The notes beneath the pieces are model-generated. The model ran no database searches, was not told where the DNA came from, and saw only the letters and a program-made list of their open reading frames with translations. The position numbers and the translations under genes are program-made. Shown here one piece after another: positions 1 to 33,522 of a stretch of DNA of 33,522 nucleotides. The stretch is from a virus. The stretch's first letter is position 1; every line of letters starts with the position of its first letter. The stretch lies in the IMG/VR virus record IMGVR_UViG_3300010392_000397, positions 1 through 33,522 of that record; one strand, 5' to 3'.

Positions 1-567
1 GGCTATGACCTGAGTGGTCGTGATGGCGCTGGACAACTTGTAGATACCGGCTTCAACCCGACAGATGAAAGCGTCGATGCCAGCAATTATGCGTTTGGTG
101 TGTTTGTGTATGACGGTACGCCTATTGGTATTGCCGAGTTTGCTACAGAGCAAATGTTTGAGTGCAGTTCGGCTGCAAATGCTCGCTGGCGCGTAACATT
201 CGAGGCTAAGAGTCTTGGTGAAACAGAATACTGTATGAACACCAACGCGGCCCGCCTCGTTAGCACAGAGATCGACTACGCCACCGAGGTCATGGACAAG
301 AAGTTCTATATGTGCCGCCGCCAGAATCCGGCAAGCACCAGCCGAACAGACGCATTTGTGAACGGGTTTAACATCGAATCCGGCGATGCTGCCGTAAACG
401 GCGTACCAAACGATACTGTGAAACTTGGCAGCACTTCGTTTGGCGGCACTCAATCAACCCCTACTATTTCATTCGCCTTTGTCAGCAAGGACGGAATAAC
501 AATGGATGGCCCGATGATGTATGCCGCCGTTCTCAAGTTGCTGCGAGGCTTCGGTGTGAGCGTGTAA
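1..567 (+). CDS. Partial structural-looking protein, C-terminal part
   Basis: The reading frame is already open at base 1 with no stop upstream, so this is the 3' part of a gene that begins outside the window; the internal GTG at 100 need not be its start. The visible 188 residues are rich in Gly, Ser, Thr, Asn and aromatics, with alternating hydrophobic stretches (for example ISFAFVSKDG near the end) typical of beta-rich virion proteins. I do not recognise the family. It ends directly against the terminase gene (TAA followed at once by ATG), so it is co-transcribed with the packaging and head genes. A tail-fibre or tail-tip role is possible but only inferred from composition and position. 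Confidence 0.6.
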   Translation, partial: GYDLSGRDGAGQLVDTGFNPTDESVDASNYAFGVFVYDGTPIGIAEFATEQMFECSSAANARWRVTFEAKSLGETEYCMNTNAARLVSTEIDYATEVMDKKFYMCRRQNPASTSRTDAFVNGFNIESGDAAVNGVPNDTVKLGSTSFGGTQSTPTISFAFVSKDGITMDGPMMYAAVLKLLRGFGVSV

Positions 568-2085
568 ATGCAACCAGCCATTGATGTTTTTGCAGACGAT
601 CATATTCCTGAGACTGATGCAGAACTCCAACTTGCAGAAGCAATTGCAGAATACTACGACGATCCTCTAGGGTTCGTTGAATTCGCTTTCCCGTGGGGTG
701 AGGAAGGCACTTTCCTTGAAGAATATCCTGATGGCCCGGACAAATGGCAGCGTGAATTCCTGACGCTGCTTGGCGAGTTAATCCAGAAAGATTGGAACGA
801 AACGCCGGAAGGCGAAAAGGTCATAGAAAAAGCGATCCGAATGGCTGTGGCTTCAGGTCACGGTATCGGCAAAACCGCCATGACCAGCTGGATTATTTTG
901 TGGTTCATCAGCACCAGACCAAACCCGCAGATCGTGGTTACTGCCAACACCAAGAACCAGCTTACTACTAAGACATGGCGTGAGCTTGCGAAATGGCATG
1001 GTTGCTGCATCTGCGGGCATTGGTTTAATTACACAGCTACCCAGCTCAAACATAAACAGCGCCCTGATACTTGGTTCGCTACTGCTGTACCGTGGAGTGC
1101 TGCCAACAGTTCAGCATTCGCCGGTACTCACGAAGCCCACGTTCTCATGCTGTTCGATGAGGCTTCAGAGATTGACGCGAGCATTTGGGAGACTGCAGAG
1201 GGTGCAATGACAACGCCCGGGGCAATGTGGTTGTGCTTTGGCAACCCGACCAGTAACACCGGACGCTTCCGGCAGTGCTGGACACTTCTTCGCAAACGCT
1301 GGCACACATTCCGTGTCGATAGCCGTGAAGCCAAGATGGCTGACAACGAACAGCTTCGCCAGTGGATTGAAGATTGGGGTATCGACTCTGACTTCGTGCG
1401 CGTCCGTATCTTGGGCAAGTTCCCTAAATCCGGCTCGAAGCAGCTTATCCCGAATGACCGTGTTGAAGATGCACAAGAACGCGAGATCGAGGACAAAACC
1501 ATACCGGCTAACTTACCGAAGTTGATGGGCATTGATGTTGGTTCCTATGGTGATGCACAGACGGTGGCGCTCATTAGGCAAGGCCCGAAGGTATTCAACG
1601 ACATCAGGCGCTGGCGTGAAGCTGATGTGAACAAGCTGTCTGGATACCTGGCTGAATTTATCAACGAGGCGAATCCTGACTGCATCTTCATTGACGCTAA
1701 CGGCTACGGTCACGCTGTATTCCTGCAGCTGGTGCAGTTGGGTTTTAACGTCACACCGGTGTATGCCGGCGACCGGAAGGCGGTACTGGACACTAAGACG
1801 TTCTATAACCCGCGTATGGAAATGTGGTGGCGTATGCGCGAATGGCTTAAATCTGCGGATATTCCGCAGGATAACGAGTTGTTCGAGGATCTTATCGGCC
1901 CTGAGTACGGCTACGATAACAACATGATAATGCGGCTTGAGCGGAAGGAAGAAATGGCTAAACGCGGTCTTCCCAGCCCTGATGCTGCTGATGCGCTGGG
2001 ATTCACTTTCGCACAGCCAGTGCCTATAAAGGAAGATCAGTCGATTTACGAATCAATTGAGAACCTTGAACCAGAGTGCGTTTAA
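568..2085 (+). CDS. terL: Phage terminase, large subunit
   Basis: This is the DNA-packaging motor ATPase and nuclease, which docks on the portal, pumps phage DNA into the prohead and cuts it. The 505-residue protein shows a Walker A motif (GHGIGKT, residues 97-103), a Walker B motif (VLMLFDE, 192-198, catalytic Glu198) and an RNase H-like nuclease half with acidic residues at D323 (GIDVGSYGD), D376 (CIFIDANGYG) and D472/D475 (PDAADALGF). The N-terminal DPLGFVEFAFPWG stretch is common in terminases of many podo- and myoviruses. Length is normal. It starts at ATG right after the stop of the upstream gene. No classical small terminase subunit is recognisable next to it; the HTH gene just downstream or a gene left of the window could serve. 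Confidence 0.93.
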   Translation: MQPAIDVFADDHIPETDAELQLAEAIAEYYDDPLGFVEFAFPWGEEGTFLEEYPDGPDKWQREFLTLLGELIQKDWNETPEGEKVIEKAIRMAVASGHGIGKTAMTSWIILWFISTRPNPQIVVTANTKNQLTTKTWRELAKWHGCCICGHWFNYTATQLKHKQRPDTWFATAVPWSAANSSAFAGTHEAHVLMLFDEASEIDASIWETAEGAMTTPGAMWLCFGNPTSNTGRFRQCWTLLRKRWHTFRVDSREAKMADNEQLRQWIEDWGIDSDFVRVRILGKFPKSGSKQLIPNDRVEDAQEREIEDKTIPANLPKLMGIDVGSYGDAQTVALIRQGPKVFNDIRRWREADVNKLSGYLAEFINEANPDCIFIDANGYGHAVFLQLVQLGFNVTPVYAGDRKAVLDTKTFYNPRMEMWWRMREWLKSADIPQDNELFEDLIGPEYGYDNNMIMRLERKEEMAKRGLPSPDAADALGFTFAQPVPIKEDQSIYESIENLEPECV

Positions 2086-2095
2086 CCTGTAATAT

Positions 2096-2368
2096 GTGGA
2101 TATGGCTAATAAAAAACGGGGCAACCCCGATAACAATGTAGAGCTGTGGAACATTATGCAGTCGGTCGATCACAAAGACTACGACCACACCAAGTACACG
2201 GAATTTCTGATCAAACTGACCGGATACAGCCGTTCAATGGTGACTTCATGGTTTGCAGAACCTGAGCGCAATGGTGAGCCAAACCCTTACTGGCGGGCAG
2301 TACCAGACATGGTGCTTCGTCACGTTAAGCTGGAATTTGGTTTAACGGAGCCGCGTTACGTTGAATAG
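2096..2368 (+). CDS. Small helix-turn-helix protein
   Basis: This 90-residue protein begins at GTG 2096 or, more conventionally, ATG 2102 (88 aa). Residues 35-55 (FLIKLTGYSRSMVTSWFA) look like a helix-turn-helix of the XRE/Cro type. They are followed by an aromatic turn (NPYWRAVP) and a helix resembling the last helix of such domains (DMVLRHVKLEFGL). That suggests DNA binding. Lying 10 bases behind the terminase gene, it could be a small terminase subunit analogue or a late-gene regulator. Neither can be settled from sequence. No oligomerisation or C-terminal portal-binding segment is visible, which argues slightly against a full terminase small subunit. Confidence 0.7.
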   Translation: MDMANKKRGNPDNNVELWNIMQSVDHKDYDHTKYTEFLIKLTGYSRSMVTSWFAEPERNGEPNPYWRAVPDMVLRHVKLEFGLTEPRYVE

Positions 2369-2415
2369 TTTGGCTGTTGTAGTACGCTAACCCAAACCCG
2401 CGCAGGACAACACAG

Positions 2416-3795
2416 ATGCCTATAAACCGTCATTTACGACACGGTTTTACAACGGAGCAACCGCCTACAAGCACAGGCGAAGTCGATGTAACCATCGAAA
2501 GCGCTCCCGACCCTCTAGCAATCCTGTCCTTTTCGTCCGGGTGTTCTGCTCTCGATACAGAAGAAGATGGCTTCGCGCCATCGGTCGGAGTGATTGCATT
2601 CGACGGATCTGCAAACGTCACTCAAGCAAATGTCGGCGCATCCATGCGCGATGAAAATTCGCCCACCAGAACTTACGCACAGGCGATTATTGATGGAGCT
2701 GTAAATCAGCTCGATCCACAGGATAACGGCAACCTTCTTTCGCGTGGCAATTACAGTGAACGCACATCTAGAGGTGTGACGCTGAACTATACGGTTGTCG
2801 ATGCAGACCAGCGTCTTTACACCATGCTAATGATGTTGAAAGGGATTGCTGAAACAAAGGTTGTTGAAACAACCATGCCGGCTGCAGTTTCCTCAACAGA
2901 AGCTGTAGTTTTTGGATTTAAACCTGACTTCGTTATACACATGGGTGTTGGTAACAACAATAACAACCTGAGAAACAGCTGTAACTTCTCGTTCAGCGTC
3001 GCCAAAAAAGACCCGGACGTAAATAACTCAAGCATCAAAGAATTGGGTATGGCGATCCGCGACCAATTCGCTAAAAATGGTGGCAACGCAGCCGCCGAAT
3101 GGCGACCTGACGAAAGCATCAGTCATTACGTTTATGACAGCACAGAGATAAACGCCTTCTACACAGGTTTGTATGGCAGCAACGGTGTCTCTATAGCAAA
3201 GAGCGAAGGCACTGTCGAAGCTCTGGTTTACAGTATTGGGGTAAAACTCAATTCAAATTACGAAGTAGATATCGGTGAATTCGATACACCGACAGAAACT
3301 GGCCGGCACGTTTTGGCTCGCACTGGATTCCCTACACAGCTGGCAATTCTTTTTTCAAACGGTATGCCAGCCGGCACTGAGAATGTCGATGATATCGGCA
3401 TGAGTATCGGCGCTGTAACCAATCTTGGTTCACAGTTCTGCACATCAGGCCGGTCAAAGTCAGGCGCTGTTCCTTCTGCCGCAAAAAGCTATCACAGCGA
3501 AAGCGAGATACTTCGTGTGCGCAGGGGTGTCGGTCAGCAGCAGTGCATAGCCAGCTGCTCCGGTATCATGTCTGATGGCGGTCTGGATATGAATTTCAGT
3601 GTGGCTAATGAATCGGTTCGCGTGGGTTACATCGCCATTGGTTACCGAAATGCTCTTTCCAACACGCGTAAGCCAGTAAAGAAAAAATCAGTATCGACAA
3701 AACAAATAACGGATCTTCTTAGTCAGGGCGACCAACGCAAACCAGACTATGAGATTCGCGGTCGCAAATTCTTCCAGCCGGATAATAAAAAATGA
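2416..3795 (+). CDS. Probable virion protein with repeated beta-rich halves
   Basis: The 459-residue protein starts at ATG with an AGGA Shine-Dalgarno about 8 bases upstream. It appears to contain two related beta-rich halves. Each has a Gly-Phe-x-Pro-type turn followed by hydrophobic strands (FGFKPDFVIHMGVG in the first, RTGFPTQLAILFSNGMP in the second), and the second half ends in VGYIAIGYRN. From memory this resembles an unnamed family common in environmental phages, with a GLGFQPxxVLF pattern and a terminal YLALKG-like strand. The last 50 residues are Lys/Arg-rich. It overlaps the next gene by 4 bases (ATGA), so translation is coupled. A fibre, spike or decoration role is likely but unproven. 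Confidence 0.75.
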   Translation: MPINRHLRHGFTTEQPPTSTGEVDVTIESAPDPLAILSFSSGCSALDTEEDGFAPSVGVIAFDGSANVTQANVGASMRDENSPTRTYAQAIIDGAVNQLDPQDNGNLLSRGNYSERTSRGVTLNYTVVDADQRLYTMLMMLKGIAETKVVETTMPAAVSSTEAVVFGFKPDFVIHMGVGNNNNNLRNSCNFSFSVAKKDPDVNNSSIKELGMAIRDQFAKNGGNAAAEWRPDESISHYVYDSTEINAFYTGLYGSNGVSIAKSEGTVEALVYSIGVKLNSNYEVDIGEFDTPTETGRHVLARTGFPTQLAILFSNGMPAGTENVDDIGMSIGAVTNLGSQFCTSGRSKSGAVPSAAKSYHSESEILRVRRGVGQQQCIASCSGIMSDGGLDMNFSVANESVRVGYIAIGYRNALSNTRKPVKKKSVSTKQITDLLSQGDQRKPDYEIRGRKFFQPDNKK

Positions 3796-4346
3796 GCGAT
3801 GCTAAAAGCATAGACCAAGATGCCATCAGCCGTGCCGAAAAGGAATGGGTAACAAGCCCTGAGCATCTAAACCAGATCAATGCGTCACTTGGTATCTTAT
3901 GCAAGGATATTGGCGCAAAAATTAACCGTTTGTACCCTAAATGGTGGTGGGTAATAAGCCCTGACGAACAGGGCGGTATCATCACAATCTTCAGCCAGCG
4001 CATTACCATGTGCTACGGGTACATCATCAAGATCGAGGATATCCAGAACGACCCTGAGCGCAAAGAAGCAATGCGCGGCTGCGGTGAAATCCTTGAAAGG
4101 TATGGTATGCCGCTAAAGGCATTCGACTATGACTGTTACACCAGACTTGAGCTGATTCGAGGTCTGGACGGTGAACCACAAATGGACATCACCGACTTCG
4201 ATAAGAGGAAACGCGACAAAGAGCGCGATGAAACGCTTACCAGAGGTGTCCAGAACGGTAACGTGCTGCTTGACGTAAAAGACGTACCGCAGGAAGATGG
4301 TAGCGCAATCAGGCACATAGCTATCGGTATCAAAGGCGAGGAATAG
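3792..4346 (+). CDS. Hypothetical protein upstream of portal
   Basis: This 184-residue protein starts at an ATG overlapping the preceding stop (ATGA) and ends two bases before the portal gene. Visible features are an N-terminal acidic helix, a striking Trp triplet (PKWWWVISPDEQGG) near residue 50, a hydrophobic central segment (ITIFSQRITMCYGYIIKI), and a very charged Lys/Arg/Asp helix near residues 135-150. I do not recognise the family. Its place immediately before the portal, with coupled translation, suggests a head or packaging accessory, or a small portal-associated factor. Confidence 0.7.
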   Translation: MSDAKSIDQDAISRAEKEWVTSPEHLNQINASLGILCKDIGAKINRLYPKWWWVISPDEQGGIITIFSQRITMCYGYIIKIEDIQNDPERKEAMRGCGEILERYGMPLKAFDYDCYTRLELIRGLDGEPQMDITDFDKRKRDKERDETLTRGVQNGNVLLDVKDVPQEDGSAIRHIAIGIKGEE

Positions 4347-4348
4347 GT

Positions 4349-6649
4349 ATGGCGGCGCTAAATAGTCGTAACCAGAGAAACCAGCCAAAGTTGTTAGGGC
4401 CGGATGATCGGGTATCAAACACTTCAGCCGGCGCAGAACAAGTGCCAGGTGGAGACAGCCCGTTTCAGCCGGGGGATGATGATTGGCTGCGCCGTAGCCG
4501 CGATTCTTACCAATCCAGTGAAAACTATTTTGATGCCAGTATTCGCCGGCGCATGGAAGACAACCTTCGTGCTTTTAACAGCCAGCATCCAAACGGCTCG
4601 AAATACTACACCAACCAATTTCAGAAGCGGTCGAAGTTCTTTCGCCCGAAAACACGAACAGCAATTCGCAAGGGCGAAGCTGCTACAGCTATCGCTTTCT
4701 TCTCAACATCTGATGTTGTCGACTGCGAGCCTGTCGACGTAAACAACCCACAGCAAACTAAAGCTGCATCAATACACAAAAGCCTTTTGAATGCCCGCCT
4801 CGACGATCCAAAGATGTACTGGTTTCAGACCGTTGTTGGCGCATCACAGGATGCCCGCACACAAGGCGTTGTAATCAGCAAGCAATTCTGGCGCTTCAAG
4901 AGCAAGAAAATACGCTTGCGTGACCGCTTTGAAGATGAAGCAGGGCAGAGCCTGTATTCAGACACCGAACACACCATTATCGAAGAAGATCGGCCCGACT
5001 GTGTTTTGAAGCCGGTCGAGAATATCCGCTTCGACCCAGCCGCCGATTGGCGCGACCCTATTAACGACAGCCCTTATGTTATCGAGCTTGACCCGATGTA
5101 CATTGGGGATATCAAGCAGAAGATTGCTTCCGGCGAATATCGCAACCTTAGTGATGCGATGCTTACAGCGGCGCTTCAGCAGGATTGGGATTCAATTCGT
5201 GCAGCCCGTGAAGGTGAGCGTCTGGATAAATACGATAACGCCACCGTTATCAATGACTACCAAACTGTATGGGTTCACCACAATATCGCCAGAGTCGATG
5301 GCGTTGACTACATTTGGGATACGCTTGGTACTGAAATCATTCTTTCCGACCCGAAGCCTCTGCGCGAAGTATATGCCCACAATATGCGCCCGTATGTGCT
5401 TGGCGTTGCCAACATCGAATCTCACAAACAATACCCGGCATCTGATGCTGAACTGATTAGGGAGCTGCAGGGTGAAGCCAACGATGTAGCAAACCTTCGC
5501 AACGACAACGTGAAGCTGGCGCTTGGCAAGCGATATTTTGTTCGTCGCGGTTCTGGTGTTGATATCAGATCTATCCTGCGGAACACAGCAACGTCTGTCA
5601 CGATGATGACAAACCCTGAGAGTGACGTAAAAGTTCACGAAACCCGTGATGTCACAGCCAGCTCCTATCGTGAACAAGATTACATTAACGCTGATATCGA
5701 CGGTGTTCTTGGCAGCTTCGATAACAGCAGCATCCAGACCAACCGGAAGATGAATGAAACCGTTGGCGGTATGCAGATGCTCCGCGAAGATACCAACGAG
5801 ATCAAAGAATTCGGAATACGCACTTTCAGTGAAACATGGATGCGCCCTGTTCTGCTGCAGCTTGTGGCTCTGGAAGCGTTTTATGAATCAGATGTTGCCC
5901 TGCTTCGCATGGTTGGCAGCGAAGTCGGTGAAGAAGAACCTGGCAGCGTTCTTAAACTGCTACAGGAAAACATCAAGGTCAACGTGAATGTCGGATTCAA
6001 CAGCACCAGCCCTGCCAAGCGCATCGAGAAACTTGCGCTTGCATTCGATATGCTCGGCAAGTTCATCCCTGACGTAATACAGGAAATGGACAGGAAGGAA
6101 GTTATCAAAGAGGTTATGGGTACTGTCGGTTACAAAGACGGTTCTCGTTTCTTTGGTAGCATCATCAACGACGATCAAGACCCGAAAGTTAAACAGCTCG
6201 AACAACAGGTACAGCAGCTCACTCAGATTATCGAGCAGAAACAGATTGAAGGTCAGGTTAAAGTTGAAGTCGCCAACATAGGCGCAACCACCACACTTCA
6301 AGTTGCACAAATGAATGCTGAGATCAAGAAAATGGAAATCCAGCTTAAAGGCAACATAGAAGGTCAGCGCATCTGGCTTGAAGGCCGGCGCTCACAGATT
6401 GATGCGGCACTTCGTCAGGAACAGAACGAACAGAAGCGCCGTGAATTATTCTTGCAGCGGGAAGCACTGTCTAATTCGATTCGTGAGAAAGACCGCGATT
6501 TCGAGTTGGAACTTTTTGACCGTATGCAAAACGCAAGCACAAATGTCAGCAGCAATAACGGAGAGGGTGCAACCGATCTGTCAGGTAACGATAAAGCAGG
6601 AACAATAGACCGCGACAGATATGGCGATATCCCTAATGCGCCACAATGA
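4349..6649 (+). CDS. Portal protein
   Basis: The portal forms the dodecameric ring at the special capsid vertex, through which DNA enters and leaves and on which the tail is built. The 766-residue length matches large podovirus portals, including the roughly 85 kDa portal of the N4 group (recalled). Residues about 340-540 carry the typical portal core (NMRPYVLGVANIESHK, DAELIRELQGEANDV, DNSSIQTNRKMNETVGGMQM). Residues about 610-725 are a long Gln/Glu/Lys-rich coiled coil (QLEQQVQQLTQIIEQKQIEG). A helical, probably intra-capsid barrel is expected there. It is followed by a 4-base ATGA overlap with the next gene. Confidence 0.85.
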   Translation: MAALNSRNQRNQPKLLGPDDRVSNTSAGAEQVPGGDSPFQPGDDDWLRRSRDSYQSSENYFDASIRRRMEDNLRAFNSQHPNGSKYYTNQFQKRSKFFRPKTRTAIRKGEAATAIAFFSTSDVVDCEPVDVNNPQQTKAASIHKSLLNARLDDPKMYWFQTVVGASQDARTQGVVISKQFWRFKSKKIRLRDRFEDEAGQSLYSDTEHTIIEEDRPDCVLKPVENIRFDPAADWRDPINDSPYVIELDPMYIGDIKQKIASGEYRNLSDAMLTAALQQDWDSIRAAREGERLDKYDNATVINDYQTVWVHHNIARVDGVDYIWDTLGTEIILSDPKPLREVYAHNMRPYVLGVANIESHKQYPASDAELIRELQGEANDVANLRNDNVKLALGKRYFVRRGSGVDIRSILRNTATSVTMMTNPESDVKVHETRDVTASSYREQDYINADIDGVLGSFDNSSIQTNRKMNETVGGMQMLREDTNEIKEFGIRTFSETWMRPVLLQLVALEAFYESDVALLRMVGSEVGEEEPGSVLKLLQENIKVNVNVGFNSTSPAKRIEKLALAFDMLGKFIPDVIQEMDRKEVIKEVMGTVGYKDGSRFFGSIINDDQDPKVKQLEQQVQQLTQIIEQKQIEGQVKVEVANIGATTTLQVAQMNAEIKKMEIQLKGNIEGQRIWLEGRRSQIDAALRQEQNEQKRRELFLQREALSNSIREKDRDFELELFDRMQNASTNVSSNNGEGATDLSGNDKAGTIDRDRYGDIPNAPQ

Positions 6650-7038
6650 GTAAAACACTATCAGAAGAAGAAAAAGCCGGTGAAATTCCGGTAGCAGAAA
6701 ACGAACTCTTTGAAGACTTCAAAGATGAATTAACAAAACAAGGCTTTCTTGTTGGCGACCTCGAAGACTATCGTTGGTCGCTAGATGTAGAGCAGTGGGC
6801 TAACAATGACCCAGTGGGCAAGATGATTACAACCTACGCTCACGATCTTGTTCAAAGCGGAACTAATGCAATCATCGAAGCAGCTGATGATGATTTCGAT
6901 GCCATAAAAGAAGCCAAGTACGCTGTTACTATCGGTAAAGGAATTTTGTTCACTGTCGCACAGGTACTTTCGCGTGGTGACGAGATTGAGAAGCAAATAC
7001 TGTCAGCAGAACAACTGGAAAGGGAGGCAACACAATGA
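6646..7038 (+). CDS. Hypothetical acidic protein between portal and scaffold
   Basis: The 130-residue protein is linked by ATGA overlaps to both the portal (upstream) and the scaffold-like gene (downstream). It is acidic and predicted largely helical by eye, with Glu/Asp-rich N-terminal and C-terminal segments and a mixed hydrophobic centre (VTIGKGILFTVAQVL). It has no signal peptide or clear membrane span. The family is not recognised. Its placement between portal and scaffold suggests a head-assembly accessory. Confidence 0.7.
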   Translation: MSKTLSEEEKAGEIPVAENELFEDFKDELTKQGFLVGDLEDYRWSLDVEQWANNDPVGKMITTYAHDLVQSGTNAIIEAADDDFDAIKEAKYAVTIGKGILFTVAQVLSRGDEIEKQILSAEQLEREATQ

Positions 7039-8438
7039 GCGATGCAGCCATTCAAAACGAAGAAACTGCTGATACAGCAGTAGCCACGGGTACTACCCAG
7101 CCGGAAAACCCCGAAGACCGTAATGACGATGGAACGCCGGTCACTTCGACCGACACCGATCCAGCGTCACTGGATGCCAAAGAAGAAACACCAGCGGCAT
7201 ATCTTGAAGCAGACCGCTTCCAGGCCCGTGAAGACTCTTTGAGCGATATTTACGGCAAACGCAAATCACAGGTCAACAAGGAAATTGACATTGATGATGC
7301 GGAATTGACCGATGAACAGCGCCTTGAGAAACAGCGCGCTCACGCATTACTTGGCGACCCAAATGTTAGCGAAGAAGTTCGTGAAAGCCTTACCGGCCCT
7401 GCGGTTGGCGAGGAAGGTCACGACGATGTGGCTGCAGCAGCTGCAGCGCCGGCAGCGCCGGAATCCGGCAATGTTGACAATAATGGTGAAACTACTACTA
7501 TCACTGTGTACGGGAAGAAAATCGACGTTACTCAGGAAGACATTGATAACGCCGGCAGTATTCGCGAACTACAAATTAAGCTGGCGGGTGACGAGAAACT
7601 TCAGCGAGCCTCTACCTTACAGGCGAGTCTTAGCGAGTATCACGAATCACTCGACGAGCGGGAAGCGACTCTTGCACAGCAGGAAGCGAATCTCAAAGCC
7701 GGGTTAGACCGTAATGGCAACCCACTAAATCAGTCCAGCACTCGTACTGATTATCCTGACCTACCAAATGGCGGTGAGGGTGGCACTGTAGAAGCAGATG
7801 CGCAGGAACTAGCTGCCGAAATGGCAGAAAGTTTTTTTGAATCTGATTCGGTGGAAGAAGCTCAGGAGAAACTGACTTCAGCCATTTCCAAGATTATGAG
7901 TGGGCGCGGTCATACCGCCACCCCGATCACGGAAGAAGCGATAAATACCGCAGTACAGGAACAAGTGCAGCGGGCTTTGTCGGAACAGACTGCTACCACT
8001 GACGAAGATCTTGTTGAACAAGACAGGATCGCCGCCAATCAAGTTTTTGTCGACGAATTTGCTGACCTGGCATCAAACGTAAACCCCCACGGGTTCACAA
8101 TGGTTCAAGCAGAAATCGAGAAGGTCAAAAACGCACCGATTATGTTCGGTCGACCCATGACAGAAGTTGTTCGATTGGCGGGGGAACGCACCAAAGCCTT
8201 ATTGAAAGGCGACGTTCCTTCACCGCTTGATTTCTCTACAGACCCGGATCAAGTGCCAGTAGAGCAGGTTCCTAACCCCAACCATATTGAAGGCCGGTTG
8301 GCGCACAAGGAACGCACTGTACCTTCCCAGCCCCAAACCTCGAACAGTCAGAGGCACGAAGTCCTTACAGAGTCGGTATCGGCAGATAACTCGGCTTATG
8401 TAGCTTCACTTCGCAAGTCGCGAGGGTTAGCAGATTAG
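7035..8438 (+). CDS. Scaffold-like head assembly protein
   Basis: The 467-residue protein sits between portal and major capsid genes, the normal slot for a scaffolding protein, which templates prohead assembly and then leaves. The sequence fits this. It is strongly acidic, rich in Glu, Asp, Gln, Ala and Thr, disordered at the N-terminus, has an Ala-rich linker around residues 134-143 (AAAAAAPAAP) and long helical or coiled-coil stretches (ELQIKLAGDEKLQRASTLQA; ESLDEREATLAQQEANLKAG). The C-terminal tail ends in basic residues (SLRKSRGLAD), as expected for a capsid-binding end. There is no direct homology I can name, so the call rests on position, composition and helicity. Confidence 0.72.
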   Translation: MSDAAIQNEETADTAVATGTTQPENPEDRNDDGTPVTSTDTDPASLDAKEETPAAYLEADRFQAREDSLSDIYGKRKSQVNKEIDIDDAELTDEQRLEKQRAHALLGDPNVSEEVRESLTGPAVGEEGHDDVAAAAAAPAAPESGNVDNNGETTTITVYGKKIDVTQEDIDNAGSIRELQIKLAGDEKLQRASTLQASLSEYHESLDEREATLAQQEANLKAGLDRNGNPLNQSSTRTDYPDLPNGGEGGTVEADAQELAAEMAESFFESDSVEEAQEKLTSAISKIMSGRGHTATPITEEAINTAVQEQVQRALSEQTATTDEDLVEQDRIAANQVFVDEFADLASNVNPHGFTMVQAEIEKVKNAPIMFGRPMTEVVRLAGERTKALLKGDVPSPLDFSTDPDQVPVEQVPNPNHIEGRLAHKERTVPSQPQTSNSQRHEVLTESVSADNSAYVASLRKSRGLAD

Positions 8439-8448
8439 AAGCAAGTAA

Positions 8449-8472
8449 GCCATTTTGGAGCAATAAAATGGC
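8449..8472 (+). promoter_or_regulatory. Hairpin enclosing the SD and start codon of the capsid gene
   Basis: A perfect 8-bp inverted repeat (GCCATTTT at 8449-8456 and AAAATGGC at 8465-8472) encloses the 8-base loop GGAGCAAT. The loop displays the GGAG Shine-Dalgarno, while the ATG of the major capsid gene (8468-8470) is paired in the stem. The stem is moderately weak (A/T in the middle), so it may breathe. Whether it folds in vivo or regulates translation is inferred. Confidence 0.55.
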
Positions 8473-9418
8473 AGGACAACTTTGGGCAGTAAACGCTCTC
8501 GGTGGGTATATGTATACCGACGAGCTGACCAATGTTCTTCGCACCGCATTACAGCCGATTGTGCGCTTTCGCCAATTCTGTGATGCAAAAGATGCGACGG
8601 ACAAAGGTCTTGGTAAGGGCAACCTGTTCCACTGGAACGTCTATTCTGACGTTGCAACAGCGGGTGGCGAACTGAATGAACAGGAAGCCATGCCTGAAAC
8701 AAACTATTCGATCACTCAGGGTCAGCTGACCATTACCGAATACGGTAACAGCGTACCCTACACTGGCAAACTGGATGATCTGTCCAAGCAGCCGGTGAAA
8801 GAGATCATTCACAAAGTGCTGAAAAATGATGCCAAGAAGGTACTCGACACTGCTGCTCACGCACAGTTCGACGCTACCGGTGGCAGCGTAGTTGGCGAAA
8901 ACGGTACGACCATTACTACCAAGTATGATGGTGCTGTAGCAGCCAACAACAACAGCGCGCTTCTGAACGTTCATGTGAAGCTGATCGTCGACGAAATGAA
9001 AGAGCGGAACATCCCGCCTTACGCCGACGACGATTACTACTGCGTCGCATGGCCTTCAACCTACCGGTCTTTCAAGAACAACCTTGAAGACATTCACAAG
9101 TACATCGAAACCGGCTTCTCCAAGATTATGAATGGTGAAATTGGCCGGTACGAAGGTACTCGCTTCATTGAACAGACTCACATCGCTAAAGAAGCCACGT
9201 CATTTGCCACGAACAGTGCATCTGATTGGGCTTTCTTCTTCGGTGAAGACACTGTTGCTGAAGCATTGGCGATCCCCGAAGAAATTCGCGGCAAGATTCC
9301 TGGCGACTTCGGTCGTTCACGGGGTATTGCGTGGTACTACCTCGGTGGTTTTGGCATCATTCACTCAGGATACAGTAACGACGAAACTCGTATTCTGAAG
9401 TGGACTAGCGCAGGGTAA
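8468..9418 (+). CDS. Major capsid protein, N4-gp56 family
   Basis: This is the shell-forming protein of the head. The 316-residue sequence carries the hallmarks of the N4-gp56 major capsid family: an N-terminal segment with TDELTNVLRTALQPIVRFRQF (residues 17-37), the loop LNEQEAMPETNYSITQGQ (69-86) and the strand ITEYGNSVPYTGKLDDLS (89-106), followed by the alpha-rich domain with NDAKKVLDTAAHAQFDATGG. It is shorter than the roughly 400-residue N4 protein. It is preceded by a good GGAG site inside a hairpin, as expected for a very highly expressed gene, and followed by the decoration-protein candidate. Confidence 0.87.
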   Translation: MAGQLWAVNALGGYMYTDELTNVLRTALQPIVRFRQFCDAKDATDKGLGKGNLFHWNVYSDVATAGGELNEQEAMPETNYSITQGQLTITEYGNSVPYTGKLDDLSKQPVKEIIHKVLKNDAKKVLDTAAHAQFDATGGSVVGENGTTITTKYDGAVAANNNSALLNVHVKLIVDEMKERNIPPYADDDYYCVAWPSTYRSFKNNLEDIHKYIETGFSKIMNGEIGRYEGTRFIEQTHIAKEATSFATNSASDWAFFFGEDTVAEALAIPEEIRGKIPGDFGRSRGIAWYYLGGFGIIHSGYSNDETRILKWTSAG

Positions 9419-9428
9419 AGGTGAAGAT

Positions 9429-9857
9429 ATGAGTTCACATTACGACCAACCGCTTCGCATCACTTATGGCTACGGCAATGTGGATTTCGGCGCTTCTAAC
9501 GAAGCGACCGCTATCCCTGTTCCCGCCGGCATGACTCGGTGCAAAATCGCGGAAGTATCGGTACAGGCAACCGAAATATTTGCCGGTTCAACCAGTACGG
9601 CGGCTATCCATATCGGCACAGCGGCCGATGCGGATAAGTTTGCTGCTCTGGATCTCGGAACTACGGCTGACACCGATGGTGTGTCTTTCGGCCCATCTGA
9701 CTGTACTGCGGCTGCAACCCTAGGTTACGGCGGCGATGGTGTGATTGATGTATCGGCGCAAGGCGAAAACATCAGTCAGCTCGAACTGCTGTTCAAGGCT
9801 GCTGTCGGTAGTCCGACAGGTCAGGGCTTTACCAACATCACGATTGAGTGGTGGTAA
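9429..9857 (+). CDS. Probable capsid decoration protein
   Basis: The 142-residue protein immediately follows the capsid gene, with an AGGTGAAGAT ribosome site just before its ATG. It is almost free of charge clusters, rich in Ala, Thr, Gly and Ser, and built from short alternating strands ending in an amphipathic strand (TNITIEWW). That is the look of a small beta-sandwich or jelly-roll head decoration protein. It contains no membrane segment or signal peptide. A terminator follows about 25 bases downstream, so capsid and decoration protein probably form the highly expressed end of a transcript. Confidence 0.65.
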   Translation: MSSHYDQPLRITYGYGNVDFGASNEATAIPVPAGMTRCKIAEVSVQATEIFAGSTSTAAIHIGTAADADKFAALDLGTTADTDGVSFGPSDCTAAATLGYGGDGVIDVSAQGENISQLELLFKAAVGSPTGQGFTNITIEWW

Positions 9858-9881
9858 GCCGGTAGCTTCCATGTAAACGCA

Positions 9882-9915
9882 AGCATCACCCCCTTCGGGG
9901 GGTAATGCTCTTTTT
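9882..9915 (+). terminator. Rho-independent terminator after the capsid/decoration genes
   Basis: AGCAT-c-ACCCCC / TTCG loop / GGGGGT-a-ATGCT forms an 11-bp stem with one internal mismatch and a stable UUCG-type tetraloop. It is followed by C and five T (9911-9915). This is a textbook intrinsic terminator or attenuator. The T-tract runs straight into the Shine-Dalgarno of the next gene. Confidence 0.85.
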
Positions 9916-9925
9916 CGGGAGAAAA
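9911..9925 (+). repeat. 15-base direct repeat, copy 1 (U-tract plus SD)
   Basis: TTTTTCGGGAGAAAA occurs here and again at 10159-10173. In both places it joins the U-tract of a GC hairpin to the GGGAG Shine-Dalgarno of the following small gene. Hairpin, U-tract and SD look like one duplicated regulatory cassette. Confidence 0.8.
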
Positions 9926-9928
9926 ATT

Positions 9929-10111
9929 ATGCGTACCAATAAGTCTCGCCACCACGCTTCTCAGGATAAAGCTGGTCTGGCATCTGGTCTTACGGAGAAA
10001 TCCAAGATCGACAAAGACCCTGCCTCTTGCGGTATGGGTTCTGTCGGCAAGGCACAGAAGCCCCAAGCCAATCCGAAATCGAAAGCGCCCGGTGGACACC
10101 GGTTCGGCTAA
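9929..10111 (+). CDS. Tiny basic protein behind terminator cassette 1
   Basis: A 60-residue protein. The frame is open from ATG 9905, but that codon lies inside the terminator stem; the GGGAG at 9918-9922 points to ATG 9929. The protein is rich in Lys, Arg, His, Ser and Gly, with no hydrophobic core (starts MRTNKSRHHASQDKAG, ends GGHRFG), and is probably disordered. The family is not recognised. Located just after the decoration gene and behind an attenuator, it is probably a low-copy minor virion or assembly peptide. A nucleic-acid-binding role is possible from its charge but is a guess. Confidence 0.6.
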   Translation: MRTNKSRHHASQDKAGLASGLTEKSKIDKDPASCGMGSVGKAQKPQANPKSKAPGGHRFG

Positions 10112-10135
10112 TCCGTTGGATTGCTGACAGGGGAT

Positions 10136-10163
10136 GCCCCCTTATAGGGGGCTGAACCTTTTT
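10136..10163 (+). terminator. Second GC hairpin with U-tract (attenuator)
   Basis: GCCCCC (10136-10141), loop TTATA and GGGGGC (10147-10152) form a perfect 6-bp GC stem. After a 6-base spacer (TGAACC) comes TTTTT (10159-10163). The spacer between stem and U-tract makes it a weaker terminator than the one at 9882. It may act as an attenuator or mRNA-stabilising hairpin. Confidence 0.65.
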
Positions 10164-10173
10164 CGGGAGAAAA
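10159..10173 (+). repeat. 15-base direct repeat, copy 2 (U-tract plus SD)
   Basis: Exact second copy of TTTTTCGGGAGAAAA from 9911-9925, again carrying the GGGAG ribosome site, here for the gene starting at ATG 10176. Confidence 0.8.
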
Positions 10174-10175
10174 CT

Positions 10176-10409
10176 ATGTCAGATAAGCGCAGACATCTGG
10201 ACAATTCTGAAGGAATGCGTTCAGCATCACGGTCAGGCTTCATTAAGCAGATCTCCGGTCAATGTGCCGGCGGCGAAAACGATCATCTGCTTGGCACTCG
10301 ACCAACCCTTAATTCAAAGCCTACTGCCAATGGCGGCAGTATTGAAGCCGGCCTTTCGTTTCGGGAGCGAATGGCGGGTTCTGCACAAAATCCCGATTTA
10401 GAGGATTAA
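10176..10409 (+). CDS. Small polar protein behind terminator cassette 2
   Basis: A 77-residue protein. The frame is open from 10134, but the GGGAG at 10164-10168 and the position of the hairpin select ATG 10176. The sequence is polar and glycine/serine/arginine-rich (MSDKRRHLDNSEGMRSASRS) with no membrane span or recognised domain. Its N-terminus weakly resembles that of the preceding 60-residue protein (K-x-RH followed by a polar stretch). Together with the duplicated leader this raises the possibility of an old gene duplication. The function is unknown; a minor head or completion protein is the contextual guess. Confidence 0.6.
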   Translation: MSDKRRHLDNSEGMRSASRSGFIKQISGQCAGGENDHLLGTRPTLNSKPTANGGSIEAGLSFRERMAGSAQNPDLED

Positions 10410-10414
10410 CCAAA

Positions 10415-10849
10415 ATGTCAGCAAAACTGGATCTTAACCAGCCACACGAAACAATTCGCGGCGACTCAATGGCTGCCTACTCGCAAAACGGTAAATTCTT
10501 CACAGGCGGTGGTGCTGAACTCACCCGTGAGCAGCGCTTTATGTCTATCGACGAATTCCAGAAGAAGTACCCGGATTTCTCGAACTCAGAAGGAAACATT
10601 GTCGAGAAAGAGTCTGAAGAAACTGAAAGCGGTATGCAGGGTTTGGATACAAACACCAGCGTCGCAACCAGCACGAAAGACGAGCCGGAAGAAACACGCG
10701 AATCACTTGGCGAGCGTCTGGAAGATTTGACAGCTCAGAAAGTGAAGAAGATCGTCGAAGAAACCAAAGGCATTAAACCTATTACTGGTCGTGGCGCGAA
10801 GAAGAAAAACATCGAACTGCTTTTGACCAATCGGTTTGGGCCGGCTTAA
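10415..10849 (+). CDS. Hypothetical protein with SAP-like C-terminus
   Basis: The 144-residue protein has a polar N-terminal half, a disordered acidic middle (residues 62-98, Glu/Thr/Ser-rich) and a C-terminal helical segment, about residues 98-140 (GERLEDLTAQKVKKIVEETK, then GRGAKKKNIELLL). That last part resembles the helix-extended loop-helix of SAP/HeH/Rho-N-like domains, which often bind DNA. In related phages such domains sit near the head completion genes. Domain assignment is by eye and uncertain. It lies in the block between capsid and head-tail adaptor. Confidence 0.65.
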   Translation: MSAKLDLNQPHETIRGDSMAAYSQNGKFFTGGGAELTREQRFMSIDEFQKKYPDFSNSEGNIVEKESEETESGMQGLDTNTSVATSTKDEPEETRESLGERLEDLTAQKVKKIVEETKGIKPITGRGAKKKNIELLLTNRFGPA

Positions 10850-10864
10850 ACATGAGGGCGCGGT

Positions 10865-11614
10865 ATGAACTATTTGGCTTTATGTCAGGAGTTAGCTGAA
10901 GAACTAGGCGTTGGTGGTGCAGAAGCCGGCAGCGGCATCCCATCGGCGGTAGCTGGTCAAACCGCGCAGCTAGGCAATGTTGTTCGCTGGATCACTCAGG
11001 CGAACAACCATATCAACAATCAGTATCAGGATTGGAAGTTCCTTTGGACTGAATACTCTGAAACCATGACTGTTGGTAGTCGTATCCCACCGACCCACGG
11101 CACAGGCGATGGCAATACATCTGTCACTGTCAGGCGGTGGGATAAGACATCTTTCTGGCTCAACAAAAACACTGATGAAGCAATCCAGTTGATGTACGTC
11201 GAATGGAATGTGTTTCGCCGCCATTATGAAACTGGCGACCATTCAGAAAACAGTGTTCCTACCTACTTCACCATAAAACCAGACAACAGCCTGGTACTTG
11301 ATGTGCCGTCAGAAGAAGCCTACACGATTACCGGTGAATTCTGGCGCAGACCAACGCTTCTTTCGTCTGATACCGATACCCCTGACATTCCAGAGGAATA
11401 CCACAGGGCGATAGTGTGTGGCGCTGCGATCCTGTATGCCGGCAAGGAAGCGGCTCAAGGAATCCAGCAAAGCATGGCAGCTGAGTACAGTATGTTTATG
11501 AATCAACTCTCTGCCGACCAGACCTTCGGTAACGAGCAGGATACGTTGTCAGCTATTGACGATGATTTGCTTGTCGGAATCCCGGGTCATGTTGGCGGTG
11601 AGTACAATGGCTAA
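10865..11614 (+). CDS. Head-tail adaptor / tail completion candidate
   Basis: The 249-residue protein lies where podoviruses encode the ring that joins portal to tail (P22 gp4 / T7 gp11 type). It has an N-terminal helical region (MNYLALCQELAEELGV, then LGNVVRWITQANNHINNQYQDWKF), a beta-rich middle (PTYFTIKPDNSLVLDVP, EAYTITGEFWRRPTLLSSDTD) and a C-terminal helical region (PEEYHRAIVCGAAILYAGKEAAQ). This helix/beta/helix order and the WRRPTLL-type turn are typical of adaptor proteins in environmental podophages, from memory. It overlaps the next gene by 8 bases. Confidence 0.65.
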   Translation: MNYLALCQELAEELGVGGAEAGSGIPSAVAGQTAQLGNVVRWITQANNHINNQYQDWKFLWTEYSETMTVGSRIPPTHGTGDGNTSVTVRRWDKTSFWLNKNTDEAIQLMYVEWNVFRRHYETGDHSENSVPTYFTIKPDNSLVLDVPSEEAYTITGEFWRRPTLLSSDTDTPDIPEEYHRAIVCGAAILYAGKEAAQGIQQSMAAEYSMFMNQLSADQTFGNEQDTLSAIDDDLLVGIPGHVGGEYNG

Positions 11615-14546
11615 TCTTGGCAACGTCATACTAAAAAAGAAGCCGGCAAAGGTATCTTTAGACCAAGATGCTTTCGCTTTAACTGGTGGCCTTAACCTGA
11701 TCGAAAGTGAAATGACCATCCCGAATGGCGAATGCCTTTCGGCTATCAATTATGAAATGGGCATCAAAGGCGGCTACGAGCGTACAGCCGGTTACGTCAA
11801 ATACGATGGTACGACAGAGGGCGACGCATACGCGCCTTACTGGATTATGCCGTGGAAAAGCAGCACCTCTATACCAAACCCCTACCCTGCAGCCGGCGAT
11901 GTTATAGACGGTGCAGACAGTGGTGCTGATGGCACTCTGCTCGCTATTACACAGGCATTCGCTCCGGTTACATCAAACGAAATGCTTTATTCAGAGGCGT
12001 TGGCTACCTACTGGACTAAGGAACGATACGGAGATCTGGACGATACAACCAACAATGTCAGTTATCTGACCAGTTTAGGCGATACCGTCAACCTTACGGC
12101 TTTTCGTGACCCTACTGGCGGTACTTTGCATACCGCAAACGCATCTAACGGATTTAGCCTTCCAGAAACCACATTCACAGCTGAAGCCGGCGAAATATGG
12201 CAGTTCGATTTCTGGTTTGCTCTTGATGATCGTGATGCAGCTGACAGGCTTACCGCTGAAGGCATTGGCTTTGAGATAACAACTGTTGGCAGTGAGGTTA
12301 CATGGAAAAGCCAAGACGATGCCAGTGCCGGCGACGGTCAGGCTAACGCGAAGGTTGTTGGCGGCATTGAACAGAGTTATTACGATGATGGAGTAACAGC
12401 TGTTTATAGCAGTGGTAATTGTGATGTTGCAGCCTCATACGATTCCTCTGATTCTCAGATTACAGATGTGTTGCCAGGTATCCATGTCACGATAACAATG
12501 CACGTTGATAGCGTGAGCGGATCTGGTCAGTTTGGATTCCTTATAAACGCCAAAGGATATAACTGGTCTACGTACTCTAACACGTGGTTTTCAACAATAA
12601 ATGAGGAAATAGATAACGACAGCCATCACACTCTTATTGGCGCTATGCAGTTGAGTGAATACACCAATGGCACATACGTTTCACCACCAGAAAAAACTAC
12701 TTATGACATGACCACATCAACATCGACCGGTGGTTATTATTACGGAAACTTGATATTCAAAGATTCTGGCGGCTTTAATCAAGGTGAGGTTCTGGAAATT
12801 GGTGGTGTCGATACCGGCATGACCAGCAACGGTAGTAACGTCAAAGAAGGCGAATCAGACCCAGATCTTCATGCCTCATACCTAGAGCTTGCCTCTGTAA
12901 ACGCATTGAGTGGCATTGGTCAGGTTGGTGTTAACGATGGTAGCGGCCCGATTCGAGGTGTCTGGTTCTACAACGACGTTGTTTTTGCGTTCCGCGACAG
13001 CGGCAACGGCAGCAAGGGCATACTCTGGAAATCAAGCGGCGGCGGCTGGTCTGAAGTAACACCCAACACAGAAATCTATTTTGTTGCCGGCACAGGTACT
13101 GCACAAATAGCCCCATTGGTAGGCACAACCATTGAGGATGGCACTACCGGCGCTACAGCGACCATAGAGCGAGTAATAACCACCAGCGGTAGCTGGGGCG
13201 TGGACGCTGCCGGCTATTTCGTTGTCAGTAATATCACAGGCGGTGTTTTCTCTGTTGGTAATGACATCGAGGTAAGCGCGGTCAAGATTGCCGAAGTAGA
13301 CCCGACAACCGCATCAGCAACCCCAACATTTCCAGCCGGCGGCGAGTACGAGTTCAGAAATTACAATTTCTCAGGTCATGCAGCCAGATATTCGTTCTAC
13401 GGAGTTAACGGTGTTGGTAGGGCATTCGAGTATTGCGACGATGCTCAGAACGGCGACGAGGTAGTTTCATTCATCACAACAGGAATGACCAACGATACGC
13501 CAAACCATCTTGGCGTTCATTTGCTTCACCTGTTTTTAATGTTCCCGGGTGGCTCTGTTCAGCATTCTTCTCTTTCAGATCCGCTTCAGTTCCGCGTTGT
13601 TACCGGCGCTCAAGAGTATGCTGTTGGTAACGAAGGTACTGGCTTCCTTGAAGAAGTGGGTAAGCTGCTGTTTATATTTACCCGCAACCAAACCTACGTG
13701 CTTAACGGGGATTCAGCTGCCAATTTTGACCTTGAGATATACAACCCTAAAGCCGGCGCACACCCTAACTCTATAGGACGTATAGGCGTAGGCGTTTTCT
13801 TCGATGATCGTGGCTTTACTACCATGCAGTCAACAGACAAGTATGGTGACTATCTGGACAACTCAATTAGCCAGAAGATACAGCCGGTTATTAACGAAAT
13901 AATCGACGGTGAAATATCTGCGGTTGGTTCAATGACCCTTCGCCGCAAGAATCTGTATCGCTGTTTCTTTGACGATGGAACAATTATTTCTATCGGTTGG
14001 AGAGACAAAAAAATATCCGGCATCATGCGGCTCGAATACAAAAAAAATGTTGTTTGTGTTTGCTGCGAAGAAGGTGTTACTGGTCGCGAGCGTATGTTCT
14101 TTGGATCAGATGATGGCTGGATATACGAAGGTCAGGTAGGTAACAGCTTCGACAGCGAAGACATTGATTACCATGTCCGTCTGGCGTTTGCCCACACCAA
14201 AAACCCTATGATGTGGAAGAAATACAAACAGGCCAGACTCGACGCTCACATCGGCTCTACCGTGACGCTTGATGTACTTTGGAATTACAACTTGAATGAC
14301 CCCGATTATTCCAAGAGCCTTGCCAAATCAGTTCCATCAGGCACTGGTGGCGGCACATGGGATTCTTTTACATGGGATTCGTTTACATGGGATAAACCGA
14401 TGTTCGGTTTGTATCCTCTTAAAATGGAAGGTGAGGGTGTTAACTTCGCGGCTTTGTTTAGTGGCTCAACAAGCAGCGACCCAGCGCATACGCTGCGCGG
14501 ATTGACCGCCATCTTCGAGAAACGCCACATCGACAGGAGAACTTAA
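11607..14546 (+). CDS. Large tail hub / nozzle-like protein
   Basis: The 979-residue protein starts at ATG 11607, preceded by GGTGAG; an upstream in-frame ATG at 11556 lies deep in the adaptor gene and is unlikely. The N-terminus (GGLNLIESEMTIPNGECLSA, then INYEMGIKGGYERTAGY) is a signature of a widespread phage tail protein family thought to resemble P22 gp10 / T7 gp12 beta-propeller tail nozzles. A second familiar segment (VITTSGSWGVDAAGYFVV) lies near residue 530. Residues about 130-420 look like an inserted beta-sandwich. The C-terminus has the repeat TWDSF/TWDSF/TWDKP (917-930) and ends in FEKRHIDRRT. It probably forms the tail tube or hub below the adaptor. No membrane segments. Confidence 0.68.
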   Translation: MANLGNVILKKKPAKVSLDQDAFALTGGLNLIESEMTIPNGECLSAINYEMGIKGGYERTAGYVKYDGTTEGDAYAPYWIMPWKSSTSIPNPYPAAGDVIDGADSGADGTLLAITQAFAPVTSNEMLYSEALATYWTKERYGDLDDTTNNVSYLTSLGDTVNLTAFRDPTGGTLHTANASNGFSLPETTFTAEAGEIWQFDFWFALDDRDAADRLTAEGIGFEITTVGSEVTWKSQDDASAGDGQANAKVVGGIEQSYYDDGVTAVYSSGNCDVAASYDSSDSQITDVLPGIHVTITMHVDSVSGSGQFGFLINAKGYNWSTYSNTWFSTINEEIDNDSHHTLIGAMQLSEYTNGTYVSPPEKTTYDMTTSTSTGGYYYGNLIFKDSGGFNQGEVLEIGGVDTGMTSNGSNVKEGESDPDLHASYLELASVNALSGIGQVGVNDGSGPIRGVWFYNDVVFAFRDSGNGSKGILWKSSGGGWSEVTPNTEIYFVAGTGTAQIAPLVGTTIEDGTTGATATIERVITTSGSWGVDAAGYFVVSNITGGVFSVGNDIEVSAVKIAEVDPTTASATPTFPAGGEYEFRNYNFSGHAARYSFYGVNGVGRAFEYCDDAQNGDEVVSFITTGMTNDTPNHLGVHLLHLFLMFPGGSVQHSSLSDPLQFRVVTGAQEYAVGNEGTGFLEEVGKLLFIFTRNQTYVLNGDSAANFDLEIYNPKAGAHPNSIGRIGVGVFFDDRGFTTMQSTDKYGDYLDNSISQKIQPVINEIIDGEISAVGSMTLRRKNLYRCFFDDGTIISIGWRDKKISGIMRLEYKKNVVCVCCEEGVTGRERMFFGSDDGWIYEGQVGNSFDSEDIDYHVRLAFAHTKNPMMWKKYKQARLDAHIGSTVTLDVLWNYNLNDPDYSKSLAKSVPSGTGGGTWDSFTWDSFTWDKPMFGLYPLKMEGEGVNFAALFSGSTSSDPAHTLRGLTAIFEKRHIDRRT
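14355..14396 (+). repeat. 15-base tandem repeat, 2.8 copies
   Basis: ACATGGGATTCNTTT is repeated at 14355-14369 and 14370-14384, then partly (ACATGGGATAAA) at 14385-14396. It is in frame with the tail hub gene and encodes T-W-D-S-F twice and T-W-D-K once. Confidence 0.9.
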
Positions 14547-14999
14547 ATGGCTAGCAACTTATTTACGGACAGCGGCGAGCCGGCATCAGGTTCTGCTGGT
14601 GCTTCGCAGAAAATACGGACACAGTTTGCCGGCATAGAAGCTGGTTTAGACAAATTGGCAAAGTATTACATTCCTTGCCACTTTGAAGACCTAAACACAG
14701 CAAAAAGCCAATGGGTTGTTGCCCCGATTGCTGGCGAAATAACCGGCGTTCACGTTGTCAATGATCTACTGAATAACACAGCAGCAACAGCAATCACCCT
14801 TGAGTTAGCTGGTGTTGCAGTGACGCTTGATTCTGCCTGTGAAGTAGGAGCAACAGATGTTGCCGGCACGGTAAACAGCGCGGTAGCGTCTGCGGCCAAC
14901 ACCGTAGCGGCACTAGCACCTATCGAAGTGATAACAGATGGCGCTGGCGGTGCTTCCGGTATGTCCGGTCAGGTTCTGGTTGAGGTCACGATAGCCTAA
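14547..14999 (+). CDS. Small beta-rich structural protein
   Basis: The 150-residue protein begins directly after the tail hub stop codon. The N-terminus (NLFTDSGEPASGSAGASQKI and IEAGLDKLAKYY) resembles the start of many phage fibre or virion proteins, with a helix for attachment. Residues 60-150 are a low-charge beta-sandwich-like region rich in Ala, Val and Thr (ITGVHVVNDLLNN, ITLELAGVAVTLDSA, VLVEVTIA). It overlaps the next gene by one base (TAATG). It is probably a tail or decoration component, with an Ig-like or jelly-roll fold suspected from composition only. Confidence 0.65.
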   Translation: MASNLFTDSGEPASGSAGASQKIRTQFAGIEAGLDKLAKYYIPCHFEDLNTAKSQWVVAPIAGEITGVHVVNDLLNNTAATAITLELAGVAVTLDSACEVGATDVAGTVNSAVASAANTVAALAPIEVITDGAGGASGMSGQVLVEVTIA

Positions 15000-15400
15000 T
15001 GACCACATGGGCTAAAACCTTTGTTTGTGATGGCGCTGTGAATGCAGACTTTCCTATCACTAAAGAGTTATCAGCCGATCACATTATGAAGACCCGGCAT
15101 AACATCTACATCATGCCGAGCAGCAGGAGTTTTACTGCCGGTCAGATTCGGCTTCGCATACGCCCGATGCTTGAGGTAAGCGGCTGGGTTCTTCCAGATG
15201 AAGAACTAAAGCTGCTCGATCTGTCTGCCACACACTACGACGAAGGAACAGTGTTTCAGTTTTTCGGTGCTTTGGCTGCTGTAAGGATAGATTTAGAGTT
15301 AAACATGGCTATAGCAGAAGGAACGCCAAGCCTGTCTGTTCTGATTGAATCAAACAACTACCTGGCACAGCACATCACCAGAAGTTTAGACCCGACTTAA
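14999..15400 (+). CDS. Hypothetical tail-region protein
   Basis: A 133-residue protein, coupled by one-base TAATG overlaps to both neighbours. It is a mix of beta strands and short helices (for example GQIRLRIRPMLEVSGWVLPD and FQFFGALAAVRIDLELNMAI). There is no signal peptide or transmembrane segment, and I do not recognise the family. The run of three small coupled genes (14547, 14999, 15400) after the tail hub suggests subunits of one tail or fibre substructure. Confidence 0.65.
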   Translation: MTTWAKTFVCDGAVNADFPITKELSADHIMKTRHNIYIMPSSRSFTAGQIRLRIRPMLEVSGWVLPDEELKLLDLSATHYDEGTVFQFFGALAAVRIDLELNMAIAEGTPSLSVLIESNNYLAQHITRSLDPT

Positions 15401-15822
15401 TGATGGATGAAAGATTAAACAAGCCGTTTGTTTCTGTGTTGTTCGACCAGATTGATGATACTCCGGCAGATTACGCTGTTCGTCTTGAGCAGGAACACGC
15501 TGACAGAGCTAACCATTGGCTTTACTTTCTGCATGAACCTAGCGAGGGCGCTTCTGGTTCTGTGAGGGTTATGGGAAGGGCAACTGCCGGTCAAGGCCCG
15601 TTTTTTGCTATAAGTCCAGAGCTTAATTTATTTTCTTTTTCGGCATCGTTAGATTCTGAGGACGGTACTGCTCATTTTTTTACCGGAAGTTTTGAGGAAA
15701 TTTACATCAAAGACCTTTCGTTATCAGGCTCAGACAAGATCACTATCGTTCTAGCGTCCAGTAATAACTACAGACCAAACAAAATGCTCGATTACGGTTT
15801 GGCTCTTTACACTTTGGCATAA
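15400..15822 (+). CDS. Hypothetical tail-region protein
   Basis: A 140-residue protein starting at ATG 15400 (TAATG overlap; a second ATG follows at 15403). It is beta-rich with many Phe and Ser residues (FFAISPELNLFSFSASLDSE; DKITIVLASSNNY). It has no membrane segment. Its overall look is similar to the preceding gene, and the two may be diverged structural subunits, but I see no clear alignment. It closes the structural block before the lysis region. Confidence 0.62.
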   Translation: MMDERLNKPFVSVLFDQIDDTPADYAVRLEQEHADRANHWLYFLHEPSEGASGSVRVMGRATAGQGPFFAISPELNLFSFSASLDSEDGTAHFFTGSFEEIYIKDLSLSGSDKITIVLASSNNYRPNKMLDYGLALYTLA

Positions 15823-15836
15823 ACAAAGGAAATCAA

Positions 15837-16433
15837 ATGTCTGAGCCTGAAATAAACGGTAAGAAGCACGGCGAGCATATCGAGGAACTGTACTCGACTA
15901 CCAATGAGTTAAGCAACAAACTCACAAAGGTAGTCACCGAGTTTCAAGCCTTTGCCGGAACGACTGAACGTGCGATTGACCGCATGACTTCTGCCATATC
16001 CGAAGTGCAGAAAGGACAGACCCGGCTAAGTGAATCAGTTAGCAGCAGCAAGGGCATTAACAACTCTACTTTGATTGGGTGGACTGGTGTTTTTCTGACG
16101 TTTATCGTCATTATGATCGGCGGCTTTGCTGCCTACACGCAGCTTGTAGTGAAGCCTGTTGCGGAAATGGCAGTTGCCGAGCGAACCGACCGGAAAGAAG
16201 ATACCGTAGCGGTTATTGCCATTGTCAACGAAACCGAAAAAGACCTTGAAGATTCTATTGATGATGAAGCGGGTACAAGAAATGCTGTAGATCAAAAATT
16301 ATGGACATTGCTTCTTCAACAGCAGGAACAAATTGAAAAGATCCGACAAAACGACCGCGACGATCTGATTCGTGAAAACGAAAGACTGCACATCAATATC
16401 CGCGAGTTCATATTCAAGCAGGGTGAACATTGA
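15837..16433 (+). CDS. Membrane-anchored coiled-coil protein
   Basis: The 198-residue protein has a soluble helical N-terminus (residues 1-70, coiled-coil-like, many Glu/Thr/Ser). A single strong transmembrane helix spans about residues 79-105 (GWTGVFLTFIVIMIGGFAAY). The C-terminal part is long, charged and helical (residues 110-198). It opens the lysis region and overlaps the lysin candidate (TTGA). Such a topology could fit a holin-associated, antiholin or lysis-timing protein, or a membrane-docked ejection component. I cannot choose between these. The start has AAAGGAAA upstream, a good ribosome site. Confidence 0.68.
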   Translation: MSEPEINGKKHGEHIEELYSTTNELSNKLTKVVTEFQAFAGTTERAIDRMTSAISEVQKGQTRLSESVSSSKGINNSTLIGWTGVFLTFIVIMIGGFAAYTQLVVKPVAEMAVAERTDRKEDTVAVIAIVNETEKDLEDSIDDEAGTRNAVDQKLWTLLLQQQEQIEKIRQNDRDDLIRENERLHINIREFIFKQGEH

Positions 16434-16903
16434 TTAACTCAGAACAGTTCAGAAAGCACGTTGTCAGGCCGGCGCTGAAAATGCTGTCGCCTCACATTCG
16501 TTATTCACCGGCAGCTGAAAACCTGATGATGGGTACTGCCGCACAGGAAAGCCGTTTGGAGTATCTGCACCAGCTTGGCAATGGCCCAGCTGTAGGCTTT
16601 TTTCAGATGGAGCCAGCCACCCACGACGATATTTGGGAACACTACTTGAAATACAAATCAGACACAGCAAGTGCGCTGATGAACATTGCCGGCACTGTCG
16701 GCAATCCGAAAGCAGATCTGATGCACGGCAACCTTTACTACGCGGCTGCTATGTGCAGGGTTCATTATTACCGGCAACCGGCTTCTATACCGAATGCAGA
16801 CGATGTGACAGGTATGGCTGCGTACTGGAAGCAGTATTACAACACGCCTCTTGGCAAAGGCACTGAATCTGAATTCATCCACAACTACGAGCTTGTATCG
16901 TGA
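16430..16903 (+). CDS. Lysin candidate, SLT/lysozyme-like
   Basis: The 157-residue protein uses TTG 16430 (overlapping the previous TGA). No ATG is suitably placed. The core AAQESRLEYLHQLGNGPAVGFFQMEP (read as two parts, residues 37-49 and 50-62) has the goose-lysozyme/SLT layout: a catalytic-type Glu40 in a helix followed by Ser41, then a G-x-FQM segment (56-60). A related phage family with PATHDDIW is commonly annotated as transglycosylase-like. It would cut peptidoglycan glycan strands. No signal peptide is seen, so release would need a holin, which fits its neighbours. It could alternatively be a virion-associated murein hydrolase. Confidence 0.68.
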   Translation: MINSEQFRKHVVRPALKMLSPHIRYSPAAENLMMGTAAQESRLEYLHQLGNGPAVGFFQMEPATHDDIWEHYLKYKSDTASALMNIAGTVGNPKADLMHGNLYYAAAMCRVHYYRQPASIPNADDVTGMAAYWKQYYNTPLGKGTESEFIHNYELVS

Positions 16904-17313
16904 TTGAACAAACCAAACAACGAGTAAAGGATTGGGGCGGTATAGCTGCAGCTGTTGCGGCGATCTGGCTGATCGTTGACAAGATCGAAGTGCCAGACAC
17001 TATTGAGCCGGCTACTGTTGCCGAGGTTCATAACGGCGACTACGCCACCAAGCAGGAAGTGTTAAAGCAGATCGAGCCGCTACAGCAGTCAGCAAGAGCC
17101 GTTGAGCATGATCTTGTGTTGCGTAACATTCCGTGGGCTTTGGCAGAACACAAGAAGCACAAAGACAATAAGCCAAGCGAGTACAGCAAGTCAGAGATTC
17201 ACGACTATCTGTGCGGCAATCAATTCAAGGGCATCGAGGGTGAATACCGTCGATACCAGCGCCTGACCGGTAACAAACACCGAACAGAGGGCAAGAAGTA
17301 TGTCTGCAACTGA
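16900..17313 (+). CDS. Small membrane protein in lysis block
   Basis: The 137-residue protein starts at GTG 16900 (GTGA overlap with the lysin stop). It has one hydrophobic N-terminal helix (residues about 13-26, GGIAAAVAAIWLIVD) and a long polar, basic, helical C-terminal part with two Cys (LCGNQF and KKYVCN). It could be a signal-anchor lysis accessory. No lipobox or Rz-like organisation is seen here, because the spanin pair lies further downstream. The family is not recognised. Confidence 0.62.
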   Translation: MIEQTKQRVKDWGGIAAAVAAIWLIVDKIEVPDTIEPATVAEVHNGDYATKQEVLKQIEPLQQSARAVEHDLVLRNIPWALAEHKKHKDNKPSEYSKSEIHDYLCGNQFKGIEGEYRRYQRLTGNKHRTEGKKYVCN

Positions 17314-17518
17314 CCAACCTAAAGACCTTTGGAAAAATCGCAGACGGTTTGCGTACACATCACTGGTGTTTATGATTGGCTACGCATTGTTAGGGCCGAT
17401 CTGGATAAGTGATGCGTCATACGCTGTTGGTATGCCGGCGGTAGCAGTTTTTAGTACCGGCAACATCATCGTTTATATCGGTGCTGCAGCTTATGAACAT
17501 ACGCGGGGTGTTAAGTGA
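17300..17518 (+). CDS. Putative holin with two transmembrane helices
   Basis: A 72-residue protein starting at ATG 17300 inside the end of the previous gene, with GAGGG about 8 bases upstream. It has a basic N-terminus (WKNRRR) and two hydrophobic helices at residues about 17-36 (FAYTSLVFMIGYALLGPIWI) and 42-63 (AVGMPAVAVFSTGNIIVYIG). The size, the topology and the place between a lysin candidate and spanins fit a small class II-type holin that opens the inner membrane for the lysin. Holins have little sequence conservation, so the call rests on context. Confidence 0.58.
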   Translation: MSATDQPKDLWKNRRRFAYTSLVFMIGYALLGPIWISDASYAVGMPAVAVFSTGNIIVYIGAAAYEHTRGVK

Positions 17519-17895
17519 ATATCTACGCAGTAATAGCCGGGATTCTTTTAGCTGCTGGTGTAGCTCTTTGGTATCAGAACGGCAAGATCGAAAACCTGTC
17601 AGGCGAGCTGGCGGTAGCAGATCAGGCGCTGGTTAATGCTACGGCTACATTAGGTGTTATCACCAATGACCGAGATCAAATTCTTGCAGCGTTTGAGCGG
17701 GAACAAGAACGAAGCAGTGTTATGGCAGAAGTAATGCTGCAATGGTTGAACAGTGCGCAAAAAGCCGCACAACAAATGAGAGAGAATAGTGAAGGTGCAA
17801 ACAACCTTATGTCGGATGATGATTGGTGGTGCGCTTCTGAGCGTATTCCTGATATCGTCATTAACGGGATGCACATGGCGCAGCCGACCGAGTGA
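17515..17895 (+). CDS. Rz: Inner-membrane spanin (Rz-like)
   Basis: The 126-residue protein starts at GTG 17515 (GTGA overlap). It has an N-terminal signal-anchor helix (residues about 3-20, IYAVIAGILLAAGVALWY) and then a periplasmic coiled coil (KIENLSGELAVADQALVNAT to EREQERSSVMAEVMLQWLN). This is the standard i-spanin layout. It would pair with the outer-membrane lipoprotein encoded in the overlapping frame at 17789 and fuse inner and outer membranes at the last lysis step. The length is close to typical Rz. Assigned on topology and on the embedded Rz1-like gene. Confidence 0.75.
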   Translation: MNIYAVIAGILLAAGVALWYQNGKIENLSGELAVADQALVNATATLGVITNDRDQILAAFEREQERSSVMAEVMLQWLNSAQKAAQQMRENSEGANNLMSDDDWWCASERIPDIVINGMHMAQPTE

Positions 17896-18118
17896 GCCGC
17901 AGATCGTCGAAGTTACGGACGTACAACGGGTTCAGATACCCGCCATACTTCTGCAACCATGTCCGATTACGGCTATGCCGGATAAAGGCGCAACTTGGGA
18001 AGACCTACCGCCGGTCATAGCAGAGAAGCACAGCCAGCAGCTATCCTGTAACAGACGCTTCGAGTGCATCCGGCTATGGCAGCGGGATGAAGAACAAAGC
18101 TGCTTTAAGGTCGAGTAG
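17789..18118 (+). CDS. Rz1: Outer-membrane spanin lipoprotein (Rz1-like), overlapping Rz
   Basis: The 109-residue protein is read in a different frame and overlaps Rz by 107 bases. The start GTG 17789 is preceded by AGAGAG. Alternative starts are the double ATG at 17816/17819, which leave a shorter signal. Residues 1-27 form a lipoprotein signal ending in the lipobox LTGC (residues 25-28), with Cys28 as the lipidated residue. The mature part is short and Pro/Gln-rich, with the LLQPCPITAMPDKGATWEDL-type segment often seen in Rz1 proteins. It would sit in the outer membrane and bind Rz across the periplasm. Confidence 0.75.
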   Translation: MKVQTTLCRMMIGGALLSVFLISSLTGCTWRSRPSEPQIVEVTDVQRVQIPAILLQPCPITAMPDKGATWEDLPPVIAEKHSQQLSCNRRFECIRLWQRDEEQSCFKVE

Positions 18119-18120
18119 CT

Positions 18121-18321
18121 GTGAGACAGGCAGACAGCGAGTTTCAGCGCCGCACCCTTCCGCAGTCTCACCACCGACTATTACAAGATGCGCTGAAAAA
18201 ATGGTATCGAAGCCCTGAGCTTGCTAAAGCTGTTAAAAAATGGGAATCGCGGTATTATATCCAGCATGAACAGAGGGTTATGCAATGCTATCAGCAGGAA
18301 TCTCCAAAGCTAAACCATTGA
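18121..18321 (+). CDS. Small basic hypothetical protein
   Basis: A 66-residue frame beginning at GTG 18121, two bases after the Rz1 stop, and overlapping the next gene by 37 bases. It is strongly basic and Gln-rich (RRTLPQSHHRLLQDALKKWY; KAVKKWESRYYIQHEQR), helical by eye, without a membrane segment. No clear Shine-Dalgarno is seen. It is kept because it fills an otherwise empty stretch between two real genes and its composition is protein-like. It may be a translated linker rather than an important gene. Confidence 0.45.
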   Translation: MRQADSEFQRRTLPQSHHRLLQDALKKWYRSPELAKAVKKWESRYYIQHEQRVMQCYQQESPKLNH

Positions 18322-19349
18322 TTGAAAAGACCGTTGAAAAAGCCGGCCTGAATCAACCGTCTTCTGGTGGCGGTAATTCGCCGGCAGATGCTGTTGTAGC
18401 TCGCCATGCTGAGAACAAACAACCGGAACTTACCGGCGAAACCAGTACCGAAGCAAAGCCTGTTCTTTCTGTCTCTACACAATCATCCGGGCTGGGTTCC
18501 ACTACAGGTAACTTCTTCGAGAATAACGGTATTGAATTGCCGTGGCAGAAATCAGCCAAAGAGTCTGAGGAAAACCAAAAAGCCACCCTAGAAGGTATTG
18601 GCGATGTTGGAAACTACGGCGGCGATAACCCTACACAGCCAGCACCGGTTCTTCCTACAGTAACAACCCCACAAACGGAACAAGCCACAGTGACCCCGCA
18701 GCCGCTGCCAGAGCCATCAGCCGGCGAAGAATGGGCGGAAGGTAATCCAGCTTACGACCAAGCCATGACCGAGTTGATCGACAATATGGCTAATGTGCCA
18801 GGTTTCGAGGGTTTCGATGGTAGCGAATCATCAATTCAAGATCTGCTGACACCAGTTCCAAAGCCTGTTGCTTACGAAGTACAAACCGCCATGCAAATGC
18901 TGCCGCAGTCTGTACGACAAAGCGACATGGCTCCGTACTATGAGCAGTCTATTGGTCGCGCAATGATGATGGCTGCATCACGCGGCGCTCAGAACATGAC
19001 ACTTGCTGGTCAGGCTGCATCGCTTGCGACAGCAGACCACTTGAAGACGCTAGACACAATGCGTGAGAACGGTTCTATCGCATACGGTCAGCAATACCTT
19101 GCATCTGTATCACAGCGCCAGAATTCATATTCCGAGGAAGTGCGGGCGATCTACAGCGCAGATGGTCTGAATGCCCAGCAGGAAGAAGCAGCAATCAAGA
19201 TTGCAGCCGACAGGTATCGGGCTGACCTTGATCTTCTGGCTCACCAATACGAAAACTCGCCGTTGTGGGATGATACGTGGTGGCCCGGGCGCGCATCAGC
19301 GCCGAGCGGATATGGGTACGAAGGAACACCGATGGGTGGTGGTGGATAA
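18285..19349 (+). CDS. Probable internal virion / ejection-module protein
   Basis: The 354-residue protein starts at ATG 18285 with GAGGG about 8 bases upstream. The first 150 residues are low-complexity (Pro, Gln, Glu, Gly, Thr). Residues about 175-330 are helical (YEVQTAMQMLPQSVRQSDMA; MMMAASRGAQNMTLAGQAAS; AAIKIAADRYRADLDLLAHQ), and the end is Gly-rich (YGYEGTPMGGGG). It has no transmembrane segment. It opens a five-gene run leading into the giant polyvalent gene, the position of internal core or ejection proteins in podoviruses. The family is not recognised; the role is from context. Confidence 0.65.
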   Translation: MLSAGISKAKPLIEKTVEKAGLNQPSSGGGNSPADAVVARHAENKQPELTGETSTEAKPVLSVSTQSSGLGSTTGNFFENNGIELPWQKSAKESEENQKATLEGIGDVGNYGGDNPTQPAPVLPTVTTPQTEQATVTPQPLPEPSAGEEWAEGNPAYDQAMTELIDNMANVPGFEGFDGSESSIQDLLTPVPKPVAYEVQTAMQMLPQSVRQSDMAPYYEQSIGRAMMMAASRGAQNMTLAGQAASLATADHLKTLDTMRENGSIAYGQQYLASVSQRQNSYSEEVRAIYSADGLNAQQEEAAIKIAADRYRADLDLLAHQYENSPLWDDTWWPGRASAPSGYGYEGTPMGGGG

Positions 19350-19822
19350 TGATTCTAAGAAAAGCAAAAGAAACCGACATCTGGCAGCTTTTTGAAATGC
19401 TGGCTAACGCCAAAGGTGTTAGCCCATACAAAGATATACCAGCAAAGAAAGCGGATATGGTGGCGACCATAAAATATGCTATCGCTAACAAACTGGCTTG
19501 CTGTTTGGTTGTTCAAGGCAAACACAAAATTGAAGGTATTGTTGTAGGGTCTGCAAACCCTCTGTGGTACAACGCCGCCAAAAAGAACGCGACCACAATT
19601 ATTCTCACTGCCGATAACACCAAAGCACAGGCTTTGTTGACAGCGGGCTTTTTGGATTGGGCGTGGTCGCTTCCGTCAGTGTCGGAAGTAACCATAGGCA
19701 CTGCACACGCCTATGCTTACGGAATGCACGATCAGGTGTTTGAGGAAGCCGGTCTACAGGAATGTGCTACGGCTTTCACGATGGTAAGACCAAAACAGGG
19801 TAAGAAATATGGGAATCGGTAA
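19349..19822 (+). CDS. GNAT-like acetyltransferase
   Basis: The 157-residue protein starts at ATG 19349 (TAATG overlap); an upstream in-frame start at 19277 lies inside the previous gene and is rejected. It begins with the standard GNAT opening (ILRKAKETDIWQLFEMLANA), has a central strand pair (CCLVVQGKHKIEGIVVGSAN), and ends in VFEEAGLQECATAFTMVRP, like the last helix and strand of the fold. The canonical acetyl-CoA loop (Q/R-x-x-G-x-G/A) is not evident, so activity is uncertain. GNAT-like proteins are common beside phage structural genes, where their substrate is unknown. Confidence 0.7.
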   Translation: MILRKAKETDIWQLFEMLANAKGVSPYKDIPAKKADMVATIKYAIANKLACCLVVQGKHKIEGIVVGSANPLWYNAAKKNATTIILTADNTKAQALLTAGFLDWAWSLPSVSEVTIGTAHAYAYGMHDQVFEEAGLQECATAFTMVRPKQGKKYGNR

Positions 19823-20654
19823 TTTTGTCAAGCGCGCAGGAAAGAAGGTAGTCGGCACTGTTAAGCGGGCTGTAAAGAAGGTTGGTGATGTCTTTAAGCG
19901 CGTAATCAACAACATTCCTGCCATCGCGAAAATCGCGATCATGGTGGTGGCGGCTTACTTTACCTTCGGGGTGGCGCTCAGTTATTTCCCTGCTGCAAAC
20001 GGTGTGCTGGCATCAATGCCGGGTTTCGGTGCTACCGCCAGCGGTAATGCCGGCATATTCAGCAGCTTCGCTCAGAATCTTGGTGTCGCCGGCAAGGGTA
20101 TTACAGATACCGCGCTCGCAGGAACACAAGCAGCTGCTAGTGCTGGCGCTCAGGTGGCCGCAACCGGTGCAGAAAAGGCGCTTGAAGTTGGTGCAACATC
20201 TTCAGCACAAGGCACTGTTGGTGTTGGTGGTGAGCTTGGTAAACAAGTTGGTGGTCAGCTGGCGAAGAACGCCGGTCAGGAAGTTGTCAAAGCAACCACC
20301 AATCAGGTTGTTAAAGAAGTTGGCAGCAAGGGTGTTATGGAAGCTGTTAAAAGCGCCGGTCAGAAAGTAGCCGGCAGCTGGGGCAATCTCGACACCACAA
20401 GCAAATGGATTGCCGCTTCAACGGGCCTTCAGGTTGCCAGCTCCATGATGGCGAAGTCGCCAGACCCTTATTCACGCGGTACGTTTTATGGCGCGAACAA
20501 GAAAGGGCCGGTCGAAGGTTTCACGGATCACTCGAAGGTTAGTCACGAAGGCGGTAGTCCTTATGGTGGCGACCCTATGCCAGCACTGCCACCGACTATG
20601 GTCGACAATGGTGTTCAGAAGATGGCGAAACCAGAGGTGAATAAGTTTGGATAA
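19809..20654 (+). CDS. Membrane-active internal virion protein candidate
   Basis: The 281-residue protein overlaps the GNAT gene by 14 bases. Residues 5-34 form a strongly basic amphipathic helix (VKRAGKKVVGTVKRAVKKVG), followed by a transmembrane helix at about 37-60 (IPAIAKIAIMVVAAYFTFGV). Residues 75-210 are an Ala/Gly/Val/Gln-rich helical stretch with quasi-repeats (GAQVAATGAEKALEVGATSS; GELGKQVGGQLAKNAGQEVV). The C-terminus is polar. The basic amphipathic helix plus single membrane span suits a protein that inserts into the host membrane during DNA ejection. No family name can be given; the role is inferred. Confidence 0.65.
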   Translation: MGIGNFVKRAGKKVVGTVKRAVKKVGDVFKRVINNIPAIAKIAIMVVAAYFTFGVALSYFPAANGVLASMPGFGATASGNAGIFSSFAQNLGVAGKGITDTALAGTQAAASAGAQVAATGAEKALEVGATSSAQGTVGVGGELGKQVGGQLAKNAGQEVVKATTNQVVKEVGSKGVMEAVKSAGQKVAGSWGNLDTTSKWIAASTGLQVASSMMAKSPDPYSRGTFYGANKKGPVEGFTDHSKVSHEGGSPYGGDPMPALPPTMVDNGVQKMAKPEVNKFG

Positions 20655-21333
20655 TCAGCCACAAGAACTATTGCCAGCGCCATCCGGCAAGTCGCCGGAT
20701 GATCTTCGCCCGACAGGTTTAGCCCCTGGCGAACAGCCAGTTGCGGAAGGCGAAGTAACACCTGAGCAGCAGGAAGTTTACAACCAGCTGGTGTATCAGT
20801 TTGCCAAATACGTTGAAGGCTCTGGTGCAGATCAGGTGCTTCAGTATTTGAATAACCCTGACAATCCTGTGTATGTGAATATCGCCAAAGCTCAGTACAA
20901 CATTGGTGAGCAGATCATCAATAGCGCCGCACAAGCCGGTGCAAACATCGAGGGTGATGAAATCTTCCATGCCGGTGCTGAACAGACAGAAATCCTGATG
21001 GATATGGCTGCTGATGCCGGCATCTTGCCGTTTGAAAAAGACAGCGAGGAATATCAAGAGCAGCTGAAGTTAGCGTTTACCGAATCCCGCAAGATGATGG
21101 GCGAAGATATGCTCAACGGTCAGGACGGTGAGCAGCACATGATGGAAGCCGAAGATATGGCGGCTGTTCACATCAGCAACGAGGCTCAGGCTGGTCAAGT
21201 TCCAGATGGCTTCGAGAAATCAATGCAGGGTATTGGTATGAACCCGAATCTGAACACAACTTCAAAACTAGAAAAAAAACAGCGCCCTGCTAATATGCAA
21301 GCAGCGATTGAACAGGCGGTGAAAAGTGGCTAG
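20647..21333 (+). CDS. Acidic internal virion protein candidate
   Basis: The 228-residue protein starts at TTG 20647, supported by the strong AGAGGTGA ribosome site at 20633-20640 and the lack of a nearby ATG. It overlaps the previous stop by 8 bases. After a Pro-rich first 35 residues it is helical and strongly acidic with many Gln and Met (QLVYQFAKYVEGSGADQVLQ; EEYQEQLKLAFTESRKMMGE). It ends in a short basic helix. There is no membrane span. The family is not recognised; its partner may be the basic protein at 19809. Confidence 0.65.
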   Translation: MDNQPQELLPAPSGKSPDDLRPTGLAPGEQPVAEGEVTPEQQEVYNQLVYQFAKYVEGSGADQVLQYLNNPDNPVYVNIAKAQYNIGEQIINSAAQAGANIEGDEIFHAGAEQTEILMDMAADAGILPFEKDSEEYQEQLKLAFTESRKMMGEDMLNGQDGEQHMMEAEDMAAVHISNEAQAGQVPDGFEKSMQGIGMNPNLNTTSKLEKKQRPANMQAAIEQAVKSG

Positions 21334-22477
21334 AGATCCGAACAGGTGGTCTGATGCGTTAGGCGCGCTGGCTGATGGCGGCAGCAAAATGGTTGCGCAA
21401 TCAATGCGTAGCGATGAAAGCGAGAGGGATCGCCAGTGGCGTGAGCGTCAGGCTGATCTGGAAAACACCCGCGCTGAAAACCGTATGCGGCTCAAGGCTA
21501 CTCTTGATGCTGATGCGTTGCTTGCGGCTGAAGACCGTAAAAACGCAGAGTGGGAACGCCGGTTCGCAAAAGAACAGGCGGAGGCAGACCGCCGGCTGGA
21601 TAAGCAGCTTGCAATCGAAGACAAGAGGTTGGCTCGCAGTGACTCGAAAGAAGACAACGACATCATGTTTAGGGCCGAACAAGCCACAAACAAGATGCTT
21701 GCCGATGTTCGTAGTAAATACGACGAGCTGCTAGAGCCTACGCCGCAACAGACAGCATCATTCAAATCAGATTACTCTCGAATCGCGTTGGCTCTGTATC
21801 GTCGTGGTGTTCGTGAAGGCTGGTCTGGATACGACAACACAGCCGAAGGTGCTGCCACAATCCTGCAACCATATTCATTCGGTGAGCCGAAGTTCTTGAA
21901 CGCTATGGTTGCTGAAGCTGGCATTTTGACCGGGCTGACACCGCCGCCACAAATGGGTGGTAAGAAAGGTGGCGGTAAGAAAGGTGGCGGTCAGGAAACC
22001 AAAGAAGAACATCTGGCTTCCGGTAAAGAATGGAAAACCATTCTCGATCAGGAGCAGGAAACCGGCAAGCCATATATGACTGATGCTGGTGAAGAACCAG
22101 CACCGGTTCTGTCGACCACAAAACAGCCGAATGTTTCAGAACCAGGTATCGACCCTTCACAATCTGCAGCACAGGAAGTAATGCCAGCAGAAGAAGGCAG
22201 AACTATTGGAAACTCGCCTATTGGAATGATTGGCGGCGCGTTAATGGATAACGTGCTTCAGCCGATGCGAGACTACAGGCAAAAAAATCTCGACGCTGGA
22301 AGACAGCGCCTTGCAGACAAAGAAAAGAACGCACTAGGTGCGCGTCTTTCAAAAGCTGCGGATTCTTTATTCGGGCTGGAAGACACTCCCGAAAAACAAC
22401 GGTGGATACAGGAACAGAGCCAAATCGGTGTTGCTAAACCTAGCGCATCCGGCGTGGCACAACCAGCAATACCCTGA
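21326..22477 (+). CDS. Coiled-coil internal virion protein candidate
   Basis: The 383-residue protein starts at GTG 21326, overlapping the previous gene by 8 bases. Residues about 28-125 form a long, highly charged helix or coiled coil (RDRQWRERQADLENTRAENR; WERRFAKEQAEADRRLDKQL). Next come a helical domain (130-210), a Gly-Lys repeat linker (GGKKGGGKKGGG, about 211-222), and a disordered Pro/Glu/Ser-rich tail with one short hydrophobic patch (GNSPIGMIGGALMDNVLQP). It precedes the giant gene by 23 bases. Architecture and position suggest an internal core or ejectosome scaffold. No family identified. Confidence 0.65.
   Translation: MARDPNRWSDALGALADGGSKMVAQSMRSDESERDRQWRERQADLENTRAENRMRLKATLDADALLAAEDRKNAEWERRFAKEQAEADRRLDKQLAIEDKRLARSDSKEDNDIMFRAEQATNKMLADVRSKYDELLEPTPQQTASFKSDYSRIALALYRRGVREGWSGYDNTAEGAATILQPYSFGEPKFLNAMVAEAGILTGLTPPPQMGGKKGGGKKGGGQETKEEHLASGKEWKTILDQEQETGKPYMTDAGEEPAPVLSTTKQPNVSEPGIDPSQSAAQEVMPAEEGRTIGNSPIGMIGGALMDNVLQPMRDYRQKNLDAGRQRLADKEKNALGARLSKAADSLFGLEDTPEKQRWIQEQSQIGVAKPSASGVAQPAIP
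21956..21992 (+). repeat. Gly-Lys coding tandem repeat
   Basis: GGTGGTAAGAAA, GGTGGCGGTAAGAAA and GGTGGCGGTCAG follow in tandem and encode GGKK/GGGKK/GGGQ, a flexible basic linker within the coiled-coil protein. Confidence 0.8.
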
Positions 22478-22500
22478 GAAGGGAACAATAAGGAAGTGCT

Positions 22501-25500
22501 ATGGCATCGCCATTAGACGATTATTTGAAACAGCAGTATGGCGGCGAAGGTGCGCCGGCTAAAACAGAATCTGCTGGACAACAAATATCAGGCGGCTCCC
22601 CGCTCGATGATTATTTAAGCAGCACTTACAGTTCCCAAATATCCTCACAATCAGACGATCCTGATATTGGTGCTTCCGACTACGGAAGGGCTGTCATGGG
22701 TGGCTTCGCTCAGATTGGCGAAGGCATGGGCTGGCTCATGCGTATGGGTGGTATGGAAGACGCTGGCTCTGCGTTGGAAGATGCCGCTTCGAGTGCCGTT
22801 GACCATTGGTACAGCGGTATGTCTGCAGATGCCCTGCACGAAATCAGCCGAGATTGGACTAAGGTAAACCCTGACGGTTCGTGGGAGATCGACGATTGGA
22901 GCTTGCATAAGGTCGGGCTTGCCGGCGCAAGTTCGATACCTGGCACTATGCTTGGTATGGGTGCTGGTGGTGCAGTCACCAAAGGTCTGCAGTTATTTGC
23001 TAACCCATTCGGCAGAGCGACCCTTGATGCAGCTGTTAAGGCTGGTTCAAAAGCCGGCGCATCAGCAGCTACGGTAGCCAAAGGCGCTGCAGCTGCTAAG
23101 AAGCTGCGGATCGTCGACGGTATGCTTGGTGGTGTCGGTTTCGGTATTGGTGAGGGTGCTGTCGAAGGCACAGCCGCCGGTGCTGAAGTCTACAGACAGG
23201 TCATGGAATCAGACCCCGAAGATCTGTGGGCTAACCCGCGCTTCCAAGAAATCTTTCAGTCAGCCCCCGAACTGTCACCGATGGAGCGCGTACAGTACGC
23301 CTCACACACACTAGCTAACGAGCTTTCAAAGAGTGCTGCCAGCAAGGTTACTGGTGTGTCGGCCCTGCTTGGCGCTCCGCTTGGCTCTGTGTTGGGTAAG
23401 GTGCTTGGTGGTTCTGGCGTATGGGCTTCAAACCGCCTTCGCGGTGCTGGCGCTGGTTTTCTCTCTGAAGCAGTACAGGAAGCCGGTCAGTCCGGTTCTT
23501 CCCGGGCAATCCAGAACGTCACCATGCAGGGGATCGACCTCGATCTGGATACATGGGATGGTGTTGTCGACGAAATGGTTGGCGGCGCTATTGCCGGCGG
23601 TGCTATGGGTGTCGGCTTCGGCACATTCGATGTCAACGTATCCGAGCGTGAAGCCTCGTATAAGTCGAATAAGGTCGCAGAAGCAGCCCTAGCAAGGAAG
23701 TTTAAGGAAGTTACCCGCGTTTTCGCTAATCAGGGGCTGGATATAGCGCCAGTTGCTGATGTGATGAACAGGGCATCAGATCCAAAGGATACGGATACAA
23801 CCGCAGCTAAAGCCCTGACAGAGCTGACACAGCTCGCCACGCGGGCTATGAGCAACCCTGAGACATTCCAGCCGGCTAACCAGCCGGCTAACCAGCCGGA
23901 AGCCGAGGCAGCGCCAGAATCAGCCCCTGAGAGCGAAACTCAGCCCGAGCCTGATGATGATATCCCCATGACCCCGCAGCCTGATACAGCGCCACAGGTG
24001 GACACAGGGAACACGGTACAGCCGCCAGACACCGAACCTGAGCCTGATAGCCAGCCAGACGGTGATACGGTCACTCTGCCCGATACAGCGCCCACAGGGG
24101 CAGCACCGGACACTTCCGGCGGCTATGACTATGTGACGAGCTTCCCATCGCCTGACGAAAGCCTTAAATCCGATTACACGGCGGCTGGCGGCGAATGGCC
24201 CGACAGCCAGCAGAAGAATGAAATCTTCCATCAGTCGGTCATGTCAAACGTGCTATCGAGCAGAACGAAGATCGAGCAGCTTGAGTCTGCCGTAGCTTCT
24301 GGCTTCGACCCGAAAACAGGCAAAGAACCAACCAGTGAAGCCGGCAGGAAGCGGCTGGCTGCTGCACAGAAAGAGGTCAAAAAAGAAGCTGACTTTATTG
24401 AAGGTGAGTTCCAAACATATCTCACTGCATACGGAGCTAAAGCAACCAGCAGTCTTCGTCGCTACATCGACTACAGTCGTTTGCCGGAAGCAGCCCGGTC
24501 AGAACAAGAATCTTTGGATAAAGACCTTGCGAGCATAGAAGCGCAGGGTACAGATTTCACCGGCTTTATGGGTGACGTAGTAAACCCGAAAGTAAAACAA
24601 GGTGTTGTTTCTCTCAATAAAGCTGGAATCAAAACTTCCATGTCTGGCGATATGTATAACGCCGGATTGATTTACCTTGATGTTGAGTCAGATGTGACAG
24701 GCGAGCTGCCGGAAGGATGGGTTAAAACCGGTCGCCATATTGAGCAAACAAAAGCAGATGTATTGGGGGGCGATACAAAGAAAGCGAAAATGTCGCCAGG
24801 TACTCGCATTGCTCGCAAAGACACCGGCCCGATAACTAAAGCTGAAGCTGATGCTTTGGTTGCGGCATTCACCCCATCTGAAGACAACAAGACCGAAGCC
24901 GCGCCGAAACCGAAAGCCAAGCCTAAAGCCAAGCCTAAAGCAAAAACGAAGGCTGATAACAGCGTACCTAAGCTAGAACCGAATGATGTTAAGAAGCTCG
25001 ACAAGACTCACGATGCTGTGAAGCTGTCTACGGGCAAGATAAACAAGCCGGTCGAGGTTGGTGGTCGCTTGTTTACGGCGGCTGGTATTACACATCAGGG
25101 CGAGAGAGGCCCGAAACAAATTCGCTATGTGGAGCTTGTTCCGCAGGAAGATTATGAAGGCGAAACAATTGATGTAGGTCAGCAAATAGAGCAGTACGAC
25201 AAAGGTCGCCAGCGTGGTGATTGGACAGGCACTAGGGTTCAGCACGGTAAGAAGAAATATGTGGTCGCTCGCAACTACGAGTGGAATCGCGATGGTGGTT
25301 GGGGAACTTCAAAAGAAATTTTCGCACCGGAAACCAAAGCCCCTACTGAACAGACTGTTGACGAGTTTAAAGTAGAGGTCGCTAATGCAGTAGTTGATGC
25401 AATGCGCCCGTACTACAGTGAAGAAGACACTGACGGTAACTCATGGCTTCGCCGGCTAAAGAAACACAATGACTTCAAAGCCAATAAGAAGAACAAAAAA

Positions 25501-28500
25501 GAAGCCGGCACTTTCAGTAATGATGATATCGCCTTCGTGATTCATTCGGATCAGGCTGAAGGCGTTATCATTGTCACTCGTTACAACAAAGTGCTTCGCA
25601 AGAACGCGCAGATACAGGTTAGCGCGCAGTGGGTTCTTGAACAGCTTGCAGGAAACACAGACACAGACTTTCAGATGTTTGTTACCTACAAGCGCGGCAA
25701 CATGGCGCTAAATAAGACCTATGACGTAGAAGCTGGTATTCCAGATATCCAACCGTACTTGGATCAACTGCCAGAGTATGAGCAGTATTCAGATAGACCA
25801 CACGCTGAAATGTTTCACGGCAAGCTGGAAACCGTAAAGGTTATGAACATTGATGGCACGATGGTTGCTATTCGCCGTGTTATTGAACACCAAGATGAAA
25901 TTCGTAGTGTCCACTATACAGAGTTGACACCAATTGAAGATTGGAACGCAGAAACCATCACTGATATCGAAGGATTCGGTGAAACCAGCAACACCAAGAA
26001 AGGCGCTCGTCGCCCGTGGGATTACAGCGGCAGGGTAATTGATGTCGATGGCAAGCAGTACGTTGCTGGCGACAACTTTGAATACAGCAATTATGACGCT
26101 AATGATACTGGCGGCATTAAGCGTGAACCCGGCAAGATTCAGAATGTGGAAAAAGGCTCTGTTAATGCAGCCGCTGCAGCCTCTCCATTCAACCCCGAGA
26201 ACGACAAGCCAGAGCCTACAACGTCACAACAGAACGCCGGCACTGAAGGTAACTTTGAGCAGCCCGCAATCGAGTGGGAAGCAGCCGGCTTAACATTGCG
26301 TATGCAGTACCCGAAAGGGAGTGAGAGATACGGTAAAACCCTAAAGGCTCATTACGGAAACATCGAAGGCACTAAGGGCCATGATCGCATGAAGATTGAT
26401 GTGATTATAGGCGATGCTCTTGAAACGTCTGACAAGGTTTGGTTTGTAGACCAGCTTGACGATGGTGGAATGACTTACGTTCAGACTAAAGTTCTAGTCG
26501 GGTTTAACCGTAAGGCAGCAGCAATGAGCGCCTACAAAGCCATGTACCCGAGTGGTGAAAACATATCTTATCAAGGAAAAATATCAGAGCTTAAAGATTG
26601 GATAGACAGTGGGCAAGAGTCGCAAATGACAGCCCCACGTGGAATTTTTTCTGGTGTTAACAATTTTGGCTCTGACTCTACTTCAGAAGAAATGAAGGCT
26701 GGCATAGGCAGCAACCAGCAGACTCTTTTTGGCTCAAGAAAGGTTAGTACCAGGTGGGAGATATGGGATCTTCGCGACCTTGTAGCAAGCAACCTGATAT
26801 CAGGCAAGAAGAACAAAAACTATCCAGAGGAAATGCAGCCACGTGACCGCAGCCGTGACGCTACACAACAATGGATAAACGAAACAAAATCGAAGTTCCA
26901 GCCAGAGCGAGTCGGTTTTACTACAACAGCCGAAGATGGCGCTCCCGTGATAACCAAAGACGGTGTTGTTGTTTCCGGCAACGGTCGTGTGATGTTGTTC
27001 AAATCATCTTTCGGTAAAGACGAGAACGAATCTACCGAAGCGCTGCAAAAGGAGTATCACGATTACATAATTAAAAACGAGAGCCAGTTCGGTTTTAATT
27101 TTGGCGAGGACAAGAAAGACAGTGTTTATGGATTCTCTGTTCTTGTTCGCGTCATTCAAGAAGAAATGTCTGATGCCGAACTTGCAGATCTTGGCAAGGA
27201 AGGTAACGTCAGTGCGCAAGCAGCATTCTCGCCATCAGAACAGGCAGCAAAAGATGTTGTAAGCGAAAAGATGATCGGGATGCTAAACCCCGATGATAAG
27301 GGCAACCTGTTAGCAGCCAGCAATATGCCGTTCATGGTTGAGTTTATGAACGAGAATATACCGGTGGCCGAGCGCGCAGCGTTTATGACCGAAGACGGTC
27401 GCCCGACCAAGCAGCTTGCAGATCGAGTGCAACAGGCTGTGTTCTGGACTGCATACCGAAACGAGCGAATCCTTAGCCTGATGGCTGAAGAAGCTGACCC
27501 GGGCATTAAGAACATCATTGCCGCGCTCAACAAAGCAGCCCCGAATTTTGCGCGGGCGCAGTCTGCAGCTAATGGCAAGCTGGGCGATCTGGATGCCGTT
27601 ACGCCGTTGACTGACGCTATCGAGGCAATACGTTCAGCGAAGGGCGCTGGTCTTACTGTCGAAGAATTCCTGGCACAGCGTGATGCCTTCACCGAGATCG
27701 ACCCGACAGCTGACAGATTCGCACGATTCCTTGATGCCAATATGCGTAGCGGTCAGCGCATGGGTTCAGCCCTGTCGCATCTGGCAGAGCGTATCAACAA
27801 CGAGATAAGCAAGGGCAGCACCGAAGATATCTTTGGTTCTGAGCCGGCAAGCCTCGATGATCTGCTTTCTGCCACCAACGATTACATGAAGGAACAGTGG
27901 GGCGACGCGCCTAAAGGCAAGCAGAACCAGTTGTTCAGCAAGCGACCCGTGTCGCGGGTATCACTTGCCGAGGGGGATATCGTAAGCCGTATATGGTATG
28001 TCGATTCTCTAATGCACCCTGTCGGGCCTGATGGTCAGTTCCAACAGGTAAACGGTAATACGTTCCTTTATTCATCGCCTGACGAAATATCGAAGGTTGG
28101 TGGCGAAGTTTATGCCATCGACATCAGCAATCTAAACCTTTCACAGTTCACGGTATCGCCGGCTAAAACGAAAGCGGCTTATCCGGCGAAGATCCGGCGT
28201 GACCACATTCTGTCAAAGACAGAGGTCTATGCGATTCTGAATAAACCGGAAACAAAACCACAGCCAGTGCCATCAGCACCGCCGGCGGCTAAGAAGCCAA
28301 CAATCATTAAGCCGGAAAAAGGAACACCGGCGACCCTGTATCAGCAGCCAGTTGGTAACGCTGTTCAGTCGATGATTAAGTATCCGCACGAAACAGTGGA
28401 CACCGCGCAACAGGCTGCAGACATCTTTCATGCCGTTATCGGTCAGAAGTCGCACGAAGTGTTGCTTGGATTGATTACAGATAAAAACAACAAGCCGTTG

Positions 28501-31500
28501 TTTGTTGTTCGCCTTTCTGTTGGTGGCATATCTGCTACCACCATGTATTCGGAAGTTTTCTTTCCGGCAGTAATGAGTGATCCAAATGGCGTGAATTTCT
28601 GGATGGCACACAATCATCCGGGCGGCATTACAACTCAGAGTGACAGCGACAGAAAGCTCGCAAGATCTATAAACCTTTCTCTAACACAGACAGGTCTTAA
28701 CTTTAAAGGCAGTATTGTTGTTGCTCGCGGCTCGAAGTACACATTCTTTCATCCTGGCTCCGGTGTTGACCAGAGCAAGAGGGAAGTCGAAAGGCCGCAG
28801 GAAACCGGTAACGAAGAAACAATTCCGCTGATTGAACGTCGCTTTGTTGGCGAGGTTGAAGAAGTACCGCCGGCAAAGATTAACAGTGCAGAAGATATAG
28901 AAGCGTGGGTTCAAGAAAACCTAGATGGTCAGGAAGGAATTCTGATGCTCAACCAAAGAGCCATGATTACCGGCTTCCTGCCATACGACCTTGATGAAGC
29001 TGGTCTTTTGCGTAGAGGTGATATGGAAACTGGTGCGCCATTGATTATGCGTGAGCTTGGTAAGGCTGGCGCAAACCGAATTGTGCTTGTCTCAAACAGG
29101 GAGAATTACAGAACCTTAAACGGGGTTGCAGACAACATAAAGCGACTATTAAACCGCCTTGATATGCAATTCACTGATTGGATAAACAACGGTAAAACTG
29201 TTCGACGCACCGGAGGTAGAGGTGCGCTTCCAGACACTCGCGCTCACAAATTCTTGTCTGCCGGCACAGAACAGGTAGAGGAAGGTCTGACTGTAGAACA
29301 GGTTGATATGTTCCTGTCGCCATTCAAGTCACAGTTCGGTGGTGTTGTAGACATCGAGGTTGTGCAGTCGAACTCAGATCTACCGTTTGACGTAGAACCA
29401 AGTGACATTATTGAGGGCGTGTACCTTGAGGGAACGAACAAGGTTTATATGGTAGCCGACAATCTGCGTAATGCAGATGATGTTGCCCGCGTAGCCTCTC
29501 ACGAAATCATTGGTCACTACGGTCTGGAAAAACTTCCAGAGTTCAATGATGTGCTGGGAGCTGTTAAGAGTATGGCTCGCTCAGGAAACAAGCGTGTAGC
29601 TGATGCGTGGAAAGAAGCAGAGCTGCGCAACCCGAATGAAAACAATGATGTTTTAGCCAAAGAAACACTGGCGATCCTAACTGAGCGTGGCAATAACAAT
29701 ATAGGAATACTTGCCCGCGCACGGGTAGCAATGCGTCAGGCGCTTCGCCGTATCGGATTCAATCAAGAAATCACAGAAGAAGAAGTTGACGCGTTGATTA
29801 TCCGGGCGGCTCGCGATCTCACGAAAGCGAACATGGATTACCAGCAAACCATCATGTCTGCCAGCCAGACCGCCACACTCGAAAACCCTGATGCCTTCCG
29901 CGACGAAATATCAAAAGCAATGGAAGAAATCTACGAGGAATACGGGCCATCGACTGATGCCGAGCGAATCAATCCTGTATTCAGCAAGGGTAATGTGGTG
30001 GAAATGTCTATGCCAGCACTCAGCCAGACAGACCGGCTGTTCTTGGAAGGCGCAAAGAATCCGGCAGCAATGCTTGAGTTGCAGAAGTTTATCGAAGATC
30101 CGATGGACACAGACGCGCTCGATTCTTTTATCTTTGAGACAATCAAAGCAGCCCGGTTTATTGATGCCGATGCCCAGCAGGGCGACATCGAGATCTATCC
30201 TGACCGCGATTACATCGAGAATGAGCGTGAGGCAGATATAGCAGACACCATTGACTTGATATCACTGGCAATGGAAGACATTGTGCTTGGTCGCTTTGTT
30301 CGCAACCAGACGAAGTACAAGAGTGCTGACGAAGCCCTGATTGACCTTTCTCGCCGCATGACCACCCCAGCCGGCAGACCGTTCAAGCCACGCTTCAGCA
30401 AGCGGTATGAAGATCGTCACGAACCTGTCGGTCAGCACATCGACCGCTTCCTGAGTATGCTCACTCCGCACAATAGCTTCTTGGGGCTAATCGAATTGAA
30501 ATCGTTCCTTAAAACTCCATCTGGTGCAAACCGTGAGGCGTTGTTGGAACAGGTACGCAAAGACCTGATTTTTCAGTACACCAGTAAGTACCAGCCGAAG
30601 TACAAAAAGCACAACCCGAGAAACATCGACGGTCTTAACAAAGCGATGATTCTTATTGATGATGCCTTCGATACGGTGGCATCTAATCTGAAAATCGGAA
30701 CGGTAAAAGAGTTCCGAGATATCACAAAGGCTTTCATCAACAAGAAGTACGGCAACACCAGAAATATGTACAGCAAGCGAGCTACTGGTGGCGATCGCAT
30801 GGAAGCACTGACAGGTAAGTACCTGGCTAAACCGCAGGAAGATTACACACTGCGCGACCGTATGCGTATTTGGTTCCGCAACATGACCAATTGGGATTGG
30901 CGGGCGATCCGACAGAACATCATTGATAACGCCGAGTCACTGCGGGCGCTAGAAGTCGATACCTTTGGTCAGACCCTAGATGCTGCTTACTCGCCATACA
31001 AAGCTGTGCTGGCTACCAGAAACATTCGGTCGGTAATGACCTATGTGATGATAGGCGGCATTCCTCAGTTGAAAGACGGTTCTTTCCAGCCGAAAGCAGG
31101 GCGCAAGGGCATCATTGAAATCTTCCGGCCTCTCACCGATCACAAGGATGGCAACCTGTTGCACTTATGGGAGCTGTACGCAGCTGCCAAACGTGCGAAG
31201 CAGTTGATGAACGAGAAGAATAAAGACGGTACTGAGCGTGAAAAACTGTTTGACCCGGAAGACATCGAAGAAATTCTGGAACTGAAGGATAAGTACCTCG
31301 ATGAAAACGGCGAATCAATCTTCGAGAAAGTCCACAAGGATTGGATGAAGATGAACAGCGAAGCCCTCGATCTGCTAGAGAAGTCTGGCGTACTGGATGC
31401 CGAGCTTCGCAAAACATTCATCAACAATATGTATGTGCCTTTCCATCGAGCTATGGAGTCAATCGAATTTGACGAATACAGCAAGGGTGAAGGCAGGAAG

Positions 31501-33522
31501 CCGCGTGGTATGCGCGGCGGTGTCTCGAATGTGAATTCCGGCATCATGCGCTTGAAGGGTTCTGAGCGCAAAGTCGGTCACGTCTTCGAGAACATGGTTA
31601 TGAACATGACCTACATGATGGACGCGGCTTATCGCAACCATGCCATGCAGCGTGTTGCGCTGGCTTATGATGGCGGTGCATTAGAGAAGATCGACCTTGA
31701 AACAGAAGCGGTTCAGATATCGTTGCAGCAGATGGCTTCTGCGCTACGCAAGGCGGGCCTCATTGTTGGTAACACGCCAGCGCCCGGGCAAGTCGATACC
31801 TTCGGTATGCAAGTAGTCCAGCGCATGACTCCCGAGCAGCGCGACCAGTGGCTGAAGGTGTTCCGCAAGGTCGCGCCAGCCGGCGACAACATTGTGACGG
31901 TGCTTCAGAACGGTCAGCGGGTTTACTACCGCGTTCACGATCCGCTACTGCTTCGCACTCTGCAGGGTGTTGGTACTCAGCGGTTCGACAACATTATGGG
32001 GCTGTTCGGCGGTTCTAAACGGTTGCTGACCACAATGGTTACAACTGACCCTGCATTTATGATGGCTAACTTCGTCCGTGACACACTGGCTGCGTGGGTA
32101 CAGTCTGACGTTGGTATGAAGCCATTTGTCGATTCAGTCAAAGGCATGAAGTCAGCTTGGAACGAAGATGAAGATATGCTGACCCTTATGGCGGCTGGTG
32201 CTGGTGGCGGTGGCTTCTATGACACCAACTCAGATGATGTTCGTAAGCTGATCGCCAAGAAAGTGCCTCGCGGTCACGTTGACAGCTTTATGAATTCGAT
32301 TGTTTCACCGTCCGGTATGTGGCGGTTCTGGCGGCGCGTTGGTAATGCTTCAGAGCAAGCCAACCGTGTTGCTGTTTATAAGCGTGTGCGCGGTGCTGGC
32401 GGTTCGGTAGCGGAAGCGGCTTATCAGGCGCGTGATGTGTTGAACTTCACGATGGTCGGTGACAACCCGACAGTCATGGCTCTGGTCGCTACCGTTCCGT
32501 TTTTTAATGCCAGGTTGCAGGGTTTGTATCGCCTGTCTCGCGGCGCGATGGATAACCCGAAGGCATTCGCCACCAAAGGCTTCATTCTGGCTGCTATGTC
32601 ACTGGCTCTGCTGTACCGGAATTGGGATAACGACGATTACGAACGGCTTCCAGAGTGGGATAAAGACCTGTACTGGCACATCTGGATCGGTCGCGATATG
32701 GCTAATGACAACAAGGGTGAACACTTCCGTATCCCGAAACCGTTTGAAGTGGGCGCTATGTTTGCCACAGTGCCTGAGCGTATCTGGCGCAAGACTGCCG
32801 GCAGGGATGATTTGAACCTGATGAAAGAGCGTGGGCTTTCGATGATGTTTGAAACCTTCGCCTTCAACCCTGTACCACAGCTGATTAAGCCTATATGGGA
32901 GCAGAAATCAAACCTCGATTTCTTTACGAACAGCCCGATTGTAGGCTTCAGTGAGCAGGGCCGGATACCAGAGGCTCAGTACAACCCGTGGACATCTGAG
33001 TTCATGCGTGAAATGGCAAAGGCTATGCCAGACAGCGCGCCGGCGTGGCTGCGCTCACCGCAGCGCCTAGAACACGCTTTGCGTGGTTACTTCGGTGCAA
33101 CTGGTATGTATATCCTTGATGCGGCTGACTACATGACGCGGGGCGCATTCGGATACCCGGACAAAACCGCCAAAGACATTCGTGACTACCCTGTTGTGAA
33201 ACGGTTCTGGCGCAACCCGAACCCGCGTTACACCAAGTACGCTAACCAGATGTACGGAATGCTGGAAGAATCAAACGACATCTATCGCACGATCAATGCT
33301 TATAAGAAGCAGGGGCTTGGTAAAGAAGCCAAAGCACTATACAAAGATAAAGTCGGTGTGCTGGCTGCGCGTAACAATCTGAACAAGATGCTGAAGGAAA
33401 TCCGCAAGGTCAATGACCGGATACGCCAAATCGAGTACAACAATGTGATGAATTCAGACGAAAAAAAGGCGGCCATAGACCGCCTTCAGAGTCGCAAGAA
33501 CAAGGTCATGTCGAGAGTGGAA
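22501..33522 (+). CDS. Giant phage polyvalent protein, 3' end beyond window
   Basis: One frame runs from ATG 22501 (AGGAAG 5 bases upstream) to the last base without a stop: 3674 codons and more. Domain order by residue: 1-40 duplicated SPLDDYL; 60-390 Gly/Ala-rich hydrophobic segments, possibly membrane-active; 461-540 Pro/Glu/Asp linker; 545-800 unknown; 800-815 KPKA linker; 820-1240 unknown, mixed alpha/beta; 1262-1380 InPase-like; 1420-1600 DdrB/ParB-like, then helices to about 1800; 1820-1910 unknown; 1960-2095 RadC-like JAMM; 2131-2230 degenerate RadC-like; 2260-2450 zincin; 2500-3160 mainly helical; 3170-3560 LPD38-like. Families of this kind, described for phages and conjugative elements, are thought to be delivered with the DNA and to counter host defence. 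The size rivals the N4 virion RNA polymerase, but I found no T7-like polymerase motifs in the visible part. Confidence 0.85.
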   Translation, partial: MASPLDDYLKQQYGGEGAPAKTESAGQQISGGSPLDDYLSSTYSSQISSQSDDPDIGASDYGRAVMGGFAQIGEGMGWLMRMGGMEDAGSALEDAASSAVDHWYSGMSADALHEISRDWTKVNPDGSWEIDDWSLHKVGLAGASSIPGTMLGMGAGGAVTKGLQLFANPFGRATLDAAVKAGSKAGASAATVAKGAAAAKKLRIVDGMLGGVGFGIGEGAVEGTAAGAEVYRQVMESDPEDLWANPRFQEIFQSAPELSPMERVQYASHTLANELSKSAASKVTGVSALLGAPLGSVLGKVLGGSGVWASNRLRGAGAGFLSEAVQEAGQSGSSRAIQNVTMQGIDLDLDTWDGVVDEMVGGAIAGGAMGVGFGTFDVNVSEREASYKSNKVAEAALARKFKEVTRVFANQGLDIAPVADVMNRASDPKDTDTTAAKALTELTQLATRAMSNPETFQPANQPANQPEAEAAPESAPESETQPEPDDDIPMTPQPDTAPQVDTGNTVQPPDTEPEPDSQPDGDTVTLPDTAPTGAAPDTSGGYDYVTSFPSPDESLKSDYTAAGGEWPDSQQKNEIFHQSVMSNVLSSRTKIEQLESAVASGFDPKTGKEPTSEAGRKRLAAAQKEVKKEADFIEGEFQTYLTAYGAKATSSLRRYIDYSRLPEAARSEQESLDKDLASIEAQGTDFTGFMGDVVNPKVKQGVVSLNKAGIKTSMSGDMYNAGLIYLDVESDVTGELPEGWVKTGRHIEQTKADVLGGDTKKAKMSPGTRIARKDTGPITKAEADALVAAFTPSEDNKTEAAPKPKAKPKAKPKAKTKADNSVPKLEPNDVKKLDKTHDAVKLSTGKINKPVEVGGRLFTAAGITHQGERGPKQIRYVELVPQEDYEGETIDVGQQIEQYDKGRQRGDWTGTRVQHGKKKYVVARNYEWNRDGGWGTSKEIFAPETKAPTEQTVDEFKVEVANAVVDAMRPYYSEEDTDGNSWLRRLKKHNDFKANKKNKKEAGTFSNDDIAFVIHSDQAEGVIIVTRYNKVLRKNAQIQVSAQWVLEQLAGNTDTDFQMFVTYKRGNMALNKTYDVEAGIPDIQPYLDQLPEYEQYSDRPHAEMFHGKLETVKVMNIDGTMVAIRRVIEHQDEIRSVHYTELTPIEDWNAETITDIEGFGETSNTKKGARRPWDYSGRVIDVDGKQYVAGDNFEYSNYDANDTGGIKREPGKIQNVEKGSVNAAAAASPFNPENDKPEPTTSQQNAGTEGNFEQPAIEWEAAGLTLRMQYPKGSERYGKTLKAHYGNIEGTKGHDRMKIDVIIGDALETSDKVWFVDQLDDGGMTYVQTKVLVGFNRKAAAMSAYKAMYPSGENISYQGKISELKDWIDSGQESQMTAPRGIFSGVNNFGSDSTSEEMKAGIGSNQQTLFGSRKVSTRWEIWDLRDLVASNLISGKKNKNYPEEMQPRDRSRDATQQWINETKSKFQPERVGFTTTAEDGAPVITKDGVVVSGNGRVMLFKSSFGKDENESTEALQKEYHDYIIKNESQFGFNFGEDKKDSVYGFSVLVRVIQEEMSDAELADLGKEGNVSAQAAFSPSEQAAKDVVSEKMIGMLNPDDKGNLLAASNMPFMVEFMNENIPVAERAAFMTEDGRPTKQLADRVQQAVFWTAYRNERILSLMAEEADPGIKNIIAALNKAAPNFARAQSAANGKLGDLDAVTPLTDAIEAIRSAKGAGLTVEEFLAQRDAFTEIDPTADRFARFLDANMRSGQRMGSALSHLAERINNEISKGSTEDIFGSEPASLDDLLSATNDYMKEQWGDAPKGKQNQLFSKRPVSRVSLAEGDIVSRIWYVDSLMHPVGPDGQFQQVNGNTFLYSSPDEISKVGGEVYAIDISNLNLSQFTVSPAKTKAAYPAKIRRDHILSKTEVYAILNKPETKPQPVPSAPPAAKKPTIIKPEKGTPATLYQQPVGNAVQSMIKYPHETVDTAQQAADIFHAVIGQKSHEVLLGLITDKNNKPLFVVRLSVGGISATTMYSEVFFPAVMSDPNGVNFWMAHNHPGGITTQSDSDRKLARSINLSLTQTGLNFKGSIVVARGSKYTFFHPGSGVDQSKREVERPQETGNEETIPLIERRFVGEVEEVPPAKINSAEDIEAWVQENLDGQEGILMLNQRAMITGFLPYDLDEAGLLRRGDMETGAPLIMRELGKAGANRIVLVSNRENYRTLNGVADNIKRLLNRLDMQFTDWINNGKTVRRTGGRGALPDTRAHKFLSAGTEQVEEGLTVEQVDMFLSPFKSQFGGVVDIEVVQSNSDLPFDVEPSDIIEGVYLEGTNKVYMVADNLRNADDVARVASHEIIGHYGLEKLPEFNDVLGAVKSMARSGNKRVADAWKEAELRNPNENNDVLAKETLAILTERGNNNIGILARARVAMRQALRRIGFNQEITEEEVDALIIRAARDLTKANMDYQQTIMSASQTATLENPDAFRDEISKAMEEIYEEYGPSTDAERINPVFSKGNVVEMSMPALSQTDRLFLEGAKNPAAMLELQKFIEDPMDTDALDSFIFETIKAARFIDADAQQGDIEIYPDRDYIENEREADIADTIDLISLAMEDIVLGRFVRNQTKYKSADEALIDLSRRMTTPAGRPFKPRFSKRYEDRHEPVGQHIDRFLSMLTPHNSFLGLIELKSFLKTPSGANREALLEQVRKDLIFQYTSKYQPKYKKHNPRNIDGLNKAMILIDDAFDTVASNLKIGTVKEFRDITKAFINKKYGNTRNMYSKRATGGDRMEALTGKYLAKPQEDYTLRDRMRIWFRNMTNWDWRAIRQNIIDNAESLRALEVDTFGQTLDAAYSPYKAVLATRNIRSVMTYVMIGGIPQLKDGSFQPKAGRKGIIEIFRPLTDHKDGNLLHLWELYAAAKRAKQLMNEKNKDGTEREKLFDPEDIEEILELKDKYLDENGESIFEKVHKDWMKMNSEALDLLEKSGVLDAELRKTFINNMYVPFHRAMESIEFDEYSKGEGRKPRGMRGGVSNVNSGIMRLKGSERKVGHVFENMVMNMTYMMDAAYRNHAMQRVALAYDGGALEKIDLETEAVQISLQQMASALRKAGLIVGNTPAPGQVDTFGMQVVQRMTPEQRDQWLKVFRKVAPAGDNIVTVLQNGQRVYYRVHDPLLLRTLQGVGTQRFDNIMGLFGGSKRLLTTMVTTDPAFMMANFVRDTLAAWVQSDVGMKPFVDSVKGMKSAWNEDEDMLTLMAAGAGGGGFYDTNSDDVRKLIAKKVPRGHVDSFMNSIVSPSGMWRFWRRVGNASEQANRVAVYKRVRGAGGSVAEAAYQARDVLNFTMVGDNPTVMALVATVPFFNARLQGLYRLSRGAMDNPKAFATKGFILAAMSLALLYRNWDNDDYERLPEWDKDLYWHIWIGRDMANDNKGEHFRIPKPFEVGAMFATVPERIWRKTAGRDDLNLMKERGLSMMFETFAFNPVPQLIKPIWEQKSNLDFFTNSPIVGFSEQGRIPEAQYNPWTSEFMREMAKAMPDSAPAWLRSPQRLEHALRGYFGATGMYILDAADYMTRGAFGYPDKTAKDIRDYPVVKRFWRNPNPRYTKYANQMYGMLEESNDIYRTINAYKKQGLGKEAKALYKDKVGVLAARNNLNKMLKEIRKVNDRIRQIEYNNVMNSDEKKAAIDRLQSRKNKVMSRVE
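22507..22617 (+). repeat. Duplicated SPLDDYL motif at the giant protein N-terminus
   Basis: Residues 3-9 (22507-22527) and 33-39 (22597-22617) both read SPLDDYL, followed by a polar Gln/Ser/Tyr stretch. Several codons differ at synonymous positions (TCG CCA TTA GAC versus TCC CCG CTC GAT). The protein sequence has therefore been kept while the DNA drifted. Confidence 0.75.
23869..23898 (+). repeat. 12-base tandem repeat, 2.5 copies
   Basis: CAGCCGGCTAAC is repeated at 23869-23880 and 23881-23892, with a partial third copy (CAGCCG). It encodes QPAN-QPAN-QP at the start of the acidic Pro-rich linker of the giant protein. Confidence 0.9.
24913..24942 (+). repeat. 12-base tandem repeat encoding KAKP linker
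   Basis: AAAGCCAAGCCT is present twice (24913-24924, 24925-24936) and then AAAGCA. It encodes a basic KAKPKAKPKA linker separating two uncharacterised regions of the giant protein. Confidence 0.9.
26284..26640 (+). other. InPase-like (pyrophosphatase-fold) domain of the giant protein
   Basis: Residues about 1262-1380 match the layout of the inorganic-pyrophosphatase-like domain found in polyvalent proteins: YGNIEGTKGHDRMKIDVIIGD, then DKVWFVDQLDDG, KVLVGFNRKAAAMSAYKAMY and a closing helix. From memory the usual acidic core reads G-x-D-G-D-H-V-D-V; here it is G-H-D-R-M-K-I-D-V, so one acidic position appears replaced. Catalytic competence is therefore doubtful. Confidence 0.68.
26758..27300 (+). 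other. DdrB/ParB-like domain of the giant protein
   Basis: Residues about 1420-1600. Signature elements are MQPRDRSRDA (1445-1454), GAPVITKDGVVVSGNGR (1480-1496) and EGNVSAQAAFSPSEQA (1569-1584). This order is that of the DdrB-like ParB-superfamily domain of phage polyvalent proteins, where the SGNGR segment corresponds to the nucleotide/DNA-binding signature. The following 200 residues are helical. Confidence 0.78.
28378..28785 (+). other. RadC-like JAMM (JAB/MPN) domain of the giant protein
   Basis: Residues about 1960-2095. All metal-site positions of a RadC-type JAMM domain are present: Glu1986 in SHEVLLGL, H2037-N-H2039-P, Ser2047 and Asp2050 (HNHPGG, six residues, SxxD). It should bind zinc and act as a protease or isopeptidase; RadC-like proteins remain poorly defined biochemically. 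Confidence 0.85.
28891..29200 (+). other. Degenerate second RadC-like unit
   Basis: Residues about 2131-2230 repeat the RadC pattern: EGILMLNQRAMITGFLP for the first strands, APLIMRELGKAGANRIVLVSN for the helix and strand before the metal motif, and then a closing helix. Where HNHPSG should stand it has NRENY (2199-2203), so the zinc site is absent. A catalytically dead duplicate is inferred. Confidence 0.5.
29280..29850 (+). other. Zincin metallopeptidase domain of the giant protein
   Basis: Residues about 2260-2450. The motif VASHEIIGHYGLEKL places His2334, Glu2335 and His2339 in the HExxxH(Y)G pattern seen in polyvalent-protein zincins, preceded by the characteristic KVYMVADNLRNADDVARVA. 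A third ligand may be Glu2388 or Glu2395 (VLAKETLAILTE). The closing helices (RQALRRIGFNQEITEEEVDA) also fit. This is the best candidate for self-processing of the polyprotein. Confidence 0.75.
32008..33180 (+). other. LPD38-like C-terminal region of the giant protein
   Basis: Residues about 3170-3560, with the recognisable segments TTDPAFMMANFVRDTLAAWV, GNASEQANRVAVYKRVRGAG, AYQARDVLNFTMVGDNPTVM and VPFFNARLQGLYRL. This is the layout of the large polyvalent protein-associated domain LPD38, a helical region of unknown function near the C-terminus of such proteins. A hydrophobic helix lies at GFILAAMSLALLYRNW. Confidence 0.7.

Follow-up and report, generated by a model that had tools for sequence, protein, structure and literature searches.

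Background

Polyvalent proteins have so far been described as mosaics of effectors, and fixed end modules would address how such chains are loaded and delivered. A 2017 survey limits the InPase, DdrB-ParB and LPD38 domains to the phage type of polyvalent protein and reports the RadC pair only from conjugative elements (Iyer et al. 2017, PMC5512222). The same survey assigns the N-terminal region of the phage N4 virion RNA polymerase (vRNAP), gp50, to injection and its C-terminal region to encapsidation, and its authors, querying with the N4 N-terminal region, retrieved no proteins other than the N4-type polymerases of related phages. Membrane helices are predicted in the gp50 N-terminal domain; this domain is ejected and, in isolated form, enters nanodiscs (PMC12633501, preprint). 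Data from P22 suggest that the N-terminal parts of ejection proteins bind scaffold (PMC8402733).

Giant or DdrB-like proteins have also been studied in other phages. By mass spectrometry, JC1 gp69 has the second-highest score among the proteins of purified virions (51 unique peptides), and its kinship with the Bcep22-like group is stated in the same work (PMC9144972). The DdrB protein of phage P1 is a head protein (PMC9024508). In Escherichia phage PTXU04, gp25 is essential: its knock-down strongly reduces plaquing, and when expressed it either is toxic or disturbs infection; the host of the pooled assay was E. coli BL21 (PMC11879866). Peptide fingerprinting of four PTXU04 bands identified only gp7, gp10, gp11 and gp12 (PMC6563267).

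A giant gene closes the structural operon

The window, meaning the whole 33,522-nucleotide stretch analysed here (IMG/VR record IMGVR_UViG_3300010392_000397), is a virus record. Its portal, capsid, adaptor and one tail protein are related to those of PTXU04, and the capsid, adaptor and tail protein are also related to those of Vibrio phage 1.232.O. The giant gene is the last of the structural operon, with terminase, portal-like, capsid, adaptor and tail genes lying 5' of it on the same strand, as expected of a late virion gene. The major capsid protein (8468..9418, +) matches the PHROG major head protein and is related to PTXU04 gp10.

Four genes between the capsid and the giant encode possible small ejection proteins, a role suggested by position: a 354-aa protein (18285..19349, +) that is kept upstream in contig G002, an Ala/Gly-rich 281-aa protein with a basic N-terminus (19809..20654, +), a 228-aa protein (20647..21333, +), and a 383-aa protein immediately 5' of the giant gene (21326..22477, +). 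A GNAT acetyltransferase gene (19277-19822) lies within this block. Acetyltransferases are annotated at comparable places in BcepIL02 (gp65), JC1 (gp63), POI1126 (gp24), vB_Pun_Y3 and HTVC204P (gp44).

The giant frame (22501..33522, +) begins with an ATG at 22501, preceded by a Shine-Dalgarno-like AAGGAAG (22490..22496, +), and runs unbroken through 3674 codons to the window edge; the next-longest frame in the window spans 996 aa. A frame of such length cannot be chance. The 60,939-base contig IMGVR_UViG_3300027980_000037, from nearly the same virus, shows 0 mismatches to the window over 20871-33522 and 5 over the whole window, and it reaches the stop codon after 21 more bases, which gives a complete protein of 3,680 aa with the end ...MSRVEAFAHLF. 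An earlier sequence-only reading had described a frame of more than 3674 aa open to the edge and proposed extending the contig to its stop codon; both points are borne out, and no frameshift or internal stop interrupts the gene in the second contig, where it is identical.

Other genes on the longer contig encode SSB, RecT, YqaJ and a separate 153-aa RadC with an intact motif (L023:15799-16257, minus strand, outside the window); the phage therefore encodes RadC in free-standing as well as fused form. An 863-aa protein is encoded 5' of the terminase (L023:9230-11818, minus strand), its last 188 residues lying at window positions 1-567, and gives a weak polysaccharide deacetylase match.

The N-terminal module is shared with N4-type virion RNA polymerases

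The N-terminal module (aa 70-377; 22708..23631, +) is Gly/Ala-rich and, by profile comparison, is homologous to the injection domain of N4-type vRNAPs. Built on 57 proteins, a profile covering aa 1-400 scored 47, 31, 27 and 27 bits against four diverse N4-type vRNAPs, at the same place in each (aa 171-437), the 47 bits falling at aa 230-437 of N4 gp50. Reversed or shuffled controls reached 4.8 bits at best. Profile-profile comparison of the two N-terminal regions gave a probability of 98.6% (E 1e-15), a reciprocal search with the vRNAP N-terminal side as query recovered the giants, and the alignment keeps residues beyond Gly/Ala composition. The link rests on profiles, because direct tblastn of the module against phages found no match even at E 1; Pfam likewise has no match in the N-terminal region of either the giant or N4 gp50. 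It appears to be new, because the published searches with the N4 region recovered only N4-type polymerases (PMC5512222).

The N-terminus had been read from sequence as hydrophobic and possibly membrane-inserting. Its hydrophobic character does not hold, since it is 32% Gly/Ala and has no classical hydrophobic transmembrane stretch; membrane insertion gains plausibility from the lipid-binding homologue in N4 gp50. The same reading had pointed to the slot and size of the N4 vRNAP with no polymerase in view, and the homology of the module adds to that likeness. Slot, size and N-module would all suit a virion RNA polymerase whose polymerase domain goes unrecognised, which we nevertheless regard as highly improbable: Pfam and PHROG give no RNA polymerase family match in the giant or in the scanned rest of the genome on the longer contig, gp50 shows no convincing similarity outside the N-module and none in its polymerase part, and the C-terminal module described below is absent from all four vRNAPs.

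Ahead of the module, a short motif containing SPLDDYL is present twice at the start of the protein: SPLDDYLKQQYGGE (aa 3-16; 22507..22548, +) and SPLDDYLSSTYSSQ (aa 33-46; 22597..22638, +). In 19 of 45 relatives, where 2 would be expected, the N-terminal 70 residues rank in the top 5% of the protein's own stretches for self-similarity (P 1e-13, a value that assumes independence, whereas related phages are not independent). The motif is repeated within each phage and differs among phages (L035, L047, L083, L086, L092, L098, L104, G003 and others), and this duplicated element may be a putative docking signal. Motif sharing with other frames of the same contig was not convincing, and an apparent internal copy at aa ~1793 was rejected as part of the conserved DdrB tail. 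Blastp found no self-repeats within the giant. Two segments, YVELVPQEDYEGETIDV and YTELTPIEDWNAETITD (aa ~885-950 and ~1130-1200; about 25150-26100), look alike by eye, and their blastp similarity is not significant.

A fixed C-terminal module preceded by a zincin

The conserved C-terminal module (aa 2750-3676; 30748..33522, +) ends every relative and contains LPD38 (aa 3378-3564; 32632..33192, +; Pfam E 3e-39). In tblastn searches the last ~880 residues are widely shared, and upstream parts match other proteins. An alignment search with the module returned at least 80 loci. In all 93 proteins having it, the module lies 0-23 aa from the C-terminus; since the module was the criterion for choosing these relatives, its position is a finding and its presence is not. 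Its length varies by 4% around a mean of 875 aa, and the part upstream varies by 41%. An AlphaFold2 model (pLDDT 77, pTM 0.72) matches predicted viral proteins with TM scores up to 0.83, that of PTXU04 included, and Ralstonia phage Alix at lower TM. Neither sequence nor fold searches found a solved relative, and the module profile found nothing in the four vRNAPs. Methanosarcina virus MetMV and Stx-converting phages have the module as well (MK170447.1 40636-42672; NC_049922.1 57004-58797).

Pfam scans of 28 relatives found LPD38 in all 28, together with InPase in 8, ddrB-ParB in 5, ADP-ribosyltransferase in 4 and RadC in 2; some also carry helicases, methylases, a zeta toxin or a 2H/Acb1-like domain. 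The last is seen in the giant frame of locus L044 (2-12850), where the 2H phosphoesterase domain at aa 413-518 resembles Acb1, an anti-CBASS protein. The giants are thus proteins with fixed ends and an exchangeable enzyme middle.

A zincin metallopeptidase domain (aa 2266-2433; 29296..29799, +) precedes the C-module. It gave no Pfam match in the window's giant and was detected by a profile built from relatives, which found it in 81 of them and confirms the zincin proposed earlier as one of HEXXXH type. The ligands are kept: HEIIGH at 29500-29517 (aa 2334) and a downstream Glu in LAKETLA, as in polyvalent zincins. HEXXXH is present in 69 of the 81 domains; HEXXH was rejected as the motif, occurring in only 9. 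Where a relative has a zincin, it lies ahead of the C-module in every case (78 of 78), with a median gap of 52 aa, and the zincin has no significant similarity to N4 gp50. A zincin would also suit a giant that is made late, is not packaged and remains in the cell that produces it, perhaps as an assembly protease. We consider this improbable, since the N-module is homologous to an ejected protein and a class-mate group with the same modules is found in virions (PMC9144972).

Enzyme domains in the middle of the chain

The first recognised domain of the middle, InPase (aa 1248-1368; 26242..26604, +; Pfam E 3e-20), has lost several conserved acidic residues. The Glu of ENP, the second Asp of DGD and the Asp and Glu of FDE are replaced, which makes four family-conserved acidic positions, and the residue set of a type I inorganic pyrophosphatase is therefore incomplete. 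The domain may be inactive, judging from these substitutions.

Next comes a ddrB-ParB domain (aa 1413-1540; 26737..27120, +; Pfam E 2e-21) that keeps the QPRDRS and SGNGR motifs, followed by a conserved DdrB tail (aa 1566-1792; 27196..27876, +), which is also present in phage P1 DdrB and was found together with the ParB domain in 13 of 13 relatives. ParB domain, family motifs and tail are all present, as in a DdrB-like ParB protein.

The RadC/JAB domain (aa 1965-2084; 28393..28752, +; Pfam 1967-2081, E 9e-12) carries an HNHPGG....S..D motif with an upstream Glu. The metal motif HxH...S..D (HNHPGGITTQSDSD) is accompanied by the fold, Foldseek aligning the domain to 2QLC with a TM score of 0.85 by target. 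HxHP....S..D is kept in 31 of 32 relatives with RadC; the upstream Glu is variable among them and present in the window's protein. The NCBIfam model of full-length RadC is matched only over positions 88-206 of 212, below its cut-off. Directly behind lies a second RadC-like unit (aa 2104-2232; 28810..29196, +) with no metal ligands. Its AlphaFold2 model has the same strand and helix order as RadC, and profile similarity to RadC is weak (probability 21%, P 0.001). The unit directly follows RadC in all 32 proteins with this RadC, a set that includes a few viruses counted under two locus ids, and large frames on about 30 more viral contigs contain the pair too. The pairing of an active with an inactive unit recalls, by analogy only, the paired JAB subunits of eukaryotic complexes. 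No homologue was found for aa 560-1240 or 1800-1945.

Most of the domain assignments made in the sequence-only reading survive profile searches. InPase, ddrB-ParB, RadC and LPD38 were all found by Pfam; of the two RadC-like units, the second is upheld by its modelled fold order and conserved pairing, and the pyrophosphatase-like region is an InPase domain whose conserved acidic residues are partly lost. The losses in InPase and in the second RadC-like unit would fit a structural ejection protein whose enzyme domains serve its own processing or are relics, idle in the host, as would low-cargo relatives such as HTVC204P (1253 aa). The motifs of RadC, ParB and zincin are kept, HxHP....S..D and HEXXXH in the proportions given above, and we therefore rate such idle cargo as unlikely.

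Proposed function

The giant is likely, in our view, to serve a PTXU04-like short-tailed phage as its large ejection protein: both ends of this carrier are fixed, and the exchangeable enzyme cargo between them would act in the host after entry. The giant's packaging and ejection are well supported by homology. Two PTXU04 results weigh against this reading: gp25 was not among the proteins identified from the four fingerprinted bands (PMC6563267), and it gave no match to the N-module. Thanks to the N-module, the giant would exit together with the small ejection proteins and become anchored at the inner membrane. The C-module of ~875 residues probably keeps the giant inside the procapsid, a task that falls to the C-terminal region in the N4 polymerase; this role is proposed by analogy, because the module has no solved relative and is unrelated to the vRNAP C-terminal region. 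The cargo between the ends (a ParB-type nuclease or NTPase, the RadC pair and a probably inactive InPase) would act in the host cytoplasm right after entry, and the zincin, placed ahead of the C-module and behind the cargo, probably cleaves the chain so that parts of the cargo are released.

The sequence-only reading had favoured a packaged multi-enzyme counter-defence cargo. Its polyvalent, ejection-type part stands, given the N-module homology and the detection in virions of JC1 gp69, the giant of the group to which BcepIL02 gp70 belongs. Whether the enzyme set mainly disarms host defences is another matter, and we judge this possible but doubtful. The ParB/DdrB section is homologous to the P1 defence-against-restriction set, whose DdrB resides in the head (PMC9024508), and relatives carry methylase/helicase regions, ADP-ribosyltransferase and, in L044, the Acb1-like domain. 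Against this, the window's own giant has no known anti-defence domain by Pfam or PADLOC, with no methylase, helicase or 2H match, and its InPase is degenerate. HelliStehle, which is related to PTXU04, is highly sensitive to restriction-modification (PMC11990801), and pure counter-defence does not predict that PTXU04 gp25 is essential in a laboratory strain (PMC11879866). BL21, the host of the pooled assay, is not known to have type I restriction, so restriction does not account for the effect of the gp25 knock-down. The reduced plaquing on a laboratory strain argues that part of the role is needed for infection as such.

A wider proposal follows the N-module across phages, and here we lean only slightly in favour. 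N4-type vRNAPs and the giants of many unrelated short-tailed phages may belong to one injection system, in which a common N-module for injection and membrane contact is followed by interchangeable enzymes and the N4 polymerase is just one of many cargoes; for the majority of the class, a common C-module would package the protein and the zincin free the cargo. Should the carrier model apply to many phages, it would become possible to test what makes proteins such as PTXU04 gp25 essential, the N4 polymerase would take its place in a broader class, and the diverse middles could be read as a catalogue of early host-takeover enzymes.

Comparison with known systems

The giant resembles the phage-type polyvalent proteins (PMC5512222) in its very large size, its many unrelated domains, its zincin, its phage-specific InPase, DdrB-ParB and LPD38, and a gene beside virion genes. 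InPase, ParB, RadC, zincin and LPD38, which are functionally unrelated, stand on one 3680-aa chain, and all three domains limited to the phage type are among them. It differs in having a RadC pair, which is now placed in phage-type polyvalent proteins.

Its similarity to P1 DdrB covers the ParB domain together with the tail (~376 aa, 33% identity). P1 DdrB is a 108.7 kDa protein with only this part and its own zincin, whereas in the window's giant the part is one section of a longer chain. PTXU04 gp25 is alike in its C-module (36% identity over 857 aa), zincin, gene order and related portal, capsid and adaptor. It is shorter (2197 aa), lacks recognised ParB, RadC and InPase, and gave no match to the N-module profile.

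The Lessievirus DarB-like giants are close in plan. BcepIL02 gp70, of 4,667 residues, has N-module, zincin and C-module in the same order as the window's giant (E 8e-25, 4e-15 and 1e-38). The cargo is different: JC1 gp69 has methylase-like (YtxK) and helicase-like (HepA) regions (PMC9144972), whereas the window's giant has InPase, ParB and RadC and no match to the DarB methylase-helicase unit.

N4 gp50 shares the N-module, the slot (capsid, small ejection proteins, giant), the size and the plan of N-domain, enzyme and C-domain. The window's giant, in contrast, has no polymerase, another C-terminal module and other cargo. The best reading is that it functions in the manner of the N4 vRNAP without being one.
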